This document shows positions 1 to 64,000 of a DNA stretch of 64,000 nucleotides, piece by piece. The translations under genes were made by a program, and so were the position numbers. This DNA is from an uncultured Bacteroidia bacterium (lineage in GTDB: Bacteria > Bacteroidota > Bacteroidia > Bacteroidales > F082). Positions within the stretch are counted from its first letter, which is position 1, and the number at the start of each line of letters is the position of its first letter. Location: positions 34,618 to 98,617 of the forward strand of contig CADCML010000002.1 of the NCBI GenBank assembly GCA_902802535.1, read 5' to 3'. A model generated the notes under the pieces. That model made no database searches, was not told the DNA's origin, and worked only from the letters and a program-made list of their open reading frames with translations.

Positions 1-1481
1 TTGGTAGCTTCAATGGCAAGATTGCCTTCATCGGCGACCTCCAGCAGAGCCCGAACCTCATTGGTATCTATGAGCTGCGTGACGACAACACCACCCCGAC
101 GCCTCCTCCGACCCCGAGTGGCGACATCCTTGGTGCTATGATCTTCGTGGACGGCGAATGGGAAGCTTTCGTTCCTGTTCCGACCAATACTTACACCTAC
201 GAAGGTGAAGGCAACAACATCTGCGTCCGTATGGTCTACAACGGCACGAACAACCTGCCTGAGGGTAACATCTACTACTCGATGAGCTGCCCCGAGTGCG
301 AGGATATCATTCCTGGTCCTGGCGCTTGCGAGCCTGGTGCACCTATCCATGTCGAGAACCTGTACGAGTCTGACCAAATCAGAGTGTGGTGGGGTGAAGA
401 GCCTCAGCCTCCGATGGAAGACTGGCTGTACTACGACGATGGTCAGAATGTCGACGCCATCGGCCTGCAGAGCGGTGGTTCGTTCTACTGGGGCATCAAG
501 TTCCCGGCTGCCGCCATGTCACAGTATGATGGCTGCTCGGTGACCAAGATCGGTTACTTCGACTACGCCGCTCACACGGGTACTGTCCGCATCTACAACG
601 GTTCGAACGGTAATGCTCCTGCCACTCTGATTGGCACTTACAGCTACACCGCCAATGGTACCGAGAGCTATGTTGAATGGGACATTCCGGCTGTTGCCTT
701 CGATGCCAACCAAGACCTCTGGATTGTGATGAACAACAACGATGGTCAATATGTGGCTGCCCTGGGTAACTACACTGGCGACCCGAACGGCACGATGATT
801 TCGACCGACGGTTCGACTTGGTACACTCTTGAAGATGCCACAGGCGGTGCTCTCTCCGGCACTTGGAACCTCCGTTGCTTCGTGACCAACCAAGCTAAGG
901 GTGGTGAAGTTATTGCCCTTGACGACCAGAAGAACGGCACGCCTAACGGTGTGTTTGTCAACGCTGGTGTGAGCAAGCAAGGCAATGCTCCTGCCTACAA
1001 CTCGGTGCGTGCCAGCATCGTGAAGTACAACGTGTATCGTTCGACCGACAATGTCAACTACGCTTTGATTGGCGAGGTTGCCGAGGCTGGTCAAACCCTG
1101 TACGAATACTTCGATTCACCTGCTCCTGGTACGTATTACTATCAGGTGAAGGCTGTGTATGACAATGGTTGCGAATCAGATCCCGCTCTGGCCTTCGACG
1201 ACCCGACTCACGACTATGTGATTGGTATCTGCGACGGTATCTCGGAGAACAGCGACAATGTCGCCCTCTACCCGAACCCGACGAGCGGCAACGTGACGAT
1301 TGAAGCCAATGGCATGAGCCGCATCACTGTGGTGAGCGTCCTTGGCCAGGTGGTCTTCGACACCGAACTCAATGCCGACACTTACACGATGAACATGGCT
1401 CAGTTCAACGCTGGCCTCTACATGGTGCGTGTTTACACTGAGGAAGGTGTGACCGTCAAGCGCGTCACTGTCATGCAATAA
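1..1481 (+). CDS. T9SS-exported surface protein (5' end outside window)
   Basis: The frame is open from base 3, so the start codon lies upstream; 492 residues are visible. A Thr/Pro-rich linker around residues 33-40 follows a beta-rich segment, then come beta-sandwich-like regions and a fibronectin type III-like stretch (about residues 335-400, with YNVYRSTDNVNY and GTYYYQVKAVYDNG). The last ~75 residues match the Por secretion system sorting domain: LYPNPTSGNVTIE, then VLGQVV, then GLYMVRVYTEEG and a basic end. Such proteins cross the outer membrane by the type IX system and are anchored or released after tail cleavage. No catalytic motif is visible in the part present. The substrate or ligand is unknown; an adhesin-like role is only a guess. 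A strong terminator follows. Confidence 0.85.
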   Translation, partial: GSFNGKIAFIGDLQQSPNLIGIYELRDDNTTPTPPPTPSGDILGAMIFVDGEWEAFVPVPTNTYTYEGEGNNICVRMVYNGTNNLPEGNIYYSMSCPECEDIIPGPGACEPGAPIHVENLYESDQIRVWWGEEPQPPMEDWLYYDDGQNVDAIGLQSGGSFYWGIKFPAAAMSQYDGCSVTKIGYFDYAAHTGTVRIYNGSNGNAPATLIGTYSYTANGTESYVEWDIPAVAFDANQDLWIVMNNNDGQYVAALGNYTGDPNGTMISTDGSTWYTLEDATGGALSGTWNLRCFVTNQAKGGEVIALDDQKNGTPNGVFVNAGVSKQGNAPAYNSVRASIVKYNVYRSTDNVNYALIGEVAEAGQTLYEYFDSPAPGTYYYQVKAVYDNGCESDPALAFDDPTHDYVIGICDGISENSDNVALYPNPTSGNVTIEANGMSRITVVSVLGQVVFDTELNADTYTMNMAQFNAGLYMVRVYTEEGVTVKRVTVMQ

Positions 1482-1514
1482 ATGACATTGCGGAATTGAT
1501 TTCCGCGAAAATTT

Positions 1515-1549
1515 GGGCGGCATCCTTTTGGGGTGCCGCCCTTTTTTTG
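1515..1549 (+). terminator. Rho-independent terminator of the surface protein
   Basis: An 11-bp stem (GGGCGGCATCC pairing with GGGTGCCGCCC, one G-U pair) with a 5-base loop is followed by seven T residues, 34 bases after the stop codon. Confidence 0.9.
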
Positions 1550-1582
1550 TCCCATTGTGCCTCTACAATAGAAAAATATATC

Positions 1583-1590
1583 TATCTTTG
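1583..1590 (+). promoter_or_regulatory. -7 box TATCTTTG for the toxin-antitoxin operon
   Basis: Exact match to the Bacteroidota TAnnTTTG box, 20 bases before the antitoxin ATG at 1611. A well-spaced -33 element is not obvious. Confidence 0.6.
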
Positions 1591-1610
1591 CACGTTTAAT
1601 ATTCCATACC

Positions 1611-1760
1611 ATGTTGTCAGTAGAACCTATGACCGATATTTTGGAAGTTGCACCCGGTACGGAAAAACTTCAACGAAGGCTCCCCGAAGATTGCGTTACT
1701 TTGGAGCAGTTTAAGAATGACTATTTCCGTCTATTGAAGCAGCGTTATGAAAGTGTATGA
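1611..1760 (+). CDS. Small putative antitoxin (49 aa)
   Basis: A 49-residue ORF (MLSVEPMTDILEV..., ending KQRYESV) lies directly downstream of a -7 box. Its last 14 bases overlap the start of the toxin gene, the usual antitoxin-toxin arrangement. It is acidic at the start and basic near the end, with a predicted helical C-terminal half (LEQFKNDYFRLLKQRY) that could wrap the toxin. I do not recognise its family; the antitoxin call rests on size, order and overlap. An alternative start is the internal Met at codon 7. Confidence 0.6.
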   Translation: MLSVEPMTDILEVAPGTEKLQRRLPEDCVTLEQFKNDYFRLLKQRYESV

Positions 1761-2055
1761 GGTAGTGGTTCATAGACGTGTTTATGAGCAAATAGCAAGT
1801 ATTCAAGACTATATTGCCAGTATCAACACCTATGCTTCCGCAGTAAAATACTCAAACGCTCTTTTTGATGAAATAAGTACACTTTCTTATCTTGCTGATG
1901 TCTTGCCTGAAACGGATTGGGCATCGGCCAAAGAATATCATCCAGAGGCAAAAAGAATGGTAACTCACAATCGGAAATGGAACATTATTTTCCATATTGA
2001 TGACGATTTTGTCATTATTGACAGCATTTTGGCTTCATCTTCAATGAAACAATAG
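1747..2055 (+). CDS. RelE/ParE-family toxin
   Basis: The 102-residue protein has the length and pattern of type II RelE/ParE toxins: an N-terminal strand (YEVVVHRRVYEQI), two helices with INTYASAVKYSNALFDEI, then a basic strand with KRMVTHNRKWNIIFHIDDDFVIIDSI. RelE members cleave mRNA in the ribosome and ParE members poison gyrase; this protein cannot be assigned to either by eye. It overlaps the upstream 49-residue ORF by 14 bases. sufE begins only 10 bases after its stop, so some read-through is likely. Confidence 0.75.
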   Translation: MKVYEVVVHRRVYEQIASIQDYIASINTYASAVKYSNALFDEISTLSYLADVLPETDWASAKEYHPEAKRMVTHNRKWNIIFHIDDDFVIIDSILASSSMKQ

Positions 2056-2065
2056 ATATAGAATT

Positions 2066-2485
2066 ATGACTATAAAGGAAATACAAAACAGCATTGTAGA
2101 AGATTTCTCGATGTTCGACGATTGGATGGACCGCTACGCCATGCTGATTGAAATGGGGAAGGAGTGCCCCATCATCGACGACCAATACCGTAACGACCAA
2201 TACCTGATTAATGGATGCCAGTCGCGTGTTTGGCTTCACGCTGAGCTCAAAGACGGCAAAGTATATTACACTGCAGATAGCGACGCGGTCATCACCAAGG
2301 GTATCGTCAATTTGTTGATAAAGGTGTTCAATGGACAAACTCCGAAAGATATTTTGTCAGCCGACCTGTCGTTTTTGGACGAAATCGGCTTGAAAGAGCA
2401 TTTGAGTCCGACCCGTTCCAATGGCTTGCTCTCGATGCTGAAGCAGATGCTGCTTTATGCCGAGGCGTTTAGTTTGAAATCATAA
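2066..2485 (+). CDS. sufE: SufE, cysteine desulfuration protein
   Basis: SufE accepts persulfide sulfur from the SufS desulfurase and passes it to the SufBCD scaffold for iron-sulfur cluster assembly in the cytoplasm. The protein is 139 residues, the family's usual size. It has the sulfur-accepting Cys51 in the motif INGCQSRVW, and the conserved C-terminal helix region LSPTRSNGLLSMLKQM. No sufBCD genes are in the window. A convergent DUF59/SufT-like gene starts 41 bases away, a pairing that suggests a small cluster-assembly locus separate from the main suf operon. Confidence 0.95.
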   Translation: MTIKEIQNSIVEDFSMFDDWMDRYAMLIEMGKECPIIDDQYRNDQYLINGCQSRVWLHAELKDGKVYYTADSDAVITKGIVNLLIKVFNGQTPKDILSADLSFLDEIGLKEHLSPTRSNGLLSMLKQMLLYAEAFSLKS

Positions 2486-2526
2486 GTAGATGAGAACTGC
2501 GCCGCGGAAGGTCATGGTAAGGTGAT

Positions 2527-2886
2527 TTAATACATAAAATCCATCGGGGAATAATTGGCATAATCGCCATCCAAGCCTAATTCGGCCTTGGCCTCGTCGG
2601 ATAACATGCTAATATCCCAAACGGGGTCGAACGTCAGTTCGACCTCCACTTTTTTTACGCCCATGATAGCCTGCACGCGAGTCTTCACCTCTGCGGGCAG
2701 GGTCTCTGCCACAGGACAGTTGGGTGCCGTCACCGTCATCACAATTTTCACCTTGCCTTCTTCATCCACATCAATGCCATAGATGAGATGAAGGGTCCAA
2801 ATATCCACCGGAATCTCAGGGTCGTAAATGGATTTTAAGACGCTGATGACGGTTTCCTTCAGGTTGTTTCTTTCTTCTTCGTTCAT
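2527..2886 (-). CDS. DUF59/MIP18 (SufT/PaaD-like) iron-sulfur assembly protein
   Basis: The 119-residue protein carries the family marks DPEIPVDIWTLHLIYGID, TVTAPNCPVAETLP with the conserved Cys, and FDPVWDISMLSDEAK. Relatives (SufT, PaaD, eukaryotic MIP18) help mature iron-sulfur proteins. It is convergent with sufE, which supports that role. Its start overlaps the stop of the upstream kinase-like gene by 4 bases (ATGA), so the two are translationally coupled. I leave the symbol blank because SufT and other DUF59 proteins cannot be separated by eye. Confidence 0.9.
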   Translation of the reverse strand: MNEEERNNLKETVISVLKSIYDPEIPVDIWTLHLIYGIDVDEEGKVKIVMTVTAPNCPVAETLPAEVKTRVQAIMGVKKVEVELTFDPVWDISMLSDEAKAELGLDGDYANYSPMDFMY

Positions 2887-3740
2887 TTCTCAAGTAAATC
2901 TTTCGCCATACCCAAGAACATCAACGCCACGGCATTGAAATCCATGTTCAAGTCCTTACTCAGGCCGACTCTGTCCTTGAAGATGGCCACATTGTACCAT
3001 TGCAGGCATTGGAAGGCGCGGTGGAAATAGAGGCGTTTCAATTCTTCCTCAGTCGGTTTGTGGCCCAAGTATGCTTCAAGCAGCGACAAAGCTTTGTCGA
3101 AACCTGCATTGCCGTAACAAGCGATGTCGTAGAAGGGGTCGTTCATGCCGGCAAACTCCCAGTCCAAGACATAAAGTTTGTCGCCGTTAATTACCAAGTT
3201 GGTAGGTTGGTAGTCGCAATGACAAGGCACCATTGGCACGCTGACGTATTGCTTACGCAACTCTTCCAGCTTGTTACGGAGATTGAGATATTCTTGCGGG
3301 TGAGTGAAACCCATCTCTATGCAATAGTTTTGGTAAGTATCGAGGCGGCCAAAGGCGTTGTAGTCCTTGAACTTCAGGTCGCTGGTGTGGATTTTCTTCA
3401 AGGCTTTCACCGACATCTCGTTGTAGGAAACCACGTCGGTGGTGCTCATGATGGTGCCTTCCACGTATTCGGCTAACTTCTCGCCCGAGCGAATTTCCAC
3501 GTAGGTGGTCACGTTGTTCAATCCGAGGCGGTCCACTTCCTGGATGTTGGCCCATTCGTCGTCGCGGTCCACGAACCTTTCGGCAAACTTACCGGGCACG
3601 CGGTAAGTGTACTTTTTTCCTTGACATTCAACAACGTAAGTGTAGTTGCTCATGCCGCCTTCGAGGCGTATCACGATTTTGGCATCGTGGGCATGAAGCA
3701 GTGCGTTAACTCTAAAAATGATATAGTCTTCAATAGTCAT
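2883..3740 (-). CDS. Choline kinase-like (LicA/APH-fold) phosphotransferase
   Basis: The 285-residue protein has an aminoglycoside-phosphotransferase fold. It has a glycine-rich nucleotide loop (LEGGMSNYTYVV), the catalytic motif HCDYQPTN (HxDxxxxN), and the metal-binding motif VLDWEFAGMNDPFYDIA. This combination is typical of choline/ethanolamine kinases of the LicA group, which phosphorylate an amino alcohol for membrane or surface decoration. No LicC-type cytidylyltransferase is adjacent, so the substrate is not fixed by context. It is the first gene of a two-gene operon with the DUF59 gene, with a -7 box 39 bases upstream. Confidence 0.85.
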   Translation of the reverse strand: MTIEDYIIFRVNALLHAHDAKIVIRLEGGMSNYTYVVECQGKKYTYRVPGKFAERFVDRDDEWANIQEVDRLGLNNVTTYVEIRSGEKLAEYVEGTIMSTTDVVSYNEMSVKALKKIHTSDLKFKDYNAFGRLDTYQNYCIEMGFTHPQEYLNLRNKLEELRKQYVSVPMVPCHCDYQPTNLVINGDKLYVLDWEFAGMNDPFYDIACYGNAGFDKALSLLEAYLGHKPTEEELKRLYFHRAFQCLQWYNVAIFKDRVGLSKDLNMDFNAVALMFLGMAKDLLEK

Positions 3741-3778
3741 GACAGTATGTTTTTAATAATGATTGTCTAAACAGTCGG

Positions 3779-3786
3779 CAAAGATA
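3779..3786 (-). promoter_or_regulatory. -7 box TATCTTTG for the kinase/DUF59 operon
   Basis: Exact TAnnTTTG match on the minus strand, 39 bases upstream of the start at 3740. Confidence 0.65.
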
Positions 3787-3827
3787 CATTTATTTTTTTT
3801 TGCTTGCTTGGATTGGGAAAAATATTG

Positions 3828-3835
3828 TACTTTTG
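3828..3835 (+). promoter_or_regulatory. -7 box TACTTTTG for tRNA-Ala
   Basis: TAnnTTTG match with a TTG 17 bases upstream (3808-3810). It starts 40 bases before the mature tRNA. Confidence 0.6.
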
Positions 3836-3867
3836 CAGCCGCTTAGGCTACAGAGCTTGAGGAAGCC

Positions 3868-3940
3868 GGGGATTTAGCTCATCTGGTAGAGCGTCAGGTT
3901 CGCAATCTGAAGGTGGCCGGTTCGAGTCCGGTAATCTCCA
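3868..3940 (+). tRNA. tRNA-Ala (anticodon CGC)
   Basis: 73 bases fold into a full cloverleaf: acceptor GGGGATT/AATCTCC, anticodon stem TCAGG/TCTGA with loop TTCGCAA, and T-arm GCCGG-TTCGAGT-CCGGT. The anticodon CGC reads GCG. The acceptor stem has the G3-U70 wobble pair that is the alanine identity element, which independently supports the assignment. CCA is not encoded. A terminator follows 14 bases later. Confidence 0.95.
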
Positions 3941-3953
3941 CGGAAACATCAAG

Positions 3954-3987
3954 AAAACCCGCTGAAAACCAGTGGGTTTTTGTTTTT
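3954..3987 (+). terminator. Terminator after tRNA-Ala
   Basis: Stem AAAACCCGCTG with CAGTGGGTTTT (one G-U pair), a 5-base loop, and a T-rich tail. Confidence 0.8.
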
Positions 3988-4213
3988 ATAAATTGAAGTC
4001 TCCTTTTTAGGGATTGTCGTATAATTCTAGATTTTTGACTTACCTTGTTGATTGTGTTTATGTTTTTTATACACAAAAGATGCTGACTTGTTACTCTCCA
4101 AGAGAATGTCGTTCACAACCGACCATTTTTTGTTCATAACCGTCTAATTTGCGCACAGTCAATCGGGAGTCCCCACCTGAGCACTCCGTACCGGGCCCGT
4201 TTGAAGCACCCGA

Positions 4214-5599
4214 CTATGCGGCTTTGGCTTTCTGCTGTTGCGTCAGCCGCTCGGCCAAAAGCACCGCGTTGGCGGTGTGGATGCCGAAGAAGATGTACAG
4301 TATCTCCGTCTCCTTCTTCCTCGCCTTGATCCGCCGCATCGCGTAATGCTCCTTCTGGATCCCGAACGAGCCTTCCATCGCAGTGGCCCTGACCCTCGCA
4401 AGCTCCTGACGCACATAGTCCTGCTCCTTCTTTTCTTGGGTGGGTCGCCCGCGCTTGACAAAAGAGGTCTGGATGCCGTTCTCCTTGCAGAAGCCGCGGT
4501 TGTCCGTGCCGGCATAGCTCGCGTCGCCGCCTATCTTTTTCACGTCCACCCCGAACAGTCGCCTGTGCATCTTGACACAGTGTTGGAGCCTCGTCCCTTC
4601 GTTGAAGGCGTTGAACGACATCTTCTCGATGAACGAGATCCCGTCCACCATGATGTTGTTGCACTTCGCGCCGAACTCCACGCTCTTTACCTCCTTGCCC
4701 CTGACGATGGGTCTCACATACGGCTTCGACACGCTCACTATCCTGTCGGGGATGCTTTCCCTCCGGTCGCCGCTGTCGAAGTGGTTGCGCTGCTGGCGGT
4801 ACACCTTCGTGATGATGTCAACCAACGACTTCTCCTTGACGGTCAACAGCTCCGGGACATCGCACCCGCGTTCCATCCTGCGTATCTCTTTTAGTATCTT
4901 CCCGAGCAGGTTCAGCAAGCGGCGCGTCATCTTCCTTGTCTGGGTGTTGCTGTGCTTGCGCTGCTTGCGGTACGACAGGCAGGCCTTCTCCACGTCAAGG
5001 TACTTCGTCCTCGGGCGATGGACACCCATGCGCCCGCTCACCTCGCACATGATTTTGTATGTCTTCTTGACGCACTCCCACAGGAGCTTCTGGTCTGTCG
5101 GGTACCGCATCTCGCTCTCGTAGCACGTCGCGTCGGTGTACATCGTGTCAAGGTCTTTCATGTACGGCTTCCATGCCTCGGCCAGCACGTCCTGCAGGCG
5201 TTGTATCTTCAGCTTGTCGGCCAGTTCCTTGGCGATGTCGTCGATCAGCTTGTAGTTCGTCAGCGGTTCTTCGGGGTCGATGCGGATGCCGCAGAAGATC
5301 TGGTAGTGGATGTTCCCGTTCAGCTGCTCCATCAGCTTCGGCGCGCTCAACTGCGTGTACGTCTTCAGGAACATCAGCGCAACCTTCCCCTCAGGGGTGA
5401 AGTAGGGCTTGGCACCCCGCTTCGGAACCTGACGCTTGTTTACAAGGCCGAAAGTCTCGGCCATCTGCCGCAGTGGCAGCACCTTCTTCATCCTTCCCAG
5501 TTCCGTGTTCTCGAACGTCTTGAGGTATAAATCGTAAAAATCGTACTCCGTGAACGGTAAACTTTGGCTTAATTCGGATATTCTTCGTACCTTTGTCAT
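4214..5599 (-). CDS. DDE transposase, IS5/IS1182-like
   Basis: The 461-residue transposase begins MTKVRRISELSQ. Residues ~65-110 (TPEGKVALMFLKTYTQLSAP, then NIHYQIFCGI) look like the DUF772 N-terminal transposase domain. Candidate catalytic acids are in TMYTDATCYESEMRYP, in GGDASYAGTDNRG, and in the C-terminal EGSFGIQKEHYAMRRIKAR. This fits a DDE enzyme of the IS5/IS1182 group, which moves the element by cut-and-paste. The reading frame is intact. About 200 bases separate the stop from the left end of the element. Family assignment is by eye. Confidence 0.85.
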   Translation of the reverse strand: MTKVRRISELSQSLPFTEYDFYDLYLKTFENTELGRMKKVLPLRQMAETFGLVNKRQVPKRGAKPYFTPEGKVALMFLKTYTQLSAPKLMEQLNGNIHYQIFCGIRIDPEEPLTNYKLIDDIAKELADKLKIQRLQDVLAEAWKPYMKDLDTMYTDATCYESEMRYPTDQKLLWECVKKTYKIMCEVSGRMGVHRPRTKYLDVEKACLSYRKQRKHSNTQTRKMTRRLLNLLGKILKEIRRMERGCDVPELLTVKEKSLVDIITKVYRQQRNHFDSGDRRESIPDRIVSVSKPYVRPIVRGKEVKSVEFGAKCNNIMVDGISFIEKMSFNAFNEGTRLQHCVKMHRRLFGVDVKKIGGDASYAGTDNRGFCKENGIQTSFVKRGRPTQEKKEQDYVRQELARVRATAMEGSFGIQKEHYAMRRIKARKKETEILYIFFGIHTANAVLLAERLTQQQKAKAA

Positions 5600-5616
5600 C
5601 TATTTTGTTTTTTCGA

Positions 5617-5662
5617 TTCCCCCGATTTTTGCTTTTCCACGGCTTTCGGGGGAATTTTTTTT
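5617..5662 (+). terminator. Hairpin with T-tract inside the IS, facing inward traffic
   Basis: TTCCCCCGA (5617-5625) pairs with TCGGGGGAA (5646-5654), followed by eight T on the plus strand. It lies in the leader between the transposase promoter and start codon. It could stop plus-strand transcription passing through, or fold in the transposase mRNA leader. Confidence 0.55.
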
Positions 5663-5672
5663 GTTCCGACCA

Positions 5673-5680
5673 CAAAGATA
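5673..5680 (-). promoter_or_regulatory. -7 box TATCTTTG for the transposase
   Basis: Exact TAnnTTTG match on the minus strand inside the IS, 74 bases upstream of the transposase ATG. Confidence 0.55.
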
Positions 5681-5826
5681 CTAAAAAGTATCCAATTGAC
5701 AATCAATATATTATATTTTCTTTAATAATATACGACTATCCCTTTTTAGTCCCTAAGAAACCTGATGAAACACTAGAAATTCATTGACAATTAAATAACA
5801 GGTGCTTGATGATTAAAGCAAATAGA

Positions 5827-5852
5827 GAAAACGGATGTAAAAGTCCGTTTTC
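5827..5852 (-). terminator. Terminator hairpin downstream of the AbiH-FGE gene
   Basis: GAAAACGGA pairs with TCCGTTTTC around an 8-base loop, 13 bases past the AbiH-FGE stop. The T-run is stronger on the plus strand (TTTTTT) than on the minus, so it may work in both directions. Confidence 0.55.
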
Positions 5853-5864
5853 TTTTTTATTTTA

Positions 5865-7829
5865 TCAATGTGAAGCACAAAGAACTATGCGAAAACCATA
5901 GTTTTCTAAAGCTGAAGTACAGCCGTCTTTATATCGAGAATGAACAGAGCATTGCTTTTCGCTGCTATCCCAACTACCACCACGTAACACTTTACTCCCC
6001 TTATTCCATTTTGGCCCAAGAGGATTTGCTTTTTTAGCATCGTCGGAAAGAAAATAATCTTTTTCATAGTTGTCCCAACACCATTCAAATACATTACCAC
6101 TCATATCGTAAAGCCCTAATTCATTAGGTTTCTTTTTGCCTACAATATGAGTGCGATCAATGCCAGTATGTTCGTCAAGAGAATTATCTCCATACCAAGC
6201 AATTCCATCTATGTTATCGCTTCCTGCAAATCTTTTATCGGTGCTTTTAACCCCACCTCGTGCTGCATATTCCCACTCTGCTTCGGTGGGTAATCGGAAG
6301 CCGTTCCCATTATTGTTGATAGAAACGATTGGTTCGTTTTCGTCTTCTTCATTTATCTGATAGCATGGAATCAGTCCGTGTTTTTTGCTTAATTCGTTGC
6401 AGAACCGAACTGCATCAAACCAGCAAACGCTTTCAACTGGAAGGTTGTCACTATTCATTGGTCCTGGAACAAGTCCATCTTTAAAAGTGCTGGGAGTTCT
6501 ACGTGTAACTTCCTTGTATTGCTTCTGAGTAATTAGGAACTTGCTGATATAAAATGAGTCAACGCTTGTTTGATGAAGAGAGTCGCCATCTCCCATATTA
6601 AACACGCCTCCTTCAACATACGAAAATGAATAATCATTACAAAAAAGATTATTCGCCTTTTGATTTCTTTGGGCATCTAATAAGCTAAATTGTGGGATGT
6701 TGTCTTTAGGGTTGAAAGGAACCAACCTCATTCGTGCATTATATTTTTCTTTACCGCTTTCACCAAATATTCGATAAATATTACTGGCTTTTTCCTTGAA
6801 ATCAGCCATGCCGTTTTTCCCCGCATAATGGAAGTATTTTATCCTTTTGCAATGTTCGCTCTCAAACAAATAGCGCAACAATGTTCTATCTCCGTTCGTA
6901 CAAGAGTGGCCGAAAATGAATATTTCGAAGTCTTCAAAATCTTGATCCGTTGGAGATTTCTTTAAAGCATTCATTAACTCTTGATATTGTCCGCTTTGGA
7001 AATACAAAACAGATTTGCTGTATTTTAAAAACTCATTCTGTTTAGATTCAACAATATCAACACTTTCTTGTGCCATCTCGTCTCCATATCCAAAAATCAT
7101 AGGGTTATTCTCGTCAAACAATTCGCCGTGAATATATATGGGTTTAACTTGGATGCCACGCTTCTTTATTTCTTCTATATATAATTCTGGAGTTCTTGTA
7201 TAATTGAAATTGAGCAACACAATTCGATGATTCGAGTTCGTACGGTTTTCAGGAGTTGTTTCGATGAAATCTTGCAACATAGAATCAAGCATTTCGGGCA
7301 TAAATGATAACACTCCTTCGATGTTGAAAACATCTTTTTTCCAGAACAATTGGCATTTTTCATTGTAGTAGGTTTTCAGAAAGCTTTTGAACAAGCTTCT
7401 GATTGTATCAAAATCTTCGTTTAACCTCGATATTTCTGACTTTACACCACGTTCTTGCTCAGATGAATATGTTTCCCTGCATTCATTTAGACATTTATAA
7501 TACAAATCTTCAATGCCAGACCAGTATGGAGTTGTGAGTTCTTTTTCGATGCGATCCCAAAACCTATTCGTTATTGTAACACATCTCCTTAGCTCTTCTC
7601 CACATCGAGGTATATACGCTTGATGAATGTCTCCTCCGACGCTTTTGTATGAATAGATTTTTGTTTTCCTTTCAAAATTGTCAATTTCCGGCCATTGCTC
7701 GTATTGAGTCTTGATCAGTTTATACTCTTTATCCCAATACCAAGAAATAAAATCATTGTAACTGGTTTTTAACCCATGGGCTAAATCAAATCCGTTGCCT
7801 ATTAGAATGATACGATTACAATTTGTCAT
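5865..7829 (-). CDS. AbiH-family protein fused to a SUMF1/FGE-like domain
   Basis: A single 654-residue frame joins two domains. Residues 1-~385 are AbiH-like: an N-terminal Rossmann-type start RIILIGNGFDLAHGLKTSYN, then VLLNFNYTRTPE (204-215), IYIHGEL (231-237) and IFIFGHSCTNGDRTLL (303-318). Residues ~404-652 are a formylglycine-generating enzyme-like (SUMF1, C-type-lectin fold) domain: GGVFNMGDGD, GFRLPTEAEWEYAARGG, ELGLYDMSGNVFEWCWDNY, LRGGSWDSSEKQC and ENYGFRIVL. Of the two cysteines that bind copper in true FGE, the first position is Ser622 and only the second is Cys627. Sulfatase activation is therefore unlikely and a sensing or binding role is more plausible. AbiH proteins are known abortive-infection factors. 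It is the last gene of an operon with the KaiC-like and SIR2-like genes (57-base gap). The region is AT-rich relative to neighbours. Confidence 0.85.
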   Translation of the reverse strand: MTNCNRIILIGNGFDLAHGLKTSYNDFISWYWDKEYKLIKTQYEQWPEIDNFERKTKIYSYKSVGGDIHQAYIPRCGEELRRCVTITNRFWDRIEKELTTPYWSGIEDLYYKCLNECRETYSSEQERGVKSEISRLNEDFDTIRSLFKSFLKTYYNEKCQLFWKKDVFNIEGVLSFMPEMLDSMLQDFIETTPENRTNSNHRIVLLNFNYTRTPELYIEEIKKRGIQVKPIYIHGELFDENNPMIFGYGDEMAQESVDIVESKQNEFLKYSKSVLYFQSGQYQELMNALKKSPTDQDFEDFEIFIFGHSCTNGDRTLLRYLFESEHCKRIKYFHYAGKNGMADFKEKASNIYRIFGESGKEKYNARMRLVPFNPKDNIPQFSLLDAQRNQKANNLFCNDYSFSYVEGGVFNMGDGDSLHQTSVDSFYISKFLITQKQYKEVTRRTPSTFKDGLVPGPMNSDNLPVESVCWFDAVRFCNELSKKHGLIPCYQINEEDENEPIVSINNNGNGFRLPTEAEWEYAARGGVKSTDKRFAGSDNIDGIAWYGDNSLDEHTGIDRTHIVGKKKPNELGLYDMSGNVFEWCWDNYEKDYFLSDDAKKANPLGPKWNKGSKVLRGGSWDSSEKQCSVHSRYKDGCTSALENYGFRIVLCASH

Positions 7830-7886
7830 AGTGTTTTATGGAATGAGAGGTTAAACATTATGTTGTTGATTGGATAAATATTGTAG

Positions 7887-10172
7887 CTACAGTGTCTTAT
7901 CGGCAATGGCGGTCAGTTGCTGTCTGGTTCTGAGACTACCTTTGCTGTCGTCTCCTTTAGTCATATAAATATAATTGGTCATGTAGTTGCCTTTTGTGAG
8001 TGCTGAAAATGTGGGAATAAACAATTGCTCAGAATAGAGACAGGGGTAGCAATATTGGAGCAAGTTCAAATCACCCATGATTATATGTACTTTCTTATAG
8101 TAATGGAAAATTTGTTTTTGAGGGTTGGGGCCTTCTATTATTCTCTGGATTTCTCTTGCAATAGCGCTTACTTGTTGCTCTATGATATACAAAAATTCAT
8201 CGGCATAAATACAGCCTGCCCTAAAGCCAAAGAAATGTAAGTTTTTGTATGATATATTTTTCAGATTCTTTTGGGTTTGTTTCATTGGGAATTTTTCCCC
8301 AAAAAATTCCCAAAAGTCTTTTCGACTTCTTTTCAAATCAAGAAAAAGGATGTGATCTTCTGGGTTTATTTCCTTAATGGCACGATAAATAGCAGCTTCT
8401 TCGTCCTTATAAGATGAGATGGCAAATAACTCGCCTTTATTGATGTCTTTGTATTTTGTTCCTGTGTCAGGATAATTATTGCGAAAATCCTTATAGTTGT
8501 TAGCTAAAGTATTAAGATTTTCCAAAATAATTTTCTCATCGTTACTTTCAATAGGATCCTTGGCGTTGACATTTTCATTGATCCAATAGTTGTAAGTTAA
8601 ATCGTTTAACGGTAACATAGCCTCGGCGGTTGACTCGTCAATATAATTCCTGCGTGATAGTGTTTTATGTAAACTGGGAATGACTTCAACCCCCGCATTG
8701 CGCATTTTGTATTGATGCCAACCGTACGTGTTTTTCTGGTATAAACATTTGTAAATACGAAGCTCTTTTTTAGTGTGGTTGGTAATATCGTCAATGCGGT
8801 TCCTAAGCTCCATGATGATGTCAGAGTCAAGTCGAGAGAGAGAAACGTTGTCGTTAGTGTTAAGAATGCCAATGAAACACTTGGTTCGCATCAAATTGAT
8901 TAAAGCATTAATGGGACAATCCTCAATTTCTTCTGGCGTCAACAACGAAAGACCATCTATCATTATACAATTATAATGTGTGTCCTTTTGCCTCTCCAGT
9001 TTTGTCATTAGATTGTAAAATACCGTCCGCCCATCAGCCATTTTATTACCATCATTCAATTGATCCCTGCCCCAAAAATCGATTCGAGGTAACTTTTTAT
9101 TTTTTAAATCAATCTTTAAAAGCAAAGTGTCGTTACTGTCATCATTTTTGGTCTGCTTCCTTAGTTGGATTCCGTGTGTCCGCGTATTAAAATAGATGAC
9201 TCCTGAGGACAATGCTTTTTGTAGACAGTCTTTGGTATCATCGTTGTGATTTTTATCGTAATCGCATATTATTTTTTGGTCATTTTCATTGGATGGTTCA
9301 GCAAGGAAATCAATTGCTTTTTCCAAAGTTGTTTCTTTAAAATGGGGATATTGTTCTTTTTTAAATTCTCTTTTTTTAAATATTCCTCTGATTTTTTCTA
9401 AATCACCACCAGTTTTTTTGTCATCCCATCCATTGGCTTTACTTTCGATGTTCTTTATCAATCGTTTCACATAAAAATCATAATAGAACTCCTCAACCTT
9501 AGCTTCGTCTTTGTTTAATGATACAAAAAGCATTTTGGCATTTTCATCATCAGAATTATTTTTGTTTTTTTTGTATGATTTGTCTATTTTTTCCAATAAT
9601 GATTCTAATGAATTATAGTTTAGATTGCTAACAATATTTTCGATAGCAGTTTTTATATTATTTATCATTCCTTCGTCCTCAAGATTGGCTAATATAGTTT
9701 TAGCATCTTCAAATTCAAGTTTTTCAACAAAACTGGAATCTCCAACTTTAGAGATGGCTTGTAATGCCAAGAAGGTTGTGATTTTGTCATCCAATAATCT
9801 ATTCCATCTATCGGTTTCTATCATTGCATTGTCTTTTGCCAAAGTTTCATTTGCGATTTTTTCCTTAATCGTCAGCTTTGTATATTCGTATGCTGAAACA
9901 AATTGAGGATTGTCCTGTGAATCATTGTTCTCCCCTCTATGAAGTCCTTCGGTCTTGATAGAATCGTTCAATCCCTCGCACATTTGCATCGCAAGGTGGA
10001 TTTTGTTGGTGCCATGCTCTCCTCTGATAACGACCATGAGGTTCGGGTTTTTCTCCTCGAATTCTTCAAGATGAAGTCCTCCGTGGAACAGATTGTCCAA
10101 ACCATGAATTTTTGTGCTTAGTTTTTTATTGGTCAGATTTGTCTCATTTACTCGTTCTTTCTCATTTGCCAT
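7887..10172 (-). CDS. Large degenerate KaiC/RadA-like ATPase
   Basis: The 761-residue protein has a KaiC-like layout stretched by insertions. There is a HGLDNLFHGGL start (23-33), a P-loop position IRGEHGTNKIHLAMQMCEGL (49-68), a YFNTRTHGIQL strand (~327-337), a Walker B-like NCIMIDGLSLL (401-411), and a KaiC-type segment KMRNAGVEVIPSLH (489-502). The P-loop reads GEHGTNKI, where KaiC has GxxGxGK[T/S]. The lysine is kept, but the glycine before it and the Thr/Ser after it are lost. The C-terminal ~180 residues resemble a second, P-loop-less lobe (HIIMGDLNLLQY, 696-707). Residues ~80-300 are a charged helical insertion. It overlaps the upstream SIR2-like gene by 11 bases. It may sense or oligomerise rather than hydrolyse ATP; that is inference. 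Confidence 0.7.
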   Translation of the reverse strand: MANEKERVNETNLTNKKLSTKIHGLDNLFHGGLHLEEFEEKNPNLMVVIRGEHGTNKIHLAMQMCEGLNDSIKTEGLHRGENNDSQDNPQFVSAYEYTKLTIKEKIANETLAKDNAMIETDRWNRLLDDKITTFLALQAISKVGDSSFVEKLEFEDAKTILANLEDEGMINNIKTAIENIVSNLNYNSLESLLEKIDKSYKKNKNNSDDENAKMLFVSLNKDEAKVEEFYYDFYVKRLIKNIESKANGWDDKKTGGDLEKIRGIFKKREFKKEQYPHFKETTLEKAIDFLAEPSNENDQKIICDYDKNHNDDTKDCLQKALSSGVIYFNTRTHGIQLRKQTKNDDSNDTLLLKIDLKNKKLPRIDFWGRDQLNDGNKMADGRTVFYNLMTKLERQKDTHYNCIMIDGLSLLTPEEIEDCPINALINLMRTKCFIGILNTNDNVSLSRLDSDIIMELRNRIDDITNHTKKELRIYKCLYQKNTYGWHQYKMRNAGVEVIPSLHKTLSRRNYIDESTAEAMLPLNDLTYNYWINENVNAKDPIESNDEKIILENLNTLANNYKDFRNNYPDTGTKYKDINKGELFAISSYKDEEAAIYRAIKEINPEDHILFLDLKRSRKDFWEFFGEKFPMKQTQKNLKNISYKNLHFFGFRAGCIYADEFLYIIEQQVSAIAREIQRIIEGPNPQKQIFHYYKKVHIIMGDLNLLQYCYPCLYSEQLFIPTFSALTKGNYMTNYIYMTKGDDSKGSLRTRQQLTAIADKTL

Positions 10173-11208
10173 CTTTTAACTCTCCTAGTAATTTGTATAT
10201 ATGATTGAAACCTTGGTTGTCGTATATAACTGTCATCCCATTTTTAGTATAAAACTGATTCTTGATTTTGTTAATGGTGATTGTGTCGTTACTTGCATTC
10301 CTTGTAGCAGTAATATAATACAATTTGTTTTTATGCTTTTCTTTGACATAATGAAGTAACCGTTGAGAGGTGTAGTCTTCTAAAGACAAGCCGCAAAAAA
10401 TGCAAGTGTATTGTGAGAGGAAATGTAGCTGGGACGCGATTTGCCATGTATAGACATTGCGTGAATCCTCATAAAACTCGTCCAACGTAAGAACAATGCT
10501 ATTGTTTTTTGGAGCTTGTATTTCGTTGTATCGAGGAATGTATCCGTGAACATGATAGATGTTAAAGCTATCTATTGAAAAATCATCATTTTTCCAATCA
10601 CAAACAATACGTGGTTTCCTATGAATGAAAGAAACGCCATCATGTTCATATTTTTCTGAAAGCAATAGTATAGCATCTTCCAAAAACCTGTCATAATTTT
10701 GTGTCACAACGGCTTTTATATTGGCACAATGCAAAACCATATCGGCCAATTGAAACAAAGAATAATAGACGCACACTCTTTTGTGCGAATTAATAAACTC
10801 GTCACATGCTTGCCTTAAATCATCCATGGAGCATTGTCTGTACAAAAAATCCTGAATTAGATTAACGTAGGATGTGTTCTTTAATGTTTGCTTTACTATG
10901 GTGGATTTGGTCATCCTGGTAAGTGCTTGGTCCACTTGATCTTGTAGTTTTGAGTTTTTATAGCTGAGCGACAAATCCCCAGTTAAAGCATCCCTTATAT
11001 CTTTTGAGCTTTCGTCATATGGCAAAATCATTTGTATTGAGTGGGTCAACAAATGATTTAACAAATCATCCCATGAAAAGTTTCTCCCATTGCGATAAGA
11101 TGGAAAATCAATACCTGTTCCCACAAAAAGGACAACGGGCCGTCGCCTTTCGAAGTCCCTTTTCAGATACTCAAAATTAGTTATGTCACTTAATTCTTGA
11201 CTACCCAT
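10162..11208 (-). CDS. SIR2-like (putative NADase) protein
   Basis: The frame can be read from a TTG at 11229. I place the start at the ATG at 11208 (348 residues), because the likely promoter covers the upstream codon. SIR2-like features in order: VVLFVGTGIDFPSYRNGRN (25-43), AVVTQNYDRFLED (166-178) with the candidate catalytic Asn171, YHVHGYIP (218-225) with His221, IVLTLDEFYEDS, and TCIFCGLSLEDYTSQRLL (268-285). Defence SIR2 proteins deplete NAD+ when triggered by phage. It is the first gene of the operon with the KaiC-like ATPase (11-base overlap) and AbiH-FGE. The active residues suggest it is an effector; the trigger is unknown. Confidence 0.85.
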   Translation of the reverse strand: MGSQELSDITNFEYLKRDFERRRPVVLFVGTGIDFPSYRNGRNFSWDDLLNHLLTHSIQMILPYDESSKDIRDALTGDLSLSYKNSKLQDQVDQALTRMTKSTIVKQTLKNTSYVNLIQDFLYRQCSMDDLRQACDEFINSHKRVCVYYSLFQLADMVLHCANIKAVVTQNYDRFLEDAILLLSEKYEHDGVSFIHRKPRIVCDWKNDDFSIDSFNIYHVHGYIPRYNEIQAPKNNSIVLTLDEFYEDSRNVYTWQIASQLHFLSQYTCIFCGLSLEDYTSQRLLHYVKEKHKNKLYYITATRNASNDTITINKIKNQFYTKNGMTVIYDNQGFNHIYKLLGELKDGK

Positions 11209-11226
11209 AGCATAAATAATTCTTTG

Positions 11227-11234
11227 CAAAAATA
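11227..11234 (-). promoter_or_regulatory. -7 box TATTTTTG for the SIR2/KaiC/AbiH operon
   Basis: TAnnTTTG match 18 bases upstream of the ATG at 11208. Its position argues against the TTG start at 11229. Confidence 0.55.
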
Positions 11235-11448
11235 TAAAAAAACATAATTGATTCTTTCATACATATAGAAATGATTAAAAAAACGAACAAAAAATGCAGA
11301 ATAGGCATCGTCAACCCTATCACAAATACAACCAAATCATCTGTCCATTTTTCTCACTAATAGAAGAGATAAAAATGGATGAAATTGTAATCGTCTGGGG
11401 AGAATAAGATAATCTTTTGCCCTTTGGCTATTTGTTGATAGTTTTTCG

Positions 11449-11456
11449 TAAATTTG
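11449..11456 (+). promoter_or_regulatory. -7 box TAAATTTG for type I system 1
   Basis: TAnnTTTG match 51 bases upstream of the hsdM start; TTTG at 11423-11426 could act as the -33 element. Confidence 0.45.
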
Positions 11457-11507
11457 CCTCCTCTATAAGTATATTCTTTACTATAGATTAATGTATAATA
11501 GGCTTTT

Positions 11508-14195
11508 ATGAACAAACAACAACTCGCAGCAAAGATATGGGCTTCGGCCAACAAAATGCGCTCGAAGATAGAAGCCAATGAGTATAAGGATTACATCCTT
11601 GGCTTCATTTTCTATAAGTTCCTTTCTGACAATGAAGTTCGTCATTTGAAGGAGGAGGCATATTGGTCGGATGAGGACATCGAGAACGACCTCAACGAAC
11701 AGGATAAGGAAACGGTGCGCTATTGCCAAGATAACCTTGGATATTTCATCTCATACGACAACTTGTTCTCCACTTGGCTTAGCCTCGGCGTGGATTTCAG
11801 CGTTTCAAATGTGACGGATGCTCTAAATGCGTTTACCACTCACATCAGTTCTGAGCCCAACAAGCGGCGTGTCTTCAAAGATATTTTCAAGACACTTTCC
11901 GAGGGCATCACCAATCTGGGTGGCACACCGGCTGACCGTACAAAAGCCATCGTTAAGCTTATCCGACTTATCAAAGACATCCCGACCGACGGGAGTCAAG
12001 ATTATGACGTGTTGGGTTTCATATACGAATATCTAATTGAGAATTTCGCCGCAAACGCTGGAAAGAAAGCGGGTGAGTTCTATACTCCTCATGAAGTTGC
12101 ACTACTGATGGCAGAGATTGTGGCGGAACATCTGAAAGATCGTGAAAGGATTTCCATCTACGACCCCACAAGCGGTTCAGGTTCGCTGCTAATCAATATC
12201 GGTCGGGCTGTTGCCAAATACAAGAAGGATAAGTCACAGGTGATGTATTATGCCCAAGAGCTGAAAAAGAATACCTACAACTTAACCCGAATGAATCTTG
12301 TCATGCGGGGTATCGCTGCCGATAATATCTTGGTTCGTTGTGGCGATACCTTGGAAGAAGACTGGCCTTTCTTCAAGGAAAACGAAGAAGGAAAGATTAT
12401 CGAAGGCACCTATTACAAACAGACGGTGGATGCCGTGGTGAGTAATCCGCCGTACTCCCAAGCATGGAACCCAAATGGTAAAAAAGAAGACCCACGTTTC
12501 AAAGATTACGGAACCGCTCCACGAGGCAAAGCCGACTATGCTTTCCTCTTGCACGACCTTTGCCACATCAACAACGATGGCATTGTCACAATCGTGCTGC
12601 CTCACGGCGTGTTGTTCCGCCCTGGTGAAGACTATACCATCCGAAAGAACCTTATCGACAACAACAACATTGATGCAATCATAGGCCTGCCAGCCGACAT
12701 CTTCTTCGGCACAGGCATTGCCACTCTCATCATGGTGCTGAAGCGTAATCGTCCCACAACCGATGTGCTTTTCGTCGATGCTTCGCGACTGTCGGTGAAG
12801 GCTGGAAAGAAGAATAAGCTTACCGCCTCTGATATCCGTCGTATAGCCGATACTGTTATCAATCGGACTGAAACACAGAAATTTTCACGTTTGGTGAGTC
12901 GCAAGACCATAGAAGAAAACGACTACAACCTCAATTTCCCACGCTATGTGGATTCGTCGGATGCACTTGAAACGTGGGACGCTTACGGAACCATGTTTGG
13001 AGATGTTCCTAATCATGAGATTGACATGTTGAACAAGTATTGGGAGACCTTCCCCTCGCTTCGTGCCAACCTGTTTGCACCTAAGAAAGACTCTCCCTGC
13101 TCTTGCCTCACAACGGACGATGTGAATAGAAGCATTAGAGAGAATGCAGATGTAATGGCATGGGAAGCTGCAATACATGAGAATCTTCAGTCGCTGCCCG
13201 ACTATCTTGACGGCCGTATTATTGGTAATATGCTTTCTCTGGACCTTCACCAAGAAGAGGATGTTCTCGCCGAAAACTTGTACAGTCGTTTTGAAGGAAA
13301 GCCGCTCATCGACCGTTACGATGTCTATCAGCTGCTCGACAATCAATGGACGGAAATATATACCGACCTCGAAATGCTGCAAACCGAAGGTTTTCAGGCT
13401 GCGAAACTTGTTGATCCCAATATGGTAATCAAGAAATCGAACAAGGAAGAAGAAGAGGACAAAGAAATTCAAAAAGGCTGGAAAGGCCATATCCTTCCCT
13501 TTGAGCTTGTACAAAAGACTCTTTTGAAGGACGAGTATGACGCTCTGCAACAGAAAAAAGAAGCGTTGGAAGGTACAATAGCATCATTCACCGACTTGAT
13601 ACAGGAAATGCCAGAAGAGGATAAGGAAACCTACCTCAACGATGACAACACAGAGTTTAATATGGACAAGGTAAGTGAAGCCATGCTCGAAGTGCTTGCA
13701 AACAGATGCCTTAAAGAAGACAAGGTCACCAAGAAGAATGTGTTGCAGCGGGTATGCAAACTGTCGCTATGGGAAAAATTGCCTGAGGAAAGTCCCGAAA
13801 GGGTGTTGGCTGAAGCCGTATGCCTGATAGAACAAACCAAACAACTGAAGAGAGACATCACTGCACGCGAGAAAGCCTTGCACGAACTCACCAAGACCAC
13901 CATAGAAACTCTTTCCGACGAGCAGGTGCGGATGCTCCTGCATCTGAAATGGGTGGAGCCTCTCTACGAGCAACTGTTGTCGATGCCTAGCACCATTGTG
14001 GACAGTTTATCCGCCAAAGTAAATGGACTTGTGACAAAGTATGAAACGGGGCTGGTTGAAGTAGAGCGTCAAATCACAGACGCAAGCGATGGATTGTCCA
14101 TGATGCTTGACGACCTGACTGGATCCAAGTTTGATATTCAGGCATATAAAGAACTTGAAAAACTCTTAAAACCTCAAAACGATGATGTTGAATAA
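11508..14195 (+). CDS. hsdM: Type I restriction-modification methyltransferase HsdM (system 1)
   Basis: The 895-residue protein modifies adenine using S-adenosylmethionine, as part of the M2S1 methyltransferase and the full R2M2S1 restriction complex. It has the N-terminal HsdM helical domain (QQLAAKIWASANKMRSKIEANEYKD region), EFYTPHEVALLM, motif I YDPTSGSGSLL (218-228) and the catalytic NPPY (313-316). Classical HsdM proteins are ~520 residues. Here the C-terminal ~370 residues are an added helical, charged region with coiled-coil character (from about 640). It overlaps hsdS by 14 bases. The order is hsdM-hsdS-rhuM-hsdR. Confidence 0.95.
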   Translation: MNKQQLAAKIWASANKMRSKIEANEYKDYILGFIFYKFLSDNEVRHLKEEAYWSDEDIENDLNEQDKETVRYCQDNLGYFISYDNLFSTWLSLGVDFSVSNVTDALNAFTTHISSEPNKRRVFKDIFKTLSEGITNLGGTPADRTKAIVKLIRLIKDIPTDGSQDYDVLGFIYEYLIENFAANAGKKAGEFYTPHEVALLMAEIVAEHLKDRERISIYDPTSGSGSLLINIGRAVAKYKKDKSQVMYYAQELKKNTYNLTRMNLVMRGIAADNILVRCGDTLEEDWPFFKENEEGKIIEGTYYKQTVDAVVSNPPYSQAWNPNGKKEDPRFKDYGTAPRGKADYAFLLHDLCHINNDGIVTIVLPHGVLFRPGEDYTIRKNLIDNNNIDAIIGLPADIFFGTGIATLIMVLKRNRPTTDVLFVDASRLSVKAGKKNKLTASDIRRIADTVINRTETQKFSRLVSRKTIEENDYNLNFPRYVDSSDALETWDAYGTMFGDVPNHEIDMLNKYWETFPSLRANLFAPKKDSPCSCLTTDDVNRSIRENADVMAWEAAIHENLQSLPDYLDGRIIGNMLSLDLHQEEDVLAENLYSRFEGKPLIDRYDVYQLLDNQWTEIYTDLEMLQTEGFQAAKLVDPNMVIKKSNKEEEEDKEIQKGWKGHILPFELVQKTLLKDEYDALQQKKEALEGTIASFTDLIQEMPEEDKETYLNDDNTEFNMDKVSEAMLEVLANRCLKEDKVTKKNVLQRVCKLSLWEKLPEESPERVLAEAVCLIEQTKQLKRDITAREKALHELTKTTIETLSDEQVRMLLHLKWVEPLYEQLLSMPSTIVDSLSAKVNGLVTKYETGLVEVERQITDASDGLSMMLDDLTGSKFDIQAYKELEKLLKPQNDDVE

Positions 14196-15384
14196 TCCAG
14201 ATAGCAGGTTTAAAGAGTATGATGTAAACTGGTCGATGTTACCAGCATCTGACATTTTTATGGTGGAAACAGACAAGGGACATCCAGAACTTCCAGTATT
14301 GTCTGCTTCGCAGGAATTTGGTATGGTGAAACGCGACAACATAGGCATCAACATGCAGTACAGTAAGCAAAACGTTGCTTCATATAAACGCGTCCAACCT
14401 GGTCGATTTGTGATACATCTCCGTTCTTTTCAGGGAGGTTTTGCACACTCTGCCATTGAAGGCATTACCTCTCCAGCTTATACCGTGCTTTCGTTGAAAG
14501 AACCTCAAAAGCATGATGACTATTTTTGGAAATATCTTTTCACCTCGCCTGAGTTTATCAAGCGACTTGAACTTGTTACTTATGGCATCAGAGACGGTCG
14601 CAGTATTAGTGTTGAAGACTTCTTTGAGCTTCCGTTTTGCTATCCTTCCACTCCAGAAGAACAGCAGGAAATTGCACAGTTCTTTTCGCGATTAGATACA
14701 CTTATTGCCGCAGAGGATAAGAAACTCGCTAAATTGAAGAACATGAAAGCAGCTTCGCTCGAAAAAATGTTCCCAAAACAGGGTGAAACCGTCCCGCAAG
14801 TGCGTTTCAAAGGTTTCTCTGGAGAGTGGTCTATAGGAAAATTGAGCGATATGGCTGGGTACTATCGCCATTCTAATGAAAATGTGCATCATCAGAATCT
14901 CTTATCTTTAAGTTATGGTAAGATTGTCAGAAAGAATATCAAAAGCAAGAAGGGCCTTCTTCCAGCGTCTTTTGATACATATCAAGTAATCAAGGAGAAT
15001 ATCATTGTGTTACGTTTTACTGACTTGCAAAATGACCATAAGAGTTTAAGAGTTGGTATCTCTAAAGAAGAAGGAATCATTTCTCCTGCTTATGTTTGCT
15101 TAGAGTGTAAAGATAATATTGTCCCTGATTATCTTTATCTTTTGTTGCATTTCTATGATTTGTGCAAAGTCTTTTATAGTATGGGCGATGGAATGCGTCA
15201 GACGTTAAGTTATTCTGACATCAAAGACCTTGCAATACAAATACCGAATGATCCCAAAGAGCAAGAGAAAATTGTTTCATTCTTCTCCCGCCTAGATATC
15301 TTAATTTCTGCACAAGAGTTAAAAATTTGCAAGTTACGCTCGCTGAAGAAGTCATTCCTTGAAAAGATGTTTGTCTCACAATAA
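14182..15384 (+). CDS. hsdS: Type I specificity subunit HsdS (system 1)
   Basis: The 400-residue protein sets the DNA target of system 1. It shows the two-fold HsdS design: two target recognition domains (about 15-150 and 210-345). Each is followed by a conserved helix with matching wording, EEQQEIAQFFSRLDTLIAAEDKKL and EQEKIVSFFSRLDILISAQELK, ending SLEKMFP and SFLEKMF. The two recognition domains differ, so a bipartite asymmetric target is expected; it cannot be predicted by eye. No second hsdS or recombinase is adjacent, so there is no sign of phase-variable shuffling. The start is one of two adjacent ATG codons. Confidence 0.93.
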   Translation: MMLNNPDSRFKEYDVNWSMLPASDIFMVETDKGHPELPVLSASQEFGMVKRDNIGINMQYSKQNVASYKRVQPGRFVIHLRSFQGGFAHSAIEGITSPAYTVLSLKEPQKHDDYFWKYLFTSPEFIKRLELVTYGIRDGRSISVEDFFELPFCYPSTPEEQQEIAQFFSRLDTLIAAEDKKLAKLKNMKAASLEKMFPKQGETVPQVRFKGFSGEWSIGKLSDMAGYYRHSNENVHHQNLLSLSYGKIVRKNIKSKKGLLPASFDTYQVIKENIIVLRFTDLQNDHKSLRVGISKEEGIISPAYVCLECKDNIVPDYLYLLLHFYDLCKVFYSMGDGMRQTLSYSDIKDLAIQIPNDPKEQEKIVSFFSRLDILISAQELKICKLRSLKKSFLEKMFVSQ

Positions 15385-15395
15385 AAGTTTGCGTT

Positions 15396-16769
15396 ATGGA
15401 TACGAATAAAACGTTGTTTGATCCCGAGGAGATGCAGTCGCCATTTGATGCCATCAAGGAGGTGGACAGTGAAGGTCGTGAATGGTGGAATTCGCGGCGA
15501 CTGGCGCAAATACTTGGTTACCAGAAGTATTGGAATTTTGAGCGGCTGATGGATAAGGCTGCCACATTCTTGCAACAATCCAAGGGACTCGACTTGAGAG
15601 AACACATGGTGGAAATCACGGAGATGGCTCAACTGGGAGCCGGCACTACGCGCCAGGTGACATCTTTGTTGCTTTCGAGGACAGCTTGCATAACTATTGC
15701 CACAAACGCCGACCAAAGAAAACCCATGGTGAAAGCCGCTGGGGAATATTTTTCGGACCGAATAACATCGAAGGAATTGGCCACCAGTGTAGAAGGAAAT
15801 GTGCTGATGTACCGTTCGAGTACCGGCAAAGTGAATATTACTGTTCTTTTCAATAACGAGACATTCTGGCTGTCGCAACGCAGGATGGCGGAGCTATTCA
15901 ATGTGACGGTCCAGGACATCAACTATCACCTGATACAGATTGGCGAAAGTGGCGAAGTCCATTTGTCCGATGCTATCAAAAAAATTTTGATGCCGTCGGA
16001 CAAATGGGATGAACAGGGCGTTTTGATGTACAATTTGGACGTGATTATTGCCGTCGGCTATCGTGTGAACAGTTATGAAGCAACGCAGTTTCGAATCTGG
16101 GCACGCGAGGTGTTGAAACAGTATATCATCAAAGGCTTCGTGATGGACGACGAGCGGCTGAAGGGCAAGGATCCGTTTGGTGCCGACTACTTTGAGGAAC
16201 TGCTGGAACGTATTCGCGAGATACGTACGTCGGAACGACGTTACTATCAGAAAATCACGGACATCTATGCCGAATGTAGTATTGACTACGACAAGGACAG
16301 CGAGACAACGCGAACGTTCTACAAGACGGTGCAGAACATGATGCATTATGCTGTTACCCACCAGACGGCTGCCGAGATTGTTTACGACCGCGCCGATGCC
16401 GAGAAGCCCCACATGGGACTAATGACCTGGAAGAACGCCCCCGACGGACGAGTGGTGAAGAGCGATGTGACAATTGCCAAAAACTATTTGTCGGAAAAGG
16501 AGGTAAATGACCTGAATCTTCTGACCACCGCATTTTTGGATATAGCCGAACGGCGGGCTCAACGAAAGATGCTGACAAAAATGGCAGACTGGAAAGCCGT
16601 GCTGGAACAATACCTGAAAGTGTCAGATGCTGACATCCTGCCCGATGCAGGCACTGTCAGCCATGAAGAAGCAGAAACAAAAGCATTTGAAGAGTACGAA
16701 AAATTCAGGAGAATTCAGGACAGGACACTGCTTTCTGACTTCGACAAGTTTATAGAGGAACTAAAATAA
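15396..16769 (+). CDS. DinD/Bro-N-like domain fused to RhuM
   Basis: The 457-residue protein is two domains. Residues ~20-120 resemble the DinD/Bro-N antirepressor-type domain: REWWNSRRLAQILGYQKYWNFE, LREHMVEITEMAQLGAG and TRQVTSLLLSRTACITIATNAD. Residues ~125-440 match RhuM: MYRSSTGKVNITVLFNNETFWLSQRRMAELF, YNLDVIIAVGYRVNSYEATQFRIWAREVLKQYIIKGF. RhuM proteins are common in genomic islands beside restriction systems; their activity is unknown. It sits inside the type I operon, 11 bases after hsdS and 8 bases before hsdR. A role in control or protection of the restriction system is an inference. Confidence 0.85.
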   Translation: MDTNKTLFDPEEMQSPFDAIKEVDSEGREWWNSRRLAQILGYQKYWNFERLMDKAATFLQQSKGLDLREHMVEITEMAQLGAGTTRQVTSLLLSRTACITIATNADQRKPMVKAAGEYFSDRITSKELATSVEGNVLMYRSSTGKVNITVLFNNETFWLSQRRMAELFNVTVQDINYHLIQIGESGEVHLSDAIKKILMPSDKWDEQGVLMYNLDVIIAVGYRVNSYEATQFRIWAREVLKQYIIKGFVMDDERLKGKDPFGADYFEELLERIREIRTSERRYYQKITDIYAECSIDYDKDSETTRTFYKTVQNMMHYAVTHQTAAEIVYDRADAEKPHMGLMTWKNAPDGRVVKSDVTIAKNYLSEKEVNDLNLLTTAFLDIAERRAQRKMLTKMADWKAVLEQYLKVSDADILPDAGTVSHEEAETKAFEEYEKFRRIQDRTLLSDFDKFIEELK

Positions 16770-16777
16770 GCCTGCGT

Positions 16778-19700
16778 ATGTACGAGTACGAACACGAACT
16801 GCCATTTGAGAAAGACCTTGTCAACCTGCTTGCAAAAGAGAAGGGTTGGGAAGGCGAAATATTTGTAAATCCCTCGGAAGAGGACCTGATTAAGAACTGG
16901 GTAAACATCATCTTCAACAACAACAGACAACCCACTCGTTTGGGCGACTACCCGCTGACGGAAGGAGAAATTGCACAGCTCATGGAGCAGATTGACAATG
17001 CGGCTACTCCATTGCAGAAAAACGAGTTGATTACGCATGGTGAACTGATGATTGTTCGCGACAATCCCGAACACAAGGAAATGTTTGGAAAGACAGCCAC
17101 GCTTTACATCTTCGACCGCAATGAGATTGCTCGTGGCAGGTCTATTTACCAGATAGCTCGTCAACCTAAATTTCCTACGGCAGACCCTATCATGCGTGAC
17201 CGAAGGGGCGATGTGATGCTGCTTATTAATGGATTGCCAGTTATCCATGTGGAACTGAAGAGTTCGAAGGTGAATTTGCATACAGCCGTGGAACAGTTGC
17301 AGACTTATAGCGATTTGGGCATTTATAGCAAAGGGCTATTCTCGCTTGTGCAAATCTTTGTGGCAATGAAACCCGAAGACATGTGCTATTTGGCCAATCC
17401 GGGCATGGGAGCGAAGTTCAACAAAGACTACATCTTCAAATGGGCAGATGCCGACAACAATCCGCAGACACATTGGAAGTATATCGCAGAGACCTTCCTG
17501 TCCATTCCGATGGCTCACCAGCTGATAGGTTATTATACTGTTGCGGACAAGGGCGACAACACGCTGAAGGTGCTTCGTTCATACCAATACTATGCTGCCG
17601 ACCAAATTGCGAAAAAGGTGGAGATTGTCAACCAGATGCATTGGGATGGCAACGACATTTATGGAGGCTTCATAGAACACACTACGGGTAGCGGTAAGAC
17701 ACTGACAAGCTTCAAGGCGGCGCAACTTATTGCCAAACGGAAACTGGCTGACAAAGTGGTGTTTCTGGTTGATCGTATCGAGCTTGGCACACAATCGAGC
17801 GAAGAATATGTCAATTTCACAGATTCTTCGATTGATATTCACGACACTGAGAACACCGACTCTCTCATTGGCAAATTAAAATCACCTGAAAAAGATGGTG
17901 AGATACTCATTGTTACCTCCATACAGAAACTCAGTCGTATTCGTCGCGACAATTCCAACAAGGCCGACATCGACAAAATCAACACCAAACACATTGTCAT
18001 CATCGTGGACGAGTGTCACCGCAGCACCTTTGGCGATATGCTCATCAATATCAAGCAGACGCTCGACCATGCTATTTTCTTTGGCTTCTCTGGTACACCG
18101 ATACGTGACGAGAACAGCCACGAAGGTATGACTACAGCCGATGTTTTCGGCAAACAGCTTCATCGGTACAGCATTGCCGACGGCATACGCGACCACAATG
18201 TCTTGGGTTTTGACCCTTATATGGTGGAGACCTATTCCGAGTTTGATGTGAGACAGGCTGTTGCTTTCGACAAGGCAAATGTCACTTCCGTAGAAGAAGC
18301 CTTTGCCGATGAAAGAAAAAAGAAGGTCTATTTGAAGTATATGACCGAAGTGCCAATGGCAGGTTACAAAGATGATACCGACATCTACCACAAAGGGATA
18401 GAAGATGAGTTCGGAGCTGTGAATTATGACACCGACAAACATCGTCGAGCGGTGGTGTCGGACATCAAGAAGAGATGGATGCACAATAGTCTTGGAAATA
18501 AGTATCATGCCATTTTGGCCACCTCGAGCATTGCAGAAGCCGTTGATTACTATCATCTGCTGAAAGAAGAAATGCCACACTTGAAAGTGACGTGCTTGTT
18601 CGACCCCGGGAACTTCAGTGACGACGAGAATGAGGATGGCAATGGCCGCAAACTCACACAGGCAGAGAAGGAATTGGCACTTGTCGAGATTTTCAAGGAT
18701 TACAAGCAGAACTTCGGAGTAGAATACAAGTTGTCTCAGCACAAGAGTTTCAAAAAAGACTTGGCCCAACGACTTGCACACAAGAAACCTTACCTGAATC
18801 TTGCGCCAGAGATGCAATTGAACATCCTTGTGGTAGTGTGGCAGATGCTTACAGGATATGATTCAAAGTGGGTCAACACCCTCTATTTGGACAAAGAACT
18901 GAGGAATGAACATCTAATCCAAGCATTCTCCCGCACCAATCGTCTGAATGGCATAGACAAACAGAACGGAATTATACGTTACTACCGCTATCCGCATTCG
19001 ATGAGACGCAATGTTGATGATGCCTTTAAGCTATACTCAGGCGATAAGCCTTATGACCTCTTTGTGCTGAAACTGCCAGACAATTTGCAAGGCTTGAATC
19101 AGACTTTCATAGATATTCGTGAGTTGTTTGAGGGTTGCGGTATTGAAAACTTTGAACGTCTACCCGATGGACAAGCAGATAGAGCCATGTTCGCCAAATG
19201 TTTTCAAGATCTCAACAAATTCCTGTATGCTTCCCGCCTACAGGGATTCACATGGGATAATCTCAATCCGACGATGCCTGATGGTAGCACAATAGAAGTG
19301 CTAATAGACGAAGAAACATACAACATTCTCTTGCAACGTTACCATGAATTGGCAATGGGCGGTGGTGGTGGCGGTGAAGATATTCCGTATGATATTGATA
19401 CGCAGATTTCCGAATTGGCTACAGGTAAGATCAACACCGACTATATGAACGCCAACTTCACAAAGTATGTACGTTCATTGCAAGCCAACGACCCGACAGA
19501 AGAACAACAAAAGATTCTCAATAGCTTGCATAAATCCTTTGCTACGCTGTCGCAGGAGGAACAAGCATACGCCAATGTGTTCTTGACCGATTTCTTGAAT
19601 GGCGATATACAGTTGGAAGAGGGTAAGTCTTTCCATGACTATATTGTAGAATACCAGACACGAGCTCGCAACAACCGTACGCAACGCTTTGCAGATGCCC

Positions 19701-20428
19701 TTGGATTGGATGCCGAGTTGCTGCGTGACGCGATGAGGAATGTGTTTTCGGAATCGGATATTACCAATGCTTTGTTGAAACCGATTAAAGACTCTATGGA
19801 TTTGGACAAGGCCCAATCCTATATTGAAGCAATTGAGGGAGAACCTGTTCCGAAACGAAAAGTCGTTGTAAAAGTTGACGAACTCATAAGACAGTTTATC
19901 TTGCAAGGAGGTTTTGAAATCGAAGTTCCTTCATCCTATGAAGACATGGAGTTTGAGCTATCAATGGCCGCTGAAGGATTTGAGTATTATAAGCTGACTC
20001 CTACTAATCATGGCATCATTGACATTTTCGGAGGTGACGACTCTATTCTCGTTGGTTGCTATAAGACCAAGAAACACTTTGAGTGGATTAAGGCCAACAA
20101 CCTGTATAATATCAGACTAGGAGCCAGAAAAGGCTCGTTGGAAAACGAACAAGCCCTGCTTGAAAGAACCACATTCTTGGTGCTATATAATGTTGATAAA
20201 CCGAGCAACGTGTTAGCGTATAAGATAATCGGACATCAGGAAATGACAGGGAAAGAGTTGATAGAAATTGGGTATCCTAATCCAAATGCAGGCAAACGGT
20301 ATATGACATTCAGACTTTCGCCGTCGTCGATAGATTTGTCCAGGCTTGAAGAAGAAAAACTAATTGAAAGGCTGGTGGGGAATATGCCTAATCATATTAA
20401 CGGTGCTCCAGTGATTATTGAACCGTAA
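16778..20428 (+). CDS. hsdR: Type I restriction endonuclease subunit HsdR (system 1)
   Basis: The 1216-residue motor-nuclease translocates DNA with ATP and cuts at a distance from the HsdS target. The N-terminal nuclease has the PD-(D/E)XK residues D145 and E159/K161 in RRGDVMLLINGLPVIHVELKS. The helicase core has Walker A TGSGKT (about 304-309), the DECH box in IVDECHRST (about 410) and FSGTPIRDE. A run of six glycines near residue 865 (MGGGGGGED) marks a flexible linker before the C-terminal helical region that binds the methyltransferase. It is the last gene of the system 1 operon. Confidence 0.95.
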   Translation: MYEYEHELPFEKDLVNLLAKEKGWEGEIFVNPSEEDLIKNWVNIIFNNNRQPTRLGDYPLTEGEIAQLMEQIDNAATPLQKNELITHGELMIVRDNPEHKEMFGKTATLYIFDRNEIARGRSIYQIARQPKFPTADPIMRDRRGDVMLLINGLPVIHVELKSSKVNLHTAVEQLQTYSDLGIYSKGLFSLVQIFVAMKPEDMCYLANPGMGAKFNKDYIFKWADADNNPQTHWKYIAETFLSIPMAHQLIGYYTVADKGDNTLKVLRSYQYYAADQIAKKVEIVNQMHWDGNDIYGGFIEHTTGSGKTLTSFKAAQLIAKRKLADKVVFLVDRIELGTQSSEEYVNFTDSSIDIHDTENTDSLIGKLKSPEKDGEILIVTSIQKLSRIRRDNSNKADIDKINTKHIVIIVDECHRSTFGDMLINIKQTLDHAIFFGFSGTPIRDENSHEGMTTADVFGKQLHRYSIADGIRDHNVLGFDPYMVETYSEFDVRQAVAFDKANVTSVEEAFADERKKKVYLKYMTEVPMAGYKDDTDIYHKGIEDEFGAVNYDTDKHRRAVVSDIKKRWMHNSLGNKYHAILATSSIAEAVDYYHLLKEEMPHLKVTCLFDPGNFSDDENEDGNGRKLTQAEKELALVEIFKDYKQNFGVEYKLSQHKSFKKDLAQRLAHKKPYLNLAPEMQLNILVVVWQMLTGYDSKWVNTLYLDKELRNEHLIQAFSRTNRLNGIDKQNGIIRYYRYPHSMRRNVDDAFKLYSGDKPYDLFVLKLPDNLQGLNQTFIDIRELFEGCGIENFERLPDGQADRAMFAKCFQDLNKFLYASRLQGFTWDNLNPTMPDGSTIEVLIDEETYNILLQRYHELAMGGGGGGEDIPYDIDTQISELATGKINTDYMNANFTKYVRSLQANDPTEEQQKILNSLHKSFATLSQEEQAYANVFLTDFLNGDIQLEEGKSFHDYIVEYQTRARNNRTQRFADALGLDAELLRDAMRNVFSESDITNALLKPIKDSMDLDKAQSYIEAIEGEPVPKRKVVVKVDELIRQFILQGGFEIEVPSSYEDMEFELSMAAEGFEYYKLTPTNHGIIDIFGGDDSILVGCYKTKKHFEWIKANNLYNIRLGARKGSLENEQALLERTTFLVLYNVDKPSNVLAYKIIGHQEMTGKELIEIGYPNPNAGKRYMTFRLSPSSIDLSRLEEEKLIERLVGNMPNHINGAPVIIEP

Positions 20429-20706
20429 TAAAAAAGTTAGTCGTTGTTTAGTCTGAGAGGCTGGAGAAGAATGGAGGAAGACAGGAAGGCCAAGGGGATG
20501 CCGTTTTATGGTGATATGGAGAGGCTGGAGAAAGAAATGTGTGACATTTGGGATTGACGATTGAGTAATGAAGGAAAGAACTCCAAGAATAATGTGATAA
20601 TCAAAGATATAATATATCTGAAATCTGTAATATTTAAACAACAGATAAAGCAATTGTTCAAAAAAACATCCAATTCAATTTGTAGTAATTGTAAAAAGAT
20701 ACTTTA
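20429..20706. other. Non-coding gap after system 1
   Basis: No convincing gene. The 14-mer GAGAGGCTGGAGAA occurs twice about 62 bases apart, with a 28-codon ORF between them (20471-20557) that I do not consider real. The right half is AT-rich and leads into the metalloprotease gene. Confidence 0.5.
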
Positions 20707-21201
20707 ATGATGATTTTTGAGAATATTAATAGTTTATCAATAGTAGATGATTTCGTTGCTAAGTATGGAGATAAAATAATCAATAAATACTCCCATCTTA
20801 AAGATTTAGGTATTAAAATCTGTATAGATACTCAAGCACCAGCCTTGTTAAAAGCGTTGGACGATTGTAAAGATTCTCCATATATGAGTAATCCTTCGTG
20901 TAATTTAATTATCAAGCATAAGGATACATTCAATAAATGTGGTTTTTTAGTCAACGAAGAGATGGCTATTATTGCACATGAACTTGGACACATTATTGCA
21001 TTTATTTCGAAAGAAGTGCCAAAAGAACAATTACAAAAAGAATATCAGGCCGATGATTTCTCTATATTTCTGGGATTGGCAGACGAATTAAAATCGGCAT
21101 TAAAAAAGATGGTAGAAGCTGACATTTGCCCAGATAGTAATAAAGACATGCAGAAGCGGATTGATAGAATTTGTGAAATACAAGGGGATGGATATAAATG
21201 A
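20707..21201 (+). CDS. Minimal zinc metalloprotease (HELGH)
   Basis: The 164-residue protein has the zincin motif AHELGHIIAF (His91-Glu92-His95) and a downstream EYQAD (Glu112-Asp116), the likely third zinc ligand as in M48-like and ImmA/IrrE-like peptidases. There is no signal peptide or membrane segment, so it is probably cytoplasmic. Free-standing minimal zincins of this type often cleave a repressor or partner, but no partner gene is adjacent. The gene is AT-rich and flanked by gaps, which suggests transfer with the island. Two adjacent ATG codons could serve as start (20707 or 20710). Confidence 0.65.
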   Translation: MMIFENINSLSIVDDFVAKYGDKIINKYSHLKDLGIKICIDTQAPALLKALDDCKDSPYMSNPSCNLIIKHKDTFNKCGFLVNEEMAIIAHELGHIIAFISKEVPKEQLQKEYQADDFSIFLGLADELKSALKKMVEADICPDSNKDMQKRIDRICEIQGDGYK

Positions 21202-21403
21202 CAAATATAATATCAAGATGAAAAAGAAAGGGCAAAAAACTTAATCGTCTGTTATCCTTGTTTTTATGGATGTTACTTTTCTCTGGCCTTACATTTGTAC
21301 TTTGCATTCCTCATAGAATACTTTTTTATTCATTTTTAAACAACTTCTGATCATTAAAAGATAAAATGGAAGTAAAACAAAGAAACCGCTGTTCCCCATA
21401 CCT

Positions 21404-22084
21404 TCATTGCAGATAAGCACGGATAATTCGGACATCTTCAATAGGCCGGTCGTTGGTGTCGGTAGTTACTTGCTGAATGGCATCTACCACATCGAGACCG
21501 GAAACCACTTCGCCAAAGACGGTATATTGACCGTCTAAATGTGGCGTTCCTCCGATTGTTTTATAAACTTCACGCATTTCAGGAGTGAGTTTTACCCGAC
21601 CGTTTGTATAGTTGTCAATTCGTTTCTGGACATAATCCAAACTCTCGTCATCAAAGGTTTTACCCCACACAATATAGAATTGCATTGCGGAACTACGCTG
21701 CTCTGGATTCACATCGTCACCCTCCCGTGCCGCTGCCAACACCCCACGACGATGGAATATCCCTTCATCGATCCTAAATTCGGCTGGTATTGTGTATGGT
21801 CTATCTCCTTCACCAAGTAGCTGGCCGTGTTCAGCATATTTAGAATCTGGGTCGCCGCCTTGAATCATGAAGTCACGAATCACACGATGGAAGAGCAGCG
21901 AATCGTAAGCTGCTTCCTCAACCAACATCTTGAAGTTGTCACGATGCAATGGCGTGGCATCGTATAGTTTCAACTCTATGTTGCCTTTTGTAGTTTCCAT
22001 AACCACATGGACTTCCTTTTTCTTGCAGGAGGCCAGCAGCGCTATTACAGCTGCGAACGCAATAATCGTTACAATCCTTTTCAT
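21404..22084 (-). CDS. Lipoprotein cyclophilin-type peptidyl-prolyl isomerase
   Basis: The enzyme isomerises Xaa-Pro bonds in envelope proteins. I place the start at the ATG at 22084, because it gives a clean lipoprotein signal (MKRIVTIIAFAAVIALLASC, lipid-acceptor Cys20); the open frame extends upstream only to a TTG. The cyclophilin domain follows: VVMETTKGNIELKLYDATPLH, LLFHRVIRDFMIQGGDP, SSAMQFYIVWG, and DGQYTVFGEVVSGLDVVDAI. An insertion of about 35 residues precedes the last motif. It probably faces the periplasm, attached to a membrane. Confidence 0.92.
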   Translation of the reverse strand: MKRIVTIIAFAAVIALLASCKKKEVHVVMETTKGNIELKLYDATPLHRDNFKMLVEEAAYDSLLFHRVIRDFMIQGGDPDSKYAEHGQLLGEGDRPYTIPAEFRIDEGIFHRRGVLAAAREGDDVNPEQRSSAMQFYIVWGKTFDDESLDYVQKRIDNYTNGRVKLTPEMREVYKTIGGTPHLDGQYTVFGEVVSGLDVVDAIQQVTTDTNDRPIEDVRIIRAYLQ

Positions 22085-22105
22085 AATATGCTTCAATAAT
22101 TGCCG

Positions 22106-22113
22106 CAAAAATA
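22106..22113 (-). promoter_or_regulatory. -7 box TATTTTTG for the PPIase gene
   Basis: TAnnTTTG match 21 bases upstream of the chosen ATG. Confidence 0.5.
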
Positions 22114-22219
22114 CAAAATAAGCCAGGTCTTTGCATATTTTGACAGAGGGAATAGTGTTTAAAAGGAGGATATAACTGTAATCGTCCTGGGAAAAAGGGG
22201 AATTTTATGGCAGATTGAC

Positions 22220-22227
22220 TACTTTTG
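22220..22227 (+). promoter_or_regulatory. -7 box TACTTTTG for the polymerase/YolD operon
   Basis: The match ends 4 bases before the ATG at 22232, implying a leaderless or nearly leaderless mRNA. The shared 10-mer TGTAATCGTC lies 33 bases upstream of the box. Confidence 0.55.
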
Positions 22228-22231
22228 CACC

Positions 22232-23740
22232 ATGAAGCAACGAACCTACATAGCCATTGACCTAAAATCCTTCTATGCATCGGTTGAGTGTGTGGAACGT
22301 GGTCTTGATCCATTGACTACAAACTTGGTCGTTGCTGATGAAAGCCGTACTGAGAAAACTATTTGTCTCGCCGTTTCTCCCTCTTTGAAATCATACGGTA
22401 TACCCGGTCGACCACGTTTGTTTGAGGTCATACAGAAAGTGGATGAAGTCAATCGTGAAAGAAAAAGACAAATCTCTGGTCATCGATTCACTGGCAGGTC
22501 CTGTTTTGAAACAGAACTGAAAGCTAATTTTGATTGGGAAGTTGATTATCTCATTGCACCACCGAGAATGGCCTATTATATTGACTACAGTACGAGAATC
22601 TATCAAGTATATCTGAAATATATCGCGCCGGAGGACATCTATGCTTATTCCATCGACGAGGTTTTCATTGATGCCACTGATTACTTGGATAGCTATAAGA
22701 TGACCGCCCATGAGCTTACACTGAAGATGATTCGTGATGTCCTGAAGGAAACAGGTATCACGGCTACGGCGGGCATCGGAACCAACATGTATCTCTGCAA
22801 GGTGGCAATGGACATCGTGGCGAAGCATATCCCAGCCGACAAAGATGGCGTAAGGATAGCCGAGCTGGACGAAATGACCTATCGGCAAAAATTATGGGAT
22901 CATAGACCTTTGACGAGTTTCTGGCGTGTTGGCAAGGGTATCGCTAAAAAGTTGGAAGAACACGGCCTTGACACTATGGGGAAGGTTGCACGGTGCAGCA
23001 TAGAGAACGAGGAACTGTTGTATAATCTCTTCGGTGTGAACGCTGAACTACTTATCGACCATGCTTGGGGATGGGAGCCTGTCGGGATGAAGGAGGTGAA
23101 AGCATATAAGCCAGAGACCAATTCCATCAGCAGCGGGCAAGTGTTGTCTGTCGGTTATGATTACAGGAAAGCCAAGGTTGTGGTACTCGAAATGGCCGAT
23201 GATGTTTCCCTTAACCTCGTGAAACACCGTCTTGTAGCGGATCAAATTGTACTGACCATCAACTATGACGCTGAGAACCTGACCAATCCGGCGTTAAGGT
23301 CGAAATATCTTGGTGAGATTACGACCGACTATTATGGCAGACAGGTTCCAAAACACGCCCACGGTACGGCAACTCTTGACACTCCCACATCATCAAGCAA
23401 GGTCATCACATCTGCGGTTAAGGATTTGTATGCGAAGATTGTCAACCCAAACCTTCTTATTAGGCGTATCAACCTAACCGTGAACCATGTCATCAGCGAG
23501 GAAGAGGCGGCATCATTAGGCAAACCATCTGAGCAGCTTGACCTCTTTACCGATTATGAAAAAAAGGCACAGGATGAAGAAGAGAAAGCCGTCGATTTGG
23601 CAAAGGAGAGAAAAGTACAGGAGGCCTTGCTTGACATAAAGGCAAAATTCGGGAAGAACGCCATACTGAAAGGATTGAGTTTTGAGGAAGGAGCAACAGC
23701 CAAGGATCGCAACCAACAGATAGGAGGACACAAGGCATGA
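22232..23740 (+). CDS. Y-family (UmuC/UvrX-like) translesion DNA polymerase
   Basis: The 502-residue protein is a Y-family polymerase that copies damaged DNA. Seen: IAIDLKSFYASVECVERGLDP with the first catalytic Asp, YAYSIDEVFIDATDY with the SxDE catalytic acids, GITATAGIGTNMYLCKVAMD, and the finger/thumb region RVGKGIAKKLEEHGLDTMG. It has the substitution-rich C-terminal part typical of the UvrX/UmuC branch rather than DinB. Near the end PSEQLDLFTDY contains QLDLF, a sliding-clamp-binding peptide. It overlaps the downstream YolD-like gene by 4 bases (ATGA). Confidence 0.92.
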   Translation: MKQRTYIAIDLKSFYASVECVERGLDPLTTNLVVADESRTEKTICLAVSPSLKSYGIPGRPRLFEVIQKVDEVNRERKRQISGHRFTGRSCFETELKANFDWEVDYLIAPPRMAYYIDYSTRIYQVYLKYIAPEDIYAYSIDEVFIDATDYLDSYKMTAHELTLKMIRDVLKETGITATAGIGTNMYLCKVAMDIVAKHIPADKDGVRIAELDEMTYRQKLWDHRPLTSFWRVGKGIAKKLEEHGLDTMGKVARCSIENEELLYNLFGVNAELLIDHAWGWEPVGMKEVKAYKPETNSISSGQVLSVGYDYRKAKVVVLEMADDVSLNLVKHRLVADQIVLTINYDAENLTNPALRSKYLGEITTDYYGRQVPKHAHGTATLDTPTSSSKVITSAVKDLYAKIVNPNLLIRRINLTVNHVISEEEAASLGKPSEQLDLFTDYEKKAQDEEEKAVDLAKERKVQEALLDIKAKFGKNAILKGLSFEEGATAKDRNQQIGGHKA

Positions 23741-24138
23741 CGGACAACTATGAGGACATTATCAACCTGCCGCATCATGTATCGACGAGGCATCCGCAGA
23801 TGAGTATGATGAACCGTGCGGCACAATTTGCCCCTTTTGCCGCTTTGACTGGTCATTCCGCTGCCATTGAAGAGACCGCCCGCCTGACCGAATCGCAACA
23901 GGAACTCGCCGATGAGGACAGTGAAATCCTGAACCGGAAAATGGCTTATCTCAAAGAAGCTATCAATGAGCATCCCACCATAAGCATCACCTATTTTGAG
24001 CCAGACAAGAAGAAAGCTGGTGGCAAATATAAGTCCACCGAAGGCCAACTGCAGAACATCGACGACTACAACCAAACCATCGTCTTGAAGAACGGTGAGG
24101 CTATTCCTTTGAAGTCTATTTTGGATATTCAACTGTAG
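23737..24138 (+). CDS. YolD-like protein, partner of the polymerase
   Basis: The 133-residue protein matches the YolD-like family: RAAQFAPFAALTGHSAAIEETARLT near the N-terminus and the C-terminal strand pair IDDYNQTIVLKNGEAIPLKSILDIQ. In Firmicutes these proteins occur beside UvrX/YqjW-type Y-family polymerases, and here the start codon overlaps the polymerase stop. It may regulate or assist that polymerase; the biochemical role is not established. Confidence 0.8.
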   Translation: MTDNYEDIINLPHHVSTRHPQMSMMNRAAQFAPFAALTGHSAAIEETARLTESQQELADEDSEILNRKMAYLKEAINEHPTISITYFEPDKKKAGGKYKSTEGQLQNIDDYNQTIVLKNGEAIPLKSILDIQL

Positions 24139-24150
24139 TAAATTTATGCT

Positions 24151-24158
24151 TACCTTTG
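24151..24158 (+). promoter_or_regulatory. -7 box TACCTTTG for the DUF3267 gene
   Basis: TAnnTTTG match 23 bases before the ATG at 24182. Confidence 0.55.
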
Positions 24159-24181
24159 CGTCCTGAACAAAAAAAGAAGCA

Positions 24182-24820
24182 ATGAACGAGGAAAAGAACA
24201 GAAAACTAAGCGCAAAAGAGCAAAAACGGTTGAATGTTTTTGAAGAGATTTGCGAAAGGCTCTCCCTGGAGGGCTACAAAAAGACGGATCTAACCATAAG
24301 CATCGTCAAAGCCAACCTGTTTGTATTCTTGCTTGCCATCCCGGTCGTGGCGATAGGCGTACTCCTTTTCGCATGGAAGAATCCCATATCACTTCTAACG
24401 CCTTCCCCTCAAGGAAGCCTCCTGTTTGTCGTGTTGTTCATTGTCCTGATTGTGGCGCATGAGCTTATTCATGGGCTGACCTGGAGTTTGTATGCTGAAC
24501 ATCATTTCAAAGACATTGAGTTTGGATTCATGAAAGAATATCTCACTCCCTACTGCACATGTACGACACCCCTTCTGAAAAGCCACTATATCATGGGTGC
24601 ATTGATGCCTTGCATTGTCCTCGGCATACTTCCCATGGCGATAGGGATTCTGTTGGGTTCGCACTTTCTGTTTTGGACAGGGATTGTGATGATACTGGCG
24701 GCAGGTGGGGATATAATGATTGTGATGAAACTGTTGACATACAAGAGTCAAAGCGGGTCTGAAGAAGTCCTTATCTATGACCATCCCACGGAGGCTGGTT
24801 CAGTGATATTTGAGAAGTGA
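24182..24820 (+). CDS. DUF3267 membrane protein with HELIH motif
   Basis: The 212-residue protein has four likely membrane helices (about 45-68, 83-103, 137-157, 160-180). The zinc-protease-like motif AHELIHGLTW sits at the end of the second. This is the DUF3267 arrangement, which resembles membrane-embedded metalloproteases of the site-2 type. A Cys-rich TPYCTCTTPL follows. Activity is unproven. It has its own -7 box and is not tightly linked to the polymerase pair. Confidence 0.75.
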   Translation: MNEEKNRKLSAKEQKRLNVFEEICERLSLEGYKKTDLTISIVKANLFVFLLAIPVVAIGVLLFAWKNPISLLTPSPQGSLLFVVLFIVLIVAHELIHGLTWSLYAEHHFKDIEFGFMKEYLTPYCTCTTPLLKSHYIMGALMPCIVLGILPMAIGILLGSHFLFWTGIVMILAAGGDIMIVMKLLTYKSQSGSEEVLIYDHPTEAGSVIFEK

Positions 24821-24919
24821 TTATGGGAGCCGAATTGATAACAGGACGGTAAGTCTTTTTTTAACCACTTATTGCCATGTTTTGATATAATTGCCAATAA
24901 TTTTAAGCAATTTTTATTA

Positions 24920-25840
24920 TTATGTTGTTTTAATATCTGCAACCAACTCATCACTGATATTGTTTCCAATCTGGCGGCAGACATCCTGGCTCCAGCGTTG
25001 CGCCATCTTGATGCGTGAGGCTTGGTCGTCCATGCCTTGCAGCATGGCGTAGATGTAACCGGCATTGAAATTGTCTCCAGCTCCGACTGTGCTGACGGTT
25101 TCTATCGCTTGTACGGGATAAGTCTCGCAGCCTTCGGGTGTATAGACACGTATCGAACGGGCTCCATCAGTGAGTATGAGTGTGCTGCAATGTTGGCTCA
25201 CTCGTTCATAGATGGCATCTCCATCTTGCAGACCAAGCATATAGTCGAAATCCTCCATCGACCCACGCACCACATCCGCCAGGCGCATATTTTCCTCGAT
25301 ATTGGGCATCACATCCGGCAAGTCGACGATATGGTTCTTGCGGAAGTTCACATCATAATAGAGCCATGCACCCGCCTCGTGTGCAGCACGCAACAAACCG
25401 CCCACAACAGGACGTATGGCAGGGTTGATGGCGAAGAACGAACCGAAGAGCACTGCGTCATTCTTATCCATCTGAGGCAATTTACCGTTCATACAAACAG
25501 ACGCATGGTCCTTATAGAACACATATTGCGCGTCGTTGTGCTCATTCAAGAAAGCTAATGTTATATGCGACTTGACATGCTCATGGCGGCAGACATATTC
25601 CGACGACACTCCATTGTCAACCAGGAAGTTGCAAATCAGGTCACCCACATGGTCACCACCCACTTCTGTCACCATGGCGCAAGGCACGCCAGCACGTCCG
25701 AGCGAAACAATACTGTTGAATGTCGAGCCACCAGGAACGGCTTTTTGCACTTGGTCGTTCTTGAACAGGATATCCAACACGGTTTCACCTATACCTATTA
25801 CACGTTTCTTAGTCATACTATTCATACCATTGTTTTTCAT
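24920..25840 (-). CDS. PfkB-family carbohydrate kinase (fructokinase-like)
   Basis: The 306-residue protein phosphorylates a sugar or nucleoside with ATP. PfkB features: IGIGETVLDILF, the glycine pair AVPGGSTFNSIVSLGRAGVP, YYDVNFRKNHI, TLILTDGARSIRV, and the anion-hole/catalytic motif STVGAGDNFNAGYIYA with the catalytic Asp. The more usual DTxGAGD has Ser instead of the first Asp here. Fructokinase is the nearest match by eye, but the substrate is not certain. A second Met at codon 9 is an alternative start. No obvious terminator follows the gene. Confidence 0.85.
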   Translation of the reverse strand: MKNNGMNSMTKKRVIGIGETVLDILFKNDQVQKAVPGGSTFNSIVSLGRAGVPCAMVTEVGGDHVGDLICNFLVDNGVSSEYVCRHEHVKSHITLAFLNEHNDAQYVFYKDHASVCMNGKLPQMDKNDAVLFGSFFAINPAIRPVVGGLLRAAHEAGAWLYYDVNFRKNHIVDLPDVMPNIEENMRLADVVRGSMEDFDYMLGLQDGDAIYERVSQHCSTLILTDGARSIRVYTPEGCETYPVQAIETVSTVGAGDNFNAGYIYAMLQGMDDQASRIKMAQRWSQDVCRQIGNNISDELVADIKTT

Positions 25841-25848
25841 TATGGCTG

Positions 25849-25856
25849 CAAAGGTA
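25849..25856 (-). promoter_or_regulatory. -7 box TACCTTTG for the pfkB-family gene
   Basis: TAnnTTTG match 8 bases upstream of the ATG at 25840, implying a very short leader. Confidence 0.55.
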
Positions 25857-25875
25857 CGAAATATTGAGGCTGCTG

Positions 25876-25918
25876 CAAAAAGAAAATCCCTAACCTGAAT
25901 TTCAACAAGTTAGGGATT
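25876..25918 (-). terminator. Terminator after tRNA-Gln
   Basis: AATCCCTAAC (25885-25894) and GTTAGGGATT (25909-25918) form a perfect 10-bp stem, followed by a T-rich tail on the minus strand. Confidence 0.8.
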
Positions 25919-25925
25919 GGTTTTG

Positions 25926-25998
25926 TTGCCCAACCAGGGTTCGAACCTGGACTTTACTGATCCAGAGTCAGTCGTGTTGCCAATTACACCATTGGGCA
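25926..25998 (-). tRNA. tRNA-Gln (anticodon CTG)
   Basis: 73 bases fold as a cloverleaf with acceptor TGCCCAA/TTGGGCA, beginning with the U1-A72 pair typical of tRNA-Gln. The anticodon stem ACTGA/TCAGT encloses loop CTCTGGA, anticodon CTG reading CAG. T-arm CCAGG-TTCGAAC-CCTGG. CCA is not encoded. Confidence 0.95.
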
Positions 25999-26011
25999 TC
26001 CGAATCGGGTG

Positions 26012-26019
26012 CAAAAATA
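26012..26019 (-). promoter_or_regulatory. -7 box TATTTTTG for tRNA-Gln
   Basis: TAnnTTTG match 14 bases upstream of the mature 5' end. Confidence 0.5.
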
Positions 26020-26108
26020 CGCTTTTTTTGAATGTCGCAAGAAAAATGAGGAAATTTTTTCGGATTTTTTTCGCTTATCCTTTTTCGCTGCGCGTAAGAA
26101 ATTCAAAA

Positions 26109-26897
26109 TCAATACTTGTTGAACCTCTTGCCCCAGTTATACGAGAGCATAAAGGTGACAAAAAGCCTTTTGTTGCGTTCCGAGTCCATGATGGAAACGC
26201 CCAGCGGGAAGCACTCGGCCTTGACGTCGATGTTGATGGCATGTACCCGTGTGCGTGTCTTGCCTATCTCGAAACTGAGGCCCAGCGAGGCGTGCAGTCC
26301 GGGCGACGGCCGCGTTTCGGCGATGCCTTTGATGAACGAACCCTTGCCCAGGATGTCGATGCCGGGGCTGAAAGTCTGTTCCTCGATGGTTTCATAATAA
26401 CTGCCACTGCCGTCGGACTGATAGTTGACCACATAGTAATAATACGGTTTGAGCAGTGCTAACGAGGCGCCCGCTTCGTAGGTCCAGCGCGTCTCGATGC
26501 CGCCCCAATATGGCTTGCCGAAGATGCGCCGCTCCTCGCCGTAACCGAAACGCACCACATAGACGTAGTTCAGTTTGCCGTAGACATAAGGCCGTGTGTT
26601 GTAGGTGGATAGGTTCAACGTCTTGATTTCCTTGAGCGAGCGCAGCGACACCACCTCGGCCTCCCAGTTTCGGGTCAGGTTGATGTTCTTGATTCTCCCC
26701 AACTTGAAACCCGCTCCGAAACCCCGCGAATGGATGGCGACGTTGAAAGTGTTTTGGCGTGTGTAGACCAGTTTCTCTTCAAGAGGTTTGTCGCTTTGGT
26801 CTTGAATTTCAATGTTTTGTGCAGGCAACAAAAAAGAACACGCTCCGAAAAGCGTGAGCAAAAAAATGCGTAATAGGGTCTGTCTGAGGGCAGTCAT
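26109..26897 (-). CDS. Secreted/outer-membrane protein of unknown function
   Basis: The open frame extends to a GTG at 26915. I place the start at the ATG at 26897, which has GGGAGG 9 bases upstream and gives a signal peptide (MTALRQTLLRIFLLTLFGAC... to LLPAQN). The mature ~230 residues are rich in alternating aromatic and polar strands (PYVYGKLNYVYVVRFGYG, YYYYVVNY, HASLGLSFEIG) and end in SYNWGKRFNKY, as in small outer-membrane beta-barrels. I do not recognise a named family. A 43-residue lipoprotein gene lies 23 bases upstream on the same strand and may be co-transcribed. Confidence 0.7.
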   Translation of the reverse strand: MTALRQTLLRIFLLTLFGACSFLLPAQNIEIQDQSDKPLEEKLVYTRQNTFNVAIHSRGFGAGFKLGRIKNINLTRNWEAEVVSLRSLKEIKTLNLSTYNTRPYVYGKLNYVYVVRFGYGEERRIFGKPYWGGIETRWTYEAGASLALLKPYYYYVVNYQSDGSGSYYETIEEQTFSPGIDILGKGSFIKGIAETRPSPGLHASLGLSFEIGKTRTRVHAINIDVKAECFPLGVSIMDSERNKRLFVTFMLSYNWGKRFNKY

Positions 26898-26920
26898 GGC
26901 CGTGCCTCCCAACACCTATA

Positions 26921-27052
26921 TTAATAACGCGTTTCTTTGATGTACTTTTGCGATTCGCCGTAGGCTGGGCAGCTCTTGTTCGACCCGCATGAGGTCATGA
27001 TAATGCCTGAAACAAAGGCGATTAGCAACGCGATGGCAAGTTTTCTCTTCAT
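26921..27052 (-). CDS. Small lipoprotein (43 aa)
   Basis: A 43-codon ORF begins MKRKLAIALLIAFVSGIIMTSC. This is a lipoprotein signal with acceptor Cys22, followed by 21 polar residues with a second Cys (CPAYGESQKYIKETRY). It stops 23 bases before the envelope protein gene on the same strand. The tail has no known domain. The clear lipobox and position make it a real gene candidate despite its length. Confidence 0.65.
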   Translation of the reverse strand: MKRKLAIALLIAFVSGIIMTSCGSNKSCPAYGESQKYIKETRY

Positions 27053-27103
27053 CTCGATGAAATTTGGTCTGCAAAATAACGGATTTTTCTCGGAAAAATT
27101 GCC

Positions 27104-27111
27104 ATCTTTGC
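27104..27111 (+). promoter_or_regulatory. -7-like box CATCTTTG for ung
   Basis: Seven of eight match TAnnTTTG (first base C), 15 bases before the ung ATG. Confidence 0.4.
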
Positions 27112-27126
27112 AGAAAAATTGTGGAA

Positions 27127-27804
27127 ATGGAAGTCAAGAAACCTGATATTGATGAAAGTTGGTACCAAGTGCTGCGTCCCCAGTTTGAGGCACCTTATTT
27201 CGCCGAGCTCAAGTCGTTTCTCGTGAGTGAGAAGCGGCAATATGCCGTTTATCCGCCTGGCCCATTGATTTTCAATGCTTTTAACCTGACGCCTTTCGAC
27301 AAGGTGAAGGTGGTCATTTTGGGACAAGACCCGTATCATGGACCCAGACAAGCGCATGGGCTCTCGTTCTCGGTACCTGACGGTGTGCCTTTCCCGCCCA
27401 GCCTGCAAAACATCTTCAAGGAGCTGCACGACGACCTTGGCGTGCCCATGGCGCGTTCGGGCAATCTCGAAAAATGGGCGAGGGAAGGTGTGTTGTTGCT
27501 CAACGCCTCGCTGACGGTGCGTGCCGGACAGGCGGCTTCACATTCGCGTCATGGTTGGGAACAGTTCACCGATGCGGCCATCCGAGCCCTTTCGGAACAA
27601 CGGGAACACCTTGTCTTCATCCTTTGGGGCAACTACGCCATCGCGAAACAGGCTTTGATTGATCCGTTCAAGCATCTGATTCTGAAATCGGTGCATCCTT
27701 CGCCGCTGTCGGCAAGCCGAGGATTTTTTGGTTGCCACCATTTTTCACAAACGAACAATTATTTGATACAGAATGGAATAGAACCTATTGACTGGTCTTT
27801 ATAA
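27127..27804 (+). CDS. ung: Uracil-DNA glycosylase
   Basis: The enzyme removes uracil from DNA to start base excision repair. The open frame begins at 27064, but the ATG at 27127 ([13 protein letters not shown]) follows the promoter and gives a normal 225-residue Ung. Motif [21 protein letters not shown] has the catalytic Asp of [20 protein letters not shown] and the DNA-intercalating loop [17 protein letters not shown] with its catalytic His are also present. It is a family-1 enzyme with no signs of damage. Confidence 0.97.
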
Positions 27805-27814
27805 ATATGAAAGG

Positions 27815-28011
27815 AACTACGAATTGCACGAATTTGACGAATGATTTTGCGACTTGCGCCGCGAATGAATACGAATTGCTTCGCTGTGCTTGCAAAGACG
27901 CGAATTGGGTTCTCTCAATTCGTGAAAATTCGGACGTTTATGTCCCAAATTCTGAATCCTAATTTGTATCATTAACGTCGTTGAATCTTTGATTTCGTGT
28001 AATTCGTAGTT
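27815..28011. repeat. MITE-like 197-bp element with 18-bp inverted ends
   Basis: AACTACGAATTGCACGAA (27815-27832) is matched at 17 of 18 positions by the reverse complement of 27994-28011. The interior has more CGAATT/AATTCG motifs and no ORF. It fills the ung-rdgB gap. No flanking target duplication is certain. Confidence 0.6.
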
Positions 28012-28026
28012 AAAAAACATCATTGT

Positions 28027-28605
28027 ATGAAACAAATCGTCTTCGCCACCAACAATAAAAACAAGCTGCGCGAGATGCGCGAAATCATGGAAGGCCTCTA
28101 CGAGGTCCTGAGCCTCGATGACATCGGCTGCCACGAGGACATCATCGAGGATGCCGACACCATTGAAGGCAACGCCAAAATCAAGGCGGATTTTGTCACG
28201 AACAAGTTCCATGTGGACTGTTTTGCCGACGACACGGGTCTTGAAGTGGAGGCTTTGGGCGGTGCCCCAGGTGTGTATTCGGCGCGTTATGCCGGCGAGC
28301 ATTGCAGCTACCAGGACAACGTGGACAAGATGCTGGCCGCCATGAAAGGGCAGACCAACCGCAAGGCGGCTTTCCGCACCTGCATCGCTTTGAATCTTGA
28401 TGGAAAATCCTATTACTTTGAAGGCCGTTGCGACGGACAAATCACTGAGCAGCAGCGCGGCACTGAGGGTTTCGGCTACGACCCTATCTTCCAGCCCGAC
28501 GGCTACGACCAAACTTTCGCCGAGTTGGGCCACGAAGTGAAAAACGCCATCAGCCACCGTGGTCGTGCCACGCAGAAACTAATTGCGTTTTTGAAAAATC
28601 TCTGA
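28027..28605 (+). CDS. rdgB: RdgB/HAM1 non-canonical purine NTP pyrophosphatase
   Basis: The enzyme hydrolyses dITP, XTP and ITP to monophosphates, keeping deaminated purines out of DNA and RNA. The 192-residue protein has the family start IVFATNNKNKLREMREI, the EGNAKIKADFV helix, the catalytic FADDTGLEVEALGGAPGVYSARYAG, and the C-terminal GTEGFGYDPIFQP and NAISHRGRA. With ung upstream it forms a pair of nucleotide-quality genes, though a repeat lies between them. Confidence 0.97.
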   Translation: MKQIVFATNNKNKLREMREIMEGLYEVLSLDDIGCHEDIIEDADTIEGNAKIKADFVTNKFHVDCFADDTGLEVEALGGAPGVYSARYAGEHCSYQDNVDKMLAAMKGQTNRKAAFRTCIALNLDGKSYYFEGRCDGQITEQQRGTEGFGYDPIFQPDGYDQTFAELGHEVKNAISHRGRATQKLIAFLKNL

Positions 28606-28813
28606 TTGACTTTGTATTCAAACGAGGGAAAACAAGGCATCCGACATCCATAGTCAACCGGTCGGTAGTGCGCCGTGCGGCCTAAGCCGTGCATTCGAAT
28701 GACAACGTGCTGAGCCTGCGCCGTGAGGTTCATCGTGAACGGGTGTTGTCGGCTCCGGGCAACGGTCAATAGTGGGGGTTCGGTTCGCCCTACGAATGCG
28801 GATGCCCTAAAGT
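28606..28813. other. GC-rich non-coding gap with inverted ends
   Basis: No gene is seen. GGCATCCG (28636-28643) and CGGATGCC (28799-28806) are inverted copies enclosing a GC-rich stretch with CATTCGAATG in the middle. It may be a degenerate structured repeat. Confidence 0.35.
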
Positions 28814-29269
28814 TCAGACCAACTCGGTCTGGAAGTTCAGCGATTGGATTTCCATGTCGAGTTGGCGCAGTTGTGCAGAACATTCGTCCGCCTTCTTGCC
28901 GATGGCTTTCACGTCGACCACGGTCACCGTCTTGATTTCCGAGCGGGAGTAGCGGTCTTGTCCAGCCGAGGCGGTTTCAAAGATGCTGCGCAAGTTGTTG
29001 ACGCGCATGGTCAGCACGTCCTTGCGGGCCATGAGCTGTGTGAGGGTGATGCCCTCGGCGTTCTTGGTTTGCATGTTGGTGGCGTTGATGCGCCAGATGA
29101 GGTCTTCCAACTGTGTCAGGCACGAGTCGAGTTCCTTCATCAGTTCTGTTGGCTCTTCCGAAGGCGTGTCGCCCTCCTGCACTTTCACGTTGTTCTGTAT
29201 GCGCTGCCCTAATTGTTGGATGCGCTTCTGCAGGTCTTTCCTGATGCTTAATGCTTCTGCGAGTTTCAT
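28814..29269 (-). CDS. DIP1984-family (septicolysin-like) protein
   Basis: The frame runs back to 29440. The ATG at 29269 gives the normal 151-residue family start MKLAEALSIRKDLQKRIQQL. Further matches are NVKVQEGDTPSEEPTELM, LEDLIWRINATNMQT, LMARKDVLTMRVNNLRSI, and RYSRSEIKTVTVVDV. The protein is largely helical with coiled-coil character and has no signal peptide. The family is widespread but its function is not known; the septicolysin name does not prove lysin activity. Confidence 0.9.
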   Translation of the reverse strand: MKLAEALSIRKDLQKRIQQLGQRIQNNVKVQEGDTPSEEPTELMKELDSCLTQLEDLIWRINATNMQTKNAEGITLTQLMARKDVLTMRVNNLRSIFETASAGQDRYSRSEIKTVTVVDVKAIGKKADECSAQLRQLDMEIQSLNFQTELV

Positions 29270-29288
29270 AGTGGGTGGAATTTTGGCG

Positions 29289-29296
29289 CAAAGATT
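29289..29296 (-). promoter_or_regulatory. -7-like box AATCTTTG for the DIP1984 gene
   Basis: Seven of eight match to TAnnTTTG, 20 bases upstream of the ATG at 29269. It supports that start. Confidence 0.4.
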
Positions 29297-29364
29297 CAAT
29301 ATTTTTCTGACATAGCATACGATTCTTCTTCCTTTTTCTTGATAAAAAGGAAGCGAAAAATCAA

Positions 29365-29510
29365 GGCCGACATCAATCCCCACGCACAGCCAGCCTAAGG
29401 GTCTGAGCCTCAGGCTGCGGAGTGGTTTTTGCAAAACCAAACGACAAGCGCCGCTCCGTGAGGCTCAAGCCCTTAGTCTGTCTCTTGCAAGCGCAGCCTG
29501 GATGTCGGCC
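29365..29510. repeat. Multi-tier palindromic element upstream of system 2
   Basis: Four nested inverted pairs are visible: GGCCGACATC (29365-29374) with GATGTCGGCC (29501-29510); CTAAGGG (29395-29401) with CCCTTAG (29470-29476); GAGCCTCA (29405-29412) with TGAGGCTC (29459-29466); CGGAG (29418-29422) with CTCCG (29454-29458). TGGTTTT-TGC-AAAACCA (29423-29439) caps one side. It has no ORF. It could be a structured RNA or a REP-like mobile repeat. Confidence 0.7.
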
Positions 29511-29576
29511 GTGGCCCGCGCGCCCAACCCAGCCGATGTTTGGCGTTCCCAGTCGAAACCTTTCTGCGTATGTGCA

Positions 29577-29631
29577 GCAGCCATGTCATCCCTGCTTAGG
29601 GCAGGTGCGATGGCATGGGATCTATGGCTGC
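29577..29631. repeat. Second hairpin in the hsdM upstream region
   Basis: CCATG-T-CATC-CCTGC (29581-29595) pairs with GCAGG-TGC-GATG-G-CATGG (29601-29618). An outer alternative pairs GCAGCCAT (29577-29584) with ATGGCTGC (29624-29631). It sits 42 bases before the -7 box of system 2. Confidence 0.6.
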
Positions 29632-29672
29632 ATATTTTCAGTCAAATATAGGTGAGGTATGGAAAAAAGTTG

Positions 29673-29680
29673 TATCTTTG
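29673..29680 (+). promoter_or_regulatory. -7 box TATCTTTG for type I system 2
   Basis: Exact TAnnTTTG match 26 bases before the ATG at 29706. It rules out the longer open-frame start at 29652. Confidence 0.65.
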
Positions 29681-29705
29681 TAGATTACAATTTGAAGATG
29701 CAATA

Positions 29706-31511
29706 ATGATCAACATACGTAAACTCGAATCTGAACTCTGGGAGTCTGCCGACTTGCTTCGACAAGGAAGCAAACTGACAAGTAGTCAATATTGTATGCC
29801 CGTGTTGGCCTTGCTTTTCTTGCGTTATGCCTACAGCCGCTACAAGATGGTGGAGGCTGAAATTCTGCAAAACCGTCCCATGCGCGGTGGAAGGGTGATG
29901 CCTGTTGAGCCTAGCGACTTTGCCGCCAAAAGTGCGCTCTATCTGCCCAAGGAAGCCCAATTCGACTATTTGGTCAACCTGCCTGACAATATCATCGATG
30001 CTCATCTGAAAACCAAAGATGGACAACCCATCAACTCCCTCGGCGAGGCGGTGAACAATGCCATGCAGCTCGTGGAGGACCAAAGCGAACAACTGACAGG
30101 CGTACTGCCCAAAACCTATACGATGTTTGCCGATGACCTGCTTCGCGAGTTGCTCCGTATTTTCAACAACAAGACGATTGATGAGGTGGGCGGCGACATT
30201 ATCGGGCGTATTTACGAGTATTTCCTATCGAAGTTTGCCAAGGCTGTTGCCAGCGACGATGGGGTGTTCTTTACGCCCAAGTCGTTGGTGAAGATGCTCG
30301 TCAATGTGTTGGAACCCAAGCAAGGTGTTATGCTTGATCCCGCTTGTGGCAGTGGTGGTATGTTCGTGCAGACGGGCGATTTTGTGAATGCCGCCGGCAT
30401 GAACGCCAACACACAAATGACCTTCTTCGGACAGGAAAAAGTGGAATATAACGCCCAACTCTGTCTGATGAACATGGCGGTGCATGGACTGAATGGCAAG
30501 ATAATTTCTGGCGATGAGGCCAACTCGTTCTACCACGATGCCCACAACCTTGCGGGCCAGTGTGACTATGTGATGGCCAATCCTCCCTTCAATGTGGACA
30601 AGGTGAAAGCCGAGTCGGCTTCCGCTGCTGGGCGTTTGCCTTTCGGTTTGCCGGGTGTGAATGCCAAGACCAAGGAGGTGGGCAATGCCAACTATCTATG
30701 GATTAGTTATTTCTATGCCTATTTGAACGACCATGGGCGTGCGGGATTCGTGATGGCCAGCTCGGCTACCGACAGCGCCAACAAAGACCGCGACATCCGC
30801 GAAAAACTCGTGCGTACAGGCGATGTGGATGTGATGGTAAGTGTAGGCAACAACTTCTTCTATACGCTCTCGTTGCCTTGTTCATTATGGTTCTTCGACC
30901 GCAACAAGAACGCCGACATCCGCGACAAGGTGCTTTTCATTGATGCCCGCAATTACTATACGGTAGTTGACCGCACCTTGAACGAATGGACAGAATGGCA
31001 GTTGCGCAACCTGCAAGCCATCGTGCATCTGTATCGTGGTGAGAAAGACAAGTATCAGGCGTTGTTGGCGGACTATAAAAAGGTGTTGGGTGATACAACG
31101 GTGGCCTCGGCACAGGAAGCCCTTGACCGTCAGAAAGCGGAGGCCAAAGCTGCGATTGCTGATGCTCCACGTAAAGACAAGAAGCGTATCGAAGCGGAAC
31201 AAAACACCATGATTGCCGCCCTTGAAGATACTTTGGAAACGGCACGCCAGTTTGAGTGGCTTACTGAGAAGTTTGGCGAAGGCGAATACAAGGATGTTCT
31301 CGGCCTCTGTAAAGTAGCTACCATTCAAGAAATTGAAGAGAAGAACTACTCGCTGACACCAGGTGCCTACGTGGGCGTTGCTGAGGTGGAGGATGACGGT
31401 GTGGACTTCCACGAGCGCATGAACGAGATACATGCCGAGTTGGCGAAGTTGAACCAAGAGGCCAACACGCTGATGGATGAAATACTGAAAGAATGGGAGG
31501 AATTGAAATGA
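29706..31511 (+). CDS. hsdM: Type I methyltransferase HsdM (system 2)
   Basis: The start at 29706 (MINIRKLESELWESADLLRQ) follows the promoter and gives 601 residues. The N-terminal helical domain, FFTPKSLVKMLV, motif I MLDPACGSGGMF (209-220) and the catalytic NPPF (292-295) are present. A helical linker with coiled-coil character follows (about 440-520), and the C-terminal part ends LMDEILKEWEELK. It belongs to a different HsdM subgroup from system 1 (NPPF versus NPPY, no long extension). Its stop overlaps the start of the Bro-N-Fic gene by 4 bases. Confidence 0.95.
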   Translation: MINIRKLESELWESADLLRQGSKLTSSQYCMPVLALLFLRYAYSRYKMVEAEILQNRPMRGGRVMPVEPSDFAAKSALYLPKEAQFDYLVNLPDNIIDAHLKTKDGQPINSLGEAVNNAMQLVEDQSEQLTGVLPKTYTMFADDLLRELLRIFNNKTIDEVGGDIIGRIYEYFLSKFAKAVASDDGVFFTPKSLVKMLVNVLEPKQGVMLDPACGSGGMFVQTGDFVNAAGMNANTQMTFFGQEKVEYNAQLCLMNMAVHGLNGKIISGDEANSFYHDAHNLAGQCDYVMANPPFNVDKVKAESASAAGRLPFGLPGVNAKTKEVGNANYLWISYFYAYLNDHGRAGFVMASSATDSANKDRDIREKLVRTGDVDVMVSVGNNFFYTLSLPCSLWFFDRNKNADIRDKVLFIDARNYYTVVDRTLNEWTEWQLRNLQAIVHLYRGEKDKYQALLADYKKVLGDTTVASAQEALDRQKAEAKAAIADAPRKDKKRIEAEQNTMIAALEDTLETARQFEWLTEKFGEGEYKDVLGLCKVATIQEIEEKNYSLTPGAYVGVAEVEDDGVDFHERMNEIHAELAKLNQEANTLMDEILKEWEELK

Positions 31512-32422
31512 GCAAAAAATCAATTCGCTTCTATAACGACCGAGAGGTGCGTGCGGTTTGGGACGAGGAGCACAGCAAATGGTGGTTCTCGGCTACGGAC
31601 ATCGTGCGAGCTATCAACGATGAGGATGACTACAAGAAATGCCGCAACTATTGGAAGTACCTGAAAGGCAAGATGGCCAAGGAGGGAGTTGAACTGGTTA
31701 GTGTCACTAACCACTTCAAGTTCGAGGCTCCCGATGGCAAGCAACGTGCTGCCGATGCATTGGATGCCGAGTGTGTGCAGACTTTGGCCAAACACTACCC
31801 GAACAACCGTGCCAGTGCGTTTTTGGATTGGTTCACTTACAGCGACAACAGCATTGACGGACAAAGCCGCAAAAAAGCCTATTCGCTTTTTGAGAGCGGC
31901 ATTCTCGAAGGTATGAAACCTGGAACTGTGGAATGTCTGCAACAGATTCACGCTTACTTGTTTGGCGGGCTATACGACTTTGCAGGACAGATTCGTACAA
32001 AGACCATTTGGAAAGACGGTACTTTGTTCTGCCGTGCGGAGTATCTGATGGAGAGTTTGAAGATTATTGAGGCGATGCCTGACGGCATTTTCGACGAGAT
32101 AGTGGACAAATACGCGGAGATGAACGTGGCGCATCCCTTTATGGAAGGCAACGGACGCAGCACCCGCATCTGGTTGGACTTGGTGTTCAAGAAACGTTTA
32201 GGTCTATGTGTGGATTGGAGCAAGATAGACAAGAAGGATTATCTTTCGGCAATGCGACGGAGCACAACGGATGTTACCTCCATTAAGGCTTTGCTCCAAG
32301 GTGCGCTGACCGATAAGATTGACGACCGCGAGTTATTTATGAAAGGCATCGACTATTCCTATTATTATGAGCAGGAGGATGGTATAGAGGTGATGGATGA
32401 AGGAAAGGAGGACAACCTATGA
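31508..32422 (+). CDS. Bro-N-like domain fused to Fic
   Basis: I choose the ATG at 31508 (304 residues) over 31493. It overlaps the hsdM stop as ATGA and has GGGAGG 7 bases upstream. Residues 1-~110 resemble the phage antirepressor Bro-N domain: IRFYNDREVRAVWDEEHSKWWFSATDIV. Residues ~115-290 are a Fic domain with VAHPFMEGNGRSTRIWLDL (core His209 to Arg220), a complete HxFxxGNGRxxR active site, so AMP transfer or a related reaction is possible. No inhibitory (S/T)xxxE(G/N) helix is evident. It lies between hsdM and hsdS, with a 4-base overlap to hsdS. Confidence 0.88.
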   Translation: MSKKSIRFYNDREVRAVWDEEHSKWWFSATDIVRAINDEDDYKKCRNYWKYLKGKMAKEGVELVSVTNHFKFEAPDGKQRAADALDAECVQTLAKHYPNNRASAFLDWFTYSDNSIDGQSRKKAYSLFESGILEGMKPGTVECLQQIHAYLFGGLYDFAGQIRTKTIWKDGTLFCRAEYLMESLKIIEAMPDGIFDEIVDKYAEMNVAHPFMEGNGRSTRIWLDLVFKKRLGLCVDWSKIDKKDYLSAMRRSTTDVTSIKALLQGALTDKIDDRELFMKGIDYSYYYEQEDGIEVMDEGKEDNL

Positions 32423-33663
32423 GCGAGTGGAAGAAAGTGAAGCTGGGAGATGTATGCGAAATCTTTGCTGGTGGAGATAAGCCAAAGATTTTTAGTGAGA
32501 ATAGAACTGATAAGTGTAGGGTTCCTGTCTATTCGAATGGAATAGATTACGAAGGCTTATATGGGTTTACGGATGTTGCGAAAAGTAAAGGAAACGCAAT
32601 CACCATAACAGGAAGAGGCGCTAATGCGGGCACGGTTTTTTATAGGAAAGAACCTTTCACACCTATTATCAGATTACTTACATTAAATCCTAACAATGAA
32701 GTTCTTGACGCTCAATATTTGTACTATCTTTTGAAAGAAAAAACTTTTTTGAGTACAGGGTCTGCGCAGCCTCAAATTACAGTTCCTAATATAGCACAAT
32801 ATGAAATTGAGTACAATCCAGACAAAGAAATTCAGCACCGTATCGCCACCATTCTTTCCCGCTACGACACCCTAATAGAGAACTACCAAAAACAAATCAA
32901 ACTGTTGGAGGAAGCCGCACAGCGACTCTATAAGGAATGGTTTGTTGACCTTCGCTTCCCTGGATATGAAAATGCCAAGATGGTAGATGGCTTGCCGGAA
33001 GGGTGGGAGAGGAAGAAACTGGGAGAGGTTTGCGAAGTTAATAAGACGAGCATTGCAAAAAACTATGCTTACAACTATGTGAACTATAACGACTTAGGTA
33101 ATGTTCGTGAAGGCTCGATTCAAGAGCCAGTAAGATATGTTTATGGGCAAGAGCCTGGCAGAGCCAAACGTGTTGCCAAAGATGGAGATGTTATTTGGGG
33201 TATGGTCAGACCTAATCTGAAATCATACGCATTAGTTCAAAATCCGAAACCACAAGATGTCTATTCAACAGGATTTGCTGTATTGTCGTCCAAAGCAGTG
33301 CCGTTTTCATTTTTGTATTGTGCGGTTATAACTGATGATTTTGTGGGTTATCTTGTCAATTGTACCAATGGTGCGGCTTATCCTGCTGTTAAGGCAGTAC
33401 ATTTTGAAAATGCTGTATTATTAGTTCCATCGAGGTCTCTCTTGGATGAGTTCAGTAAATTTGCAGAGCCATTATTTAGAAAGAGTGGAAAACTATCTTC
33501 TCAAATCCGCCTTCTCGCCGAGGCCCGCGACCGTTTGTTGCCGAAGCTGATGGGAGGGGAGATGGAAGTGGACGCCCCGAAGGGGCAACGAGCTACCAGC
33601 ATAGAGCAACGCTCTGGGCATAACGAACAAACGACCAACGCCCCGAAGGGGCAAAAGCATTGA
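32419..33663 (+). CDS. hsdS: Type I specificity subunit HsdS (system 2)
   Basis: The 414-residue protein has two recognition domains (about 1-135 and 200-350), each opening with a WxxxxLGDVCE-type strand (WKKVKLGDVCE, WERKKLGEVCE). They are joined by the conserved helix EIQHRIATILSRYDTLIENYQKQIKLLEEAAQRLYKEWF. A natural C-terminus would be around RDRLLPKLMGGE. The last ~29 residues (DAPKGQRATS... to APKGQKH) are instead translated from a REP-like repeat. The original end of the gene appears to have been displaced by the insertion that brought the adjacent transposase; function may be retained. Confidence 0.92.
   Translation: MSEWKKVKLGDVCEIFAGGDKPKIFSENRTDKCRVPVYSNGIDYEGLYGFTDVAKSKGNAITITGRGANAGTVFYRKEPFTPIIRLLTLNPNNEVLDAQYLYYLLKEKTFLSTGSAQPQITVPNIAQYEIEYNPDKEIQHRIATILSRYDTLIENYQKQIKLLEEAAQRLYKEWFVDLRFPGYENAKMVDGLPEGWERKKLGEVCEVNKTSIAKNYAYNYVNYNDLGNVREGSIQEPVRYVYGQEPGRAKRVAKDGDVIWGMVRPNLKSYALVQNPKPQDVYSTGFAVLSSKAVPFSFLYCAVITDDFVGYLVNCTNGAAYPAVKAVHFENAVLLVPSRSLLDEFSKFAEPLFRKSGKLSSQIRLLAEARDRLLPKLMGGEMEVDAPKGQRATSIEQRSGHNEQTTNAPKGQKH
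33572..33654 (+). repeat. REP-like repeat unit, left of the transposase
   Basis: Two identical 17-mers ACGCCCCGAAGGGGCAA (33572-33588, 33638-33654) bracket a spacer containing the palindrome AGAGCAACGCTCT. The unit overlaps the 3' end of hsdS and encodes its tail. An inverted copy lies at 34131-34217. Confidence 0.8.
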
Positions 33664-33668
33664 AAAAC

Positions 33669-34124
33669 ATGTCACAATCGCTATGTAAAATATACCTGCA
33701 CATCGTTTTCCATACGAAAACCACCAGCCCGACGATTGAAACGGAGCATCTGGAACGGGTGCATAGCTATATCGGCCAGCTTGTCAATACAACAGGTTGC
33801 CAAGTGCTGCGCGTAGGTGGGACGGAGAACCACATTCATGCGTTGATAATGTTCTCAAAGACGGAGACGGTGGCGCATGTCGTGGAGGAGATGAAACGGA
33901 ATAGTAGCCGTTGGATAAAGACGCTTTCACCCAAGTATGAAAGATTTGCTTGGCAGGGAGGCTATGGTGCATTCTCCGTCAGCCAATCGCAAGTCGATAG
34001 GGTGTTGAGTTATATCGGCAATCAGGCGGAACACCATAAGAAACAGGATTTTAGGGATGAGTATTTGGGCTTTTTACGATTATACAATATTGAATATGAT
34101 GAGAGGTATGTGTTATCCGATTGA
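33669..34124 (+). CDS. REP-associated tyrosine transposase (IS200-like Y1)
   Basis: The frame can be read from a TTG at 33660, but the ATG at 33669 gives the family start MSQSLCKIYLHIVFHTK and 151 residues. The HUH motif is in GGTENHIHALIMF and the likely catalytic Tyr is in VLSYIGNQAEHHKKQDF. GYGAFSVSQSQVDRVLSYIG is characteristic of the Bacteroidota branch. These enzymes nick and move single-stranded REP palindromes, and the gene is bracketed by inverted REP-like units. The frame is intact. Confidence 0.9.
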   Translation: MSQSLCKIYLHIVFHTKTTSPTIETEHLERVHSYIGQLVNTTGCQVLRVGGTENHIHALIMFSKTETVAHVVEEMKRNSSRWIKTLSPKYERFAWQGGYGAFSVSQSQVDRVLSYIGNQAEHHKKQDFRDEYLGFLRLYNIEYDERYVLSD

Positions 34125-34130
34125 TTGCTT

Positions 34131-34217
34131 TTGCCCCTTCGGGGCGGCGTGGGATGGTCGCCGAACAATGCCCATGGCGTTGCCACGAGCTGGAGTGCTG
34201 ATGCCCCTTCGGGGCGT
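34131..34217 (-). repeat. REP-like repeat unit, right of the transposase (inverted)
   Basis: TTGCCCCTTCGGGGCG (34131-34146) and TGCCCCTTCGGGGCGT (34202-34217) bracket a spacer. In reverse complement the spacer shares TGGGCAT, GCAACGC, CCAG and CGACCA in the same order as the left unit. Confidence 0.8.
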
Positions 34218-34236
34218 TTGCCGTATTGAGCCTTGC

Positions 34237-34272
34237 GACCGCTTGCTGCCGAGGCTGATGGGAAGGAAATAG
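34237..34272 (+). pseudogene. Vestigial hsdS 3' end
   Basis: The 11 codons plus stop read DRLLPRLMGRK, matching RDRLLPKLMGGE near the end of hsdS at 33522-33560. Several third-position differences show it is not a recent direct duplication. It looks like the original or an allelic hsdS end, left behind the transposase insertion. Confidence 0.65.
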
Positions 34273-34297
34273 AAATATAGAAAAGCAAAACTGAAAT

Positions 34298-34369
34298 ATG
34301 TCACACGACTACAGCGAAGACCAACTGATACAAAAAGCGTGGCGGAGATTGATGGGAGAAGTGATATGA
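34298..34369 (+). pseudogene. Vestigial copy of the hsdR 5' end
   Basis: It begins MSHDYSEDQLIQK exactly as hsdR does at 35460, with about 40 near-identical bases. A one-base deletion then changes the frame (AWRRLMGEVI) and stops after 23 codons. It sits 25 bases after the vestigial hsdS end, so the pair preserves the old hsdS-hsdR junction. The Fic gene now separates it from intact hsdR. Confidence 0.8.
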
Positions 34370-34391
34370 TATAACAAATAAACAGTTGATA

Positions 34392-35453
34392 ATGAAACAA
34401 GAAGACTTTGATGAATATATACGGCAGGTGGAGCCCTCGGCGCAAGAAAGTGCGGCGGCGTGGCAGACGGCCATCGGTTTGCAGCAGGTGGATGGGCTGA
34501 AGCCTTCGCAATATCTGCTTGATGTGGCACGCCGCAACATTGAAGGCGATATCACCATCGATGAGGTGCGGCAATTGTTGGACACTTACTATAGCAGCAA
34601 GACCAAACGAACGCCGGAAGATGATGATGCCGCAGAGTGCGACAAGGCATCAGCCAATATCAAGAAGATTCTCTCCACTAAGACTTTCGCCTTCAACACG
34701 AACGGTTTTGTGGCAACGCATCGTCGCATTTTCGAAGGCGTGTTTAAACATGCCGGTGAACTTCGTCAGTTTGACATCACCAAAAAGGAATGGGTGCTTA
34801 GGGGCGACACGGTCAATTACTTGAACTGGGAAGACCTTCGCCGCGCCATAGACTATGACATCAAGCAAGAGCGTGAGTTTAGCTACAAGGGATTGACTGA
34901 AGAAGAGAAAGTGCGTCATATCTGCCAATTCGTTTCAGGTTTGTGGCAGATTCATCCATTCCGAGAGGGAAACACCCGAACAACGGCGGTGTTCACTATC
35001 CAATATCTGCGTTCCTTGGGCTATGAGGCAACCAACGACATGTTCAAAGAACATTCATGGTATTTCCGCAATGCGTTAGTCCGCGCCAACTACAAGAATG
35101 CCAGACTCGGCATCGACTATGATTTCAGCTTCCTCGAACGTTTCTTCCGTAACCTGTTGTTGAACGAAAACAACGAGTTAAGGAATCGCTACATGCTCAT
35201 CAATGCACCTGAAGGTTGGGAACCCACCGACGATAAATCTTCAACAACCGACGATAAATCTTCAACAACCGACGATAAATCGACGATAATTCTGTCCTAT
35301 CTCAAGGAAAAAGGCTGTTGCAAGACATCGGAATTGTCGGCGCTACTTGGATTAAAGCCAACGCAGACCAAAGCCTATATTTACCAATTGTTGAAAGAGG
35401 GAAAGATTGTGGCGCATGGAGCGAACAAAAACAGAACATACACTTTAGCATAA
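34392..35453 (+). CDS. Fic-family protein with VbhA-like start and winged-helix tail
   Basis: The ATG at 34392 is chosen over the TTG at 34386 (353 residues). Residues ~14-65 resemble the VbhA-type inhibitory helix (VARRNIEGDITIDEV, Glu51-Gly52), though the usual Ser/Thr four residues before the Glu is Arg. The Fic core is HPFREGNTRTTAVF (from His188), where GNGR is GNTR, a known subgroup variant. A linker of three TTDDKSS-type repeats precedes a winged helix (ILSYLKEKGCCKTSELSALLG to AHGANKNRTYTLA). Such proteins probably AMPylate a partner and may bind DNA. It ends 6 bases before hsdR. Confidence 0.9.
   Translation: MKQEDFDEYIRQVEPSAQESAAAWQTAIGLQQVDGLKPSQYLLDVARRNIEGDITIDEVRQLLDTYYSSKTKRTPEDDDAAECDKASANIKKILSTKTFAFNTNGFVATHRRIFEGVFKHAGELRQFDITKKEWVLRGDTVNYLNWEDLRRAIDYDIKQEREFSYKGLTEEEKVRHICQFVSGLWQIHPFREGNTRTTAVFTIQYLRSLGYEATNDMFKEHSWYFRNALVRANYKNARLGIDYDFSFLERFFRNLLLNENNELRNRYMLINAPEGWEPTDDKSSTTDDKSSTTDDKSTIILSYLKEKGCCKTSELSALLGLKPTQTKAYIYQLLKEGKIVAHGANKNRTYTLA
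35226..35281 (+). repeat. 21-bp in-frame tandem repeat in the Fic linker
   Basis: ACCGACGATAAATCTTCAACA occurs twice in full and once in part, encoding TDDKSST repeats between the Fic and winged-helix domains. Copy number could change by slippage without breaking the frame. Confidence 0.85.
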
Positions 35454-35459
35454 ACCATT

Positions 35460-38400
35460 ATGTCACACGATTACAGCGAAGACCAACTGATACAAAAGAG
35501 CGCGGCGGAGTTCTTGGAGAAGGAACTCGGCTGGACAAGCGTCTATGCTTTCGACAAGGAAACACTGGGTGCTGATGGCACTCTGGGTCGCAATAACTAC
35601 CATGAGGTGCTGCTCATCCGCCATTTCCGCAAGGCGCTCAAGACCCTCAACCCATGGCTGACAGAAAAGCAGTTGGCCGAAGCTGTGGAACGCATGACGG
35701 AACACATGAGTAGCCAAACGCTCATGCAAATCAACGAGCAGAAGTATCAGATGATTCGCGAGGGTATTCCTGTGACCCGTGTGAAGCAAAATGGCGAAAC
35801 GGAAGAGGTGAAGGCAAGAGTCATCGACTTCAACTCACCCGACAAGAACGAGTTCCTTTGTGTGCGCGAGTTGTGGGTGCATGGTTCGCTGTATCGTCGT
35901 CGTGCTGATATTGTGGGCTTTGTCAATGGCATCCCCTTGCTCTTCATGGAGCTGAAAAACCACGATGTGGAGGTTGAGGATGCTTTCAACAACAACTACC
36001 GCGACTATCTTGATACCATCCCGCAGCTGTTTTATCACAATGCCTTCATCATGTTCAGTAACGGCTTGGAGGCGCGTGTGGGCACCATCGACTCGAAGTG
36101 GGAGTTTTTCCACGAGTGGAAGCGCCTCAACGAAATGGAAGCGGGCAATATCGAGCTGCCCACCATGTTGAGTGGCATTTGCAAGAAAGAGAACTTCCTA
36201 GACTTGTTAGAGAATTTCATCCTTTACGACCATAGCGGCGGCACTACGGCGAAGATATTGGCTCGCAACCACCAATATCTCGGCGTGAACCAAGCTGTGG
36301 AGAAATACCGCCAACGTGAATTGCTTGATGGTAAGTTGGGCGTGTTTTGGCATACGCAAGGGAGCGGCAAAAGCTATTCGATGCTCTTCTTGTCACAGAA
36401 GATTCGCCGCAAGTTTGAAGGCTCTCCGACCATCGTCGTCCTAACCGACCGCGACGAGCTGAACAAACAAATCAGCGACACCTTCGAGAACTGCGGGCTG
36501 TTGGGCAAAGTGAAGGCGGAAAAGTTTATCGCTACCAGTGGCGAGGATTTGAAAGCCAAATTGAGGGGCAATCCGTCATTTATCTTCTCGCTCATTCAGA
36601 AGTTCAACGACCCCAATGCCGAACCCATCTATCCCGACCACGACATCATCGTGATGAGTGACGAGGCGCACCGCACGCAAAACGGCATCTTTGCCGATAA
36701 CCTGATGCACCTGCTGCCTACGGCGCACCGCATCGGATTCACGGGCACGCCGCTTTTGTCGAACGACAACATTACGGCGCGTACCTTTGGCGGATATGTT
36801 AGTATCTATGACTTCAAGCGCGCCGTGGAGGACAAGGCCACTGTGCCGCTGTTCTATGAGAACCGAGGCGAGAAACTGAAGGACTTAAAGAACCCTGAAA
36901 TCAACGAAGAGATTGCTGCTGCCTTGGAACAGGCTGGCGATATGGATGCCTCGCAGTTAGCCAAGTTGGAGCGCGAATTCTCCAAGGAAGTCCACCTTTT
37001 GACCGCCAAGAGCAGGTTGCGCATCGTGGCTCGGGATTTCGTCAAGCATTACAGCGACCTTTGGACTTCAGGCAAGGCCATGTTCGTTTGCTACAACAAG
37101 GTGACTTGCGTGCGCATATACGATTATGCCCAGGAATACTGGCAGCGCGAAATCAAGGCCTTGGAGCAGACCATTGCCACATGCACGTCGCAACAAGAAG
37201 TGCAGGAGCTGACGCGCAAACTGGAGTGGATGAAGGAAACAGAGATGGCCGTGGTCGTCTCGCAAGAGCAGAACGAGATACAGACGTTCCAGAAATGGGG
37301 CTTGGACATCAAGACGCACCGCGAGAAGATGGAAAAGCGTGAGCTTGACAAAGAGTTTAAGGACAGTGAATCGAAACTCCGCATTGTCTTTGTCTGCGCC
37401 ATGTGGCTCACTGGCTTTGACGTGAAGACTTTGTCGTGCCTCTATATCGACAAACCCATGAAAGCCCACACACTGATGCAGACTATCGCTCGCGCCAACC
37501 GTGTGGCCGAGGGCAAGACCAACGGCCTCATCATCGACTATATGGGCATTGTGAAGGCACTGCGGCAAGCCTTGGCCGACTATACCGCCAATCCCGAGGG
37601 TGGGGAAGGCGGCAACGACCCGACCATCGACAAGAAGGAGCTTATCAAACAGGTCATGGAAACCATGGCCGCTGCCACGACTTTCCTGAAGGAACATGGC
37701 TTTGAGTTGAAACAACTGATTGAGGCCGAGAGTTTCCATAAACTTTCGCTATTGAAGGAAGCCGCCAATGCCATGTGTGAGACGTTGGAAATCAGGAAGA
37801 CCTATTGCACTTTTGCCAGCACCTTGCTGAAGCTATGGAAATACCTTGACCGTGAGGATATTACTTCCGAAATGAAGCAACAAAAGGATGCCATTGAAGT
37901 CATCTACAAGGAATTGCAGAAGAAACGTAAGCATGCCGATATCACCGACCTCAGCATGACCATCAACCAGATTGTGAACGAGCATCTTGAGGTGGAAGAT
38001 TTGACATTCTCCGAAAATAGTTCTCGTCGTTTCGACATTAGCGGCATCAACTTCGATTTGCTGAGGAGTGAGTTTGCACGTAGTAAGGAAAAGAATTTGG
38101 TGATGAAGGACATTCAGGAGTTGTTGCAAGAACGGATTGCCCAAATGTTGGCTGCCAATCCGTCGCGCATCAATTTCTATGAACGTTACCAGCAAATCAT
38201 CAAAGACTACAACCAAGAGCAGAATCGTGCCACGATAGAAAAGACGTTTGAGGAGCTGATGAAGTTGTCGAACGACCTGACCGAAGAGGAGAAGCGCTAT
38301 GTCAGGGAAGGTTTTGAAAACGACGAACAACTTTCTATGTACGATGTATTGTTTAAAGAAGACTTAACCAAAGAAGATATCAAGAAACTAAAGAAGGTGG

Positions 38401-38606
38401 CCAAAGACCTTTTGGAGAAGATTAAGCAACAGTTGGCTGGCATGGATCATCCCTTCGACAAGCAGGAGACCAAATCGGCCCTCATTGTTACTATCCGCGA
38501 TTTGCTATGGGAAGAATTGCCACAAAGCTATTCAGATGAGAGCATTTCCTATTACCGCGATGCGGTGTACAACTATGTTTATCTGCAGTATGGAGGGGCG
38601 GCGTGA
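35460..38606 (+). CDS. hsdR: Type I restriction endonuclease subunit HsdR (system 2)
   Basis: The 1048-residue ATP-driven motor nuclease of system 2. The nuclease domain has D150 and E164/K166 in RRRADIVGFVNGIPLLFMELKN. The helicase core has Walker A in WHTQGSGKSYSM (about 305-311), the DEAH box in VMSDEAHRTQ (about 400), GFTGTPLL, and the motif VI region QTIARANRVAEGK. The C-terminal helical part is rich in Lys/Glu. It is not closely similar to HsdR of system 1. The full-length gene starts with the same ~40 bases as the vestigial copy at 34298. Confidence 0.95.
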   Translation: MSHDYSEDQLIQKSAAEFLEKELGWTSVYAFDKETLGADGTLGRNNYHEVLLIRHFRKALKTLNPWLTEKQLAEAVERMTEHMSSQTLMQINEQKYQMIREGIPVTRVKQNGETEEVKARVIDFNSPDKNEFLCVRELWVHGSLYRRRADIVGFVNGIPLLFMELKNHDVEVEDAFNNNYRDYLDTIPQLFYHNAFIMFSNGLEARVGTIDSKWEFFHEWKRLNEMEAGNIELPTMLSGICKKENFLDLLENFILYDHSGGTTAKILARNHQYLGVNQAVEKYRQRELLDGKLGVFWHTQGSGKSYSMLFLSQKIRRKFEGSPTIVVLTDRDELNKQISDTFENCGLLGKVKAEKFIATSGEDLKAKLRGNPSFIFSLIQKFNDPNAEPIYPDHDIIVMSDEAHRTQNGIFADNLMHLLPTAHRIGFTGTPLLSNDNITARTFGGYVSIYDFKRAVEDKATVPLFYENRGEKLKDLKNPEINEEIAAALEQAGDMDASQLAKLEREFSKEVHLLTAKSRLRIVARDFVKHYSDLWTSGKAMFVCYNKVTCVRIYDYAQEYWQREIKALEQTIATCTSQQEVQELTRKLEWMKETEMAVVVSQEQNEIQTFQKWGLDIKTHREKMEKRELDKEFKDSESKLRIVFVCAMWLTGFDVKTLSCLYIDKPMKAHTLMQTIARANRVAEGKTNGLIIDYMGIVKALRQALADYTANPEGGEGGNDPTIDKKELIKQVMETMAAATTFLKEHGFELKQLIEAESFHKLSLLKEAANAMCETLEIRKTYCTFASTLLKLWKYLDREDITSEMKQQKDAIEVIYKELQKKRKHADITDLSMTINQIVNEHLEVEDLTFSENSSRRFDISGINFDLLRSEFARSKEKNLVMKDIQELLQERIAQMLAANPSRINFYERYQQIIKDYNQEQNRATIEKTFEELMKLSNDLTEEEKRYVREGFENDEQLSMYDVLFKEDLTKEDIKKLKKVAKDLLEKIKQQLAGMDHPFDKQETKSALIVTIRDLLWEELPQSYSDESISYYRDAVYNYVYLQYGGAA

Positions 38607-38662
38607 TTGTGGCGAAGATAGAGGAGTTGTTTGGAGTGATAAAACAATAGAATAACATAAAC
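38607..38662. other. Short gap after hsdR
   Basis: A reading IVAKIEELFGVIKQ then stop follows in another frame just after the hsdR stop. It may be part of the same broken gene as the next fragment. Confidence 0.3.
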
Positions 38663-38776
38663 ATGGATAACAAATTCAATCCCACCACTGCCAAACGATA
38701 CCTTCGTCAACTTGTCGAGTTCAGCTATCTGGAGGCTCATGGGGCAAACAAGAACCGCAGTTATAGCAAGAAGTAA
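38663..38776 (+). pseudogene. Fragment of a Fic-type winged-helix tail
   Basis: The 37-codon ORF (KFNPTTAKRYLRQLVEFSYLEAHG then ANKNRSYSKK, in sequence) aligns with the C-terminus of the Fic protein at 34392: NPTTAKRYLRQLVEFSYL versus KPTQTKAYIYQLLKEGKI, then AHGANKNR in both. It has no Fic core upstream. It is a remnant of a second Fic-wHTH gene, or possibly a translated small DNA-binding peptide. Confidence 0.7.
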
Positions 38777-38892
38777 TCGTGAACGGCTCCGCGGAGCTTG
38801 CTGGAACCTAAAGAATTTTCTTTTGTGCCCTACAGTAGTTGTTTGCTGTCGTTTGTTGTCGGGTATAATATTGAAAATGAGAAATATAAAAC

Positions 38893-38917
38893 AAAAAAGG
38901 CGCATTAAGCGCCTTTT
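38893..38917. terminator. Bidirectional terminator between system 2 and alaS
   Basis: GGCGC-ATTAA-GCGCC flanked by A6 and T4 runs. On the minus strand the T6 tract follows alaS by 27 bases; on the plus strand it ends the restriction island. Confidence 0.8.
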
Positions 38918-38943
38918 CCGTTTCTTGCGATTTGCAATTCGTT

Positions 38944-41553
38944 TTAAATCCTCTCCCTTAGCATCTGCATTGCCTTAGGCAATCCGTCGGCATTGCGGCC
39001 ACCGGCCACGCAGAGGGTCTTCTGTCCACCGCCACCGCCTTGGATTTCCTTGGCCACCTCGCGGATGAGCTTGGTGGCATCCAAGCCTTTGGCATCGGCG
39101 AAGCTTTCGGGCAACAACAGGCAGAGTGAAGGCTTGCCGTCGGCCACGGAGCCGAGGATGGCAATGGTGCTCTCATTCATCTGCTTGAGCAGCAGGGCGA
39201 TGTTGCGCAATTGGTCACCGCCGCAGGGTAGAGTTTCCATGATGAGCTTGTAGCCTTCGTGGTCGATGGCCTTCTCGTGGAGCTTCTCGGCCATGGCCTG
39301 GGCTTTTTCTTGCATCAGGTGCTCCACCTCTTTCTTCAAGGCTGAGTTCTGCTCGTTCAATGAAGTGACGGCCTTCACCAAGTCGGGCGATTTGACGCAC
39401 TCGCGCAGGCGACCGATGAGGTCAAGTTGTTCGTCAAGGTATTGCTCCACGGCTTCGCCCGTGATGGCCTCGATGCGGCGGATACCCGCTGCAATGGCGC
39501 CTTCCGTGACAATCTTGAACATGCCGATGTTGCCCGTGGCAGAGGTGTGGCAGCCGCCGCAGAGCTCCATGGAATAGTCCTTGTCGAAGACCACCACGCG
39601 CACCTTTTCGCCGTATTTCTCGCCGAACAAAGCCGTGGCTCCCATAGCCTTGGCTTCGTCAATCGGAATCTCGGCGTAGGTCACGTTCGGGATGTTCTCG
39701 CGAATCTTCTGGTTGACAATCTTTTCCACCTGGCGGATTTCTTCAGGCGTCATCTTGGCGAAGTGGCTGAAGTCGAAGCGCAGGCGTTGGTCGTCGACCA
39801 AGGAACCCTTTTGTTCAACATGCGAGCCCAACACTTGCCTCAAAGCGGCGTGCATCAGGTGGGTCGCGCTGTGGTTGTTGGCGATGCGCTGACGGCGTGC
39901 CGCATCAATCGCGGCAGTGAAAGCCACCTCCGGGTTCTGTGGCAGTTGCTCAGTGATATGGATGACCAAATTGTTCTCCTTGATGGTGTTCACAATCTTA
40001 ATCGTCTCGTTTTCAGAGGTCAGGGTGCCAGTGTCGCCCACTTCACCGCCCATCTCGGCATAGAACGGGGTTTTGTCGAGGACAATCTCAAAATGGGTCT
40101 TTTTCTTGGCTACCACCTCGCGGAAACGCAGGATGTGGCTCTCGCAAGAGAAATCGGTATAGCCCACAAACTCAGTGGGTTGCTCGCTTTCTTTCACGAC
40201 GACCCAGTCGCCGTTGGCTTTTTCGGCGGCCTTGCGCGAACGGTTCTTCTGCTCTTCGAGGTTGGTCTTGAAGCCGTCCATGTCCACGTTGATGCCCTTT
40301 TCGGAGGCCATCAGCTGGGTGAGGTCGATGGGGAAGCCAAAGGTGTCGAACAGCTCGAAGGCGAAGTTGCCGTCGATGTCCTGCTGCGGGTGTTGTTCCA
40401 CATAGCCCTCGAAGCGCTTGATGCCTTGCGCCAAGGTGCGCAGGAACGAGGCTTCCTCCTCGCGGATGACCTTGCCGACCAATTCCTGTTGCGCCTTGAT
40501 TTCGGGATAGTTGTGCTCCATCTGCTGCACCAAAATGGGCAGGAGTTGGCAAACAAAGGGCTCTTCGAAGCCAAGGAAGGTGAAGCCATAACGCACGGCA
40601 CGGCGCAACACGCGGCGGATGACATAGCCCGCTCCGTTGTTGGAGGGCAGCTGTCCGTCGGCGATGGCGAAGCTCACGGCACGCAGGTGGTCGGCGATGA
40701 CGCGCATGGCCACATCGGTCTTCTCGGCCTTGCCGTATTCGATGCCCGACATCTTGGCAATGGCTTGAATGATAGGTTGGAACACGTCGGTGTCGTAGTT
40801 GGAGGTCTTGCCTTGCAGCACGCGGACTAAGCGCTCAAAACCCATGCCCGTGTCAACGTGCTTGGCGGGGAGTTCCACCAGTTGGCCGTTGGCCATGCGG
40901 TTGTATTGCATGAAGACAAGGTTCCAGATTTCAATCACTTGCGGGTCGTCCTTATTCACCAAGTCGCGGCCAGGGATTTGCTTGCGGGCTTCGTCGTCGC
41001 GCAGGTCGATGTGGATTTCGGAGCAGGGACCGCAGGGACCGGTTTCGCCCATTTCCCAGAAGTTGTCCTTCTTGTTGCCGTAGATGATGCGGTCTTCGCT
41101 GACATGTTCCTTCCAATAGTTAAAGGCTTCCATATCAGCGGGTTGTCCATCCTTTTCGTCGCCGCCAAAAACGGTCACATAGAGTCTGTCCTTGTCGATT
41201 TTCACCACCTCAGTGAGGTATTCCCAACCGTAGGCGATGGCTTCTTTCTTGAAGTAGTCGCCGAATGACCAGTTGCCGAGCATCTCAAACATGGTGTGGT
41301 GGTAGGTGTCGTGGCCTACTTCCTCCAAATCGTTGTGCTTGCCCGACACGCGCAGGCATTTCTGCGAGTCGGCGGCGCGTTTCCATTTCGCGGGCTGGTT
41401 GCCCAAAAAGATGTCCTTGAATTGGTTCATGCCGGCGTTGGTGAACATCAAGGTCGGGTCGTTCTTGACGACGATGGGTGCCGATGGCACAATGGCGTGC
41501 TCCTTCGAACGGAAGAAGTCCAAGAAGCTATTTCTAATCTCGTAAGCGTTCAT
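38944..41553 (-). CDS. alaS: Alanyl-tRNA synthetase
   Basis: The 869-residue class II synthetase charges tRNA-Ala. It has the class II start IRNSFLDFFRSKEHAIVPSAP, motif 2 region FTNAGMNQFKDIFLG, the editing domain with NNHSATHLMHAALRQVLG and the distal zinc-type CGGCHTSATGNIG, and the glycine-rich C-terminal C-Ala domain GGGGGQKTLCVAGG. Length and order are normal. The gene is divergent from the M23 peptidase gene, with both promoters in the 129-base gap. Confidence 0.98.
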   Translation of the reverse strand: MNAYEIRNSFLDFFRSKEHAIVPSAPIVVKNDPTLMFTNAGMNQFKDIFLGNQPAKWKRAADSQKCLRVSGKHNDLEEVGHDTYHHTMFEMLGNWSFGDYFKKEAIAYGWEYLTEVVKIDKDRLYVTVFGGDEKDGQPADMEAFNYWKEHVSEDRIIYGNKKDNFWEMGETGPCGPCSEIHIDLRDDEARKQIPGRDLVNKDDPQVIEIWNLVFMQYNRMANGQLVELPAKHVDTGMGFERLVRVLQGKTSNYDTDVFQPIIQAIAKMSGIEYGKAEKTDVAMRVIADHLRAVSFAIADGQLPSNNGAGYVIRRVLRRAVRYGFTFLGFEEPFVCQLLPILVQQMEHNYPEIKAQQELVGKVIREEEASFLRTLAQGIKRFEGYVEQHPQQDIDGNFAFELFDTFGFPIDLTQLMASEKGINVDMDGFKTNLEEQKNRSRKAAEKANGDWVVVKESEQPTEFVGYTDFSCESHILRFREVVAKKKTHFEIVLDKTPFYAEMGGEVGDTGTLTSENETIKIVNTIKENNLVIHITEQLPQNPEVAFTAAIDAARRQRIANNHSATHLMHAALRQVLGSHVEQKGSLVDDQRLRFDFSHFAKMTPEEIRQVEKIVNQKIRENIPNVTYAEIPIDEAKAMGATALFGEKYGEKVRVVVFDKDYSMELCGGCHTSATGNIGMFKIVTEGAIAAGIRRIEAITGEAVEQYLDEQLDLIGRLRECVKSPDLVKAVTSLNEQNSALKKEVEHLMQEKAQAMAEKLHEKAIDHEGYKLIMETLPCGGDQLRNIALLLKQMNESTIAILGSVADGKPSLCLLLPESFADAKGLDATKLIREVAKEIQGGGGGQKTLCVAGGRNADGLPKAMQMLRERI

Positions 41554-41603
41554 TTATAGTGAGTTATGTGGTTTGAACTGAAAAAAACGTTTAAAAAACC
41601 CTG

Positions 41604-41611
41604 CAAAGTTA
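41604..41611 (-). promoter_or_regulatory. -7 box TAACTTTG for alaS
   Basis: TAnnTTTG match 51 bases upstream of the alaS start. Confidence 0.55.
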
Positions 41612-41623
41612 CGCTAATTATTC

Positions 41624-41631
41624 TATTTTTG
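41624..41631 (+). promoter_or_regulatory. -7 box TATTTTTG for the M23 peptidase gene
   Basis: TAnnTTTG match 52 bases upstream of the ATG at 41683, back to back with the alaS box. Confidence 0.55.
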
Positions 41632-41682
41632 CGCAATAGTTTTTGATTTGGAGCGTTAATTATTGCTCTATGGCATGGGATT

Positions 41683-42657
41683 ATGGCAAAACAAAAGCGA
41701 TACATATTCAACCAGTTGACCCAGGATTTTGAGGTTCTTGACACGTCAAAATCGAAGAAGGTGCTTCGTGTTTTGCTGATTTCGCTGGCCGTGTTGGGTG
41801 TCGCTTTCCTGTTCGCCATGTTGTTGTTCACTTTTTTCAAGTCGCCGACGGAAAAGGCTCAGGCACGAGAGTTGGAATACCTGAAATTGAGGTACGAAAT
41901 CTTGAACGACCGTCTGGATGAGATGGAGTTGCTGATGACCGACATGGAGCAGCGCGACAACAACCTGTATCGGATGATGTTTGAGGCCGACCCTATTCCG
42001 AGCTCGGTGCGGCGTTCGGGCTTTTCCGATGCCGACCGTTATGCCGATTTGTATGGCTACATGAACTCTGGATTGGTGGTGAGCACGGCTCGAAAGTTGG
42101 ATGTCATTGCAAGTCAGCTGTATCACCAATCGGTTTCGTATGACACGCTGTTTTGGATGGCACGCAACAAGTCGGACATGTTGGCTCACATTCCCGCCAT
42201 TTTCCCCTTGAAAGAGACCGAAATCAAGTATGTTTCCTCGTATTTCGGCTACCGTCCCGACCCGATTTACAAAATCTCTAAGTTCCACAGTGGCATGGAC
42301 TTTTCGTCTACTATGGGCACCGAGGTGTATGCTACGGGCGACGGTGTAGTGTTTGATGTGGAGCGCAACAATTGGGGCTACGGCAATATGGTGATCCTCG
42401 ACCATGGTTATGGCTACAAAACCCGTTACGCGCATTTGAAGAAATCGGCCGTTCGCAAGGGACAGAAGGTGAAACGCGGCCAACTGATTGGCTATATCGG
42501 CAATTCGGGCAAGACGACGGGCGTGCATTTGCATTACGAGGTGCTGAAGAACGACGTGCAAGTGGATCCCATCAATTTCTTGTATCAGGACTTAACACCT
42601 GAAGAATACAACCAAATTTTGGAGCAATCCACCTTACCTACACAAACAATGGATTAG
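41683..42657 (+). CDS. M23-family (LytM) cell-wall endopeptidase, membrane-anchored
   Basis: The 324-residue protein has a short cytoplasmic start, one membrane helix (about 28-52, VLRVLLISLAVLGVAFLFAM), a coiled coil (about 57-95) and a C-terminal M23 domain. Zinc ligands are visible in FHSGMDFSS (HxxxD) and GVHLHYEV (HxH). Such proteins cut peptidoglycan cross-links or regulate other hydrolases in the periplasm. The MerR-family gene starts 2 bases after the stop, so the two form an operon. Confidence 0.93.
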   Translation: MAKQKRYIFNQLTQDFEVLDTSKSKKVLRVLLISLAVLGVAFLFAMLLFTFFKSPTEKAQARELEYLKLRYEILNDRLDEMELLMTDMEQRDNNLYRMMFEADPIPSSVRRSGFSDADRYADLYGYMNSGLVVSTARKLDVIASQLYHQSVSYDTLFWMARNKSDMLAHIPAIFPLKETEIKYVSSYFGYRPDPIYKISKFHSGMDFSSTMGTEVYATGDGVVFDVERNNWGYGNMVILDHGYGYKTRYAHLKKSAVRKGQKVKRGQLIGYIGNSGKTTGVHLHYEVLKNDVQVDPINFLYQDLTPEEYNQILEQSTLPTQTMD

Positions 42658-42659
42658 TC

Positions 42660-43010
42660 ATGGAAGAGAGCAACACCACAGGGAAATACTATTACAGCAT
42701 TGGCGAAGTGGCTGCGATGTTCAATGTCAACACCTCGATGATCCGTTATTGGGAAAAGGAATTCGATGTGTTGCGCCCGCGCAAGAACAAGAAAGGCAAC
42801 CGCCTTTTCACTGAGCGGGATGTGCGTTATGTGCATGTCATCTATCAGTTGCTCAAAGTGAAAGGTTACACTTTGGCTGGTGCCAAGTTGGCTCTCAAGG
42901 AACGCTTCAGCGATTATGAGGAGCGCATCATCATGCTGGAAACGCTCGACAAAGCCCGCAATTTCCTCTTGGATTTGGATAAGGCGTTGGCGGAGAAGCA
43001 GAAAAAGTGA
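42660..43010 (+). CDS. MerR-family transcriptional regulator
   Basis: The 116-residue protein has the MerR helix-turn-helix: YYSIGEVAAMFNVNTSMIRYWEKEFDVLRPRKNKKGNRLFTERDV, then a helical dimerisation region. There is no cysteine cluster for metal sensing and no large effector domain, so it is a minimal MerR protein of unknown signal. It directly follows the M23 peptidase gene. Its stop is adjacent to that of the convergent pseudouridine synthase gene, with no room for a terminator. Confidence 0.9.
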   Translation: MEESNTTGKYYYSIGEVAAMFNVNTSMIRYWEKEFDVLRPRKNKKGNRLFTERDVRYVHVIYQLLKVKGYTLAGAKLALKERFSDYEERIIMLETLDKARNFLLDLDKALAEKQKK

Positions 43011-44138
43011 TTATTCCTCCTCCAGCAAATTCCGGGCCTTCAAATAAACCCTCCATTTTTCCAAAACCTGCTCCATGTCGTTGGGCAGCTCCGAGGTGAA
43101 CATCATCTCTTCGCCTGTGGTGGGGTGCACGAAGCCCAATTCCTTGGCATGCAAGGCATGGCGCGGCATAATCTTGAAACAATTGTCGATGAACTGCTTG
43201 TATTTTGAGAAAGTGGTGCCTTTCAGGATGACATCGCCTCCGTACAAGGCATCGTTGAACAGAGGATGCCCGATGAATTGTGAATGGGCGCGAATCTGGT
43301 GGGTGCGGCCTGTTTCCAAACGGTATTCGTTAAGGGTCACGTAACCAAAGCGTTCCAACACTTTCCAGTGGGTGATGGCTTCTTTGCCTTGTTCGCCGAA
43401 GGGATAGACGGTCATGCGGCGGCGGTTGCTCTGGCTGCGCCCGATGTTGCCCACAATGGTGCCTTCGTTTTCGTTGAAGTCGCCCCAAACGAGGGCATAA
43501 TAGCGGCGGTGGATGGTGTGGTCGAAGAATTGTTTGGCGAGTGTGGCTTGGGCGATCTCGTTCTTGGTGACGACCATCAAGCCGGTGGTGTCTTTGTCGA
43601 TGCGGTGGACGAGATAGCCGATGTGGTTCTCAATATTTTGGTTCGTCTGTTCGAAATGATAGGCCAGGCCGTGCAGCAAAGTGCCAGTGAAGTTGCCGTG
43701 GGCGGGATGCACCACCAAGCCCGCCTGTTTGTTGATGACGATGAGGTCGTCGTCTTCGTAGACGATGTTCAGCGGGATGGGTTCCGGCTTGATGTCGGTT
43801 TCGCGGGGAGGATAGCTGAACACAATGGAAATCACGTCGTTGGGCTTCACCTTGTAGTTCGATTTCACGGGTTTGTCGTTCACCAAAATGTTGCCAGCCT
43901 TGGCCGCGTTCTGTATGCGGTTGCGCGAGATGCTATGGATGCGGCTGCTCAAAAAGGTGTCGATGCGCACCGTGTCCTGACCACCGTCGACGGTGATGCG
44001 CATGTGCTCAAACAGTGCGCCGCCTTCGTCGGACATTTCTTTGTCGTCCGAGTCTTCCAAAAGGTCGTCGGTTTCCTCAATGATATCATCTTCGTTTTCA
44101 ATGAGTTCGTCGTCTAAAATATTGAGTTCGTCGTTCAT
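43011..44138 (-). CDS. RluA/RluD-family pseudouridine synthase
   Basis: The 375-residue enzyme converts uridine to pseudouridine in rRNA. An acidic N-terminal extension (1-45, rich in Asp/Glu) precedes an S4 RNA-binding domain (about 57-105, RIDTFLSSRIHSISRNRIQNA). The catalytic domain has VINKQAGLVVHPAHGN, then LVHRIDKDTTGLMVVTKNE with the catalytic Asp, and RTHQIRAHSQFIGHPLFND. RluD is the closest branch by layout. The start overlaps the stop of the T9SS protein gene as ATGA. It is the third gene of a PASTA-T9SS-synthase operon. Confidence 0.95.
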   Translation of the reverse strand: MNDELNILDDELIENEDDIIEETDDLLEDSDDKEMSDEGGALFEHMRITVDGGQDTVRIDTFLSSRIHSISRNRIQNAAKAGNILVNDKPVKSNYKVKPNDVISIVFSYPPRETDIKPEPIPLNIVYEDDDLIVINKQAGLVVHPAHGNFTGTLLHGLAYHFEQTNQNIENHIGYLVHRIDKDTTGLMVVTKNEIAQATLAKQFFDHTIHRRYYALVWGDFNENEGTIVGNIGRSQSNRRRMTVYPFGEQGKEAITHWKVLERFGYVTLNEYRLETGRTHQIRAHSQFIGHPLFNDALYGGDVILKGTTFSKYKQFIDNCFKIMPRHALHAKELGFVHPTTGEEMMFTSELPNDMEQVLEKWRVYLKARNLLEEE

Positions 44139-46237
44139 TTGCGGATGATGAATTTTTGGTTGATGACTTGGCCTTCGTTGGTGATGACCTTGAGGAAATA
44201 CAATCCGTCATGGAGTTGGCTGACAGGGATTTCTGGTTGGAATTCGCCTTGATGCACCGTTCGTCCCGTGAGGTCGTAGATGCTCACTTGTCCGCCACTG
44301 ACATTGCCTTCGATGTGGAGCGTGTTGCAAACGGGATTCGGATAGAGTTGCAAGGTGGGTGCTTTGCTATTTTCTTGAACACCAATGAAATAAGAAGGAC
44401 CAACCACGGGGCGAATCATTAGCGAGCCATGTTTGCTGCTTGGCTGCCACGAGCCGTTGACGTTGACATAGTTGTATTGACTGTTGTCGTTGGAAGTGTC
44501 TCTGCCAATGTTGATGAGGCTGCCGGTGCTTTGCTCGATGCCGATGTAGAACGTTCCGGCAAGGGCCACGGTCTGGTCGAATTTGTAGTAGCTGAAACGA
44601 TAGATTTGATCCTGCCATTGCGGGCGTTGGTCGCTGAGGCGGTAGATTTCTGCGCCCGGCTTGCCGTTTTCGTCTTTCCAGACCACGATGTCGAAATAGT
44701 TGTTGTTGGCATCGTTTAGGGTGTGGTTGAACAGCAGCTGCACGCCTTGGATGGTGTCGTAGTCGTTAATGTCGAACCTGACGGCGAACTTGCCACCGGC
44801 ATTGCTCACGCCATAGCCCAATTCGGGTATGCCATCGTCGTAAGCATAGTAGTTATACATGCCCATGTGATAGACCATGGAATCGATTAAAGGCGGATTG
44901 GCGGTGGAGTCGAAAATGTAGTGGCTGATTTGGTAGGAAACCGAATCGTACCACATGCTCAGCGCGAAGAGCTCACCCACGTATGGGCAGGCGGGCGACT
45001 CGCCGTATTCGGGACATTGCAGGAAGCCGTAGGTTTGATAGGGGTGAACGGTGGTGGGCTCTACAGCGCGCGTATAGTCTTGGCCTCCACCGATTTGCTG
45101 CACCTTATAATAATATTGCGCCTCATGGTCGATGCTGTCGAGGTTGGCGATGTCGATACTCAAGTTCTCGCGAATGAAGGAGCTCGGGTTGACGCGGTAC
45201 TGGCGGTAGGGGACGGATAGGTAACGGCTGAAAAACGACGGCTTTGGCCCAGAGAAAGTCAGCATGGGGTAGTCGGTGTCATACTGCGAACGGTTGATGT
45301 TCAGGTAGACGAAATCGATGTTCCAGTTGTCTTCGTTGCTGCGTTCGGCAGGCAGCGAAGAGTTGACGATGCTGGCGTAGTTGTAGAAACGGAAATAGAA
45401 GTCGTCGCGGAAGTATTTCGTGTCAGTGATGGGAATCATCACCTGTTTGAAGTATTGGCCGCCGTTGTTGACCAAGAAACTGTCCAAGCATTGACCAGGA
45501 ACGCTCCAGACGTGATACCAAGTAGTGTCGGTCACGGTGGTGAACACCGAGTCGCAGGGCACGGCGATGCTGCCTTGCGTGATGGGGGTCAGTGTGTCGG
45601 TGATGATGGTGTACAGTCCTGGTTGGCAACCTATCGAAGCCCAAACCGTATCGCCCGGAAACAGCGTGTCGACCTGCATTTCGGCAAAGATGTCGGCGAT
45701 GTCATAGTTCTGGTAATCAAGGAAAAGGAATTCCTGATGCTGGGTCGTGGTGCCGAACTGAAGCACGAGTGAATCTTGCGCCTCAGGAGGGTTGCCGTTG
45801 CCTTGGGGCTGGTAGTAGAAACTCAGATAAATCGAGTCGGCGGGGGAGAGGGCACGCGGCTCAGGCTCCATGATGGAGTCGAGGCGGATGCGGACGGAGG
45901 TGAGATATTCCACCACAAACGGGTTGCTGATAGCGTAGTCGTAAACGCGGCCATTCGCATCCAACACATCGAAGGTGGCACCGTTGCGGTTGGGCGGACA
46001 GAGCGGGAAACCGTCGTTCACCAGCACGTTGTTGTCGGTCCATTTCGTCGAGTCGGGATAGGTGTTGGTGCGGCTGAAGTCGTCAAAGAAGGGCAGAAAA
46101 CGCGCTTCGGCCACGTTTCTTCTGACGGGTGCCTTTCCCGTGCTATGGAAAGGGGTCACTATCTCTTGTGCGACGGCAGGGATGGCCACGAAAGCCAACG
46201 CCGTAATCAAGGCTAAAGTCTTAAAACTCATCTTCAT
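44135..46237 (-). CDS. T9SS-exported protein of unknown function
   Basis: The frame extends to a TTG at 46261, but the ATG at 46237 gives a clean signal peptide (MKMSFKTLALITALAFVAIP, then AVAQE) and overlaps the end of the PASTA gene by 17 bases. The 700-residue product has beta-rich regions with no recognised enzyme motif. It ends with a type IX sorting domain: LQLYPNPVCNTLHIEG, VSIYDLTGRTVHQG, GLYFLKVITNEGQ and QKFIIRK. It is exported to the cell surface. Its place between a PASTA protein and a pseudouridine synthase does not reveal a role. Confidence 0.88.
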   Translation of the reverse strand: MKMSFKTLALITALAFVAIPAVAQEIVTPFHSTGKAPVRRNVAEARFLPFFDDFSRTNTYPDSTKWTDNNVLVNDGFPLCPPNRNGATFDVLDANGRVYDYAISNPFVVEYLTSVRIRLDSIMEPEPRALSPADSIYLSFYYQPQGNGNPPEAQDSLVLQFGTTTQHQEFLFLDYQNYDIADIFAEMQVDTLFPGDTVWASIGCQPGLYTIITDTLTPITQGSIAVPCDSVFTTVTDTTWYHVWSVPGQCLDSFLVNNGGQYFKQVMIPITDTKYFRDDFYFRFYNYASIVNSSLPAERSNEDNWNIDFVYLNINRSQYDTDYPMLTFSGPKPSFFSRYLSVPYRQYRVNPSSFIRENLSIDIANLDSIDHEAQYYYKVQQIGGGQDYTRAVEPTTVHPYQTYGFLQCPEYGESPACPYVGELFALSMWYDSVSYQISHYIFDSTANPPLIDSMVYHMGMYNYYAYDDGIPELGYGVSNAGGKFAVRFDINDYDTIQGVQLLFNHTLNDANNNYFDIVVWKDENGKPGAEIYRLSDQRPQWQDQIYRFSYYKFDQTVALAGTFYIGIEQSTGSLINIGRDTSNDNSQYNYVNVNGSWQPSSKHGSLMIRPVVGPSYFIGVQENSKAPTLQLYPNPVCNTLHIEGNVSGGQVSIYDLTGRTVHQGEFQPEIPVSQLHDGLYFLKVITNEGQVINQKFIIRK

Positions 46238-47120
46238 ATTTTTCAGTTTCTTCGTTGTCAATAACTTCTATGATTTGCAAAAGGGAATCAAGTTCAATGT
46301 CTTGCGGGATGTTGGCTAATGAATCCTCATGCAGGAGTTCTTGCATTTCTTTCTTGAAATCCAAGGTGCGGCTCGAATGGTACCACACATCCACATAGGT
46401 TCCTGCTTTGACGGCACCCGAGCTGATGCCGGGAGTCATGAGCCTGACGCACATGTACTTAAGACTGTCGCTGTCCTCGAAAACTTCCTTCCCGAGGTTC
46501 AAGCCGGCCAAGTTGAGCGCGCGTTTCGCTTCTTCGGCGGGCTTGCCGATGAGGTTGGGGATCTTCACTTTGGTCTTGTCGGAACCGATTCCCACTTGGA
46601 GCGTGATTTTGCTGCCTTTCACCAATTCCGTGTCCTTTTCGATGGGCTTGCCTTTGTAAAATTGTTCGATGACATTGTTCTTGTAGGAATAGTCCACATA
46701 GTCCAAATGGTCGACGTCCAAGCCGCTGGATTCCAGGCGTCCGATGGCTTCGCGGAGCGAGATGCCTTTCAGGTTGGGCATGACGGTCTTTTCGGGGGTC
46801 ACGGCCACGATGATGGCATACACATTCCTGCCTTTCTTGATTTTTGAGCCGGGCAAGGGGTCTTGTTGGTAGATACTTCCGGGCTCTTGTCCCTTCGGAT
46901 AAACGCTGTCGATGAGGATGAAGTTGAAGTCTTGGGCGTATTCATGCTTTACTTCCTCAAAATCCAGGCCTACAAAATCAGGCATGGAATAGGTTTCGTC
47001 GTGGCGAGTGTATTTGTCTAAGGATCTGAATGTTATCCATAGCAAAACCCCGCAAAGCATGAATATGATAAGCAGGTTGATGTAAAATTTCTTTTGTGTC
47101 AAAAAGTGCAGGCGTCCCAT
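46221..47120 (-). CDS. PASTA-domain membrane protein
   Basis: The 299-residue protein has a single N-terminal membrane helix (about 12-32, FYINLLIIFMLCGVLLWITF), then three PASTA repeats: YSMPDFVGLDFEEVKHEYA, KTVMPNLKGISLREAIGRLESSGL, and VKIPNLIGKPAEEAKRALNLAGL. A C-terminal helical tail is rich in Asp/Glu. PASTA repeats bind peptidoglycan or beta-lactam-like ligands. Here they are not attached to a Ser/Thr kinase or penicillin-binding protein. Divergent ddl next door supports a cell-wall link. Confidence 0.9.
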   Translation of the reverse strand: MGRLHFLTQKKFYINLLIIFMLCGVLLWITFRSLDKYTRHDETYSMPDFVGLDFEEVKHEYAQDFNFILIDSVYPKGQEPGSIYQQDPLPGSKIKKGRNVYAIIVAVTPEKTVMPNLKGISLREAIGRLESSGLDVDHLDYVDYSYKNNVIEQFYKGKPIEKDTELVKGSKITLQVGIGSDKTKVKIPNLIGKPAEEAKRALNLAGLNLGKEVFEDSDSLKYMCVRLMTPGISSGAVKAGTYVDVWYHSSRTLDFKKEMQELLHEDSLANIPQDIELDSLLQIIEVIDNEETEKYEDEF

Positions 47121-47127
47121 ATTTTTG
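47120..47127 (+). promoter_or_regulatory. -7 box TATTTTTG, candidate ddl promoter
   Basis: Plus-strand TAnnTTTG match 77 bases upstream of ddl, starting at the edge of the divergent PASTA gene. Confidence 0.4.
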
Positions 47128-47188
47128 TATTTTAGCCGTGTTTTTACAACTCGGTTCCGAGTGCTTTTATTGTTTGAATTTAAACCGA

Positions 47189-47196
47189 CAAAATTA
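47189..47196 (-). promoter_or_regulatory. -7 box TAATTTTG for the PASTA operon
   Basis: Minus-strand TAnnTTTG match 69 bases upstream of the PASTA start. Confidence 0.4.
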
Positions 47197-47204
47197 CAAA
47201 AAAT

Positions 47205-48176
47205 ATGAAAAACGTAGCAATTATTTGTGGTGGTGATTCCGGAGAGTTCGAAATCTCCATCAAAAGTGCTCAGGTGGTGAAAAACAACCTCGATCCGGAA
47301 CTATATGATTCCAAGATTATTGTGGTTTCCAAGAAGGGGTGGTATTGCGTCTTGAGGGACGGCACGCACTTGGATGTCGACAAGAACGATTTTTCCATTT
47401 TGGTGCATGGCCACAAGATGAAATTCGACGTGGCCTTTAATGCGGTGCATGGCGAACCGGGCGAAAACGGGCCGCTTTCGGGTTATCTGGAACTGTTGGG
47501 CATTCCTTGCACCTCGTCGCCTTTGACCACTTGCGCGCTTACCTTCCACAAGGATTTCTGCAAGCGATTGGTGGCTTCCTACGGTGTCAGGGTGGCGCCT
47601 TCGGTGCTGATTAACGAAGGTGAAAAATACGATGCCGACGAAATCATCAAGCAGTTGGGACTGCCTTTGTTTGTGAAGCCGACCTGCAACGGCTCCAGCG
47701 TGGGTGTGTCGAAGGTGAAGACGGCGGAGGAGCTTGTCCCGGCCATCTATATGGCGAGGGCGGCTGGCCGGCAGGTGATGTGCGAGAAGTTCGTCGACGG
47801 GCGCGAGTTCGGCTGCGGCGCTATGGAGTTTAAAGGCAAGATGATGGTCTTCCCGCTTACCGAGATTTGCAGCAAAAACGAGTTCTTCGACTACGAGGCC
47901 AAGTACACCGCCGGCAAGTGCGACGAGGTGACGCCTGCGCAAGTCGATGAGGCTATTGCAACCGAAATCAAGGGGACAACGGCAATGCTGTACGAGAAAC
48001 TGGAATGCAAGGGTTTCGTCCGCATGGACTATATCGTCAGCGACGAGGGCGTGTTCTTCATCGAGGCGAACATCGTCCCGGGCATGTCGGAGGCCAGCAT
48101 CATTCCTGCTCAGGCGCGATGCTTCGGCTTGAGCTTGCAGCAGCTCTTTGGAATGGCAATTGAGAATGTGTTATAA
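47205..48176 (+). CDS. ddl: D-alanine-D-alanine ligase
   Basis: The 323-residue ATP-grasp enzyme joins two D-alanines for peptidoglycan precursors. Features: ICGGDSGEFEISIKSAQVV at the N-terminus, NAVHGEPGENGPLSGYLELLGIP, LPLFVKPTCNGSSVGVSKVK, and the metal-binding end FFIEANIVPGMSEASIIPAQ. The first motif usually reads GGxSxEhxVS; here the Ser is displaced (GGDSGEFEIS), a variant seen in this phylum. The terminator follows closely. Confidence 0.96.
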   Translation: MKNVAIICGGDSGEFEISIKSAQVVKNNLDPELYDSKIIVVSKKGWYCVLRDGTHLDVDKNDFSILVHGHKMKFDVAFNAVHGEPGENGPLSGYLELLGIPCTSSPLTTCALTFHKDFCKRLVASYGVRVAPSVLINEGEKYDADEIIKQLGLPLFVKPTCNGSSVGVSKVKTAEELVPAIYMARAAGRQVMCEKFVDGREFGCGAMEFKGKMMVFPLTEICSKNEFFDYEAKYTAGKCDEVTPAQVDEAIATEIKGTTAMLYEKLECKGFVRMDYIVSDEGVFFIEANIVPGMSEASIIPAQARCFGLSLQQLFGMAIENVL

Positions 48177-48179
48177 ATG

Positions 48180-48205
48180 AAAAAAGGAGCCGAGGCTCCT
48201 TTTTT
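48180..48205. terminator. Bidirectional terminator between ddl and frr
   Basis: AAAAAAGGAGCC and GGCTCCTTTTTT form a perfect stem with a 2-base spacer, serving both convergent genes. Confidence 0.9.
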
Positions 48206-48214
48206 CATTTACAC

Positions 48215-48778
48215 TTACACCGTGAGAATATCCTTGGACTTCAGTTCGGTGAGGTCGTCGATTTTCTTGATGTACTTGTCGGTGAGTTTCTGAATCTCTT
48301 CTTGCAAGAGTTTCGACTCGTCCTCCGAGATGGTGTCTTTCTCCAATTTCTTGGCTTCGTCGTTGGCGTTGCGGCGGATGCCACGGATGCCGACCTTGGC
48401 TTCCTCGGCGGCGTTCTTGGTGCGTTTCACCAGCTCGCGGCGACGTTCCTCGGTCAAAGCGGGCACGCTGATGCGGAGGATTTCACCGTTGTTGATGGGG
48501 TTGAAGCCCAAGTTGGCGTTCAGGATGGCCTTAGCGATGTTGTTGAGTGCGCTCTTGTCGAAGGGTTGCACCACAATCATTCGGGCGTCGGTGCAGCCGA
48601 TGTTGGCCGTCTGCTCGATGGGCACCACGGTGCCGTAGTATTCAACCATAACGCCGTTCAGCATGGCCGGACTGGCTTTTCCTGCCCTAATGCCCTGAAA
48701 TTCATGCTCCAAGTGCTTGATGGTGTTGTCCATGCTTTCAGTGGCCTCGTCTAATACAAATTGAGAATCTTCAGTCAT
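48215..48778 (-). CDS. frr: Ribosome recycling factor
   Basis: With EF-G this factor splits ribosomes after termination. The frame extends to 48847, but the ATG at 48778 (MTEDSQFVLDEATESMDNTI) gives the standard 187 residues and lies just downstream of the promoter. Typical features are EHEFQGIRAGKASPAMLNGVMVEYYG, VQPFDKSALNNIAKAIL, and RISVPALTEERRRELVKRTKNAAEEAKVGIRGIRRNA. Length is normal. It follows the glycosyltransferase gene on the same strand but has its own -7 box. Confidence 0.97.
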   Translation of the reverse strand: MTEDSQFVLDEATESMDNTIKHLEHEFQGIRAGKASPAMLNGVMVEYYGTVVPIEQTANIGCTDARMIVVQPFDKSALNNIAKAILNANLGFNPINNGEILRISVPALTEERRRELVKRTKNAAEEAKVGIRGIRRNANDEAKKLEKDTISEDESKLLQEEIQKLTDKYIKKIDDLTELKSKDILTV

Positions 48779-48797
48779 AGTTTTTGAAATTTGAGTG

Positions 48798-48805
48798 CAA
48801 AAATA
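48798..48805 (-). promoter_or_regulatory. -7 box TATTTTTG for frr
   Basis: TAnnTTTG match 20 bases upstream of the chosen frr ATG, in the gap after the glycosyltransferase stop. Confidence 0.55.
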
Positions 48806-48843
48806 AAAAATTTTCCTTTTCTGCTCAAAAATCTTGCCAATTT

Positions 48844-50760
48844 TCAATTCAGCGGTTCATAAAGCCCCGTCAAAACAGGGCTTCTCCGCGTGAAATAATA
48901 GCTCATTCGGTTCAAAGTCAGGCTGTCTTGGCCTTGGTTCCAAAGGTAGGTCTTGACGGTCTTGCCTTGTGGGGTCAGGTCCTCGTTGAAATTGATGGCC
49001 GTGCTGACGATGTTACGGCCTTTGGGGAATTTGCCGCTGTAGGGCGAAAGGCCGTGCCAAAGCAGCAGCGAGTCGGTCGCGGCATCACGCACCTCGATGA
49101 CGACGATGCAGTTGCGGAGGCTGTCCAAGGCATTCACTTCGGCCACGATGCCTAAGGCTTCCACATCGGCGGGCAGCGAGTCGCAACTGAGGAAATAGGG
49201 CTGGCCCCATTCCCAACCGGGCATGGCGAGGGTGTCGTCCGACAAGGGGTGAAGCATGTATTGGGCATCGGCCGTCGGGGTCTTGCTTAGGGTTAGGTAA
49301 CGTGATGTAAACCAGTCTTTTGTCTTGATGAGGTAAGGGTAGTTGCCCACGGCGGCGGTTTCCCAAATGGGGCTGGCATAGTCGGTCCAGCCCATGCCGA
49401 GCATCGGGGCTTCTTGGTGCTCGCTGAGCCAACGGTTGAAGTCGCCCAATTCGGTGTAACGGTTGAAGACGATGCGTTCGTCAATGCCCAAAGGCGCTTG
49501 GTAGAACTCGGCCGCCTCGCCAATCTCGGTGCGTGTGGCAAACTGGATTTGGTCGCCATATTGTGCCTTGTCTTGCTTCATCATGGCGGCAATCTGGTCG
49601 AAGCCTTGGTGATACATCAGGTCGTAATGGCGACGGTTCAGGATGAGCGAACTTATTCCGACAAAAAGAATTACCGCCACCACCAAAGCATTCTGCCAAG
49701 TCGTCAGCGTGCGGTTCTTGAACAGCGAGAACGCCACGATGACGAGGAAGGGATAGCTGAAAATCAGCGTACTGTGTTGCAAAATCGGCTCACGCAGCAG
49801 CGAGTAGGCAAAGGCAATGACAAAGATGATGACAAACCAAGCGATGCCCGCCCAGCGCAAGGGATTGCGGCTTTTGTCGCGCTTCCCGATGATGAGGGGC
49901 AAAAGGATGATGATGCCCACGGCAAACATGAACAGCTGCGAGTAGTTCATCGTGTATTCGATGAAATCGAGTAGGAAGGTGTTTTTGGGCGCACTCAACC
50001 ATCCCCCGATGCTGCCGCTCACGAAGAGCTGTTGGAAAAAGATGGGAAGGGTGGGAGCAAACAGCAATACTGCACCTATTCCGCTGATCCAGTAGGCTTT
50101 GCGACGCTCCTTCGGCAGGAAAAACAAACCCGTCAAGAAAATGAGTCCCGCCTGCGCGATGGAGAAATACTGCATCAGCGAACAGGCCCAAGCCGAAAGC
50201 GCGAAGCCAACATAATCCCTTGTCGTCGTTTTCGTCCCGAAAACAACCTTGTACCAAAACCAAGCCATCAGCAAGACGAAGAACAAGCCCGCCGAATAGG
50301 GCCGCGCCAACTGACTGTAGAACACCGTGAGCTGACTGACGGCAAAGAACGCCGCCGCAAACAACCCGACATTGCGATTGAACCATTGCCGACCAATCAA
50401 GTAAACGAGATACACGGATCCAATGCCCATCAACGCGAAGGGCAACTTGACCCAAAACTCGCTCATTCCGAACAACTTGACCCAAAACCAAAGGAACAGC
50501 TGCACCCCGATGGGATGACTGTCGGGCATCACGCCTTGTTGGATGAAATCGTGGAAATTGTCGAAGCGGGTGCGCAGCAGGGCACTGAACTCGTCGTGCA
50601 TGAAAGGCACCTGGCCCAATTTCCACAAGCGCAACACAGCCGTCACGGCAATGATGATTCCTATGAGCAGATAGTCCACCTTATGGTCCGGATGGACTTT
50701 CGGTTTTCGCAGATGATGATTCCTCATTTTCCTGGATTTAGCGTCGGCAAAATTAGACAT
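48844..50760 (-). CDS. GT-C-fold membrane glycosyltransferase (ArnT/PMT-like)
   Basis: The 638-residue protein has a short basic N-terminus, about ten membrane helices (from residue ~29 to ~375) and a soluble C-terminal domain. The acidic motif FMHDEFSALL (about 53-62) in the first external loop is the catalytic region of GT-C enzymes, which transfer sugars from polyprenyl-phosphate donors to lipids or proteins on the outer face of the inner membrane. SHPIGVQLFLWFWVKLFG and QLARPYSAGLFF also fit the ArnT/PMT_2 pattern. Acceptor and sugar are unknown. Confidence 0.85.
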   Translation of the reverse strand: MSNFADAKSRKMRNHHLRKPKVHPDHKVDYLLIGIIIAVTAVLRLWKLGQVPFMHDEFSALLRTRFDNFHDFIQQGVMPDSHPIGVQLFLWFWVKLFGMSEFWVKLPFALMGIGSVYLVYLIGRQWFNRNVGLFAAAFFAVSQLTVFYSQLARPYSAGLFFVLLMAWFWYKVVFGTKTTTRDYVGFALSAWACSLMQYFSIAQAGLIFLTGLFFLPKERRKAYWISGIGAVLLFAPTLPIFFQQLFVSGSIGGWLSAPKNTFLLDFIEYTMNYSQLFMFAVGIIILLPLIIGKRDKSRNPLRWAGIAWFVIIFVIAFAYSLLREPILQHSTLIFSYPFLVIVAFSLFKNRTLTTWQNALVVAVILFVGISSLILNRRHYDLMYHQGFDQIAAMMKQDKAQYGDQIQFATRTEIGEAAEFYQAPLGIDERIVFNRYTELGDFNRWLSEHQEAPMLGMGWTDYASPIWETAAVGNYPYLIKTKDWFTSRYLTLSKTPTADAQYMLHPLSDDTLAMPGWEWGQPYFLSCDSLPADVEALGIVAEVNALDSLRNCIVVIEVRDAATDSLLLWHGLSPYSGKFPKGRNIVSTAINFNEDLTPQGKTVKTYLWNQGQDSLTLNRMSYYFTRRSPVLTGLYEPLN

Positions 50761-50829
50761 ATTTCCGCAATTTTATTGAAAAATAAAACCATTACGATGA
50801 AAACAGATTGAAATATTGTGAATTGTACA

Positions 50830-50837
50830 TATTTTTG
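50830..50837 (+). promoter_or_regulatory. -7 box TATTTTTG for the CDP-alcohol transferase operon
   Basis: TAnnTTTG match 17 bases before the ATG at 50854, with TTG 19 bases upstream (50808-50810), a good Bacteroidota spacing. Confidence 0.6.
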
Positions 50838-50853
50838 CAAAAAAAATCCATAA

Positions 50854-51561
50854 ATGGAAGAAGAGAAAAAACAATCGAAAAGGATACAGACCTCTCTGCT
50901 TAGCGCGGCAGAAAAGAAGGTGTTGATCAAGATTGCCAATCGATTGCCCCGCTGGACCAATTCCGACCAACTGACCTTCATAGGTTTTCTCGGGGCGGTA
51001 ATAATCGCCATGGGATTCATCCTTGCCAACCTGAATGCACAGTTCTTGTGGCTGAGCATTTTGGGCTTTGTCATCAACTGGTACGGCGACTCATTGGACG
51101 GCACCCTCGCTCGAGTACGCAACGAGCAGCGGCCCGTCTATGGTTTTTATATCGACCACACCATGGATGCCGTCAATGAGTTGATTATGTTTTTGGGCGC
51201 AGGCATGTCGCCCTACATGCGCTTCGACCTTGCCTGCATATTGCTCATTTTCTACCTTATGTTGACGCTCAACGTTGCGATGAACACACACTTGAGAGGT
51301 GAGTTCTGCCTGACCTATGGCAAGTTGGGGCCAACGGAGTTTCGCTTTGTTTGCATTGTCGCTTGCCTTCTGCTCATTGTTGTCAAGCCCTTGCAGACAT
51401 TTAGCATCACCATCCCTTGGATTGATGGCGTTCTCCTCTTGGGCGCACTTGATATCGTCGGCGGTGTGATTCTGGTTGCACTAATTGTCATCTATTTCCT
51501 GACTATCGCTCAAGATGCCAAATACTATTCAAAAATTGATCCAAAACATAAGCATGATTAA
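50854..51561 (+). CDS. CDP-alcohol phosphatidyltransferase
   Basis: The 235-residue integral membrane enzyme joins a CDP-linked lipid to an alcohol, or the reverse. The full catalytic signature is in GDSLDGTLARVRNEQRPVYG then FYIDHTMDAVNE (DGx2ARx8Gx3Dx3D). Six membrane helices are likely. The substrate (glycerol-phosphate, serine, inositol or other) is not revealed. It begins a tightly packed operon: the next gene, GtrA-like, overlaps its stop by 8 bases. Confidence 0.9.
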   Translation: MEEEKKQSKRIQTSLLSAAEKKVLIKIANRLPRWTNSDQLTFIGFLGAVIIAMGFILANLNAQFLWLSILGFVINWYGDSLDGTLARVRNEQRPVYGFYIDHTMDAVNELIMFLGAGMSPYMRFDLACILLIFYLMLTLNVAMNTHLRGEFCLTYGKLGPTEFRFVCIVACLLLIVVKPLQTFSITIPWIDGVLLLGALDIVGGVILVALIVIYFLTIAQDAKYYSKIDPKHKHD

Positions 51562-52012
51562 TATCAAGGAATTGATATTGAAGCGTGTACCTAAGTATTT
51601 CGTAGGCAACTTGATTAGCACTTTGGTCGACACGTTGGTCTTGTGGGTGTTCTCGCATTACGTGTTCAGTCACTATGTGGGACAAATCATCATTTCTCCC
51701 TTCATCTCGTTTGAATGTGCCGTGTTCACCAATTTTCTGGTGAGCTATTATTTCACCTGGAAAGACAGAATCAGCCAAAAGACGAAAAAATCTTTCCTTC
51801 GCCATTATGCGGCCTACAACATTTCGTGCACAGGCGCCTTTTTCATCAAAATGGGGGTGCTGATGCTGATACAATACCTCACCAAATGGGATGTCGTCAT
51901 TTGCAACTTGCTCGCGCTCTGCGTTTCGGGCGTTTTCAATTTCGTGATGAATGAATTTGTGGTTTTCAAGAAAAAGAAAGTGATATGCCATGGCGTTGAT
52001 TACAATGGATGA
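51554..52012 (+). CDS. GtrA-family membrane protein
   Basis: I choose the ATG at 51554 (MINIKELILKRVPKYF) over 51515, which would overlap the previous gene by 47 bases. The 152-residue protein has four membrane helices: YFVGNLISTLVDTLVLWVF, then ECAVFTNFLVSYYFTWKDR with the conserved aromatic-charged end, SCTGAFFIKMGVLMLIQ, and VCNLLALCVSGVFNF-type last helix. GtrA proteins help move polyprenyl-linked sugars across the membrane. The acyltransferase gene starts before its stop, so translation is probably coupled. Confidence 0.85.
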   Translation: MINIKELILKRVPKYFVGNLISTLVDTLVLWVFSHYVFSHYVGQIIISPFISFECAVFTNFLVSYYFTWKDRISQKTKKSFLRHYAAYNISCTGAFFIKMGVLMLIQYLTKWDVVICNLLALCVSGVFNFVMNEFVVFKKKKVICHGVDYNG

Positions 52013-52865
52013 CATAGAACGGATCTCGCCTGTTTTCAAGGGAGAAAGAGGGAACAAGTTGGCCAATAAGGTGTTGCGTCTGACCGGCATCGACCAATTG
52101 GCGGTACGGTATGCAAAGTACGAGCACTTGTCGGGACCTGAATTTGTGGATGCCTATTTGAAAGACCTTGGCGTCAACTATGAGGTGGGAGGCTTGGAAA
52201 ACCTGGCAGCCTTGTCGGAAGGTCCGTTCATCACCGTCAGCAACCATCCTTACGGCGGTTTGGATGGTCTGGTCCTCATCGACCTCATCGGGCATTTCCG
52301 TGGCGATTTCAAAGTGATGGCCAATCAGTTCCTCACCATGGTAAAGACCATTAAGGACAACTTCATCAGTGTGGTGCCCAACACCAAGGATGTCGCGGCG
52401 GTTTCCAAAGAGAGTGTTGCGGGCGTGCGCAAGACCATGATTCACCTGATGGAGGGTCACCCTTTGGGCGTTTTTCCGGCAGGTGCCGTGTCCGATTTCC
52501 GTTTCCGTGGCTGCACTATCCGCGACCGTGAATGGCAAGACCAAGCCATTCGTTTGATACAGAAAATGAAGGTTCCGATTGTCCCCATTCGTTTCTTCGA
52601 CCGCAATTCCAATCTCTTCTATTTCTTGGGTCTCATCAATTGGAAAGTGCGCATCTTGCGTCTGCCTCGCGAATTGCTCAACAAGGGCGGAAAACAAGTC
52701 AGATTGGGCATCGGGCCAGTGATTTCAGTTGAGGAACAGAAAAAAATCCCAATCGATGCTTTTGGGAAGATGCTGCGTGATGCGGTGTACGGCATGGATT
52801 TGTCCAATGTCCTGCAACCGCGGAATTTGATAAAATTTGATTATTTGAGCCGTCGAATTTCATAA
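51990..52865 (+). CDS. Lysophospholipid-type (PlsC-like) acyltransferase
   Basis: The 291-residue protein has the acyltransferase block I ITVSNHPYGGLDGLVLIDLI (NHx4D variant), the substrate loop VPNTKDVAAVSKESVAG, and block III GVFPAGAVSDFRFRG. These enzymes move an acyl group to a lyso- or amino-lipid at the inner membrane; relatives in Bacteroidota serve ornithine/glycine-lipid synthesis, so that role is possible. It overlaps the GtrA gene by 23 bases; the Met at 52005 is an alternative start. With the two upstream genes it forms a lipid-head-group and acyl-modification operon. Confidence 0.88.
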   Translation: MALITMDDIERISPVFKGERGNKLANKVLRLTGIDQLAVRYAKYEHLSGPEFVDAYLKDLGVNYEVGGLENLAALSEGPFITVSNHPYGGLDGLVLIDLIGHFRGDFKVMANQFLTMVKTIKDNFISVVPNTKDVAAVSKESVAGVRKTMIHLMEGHPLGVFPAGAVSDFRFRGCTIRDREWQDQAIRLIQKMKVPIVPIRFFDRNSNLFYFLGLINWKVRILRLPRELLNKGGKQVRLGIGPVISVEEQKKIPIDAFGKMLRDAVYGMDLSNVLQPRNLIKFDYLSRRIS

Positions 52866-52870
52866 AATCC

Positions 52871-52878
52871 TATTTTTG
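52871..52878 (+). promoter_or_regulatory. -7 box TATTTTTG for the GNAT-like gene
   Basis: TAnnTTTG match ending 4 bases before the ATG at 52883, implying a leaderless mRNA. Confidence 0.55.
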
Positions 52879-52882
52879 CAAA

Positions 52883-54004
52883 ATGATTAAGATTAAGGAA
52901 GTTACTACAGGGAAGGAATTAGAAGCTTTCGTTCATTTTCCCAACCAGCTTTATAAGGGCAATCCTTACTATGTGCCTCAAATCGAATCGATGGACCGCG
53001 ACACGCTGACTCCTGAGAAAAACCATGCCTTTGAGGTGTGTGAAAGCAAGTATTGGTTGGCCTACGACGAAAAAGGCGAAGTGGTTGGCCGCGTGGCAGG
53101 CATCATCAACCGCAATTACAATGAAAAGACGGGCGAAAAGGTTTGCCGTTTCGGTTGGATTGACTTCATCGACGACCGCGAGGTGTCGAAGGCCTTGATG
53201 GACACCGTTGAGCGTTACGCCAAGGAAAACGGCATGAAGGTCATGTCCGGCCCGATGGGCTTCCTCGAATTTGACACAGCGGGCATTTTGGTGGAAGGTT
53301 TCAACCAACTGCCGACTGCCTATGGGAAATACAATGCCCCCTATTACGAGGGCCATCTCGTGGATTTGGGTTACCTCAAGGATGCCGACTTTGTAGAGTA
53401 TCTCATCAAAGTGCCAGAGGTCATCCCTGAGCGGTATGCCCGCATGTCGCAGATTGTTTCCGTCAAAAACAGCCTTCATCAGGCCATGCTGAAAAGTCGC
53501 GCCGACATAGAGCCTTATCTTGAAGGAGTGTTCCGTTGCCTCAATTCGGCTTATTCGCAACTGCATGGTTTTACGGAACTTACGCAAGGCCAGTGCGAAG
53601 ACCTTAAAAAGCAGTTTGTGACTAACCTCAATGTCGATTACGTTTCCATCGTCCTTGACACCGACGAACAAGTGGTGGGCTTCGGCGTGGGATTGCCTTC
53701 TCTCGCGAAGGCCATGCAGAAGGCCAAAGGCAGCCTACTGCCCTTCGGATGGCTCCACCTGCTTAGGGCACTGCGGAAAAACGACACCATTGATCTGCTG
53801 CTGATTGCCGTTGACGAAAAATACAAGAATAAAGGCGTGAATGCGATGATTTTTCACAAGTTCGCCGAAGGCATCACCAAAAACGGCATCAAATACATCG
53901 AATCGACGCGCGAGCTGGAAGACAACACCAGCGTACAAAATCTATGGCGTTACTTGGAGCACGACCTCACCAAGCGAGCCAGAACTTACCGCAAATCGTT
54001 GTAA
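52883..54004 (+). CDS. GNAT-like protein of unknown substrate
   Basis: The 373-residue protein looks like a large or tandem GNAT N-acyltransferase. Its first half has KYWLAYDEKGEVVGRVAGIIN and WIDFIDDREVSKALMDTVERYAKENG. The second half has VSIVLDTDEQVVGFGVGLPSL and LLIAVDEKYKNKGVNAMIFHKFAEG, an acetyl-CoA-loop-like R/KxxGxN variant, then YIESTRELEDNTSVQNLWR. Genes of this type are common in Bacteroidota, often near lipid genes, as here. The substrate is unknown. It may be read alone from its own promoter. Confidence 0.7.
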   Translation: MIKIKEVTTGKELEAFVHFPNQLYKGNPYYVPQIESMDRDTLTPEKNHAFEVCESKYWLAYDEKGEVVGRVAGIINRNYNEKTGEKVCRFGWIDFIDDREVSKALMDTVERYAKENGMKVMSGPMGFLEFDTAGILVEGFNQLPTAYGKYNAPYYEGHLVDLGYLKDADFVEYLIKVPEVIPERYARMSQIVSVKNSLHQAMLKSRADIEPYLEGVFRCLNSAYSQLHGFTELTQGQCEDLKKQFVTNLNVDYVSIVLDTDEQVVGFGVGLPSLAKAMQKAKGSLLPFGWLHLLRALRKNDTIDLLLIAVDEKYKNKGVNAMIFHKFAEGITKNGIKYIESTRELEDNTSVQNLWRYLEHDLTKRARTYRKSL

Positions 54005-54032
54005 GGCGTACAGGAGCCTTCGGAAGATTGCC

Positions 54033-54740
54033 TTATTTCGTCACCAAAGTACCAATATTCTCGCCGCGCAAGACCTTCATGAGGTTGCCGCGTGTGTTCA
54101 TGTCGAAGACGTACATCGGCATGTCGTTTTCTTTGCACATGGTGAAGGCGGTCATGTCCATCACCTTTAGGTTGCGCTGGTAAGCCTCGTCATAGGTGAT
54201 GTGCTCGAATTTGGTGGCCGTCGGGTCTTTCTCGGGGTCGGCAGTGTAGATGCCGTCCACGCGGGTGCCTTTCAGGATGATGTCGGCCTTGATTTCCACG
54301 GCGCGGAGGGCCGAGCCCGTGTCGGTAGTGAAGAAGGGATTGCCTGTGCCGGCACCCATCACCACGATATGGCCTTCCTCAAGGAGGCGGATGGCTTTGG
54401 CACTGCTCATCGTGTCGGCGATGCGGTCGATGTAAAGGCCTGCCAACAGTGTGGCTTTCTGACCTTTACTCTGCAAGGTCGATTGCATAGCCATCGAATT
54501 GATGACGGTAGCGAGCATACCCATGTAGTCGCCTTGGATGCGGTCCATGCCTTTCGAGGCACCTTGCAGGCCGCGATAGATGTTGCCGCCGCCGATGACG
54601 ATGCCGATTTGCACGCCGGCTTGTGCCGCTTCGATGATTTCGTCAGCATAATCGTTCAAACGTTGCGGATCAATGCCGTATTGCTGGCTGCCCATCAGGG
54701 CCTCGCCGCTGAGTTTTAGTAATACTCGGTTGTATTTCAT
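54033..54740 (-). CDS. pyrH: UMP kinase
   Basis: The 235-residue enzyme phosphorylates UMP to UDP. The bacterial amino-acid-kinase-fold features are clear: YNRVLLKLSGEALMG, GIVIGGGNIYRGLQGASKGMDR, ATVINSMAMQSTLQ, VMGAGTGNPFFTTDTGSALRA, ADIILKGTRVDGIYTADPEKD, and MDMTAFTMCKENDMPMYVFDMN. Length is normal. It lies 46 bases downstream of the Omp28/T9SS gene on the same strand. The gap holds AATT-rich short repeats and no clear promoter, so co-transcription is possible. Confidence 0.97.
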   Translation of the reverse strand: MKYNRVLLKLSGEALMGSQQYGIDPQRLNDYADEIIEAAQAGVQIGIVIGGGNIYRGLQGASKGMDRIQGDYMGMLATVINSMAMQSTLQSKGQKATLLAGLYIDRIADTMSSAKAIRLLEEGHIVVMGAGTGNPFFTTDTGSALRAVEIKADIILKGTRVDGIYTADPEKDPTATKFEHITYDEAYQRNLKVMDMTAFTMCKENDMPMYVFDMNTRGNLMKVLRGENIGTLVTK

Positions 54741-54786
54741 TGGATTTAGGATTTAAAATTTAAAATTCAAAATTCAAGATTTAAGA

Positions 54787-57333
54787 TTAGTATTTGAAAA
54801 CTTTCACCGTTTTTCCTTCTGCCAACTTGATGAAGTAAACACCTTTTGCAAGTGAAGAAAGGTCTATCAAGTTGCTTCCAATGTTGATTTGGTTTTTTAT
54901 AAGTGCTTGTCCTGTGGTATTATACACGGTAATAGTGCTTTGGATGGCACTTTCAATCGTTATCGTTGATGGGGTGCTGGTCGGATAAACGCTGAAAAGT
55001 ATTTCGTTTTCCTCTACGCCTTCAGTGGTCTCCACCACAACAGGGCCGACTTGCACCGACTCACCTTCAGGATAGACCGCCGAAAGGGTGTAGCGGTGTG
55101 TGCCCGAAGGGATGTCGTAATCGCTGTAAGTCAATTCGGTAACGGTGGCAATGAGTGCGTCATCACGGTAAAGCTTGTAACTAATTGGAGTGCCTTCGAC
55201 GGGCAGATTCCAAGTTAATCTAACATTGTCGTTGCCGAAAACCTCAGCGGCAAAGTCGGTAGGTGGATAGAGGATGGTAACCTCGGCATATTTCATGCAG
55301 GAGGCATAGCCCTGCAAACCGTCATCGGAATAGGCCACGAAAAGGGCTCCATCGTTGGCAATAATGAACGGATCATCCATAGCACCTTCTGAGACGAGGC
55401 TTGGCCCGACGTAACTCCATTCACCATCATATTGCATGACACTCAGGTAGTTGGATTGTCCCTCGTTGACGAAAGCCACCGTGAACTTGCCCTCGTTGAA
55501 GCAAGCGTTAAGCTCCGATACGGCTCCTTCGGCCAAGTTGTCGCCAAGGCTCTCAAAATCGCTGCCGTTGAAACGGACGGCCTTGAGTTGGTATGAAGGA
55601 AAGGCGCAATAGGCAAGGTAAGGCATATCGTTCTCATCGAGCGCAAGGCTTTGGTAGAAATAAATATTGTCGATGCCATTGCCCACCAGAGTCCATTCGC
55701 CGTTTTCAAACTTCCTGACTTTTAGGAGATTGCTGGCCATATAATCGGCGTAGGCGATGTAAGGTGTGTTGTTGCTGTCAAAAACCAATTCCTGATGGCA
55801 GGCGTATTCGCTGCTTGGTGCATAGATTCCCGTACCGCTCAGAGGCACCCAACTGTTATTCTCCAATTTGAAAACGACCCCGATGTAATTTTGCGAAACA
55901 TCGCGGGCGACGAGATAGGGCAAGTCGTTGTTATCTAAAACGATATGGGTTTCAACGCTACTGAAGGCACTGCCAATGGCCGTCCATTGGCTGCCGTCCC
56001 ATTTAAAGGCATGTCCGGTGTCGGATTGGTCGGAGTAGGCCACATAAACTTCGCCGTTGGAGGAAATGTCCATGCCGCCTGCCGAAACAGAGCAAGCGGT
56101 GTTGATGCTACCCATCTGTTCCCAAGTGTTGGTGCCCGCAGCGTTTTTGTATAATATGGGCGTATTGCTTTGGTTTCCAAAAATATACAGGTTTCCATCG
56201 TTATCCCGTTTTATGCCAAATACTTGAAATGGATTTTGCGAGAATCCGCGCTCACCCACATATTCCCATGTGCCACCGAGGGGTTCATCGACTACGATAG
56301 TGAAGATTTGGCTGGTGCTGTTGATGCAGTCGGAGAGCTGAAGATGTACCTCATAACTTCCTGGTTGGTCGGGAGTTCCGTAGAGGCAGGCCGACTTCCC
56401 GTCATATTGCTCCAAACTCAGCCAACTTGGGGCTTGGGCAATGCTGATGTTGACATACTGATCGTCGGGGTCGTGGAAATAGACGTTATAGAGATAGTTC
56501 AGGTTGGCGTAGGCTTCAGTCTTGGCTGTCGAAGTGAACAGCGGGGCTGCGGTTTCATCACCGTTGAGATACAGACTCTTGGCAGCATTTTCGACGGTGC
56601 CATCAGGAGCAATGAGCAGGCCGATGACGCGCACATAATTATAATCGAAGTCCTCATTCAGCGTGCAGGTGAAGCCATAATTGACCGTTTGCCCCGCCTC
56701 CAATGAACTTGGGAACGACCCGGCTTGGCCACTATAGTCGCAGAGCAGTTCACGTCCCACATGGTCGTAAGCGATGCGCTCGGCAGGGATGGGGTTGGGC
56801 AGGTTCTCGTAGCCGCCCATCGTGCCATGGCCACCACCGCTGTAGGAGTTGGTTTGGTTGTAGGAAGGTGCTGGTCCAGTCACGCCGTCCTCGGTGAGGA
56901 TGGCCGCAAAACGGTAGTTGCCGTTCATGTTTTCCAAAGCAGTGGCGGTGACGGTGGCCGTCAGTTGGCGTGTCTCAGGGTTGTAATCGCAGACAACATT
57001 CAGGTTGGCTTTTGGCGCGATTTGGCTCTCTTGTTCCACTTTGGCAAACCAGTTTTGGGTTTCCTGATCCATGAAATGACGGCCAATGTTAGCCGAAGGC
57101 GCACCAACCAATCCCGAGGCGTGATAATAATCATCATTAGCCATCGGATCGCTGCAATGGATGGCGACAAAAATCACATTGTCGTAGGTAAAGCACAGTG
57201 AATCACCATAATAGATGCCTCTCGGACACCATTGGCACCAAGTGCCAGTCAGTTCCTCGACGAGAACATTCTTTTGTGCGAAGCCGATGCTAAATGTAAG
57301 CATAAGCATTAAGGTAAAGAGTAGCTTTTTCAT
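54787..57333 (-). CDS. Omp28-like thioredoxin-fold protein with T9SS tail
   Basis: The 848-residue protein has a signal peptide (MKKLLFTLMLMLTFSIGFAQ). An Omp28-like thioredoxin-fold domain follows, with a CxxC pair at Cys33/Cys36 in LTGTWCQWCPRGIYYGD and FVAIHCSDPM. A central part (about 350-680) contains repeated ~55-residue propeller-like units (DISSNGEVYVAYSDQ, LDNNDLPYLVARD, FDSNNTPYIAYAD, LDENDMPYLAYCA, IANDGALFVAYSD). A fibronectin-like domain and a type IX sorting tail (FSVYPTSTPSTITIES, KGVYFIKLAEGKTVKVFKY) end it. A surface redox or binding role is likely. Confidence 0.88.
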   Translation of the reverse strand: MKKLLFTLMLMLTFSIGFAQKNVLVEELTGTWCQWCPRGIYYGDSLCFTYDNVIFVAIHCSDPMANDDYYHASGLVGAPSANIGRHFMDQETQNWFAKVEQESQIAPKANLNVVCDYNPETRQLTATVTATALENMNGNYRFAAILTEDGVTGPAPSYNQTNSYSGGGHGTMGGYENLPNPIPAERIAYDHVGRELLCDYSGQAGSFPSSLEAGQTVNYGFTCTLNEDFDYNYVRVIGLLIAPDGTVENAAKSLYLNGDETAAPLFTSTAKTEAYANLNYLYNVYFHDPDDQYVNISIAQAPSWLSLEQYDGKSACLYGTPDQPGSYEVHLQLSDCINSTSQIFTIVVDEPLGGTWEYVGERGFSQNPFQVFGIKRDNDGNLYIFGNQSNTPILYKNAAGTNTWEQMGSINTACSVSAGGMDISSNGEVYVAYSDQSDTGHAFKWDGSQWTAIGSAFSSVETHIVLDNNDLPYLVARDVSQNYIGVVFKLENNSWVPLSGTGIYAPSSEYACHQELVFDSNNTPYIAYADYMASNLLKVRKFENGEWTLVGNGIDNIYFYQSLALDENDMPYLAYCAFPSYQLKAVRFNGSDFESLGDNLAEGAVSELNACFNEGKFTVAFVNEGQSNYLSVMQYDGEWSYVGPSLVSEGAMDDPFIIANDGALFVAYSDDGLQGYASCMKYAEVTILYPPTDFAAEVFGNDNVRLTWNLPVEGTPISYKLYRDDALIATVTELTYSDYDIPSGTHRYTLSAVYPEGESVQVGPVVVETTEGVEENEILFSVYPTSTPSTITIESAIQSTITVYNTTGQALIKNQINIGSNLIDLSSLAKGVYFIKLAEGKTVKVFKY

Positions 57334-57359
57334 AATATAGATGGGTTTGATTACGAGGG

Positions 57360-57367
57360 CAAAATTA
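57360..57367 (-). promoter_or_regulatory. -7 box TAATTTTG for the Omp28/T9SS gene
   Basis: TAnnTTTG match 27 bases upstream of the start at 57333. Confidence 0.45.
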
Positions 57368-57433
57368 ACTTTTTTTCTTCAATCGGTTTGCAAGTAGTTT
57401 CATTTTTCCAATTTTACGATAGTTTTCATTTTA

Positions 57434-57515
57434 TGGACATTTTTATATTCAAAATGTGTCCACGAAAGTATAAAATTGTCATTTTATGGACACTTTTTTT
57501 AAATTTTTATGTCCA
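57434..57515. repeat. Left block of alternating TGGACA/TGTCCA sites
   Basis: Sites TGGACA 57434, TGTCCA 57457, TGGACA 57487 and TGTCCA 57510 alternate in orientation with start-to-start spacing 23, 30 and 23. The core recurs as TGTCCAyGAAA. The block lies just upstream of the -7 box of the ATPase gene and recurs with the same spacing on its other side. Confidence 0.85.
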
Positions 57516-57531
57516 TGAAACAAAAAATGTG

Positions 57532-57539
57532 TATCTTTG
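57532..57539 (+). promoter_or_regulatory. -7 box TATCTTTG for the AAA ATPase
   Basis: Exact TAnnTTTG match 20 bases before the ATG. It sits 17 bases after the last TGTCCA site, so proteins bound there would overlap the promoter. Confidence 0.65.
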
Positions 57540-57559
57540 CGGCATAAAAACAATATGTT

Positions 57560-59002
57560 ATGCAGGAAATTATCGGTAGAAAAACGGAAAGAAAAGAACT
57601 TGAAAGGCTTTACAATTCGGGGAGGCCAGAATTCGTGGCGGTCTATGGTCGTCGGCGAGTGGGGAAAACGTTTCTTGTTCGCGAGCATTTCTCAGGGCGT
57701 TTCTCATTTTATCACACTGCCATCTCGCCCGCTGATTTTCAAGGCAAGAAAAAGGATTTGAAGCGGGAGCAGCTGCGAGCGTTTTGCTCAAGCATCCAGC
57801 AGTTTGGTGGCGATTGGGATACGATGCCTACAGACTGGTTTGAAGCTTTTGCTTGCTTGCGAGCCATGCTGGAACAGCAAAGTGACTCGGGGCGAAAAGT
57901 GGTCTTTATCGACGAGTTGCCTTGGATGGATTCGGAGCGGTCGGGGTTCGTGTCGGCACTTGAGCATTTCTGGAATGGTTGGGGCGCGGGCCGAACGGAC
58001 TTGATGCTCATCGTTTGCGGTTCGGCGGCATCGTGGATGAACGACAAAATCATCAACAACACGGGCGGGCTTTATGGCCGCCTCACCTACGAGATGCACC
58101 TCTCGCCGTTCAATTTGGCGGAATGCGAACAGTTTTATGAGTCGCGAGGCATCAGCATGGACCGCTATGAACAAGTGCAAAGCTATATGGTGTTTGGTGG
58201 CGTCCCGTATTACCTCAATTATCTCAAGCCGGAAAACAGTCTCGCAGAAAACATTGACAATCTGTTTTTTGCAAAGAATGGCCGACTTCAAAATGAATTT
58301 GAACGACTTTACAGTTCCTTGTATTCCAATTCGGAGAAATACATGGAGATTGTGCGGTTGCTGGCCACTAAACGCGGTGGTTTCACGCGAAAGGAAATCG
58401 CGGAACGGACTTCTATTGCCTATAACGGACGGCTTTCCAAGATGTTGCAGTCGTTGGAGAAAAGCGATTTTGTGACCACACACACTTATTATGGCGGCAG
58501 CGCACGGAATGTCTATTACAAATTGGTGGACAGGCTTTCATTGTTCCATCTGGCTTTCCTTGACGGGAAAAAACCTGTTCGTCAGGGTTTTTGGACAAAA
58601 AACATTCGTACACCCGAATTGAACACTTGGCGCGGCTTGGCTTTCGAGGAGGTGTGTCTGCTCCATGAGGCGCAAATCAAGAAGGCGTTGGGCTTTGGTG
58701 CTGTTGATGCAGTGGTGGCTCCTTGGCGCAGCAAAACAGGCATTGCACAAGTGGATTTGCTTTTCGACCGTAGCGACCGCGTGGTCAATCTTTGTGAAAT
58801 GAAATTCGTTGCCGACGAGTTTTCCATTGACAAGGATTATGATGCCGAACTTCGCCGCAAAGTGGAGCGCTTCGTTGAAGACACTTCCTGCAAAAAATCT
58901 GTACATTTATCGTTAGTAACCACATACGGCCTTTCCAGAAACAAGTATTCCAATCGTTTCCAGTCAGTTATGACGATGGATGATTTGTTCGCTAACGATT
59001 AA
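57560..59002 (+). CDS. AAA ATPase with winged helix and DUF234 nuclease-like tail
   Basis: The 480-residue protein has an archaeal-ATPase-type AAA domain. Walker A is VYGRRRVGKTFLV (residues ~29-41) and Walker B is KVVFIDELPWM; CGSAASWM is the sensor-like strand. A winged helix (about 280-335, GGFTRKEIAERTSIAYNGRLSK) follows, then a DUF234-type C-terminal domain with QVDLLFDRSDRVVNLCEMKF, a D...ExK pattern of PD-(D/E)XK nucleases. The family is abundant in Bacteroidota and archaea and its function is unknown. The gene is bracketed by matching blocks of TGTCCA sites. Confidence 0.88.
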   Translation: MQEIIGRKTERKELERLYNSGRPEFVAVYGRRRVGKTFLVREHFSGRFSFYHTAISPADFQGKKKDLKREQLRAFCSSIQQFGGDWDTMPTDWFEAFACLRAMLEQQSDSGRKVVFIDELPWMDSERSGFVSALEHFWNGWGAGRTDLMLIVCGSAASWMNDKIINNTGGLYGRLTYEMHLSPFNLAECEQFYESRGISMDRYEQVQSYMVFGGVPYYLNYLKPENSLAENIDNLFFAKNGRLQNEFERLYSSLYSNSEKYMEIVRLLATKRGGFTRKEIAERTSIAYNGRLSKMLQSLEKSDFVTTHTYYGGSARNVYYKLVDRLSLFHLAFLDGKKPVRQGFWTKNIRTPELNTWRGLAFEEVCLLHEAQIKKALGFGAVDAVVAPWRSKTGIAQVDLLFDRSDRVVNLCEMKFVADEFSIDKDYDAELRRKVERFVEDTSCKKSVHLSLVTTYGLSRNKYSNRFQSVMTMDDLFAND

Positions 59003-59005
59003 AAG

Positions 59006-59116
59006 TGTCCACGAAAGTGCTTTTTGCCTTTTTATAGACAAATTTTAATATAAAATATGTCCACGAAATAACAATTTTATGCTTTCGTGGACACTTTTTT
59101 ATTCATTTTGTGTCCA
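59006..59116. repeat. Right block of alternating TGTCCA/TGGACA sites
   Basis: Sites TGTCCA 59006, TAGACA 59035 (degenerate), TGTCCA 59058, TGGACA 59088 and TGTCCA 59111 have spacing 29, 23, 30 and 23. The last four repeat the left block exactly in order and spacing, at an offset of 1601 bp. GTGTCCACGAAAGT is identical at 57456-57469 and 59005-59018. Confidence 0.85.
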
Positions 59117-59119
59117 TGA

Positions 59120-59165
59120 AAAAACAAAACCGAGCGGAATTAAACTCTAATTCCGCTCGGTTTTT
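59120..59165. terminator. Bidirectional terminator after secA
   Basis: AACCGAGCGGAATTA (59128-59142) and TAATTCCGCTCGGTT (59148-59162) form a perfect 15-bp stem with a 5-base loop and T-runs on both sides. Confidence 0.92.
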
Positions 59166-59180
59166 ATGGTTAATGGAAGC

Positions 59181-62480
<3,300 letters not shown>

Positions 62481-62553
62481 ATTCAGTTATTTAATATTCA
62501 AGATTATTTAAGATTTAAAATTCCGATGAATTGCAAATTACGCAAAATTCGTG

Positions 62554-62561
62554 CAAAGGTA
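62554..62561 (-). promoter_or_regulatory. -7 box TACCTTTG for secA
   Basis: TAnnTTTG match 74 bases upstream of the secA ATG. Confidence 0.55.
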
Positions 62562-62652
62562 GTGTTTTTCCGTGAATTGAGGGGAATTTGTGTCAAAAAG
62601 TCAGGTGATTTTTGGACAAATGAGGCGGGACAAAGGGCAAAACGAGGAAAAT

Positions 62653-62765
62653 ATTTTGCGATTCTTGCAGTTTTAGACGAAAAACATTTTGCGATAGTTG
62701 CTGTTTTTGCGAGAAAAAATTTTGCGATTCTTGCAGTTTTTGGCGAAAAACATTTTGCGATAATG
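62653..62765. repeat. 33-bp tandem repeat array (3.4 copies)
   Basis: Units start at 62653, 62686, 62719 and 62752 (partial), each opening ATTTTGCGAT and ending in a CGAAAAAC-like run. Units 1 and 3 are nearly identical; unit 2 differs more. The array can be read as 11-residue repeats but lacks a convincing gene. It runs up to the promoter of the next ATPase gene. Confidence 0.85.
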
Positions 62766-62775
62766 TAAAAAGTTG

Positions 62776-62783
62776 TATTTTTG
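62776..62783 (+). promoter_or_regulatory. -7 box TATTTTTG for the second AAA ATPase
   Basis: TAnnTTTG match 27 bases before the ATG at 62811. The TTTTGC of the last repeat unit lies at -33 spacing, so the array may form part of the promoter. Confidence 0.6.
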
Positions 62784-62810
62784 CACAGATTTTCAAATGA
62801 TTATAAAAAT

Positions 62811-64000
62811 ATGATTTTTAAGCGGAAATTATATGAAAAGATGCTCCAATGGAAGGACAGTCGAAAGGGCAGTTCTGCATTGCTTTTGAAAGGGGCAAGA
62901 CGGGTTGGCAAATCCACTTTGGTTGAGGAGTTTGCCAAAAACGAATACGAATCGTATATCCTCATTGATTTCTCCGAAACCTCAAAGGAGGTCGAAGAAC
63001 TTTTTGAGAACATGATGGACTTGAACTACTTTTTCTTCCGTCTGCAAAACATCTTCCATGTCACACTGATTGAACGAAAATCCGTCATCATTTTTGACGA
63101 GGTACAACTTCAGCCTTTGGCACGGCAGGCCATAAAACACCTTGTGAAGGACGGAAGATATGACTATATTGAAACGGGATCGTTGCTTTCCATCAAGAAG
63201 AATGTGCAGAACATCCTCATACCCAGCGAGGAAACCCGAATGACGCTTTATCCTTTGGATTTCGACGAATTCCGTTGGGCCACAGGCGACAATGTTTCGC
63301 CTGATTTCATGCGACAGGCTTTCGATATGAAACGTCCAATGGGTCAGGCAGTACACCGCAAATGGATGCGCGACTTGCGGCTTTACATGCTTATCGGCGG
63401 AATGCCGCAGGCGGTGGATACCTACAACAAAACCAACAACTTGCAGCAAGTGGACGAGAAAAAACGCGAAATCATTATGCTGTATGACGACGATTTCAGG
63501 AAGATTGACGCGACGGGAAAGGCCTCGCAAATCTTTATGGACATCCCTGCGCAGCTTTCGAGCAACGCCAACAGATACATCGTTTCGAGTGCAACGGAAA
63601 GCCGTCCGACCGAAACGACTGCCGTTGTGATTAAGGACATGGAGGATAGTTTGGTGGTGACTTTGGCCTATCACGCCAACGACCCCAATGTGGGATTGGG
63701 CCTGACCAAAGACTACACCCGCTATAAAATGTTCTTGAACGACACGGGGCTGTTCATCACTCTGGCCTTTTGGGATAAAGACTATACCGAAAACACTGTC
63801 TATGACAAATTGCTGTCCGATAAACTTTCCGCCAATTTAGGTTATGTGTACGAAAATCTGGTCGCCCAAATGTTGGTGACAGCAGGAAACAGCCTGTATT
63901 ACTACACTTTCCCCGATGGCAACAACCATAATTACGAAGTGGATTTCCTTCTCTCGCGAGGCAACAAAATCGTTCCCATCGAAGTAAAGTCGTCGGGTTA
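62811..64000 (+). CDS. AAA_14/DUF4143 ATPase (3' end outside window)
   Basis: The frame runs from the ATG at 62811 to the window edge (396 codons, no stop). The N-terminal AAA_14 domain has Walker A LLLKGARRVGKSTLV (about residues 24-38) and Walker B SVIIFDEVQLQP; GSLLSIKKNV is sensor-like. The C-terminal DUF4143 region has GYVYENLVAQMLV and ends with EVDFLLSRGNKIVPIEVKSS, the D...ExK pattern of a PD-(D/E)XK nuclease fold. Only a few tens of residues are probably missing. It is a relative, but not a close copy, of the ATPase at 57560. Function of the family is unknown. Confidence 0.88.
   Translation, partial: MIFKRKLYEKMLQWKDSRKGSSALLLKGARRVGKSTLVEEFAKNEYESYILIDFSETSKEVEELFENMMDLNYFFFRLQNIFHVTLIERKSVIIFDEVQLQPLARQAIKHLVKDGRYDYIETGSLLSIKKNVQNILIPSEETRMTLYPLDFDEFRWATGDNVSPDFMRQAFDMKRPMGQAVHRKWMRDLRLYMLIGGMPQAVDTYNKTNNLQQVDEKKREIIMLYDDDFRKIDATGKASQIFMDIPAQLSSNANRYIVSSATESRPTETTAVVIKDMEDSLVVTLAYHANDPNVGLGLTKDYTRYKMFLNDTGLFITLAFWDKDYTENTVYDKLLSDKLSANLGYVYENLVAQMLVTAGNSLYYYTFPDGNNHNYEVDFLLSRGNKIVPIEVKSSG

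Follow-up and report, generated by a model that had tools for sequence, protein, structure and literature searches.

A SIR2-like gene and a KaiC-like gene that overlap in the window, the whole 64,000-nucleotide stretch of DNA analysed here, on balance appear to form a two-gene module of the abortive-infection type. A ring of the KaiC-like protein would restrain and trigger an effector, which is either an NADase or a membrane protein. The KaiC fold is best known from the circadian clock, and clock or autophosphorylation function is a trait of the KaiC family. If the proposed reading is correct, this fold has a further role as a switch for suicide immunity in bacteria, coupled to either of two effectors, an NADase or a membrane protein, as described for long-B Argonautes. 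The SIR2/KaiC-like pair would then be a self-sacrifice defence of bacteria that has not been described before, and its repeated occurrence in capsule loci would tie surface variation to suicide immunity inside the cell, within a single switchable operon.

Organization of the window locus

Three intact genes lie on the minus strand. The SIR2-like gene (10162..11208, 348 aa, in-frame ATG at 11208) encodes the predicted NADase effector, and the double-domain KaiC-like gene (7887..10172, 761 aa) encodes the predicted ring-forming switch. The third gene (5865..7829, 654 aa) is, by Pfam, a fusion of an AbiH part (~6756-7829) and an FGE/FGS domain (~5883-6620), both on the minus strand. The initial annotation described a packed, AT-rich group of genes between an insertion sequence and a type I restriction system, and the ORF listing and the composition agree with it. 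The SIR2-like and KaiC-like genes overlap by 11 bases, a 57-base gap separates the KaiC-like gene from AbiH-FGE, and the GC content of 33-38% over positions 6001-11000 is lower than that of either side (46-55% over 1-6000; 39-48% over 11001-20000). The left neighbour is a transposase gene (4214..5599, minus strand; Pfam DDE_Tnp_1_2 and DUF772). On the right are the type I restriction-modification (RM) genes hsdM, hsdS, RhuM-like, and hsdR (11508..20428, plus strand), the name of hsdR being assigned from its sequence.

A match to TAnnTTTG, which we take to be the Bacteroidota -7 consensus, occurs ~20 bases before the SIR2 start (TATTTTTG, 11227..11234, minus strand). It is a weak candidate for a promoter element because that strand holds two such matches in 5865-11500. 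A consensus scan found no terminator-like site in the 57-base gap, and placed a terminator-like hairpin, listed on each strand, past AbiH-FGE (5824..5855).

The low-GC island, with its type I RM genes, starts beside tRNA-Ala(cgc) (3868..3941, plus strand), and the kinase gene next to this tRNA has a counterpart in 23 of 30 genomes of the same genus. Seven same-genus flanks were taken; one (L115) was too short, and the other six, stretches of 14-19 kb, were scanned. The kinase gene and tRNA-Ala adjoin in all six, and a DUF389 gene is next beyond the tRNA in three. None of the six stretches gives a tblastn match to the transposase, the three genes, or the RM genes. Because the kinase gene and tRNA-Ala stand together without the island genes in every scanned flank, the island is accessory.

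The SIR2-like protein

The only domain of the SIR2-like protein is Pfam SIR2_2 (E 8.7e-13), in keeping with its first description. Asn171 (codon 10696-10698, minus strand) lies in the motif T-x-N-x-D and His221 (codon 10546-10548, minus strand) in H-x-H-G. Both motifs are invariant, and the two catalytic-site residues, correctly singled out from the start as the key ones, are kept in all five SIR2-type loci described below. By sequence, the solved proteins nearest to it are two immune sirtuins, FAM118B (5.1e-8) and the KomC NADase (8.9e-5). From these features, we infer that the window protein is an NADase.

Matches to the SIR2 profile above 340 bits always stand beside a KaiC-like gene, apart from one recombinant remnant (L028), and none of the 19 loci with distant SIR2 matches (below 150 bits) has a KaiC match beside it. 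The PADLOC model of ThsA matches one of the five SIR2 rows weakly, and this is not the window row. The extra parts that mark Thoeris, DSR1/2, AVAST5, and SPARSA (SLOG/TIR, a long DSR C-terminus, STAND, and pAgo/APAZ) are absent among the Pfam matches of the three window proteins.

The KaiC-like protein

The Pfam match of the window KaiC-like protein to KaiC is below threshold (E 0.055), and its structural model, a poor one (mean pLDDT 46.7), matches double-domain KaiC in fold comparison. The KaiC assignment is supported because the fold comparison, even from this low-confidence model, backs the sub-threshold match, as the initial annotation had proposed. A family profile (A3) matches KaiC sequences of the PDB weakly over its N-terminal 55 positions (best E 4.5e-4), and six of the 11 family members match PRK09302 KaiC of NCBIfam (best E 2.8e-5); for the window protein itself, NCBIfam gave nothing useful. 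HerA, FtsK, and VirB4 families are not among its Pfam and PADLOC matches, and its structure matches, again from the poor model, are KaiC-type. PADLOC 2.0.0 holds no convincing model for it, which fits the expectation that existing models would not cover the system. Modelling thus points to a divergent double-domain member of the KaiC family of ring-forming RecA-fold proteins, and a ring would be the predicted assembly.

A full Walker A motif, GxxxxGK[ST], is present in one of the 11 KaiC-like proteins (the first P-loop of L010) and degenerate in the other ten. The window P-loop reads GEHGTNKI, so the description as degenerate was apt, and the second P-loop seems lost. ATP-driven sensing may therefore be gone in the window copy.

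It is conceivable that the window copy is decaying or selfish cargo, non-functional and with the P-loops of its KaiC-like protein lost. The degenerate Walker A would agree with such decay, as would the long tree branch and the long low-confidence insert of the window protein, the L009 KaiC gene and the L006 membrane gene that are each broken into two frames, and the L028 remnant. We regard this reading as very improbable, since all three window ORFs are intact, the SIR2 active site is kept, and the overlap and the gene order are retained.

Conservation of the pair and exchange of the effector

The KaiC-like family is rare. At the level of the order, two of 344 genomes match, the source genome among them. 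At the phylum level there are three in 395: the source genome again, a distant double-KaiC, and one match that is short. A Verrucomicrobiota sample of 288 genomes gave two, one already known and one short. Among 301 genomes from the family to which Bacteroides gallinarum belongs, six matched: one known before, four new full-length relatives, and one unrelated. A pattern scan of genome contigs gave at least five loci. Carriage by phages or plasmids was considered and rejected. The window KaiC-like protein has no tblastn match in plasmids and none in viral contigs (tblastn; profile A1), and the L010 protein has none in plasmids. One record of a phage collection matches the window protein, and this record is probably bacterial DNA because its genes are glycosyltransferases.

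After removal of copies (L001-L003, L005, which equals L009, L011, L025, and L027), 11 loci were compared: the window, L004, L006, L007, L008, L009, L010, L129, L130, L131, and L132. L009 comes from an uncultured Bacteroidales MAG (G266) of the same order as the source genome. Left out were L024 (G625), a distant double-KaiC without a SIR2 or membrane gene, the short or unrelated matches in G635, G782, and G1242, and L028, which has no KaiC.

In five of the 11 loci (window, L004, L007, L010, and L130), a SIR2 gene lies directly upstream of the KaiC-like gene. Beside the window overlap, the two genes overlap by 4 bases in L004, 16 in L007, and 4 in L010, and a 4-base gap separates them in L130. 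Bacteroidota carry the pair, and so does a Verrucomicrobiota MAG (L010), at a KaiC identity of 21-27%. In the other six loci (L006, L008, L009/L005, L129, L131, and L132), a polytopic membrane protein is encoded directly downstream of the KaiC-like gene, with ~8 hydrophobic segments in L008 and L005. These six have no SIR2 match, the contig of L009 ending ~100 bases upstream. Two of the membrane proteins were compared with Pfam and gave no firm match, and one of five matched the '4TM effector' of PADLOC at 0.0037.

On the tree of the KaiC-like proteins, the SIR2 type and the membrane type are separated by a single split, with support of 97/95 for 11 rows and 90/90 for eight rows. Shuffled labels scored as low as the observed ones in 0 and 2 of 500 trials. 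The root of the tree is arbitrary, and the placement of the window and L010 is unsure because their branches, the two longest, meet. With L010 as the outgroup, the membrane type would derive from the SIR2 type. These sequence comparisons suggest that the conserved unit is the pair of SIR2 and KaiC-like genes rather than the trio, and that a membrane protein can take the place of SIR2 as the partner.

The AbiH-FGE neighbour

The calls for the third gene are strong, with Pfam AbiH at 2e-29 (103.9 bits against a cut-off of 30.9) and FGE-sulfatase at 3e-43; the PADLOC AbiH model covers residues 6-35 only. The AbiH domain keeps the invariant motifs of its family, and its fold is that of SIR2. The kinship of AbiH and SIR2 lies in the fold, since a comparison of the SIR2-like and AbiH profiles gave no link. 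Hypervariation of the FGE tail, as an FGS target of a DGR, was looked for and rejected: the last 333 bases of the gene have a best second match of 30 bases (87%, E 0.047), and no template repeat was found elsewhere in the assembly, which is ~85% complete.

The initial annotation had all three genes as one candidate operon and named their recurrence in the same order in other genomes as the test. The SIR2-KaiC part stood, since it is tight in all five SIR2-type loci. The AbiH part did not: within the DNA stretches examined, including the ~100 bases upstream in L009, an AbiH gene occurs at none of the ten other KaiC-like loci. The trio was rejected as a unit on this ground, and the pair stands. 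A single three-part system in which FGE acts as the sensor is consequently quite improbable. In its favour are the shared strand, the similar low GC, and the distribution of terminator-like sites, none in the 57-base gap and one past AbiH-FGE, and excerpts of PMC8195603 propose FGS domains as invader sensors in other conflict systems. Against it, in addition to the ten loci that lack AbiH, AbiH usually forms its own gene (all 37 other strong AbiH ORFs are without FGE), and AbiH of the lactococcal type protects on its own, according to PMC12322248. No record among 496 from plasmids or 19 from phages covers AbiH-FGE at 80% or more. We therefore read AbiH-FGE, with its SIR2 fold and a fusion absent from the other AbiH ORFs, as a separate neighbouring one-gene system, which may share a transcript with the pair.

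Capsule context

Capsular polysaccharide clusters house seven of the 11 KaiC-like loci (a raw count), always on the strand of the capsule genes. For example, glycosyltransferases flank L004 on both sides, and DegT and Polysacc_synt_2 precede L007. NusG/UpxY and UpxZ stand directly before L006, with a UDP-sugar dehydrogenase ~3-4 kb after it. L130 has NusG before it and a flippase homologue ~5 kb after it, with other genes between. L131 is accompanied by a nucleotidyl transferase, a flippase, and a pyruvyl transferase, and L132 by NusG, a UDP-sugar dehydrogenase, and a flippase. In L129, an UpxY-like protein (weak similarity) and a flippase (by homology) are without a Pfam match at 1e-4. Four loci, the window, L008, L009, and L010, lie outside capsule clusters: the window adjoins RM genes, L008 has an AAA_16/STAND-like gene and an insertion sequence for neighbours, and L009 belongs to a contig (L005) that is phage-like. 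L028 is a plasmid record of B. thetaiotaomicron in which the SIR2 remnant lies among capsule genes.

This distribution invites a capsule-linked function, in which KaiC-effector pairs monitor or adjust capsule synthesis or the state of the envelope, without phage defence, and the window copy is a stray. The seven loci on the capsule strand, and L006 directly after NusG/UpxY and UpxZ, are consistent with it. However, exchange between SIR2 and a membrane protein is typical of killing effectors, the unit has no capsule enzyme, four of the 11 loci lie elsewhere, and variable capsule loci could simply gather cargo. We consider a capsule-linked function unlikely.

Invertible promoters were sought upstream of the NusG/UpxY-like genes of four capsule loci (L006, L129, L130, and L132). 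Before UpxY of L006 is a 25-nt inverted repeat (88%) with arms 163 bases apart and TAnnTTTG inside, which looks like an invertible promoter. L130 has a longer imperfect inverted repeat further upstream, and neither L129 nor L132 has an inverted repeat upstream of the NusG/UpxY-like gene. The sequence ARACGTWCGT, presumably a motif of such promoters, is present as a single copy in L006, where it lies in that repeat arm, and as a single copy in L130, where it falls within a gene; no pairs were seen.

Surface variation in Bacteroides has long been known to steer susceptibility to phages. Phase-variable capsules are described as essential for the coexistence of Bacteroides with phages in excerpts of PMC12118408. 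A speculative and rather doubtful extension of the module is receptor-matched immunity. Bacteroidales would build a KaiC-gated suicide module, with a SIR2 NADase or a membrane protein as effector, into single capsule operons that can be switched; turning on a capsule would then arm the suicide response to phages that use that capsule or get past it. The KaiC ring would be the trigger, and the window copy a version moved to a conventional defence island.

A model for the pair

Under the favoured reading, the two-gene abortive-infection module, the KaiC-like protein would be the constant part; it would serve as scaffold and lock and probably also sense infection. Killing would fall to the SIR2 protein, which, released from the ring or assembled on it, would hydrolyse NAD+ and so stop the infected cell. 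In the sister branch, the KaiC-like protein would drive the polytopic membrane protein, presumably with membrane damage as the outcome. AbiH-FGE would be another effector with the SIR2 fold, carrying an FGS domain of lectin-like type; it would work alone and may be co-transcribed behind the module.

The sequences show the gene order, the conservation of the pair, the catalytic residues, and the exchange of effectors, and the folds come from models whose confidence is low to moderate. NADase activity, ring formation, and the trigger are predictions. A role of the pair in phage defence is likewise proposed because of its parallels with SIR2-HerA and long-B pAgo, its RM and AbiH neighbours, and its accessory site. 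Points against the module are the small number of loci (n=11), the rarity of the family, the poor KaiC-like model with its weak PDB matches, the degeneration of the P-loops, and the fact that seven of the loci sit in capsule clusters instead of defence islands.

Comparison with known systems

SIR2-HerA (Nezha, Gao19) forms a 12:6 complex and depletes NAD+ on infection. The pair resembles it in joining a SIR2 effector gene, with Asn and His kept, to a gene for a RecA-superfamily ring ATPase. In contrast, the ATPase of the window pair appears KaiC-type rather than HerA/FtsK by fold comparison (from a poor model), its P-loop is mostly degenerate across the family, the effector can be a membrane protein, and the home is frequently a capsule locus. 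Excerpts of PMC11559045 report that defence by Nezha needs HerA as well as the active site of SIR2 (N168, H227) and that NAD+ is lost; a SIR2 protein with a hexameric RecA-type ATPase is thus a proven defence design.

The abortive systems of long-B pAgo have SIR2 or TM effectors in separate subclades, with co-evolution, according to PMC10620215. Like these systems (BPAS/BPAM), the pair has one constant gene, for a probable sensor, that is combined with a SIR2_2 or a trans-membrane effector, each type in its own subclade. Here, however, the constant part is KaiC-like and not an Argonaute, and no Argonaute gene is among the family matches of the three window genes.

With KaiC and KaiC-like ATPases, the window protein shares the double RecA-domain architecture by fold comparison. 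Unlike KaiC, the family has a canonical first P-loop in L010 only, clock partners were not seen, and the partner is a SIR2 or a membrane protein. The AbiH domain resembles AbiH in its motifs, whereas its fusion to FGE/FGS had no counterpart in this analysis. FAM118B and KomC are SIR2_2 sirtuins akin to the window SIR2, whose partner is KaiC-like rather than the FAM118A paralogue or KomB; the activity of FAM118B requires filament assembly, as excerpts of PMC12700824 state.

No KaiC-based defence system was found among the literature matches listed, a scope that mostly excludes subscription journals and bioRxiv. In the passages of PMC6393860 that were checked, KaiC appears solely in the reference list, and PMC5512222 mentions it only as the sister of RadA. 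What is new is the KaiC-like protein in the place of the ring ATPase beside a SIR2 or membrane effector, an arrangement outside PADLOC 2.0.0 and the literature found. On the best reading, the pair would work like SIR2-HerA and the SIR2/TM systems of long-B pAgo, and would belong to neither.

Variant and remnant loci

L004 (MT835535.1), one of the 11 KaiC-like loci, bears the record label 'Bacteriophage sp.', and its gene content comprises glycosyltransferases and the SIR2-KaiC pair, that is, a predicted NADase gene and a degenerate KaiC-like gene. The record is probably bacterial capsule DNA under a wrong label. At another of these loci, L006, 25-nt inverted repeats separated by 163 bases (8262-8474) are located before NusG/UpxY, and the promoter-like TAAATTTG between them is directed away from the capsule genes. 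In L008, the pair formed by a KaiC-like gene and a membrane protein gene is directly followed by an AAA_16/STAND-like ATPase gene (12732-15164).

L024 and L028 are not among the 11. L024 encodes a distant double-KaiC protein (7113-9137) whose first P-loop looks intact; neither a SIR2 nor a membrane partner was found for it, and a predicted transposase gene and a predicted AAA-HNH gene pair lie nearby. L028 (NZ_CP103120.1) has lost the KaiC-like gene and retains a SIR2 remnant (6070-8178), which is truncated at both ends and runs into another ORF resembling mannose-1-phosphate guanylyltransferase.

Genomic neighbourhood of the window

In a related genome (L112), the tRNA-Ala neighbourhood that corresponds to the site of the window island contains a Schlafen/AlbA_2 gene (8249-9616). 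Within the window, hsdR is directly followed by a short ORF (20707-21201) that carries HELGH, a motif like that of zinc proteases, and a putative second HsdM-like ORF (29652-31511) would perhaps indicate a second type I RM system. The RhuM-like gene (15396-16769) placed between the hsdS and hsdR genes of the type I RM system matches the PADLOC candidate PDC-S05 (E 5.6e-218).
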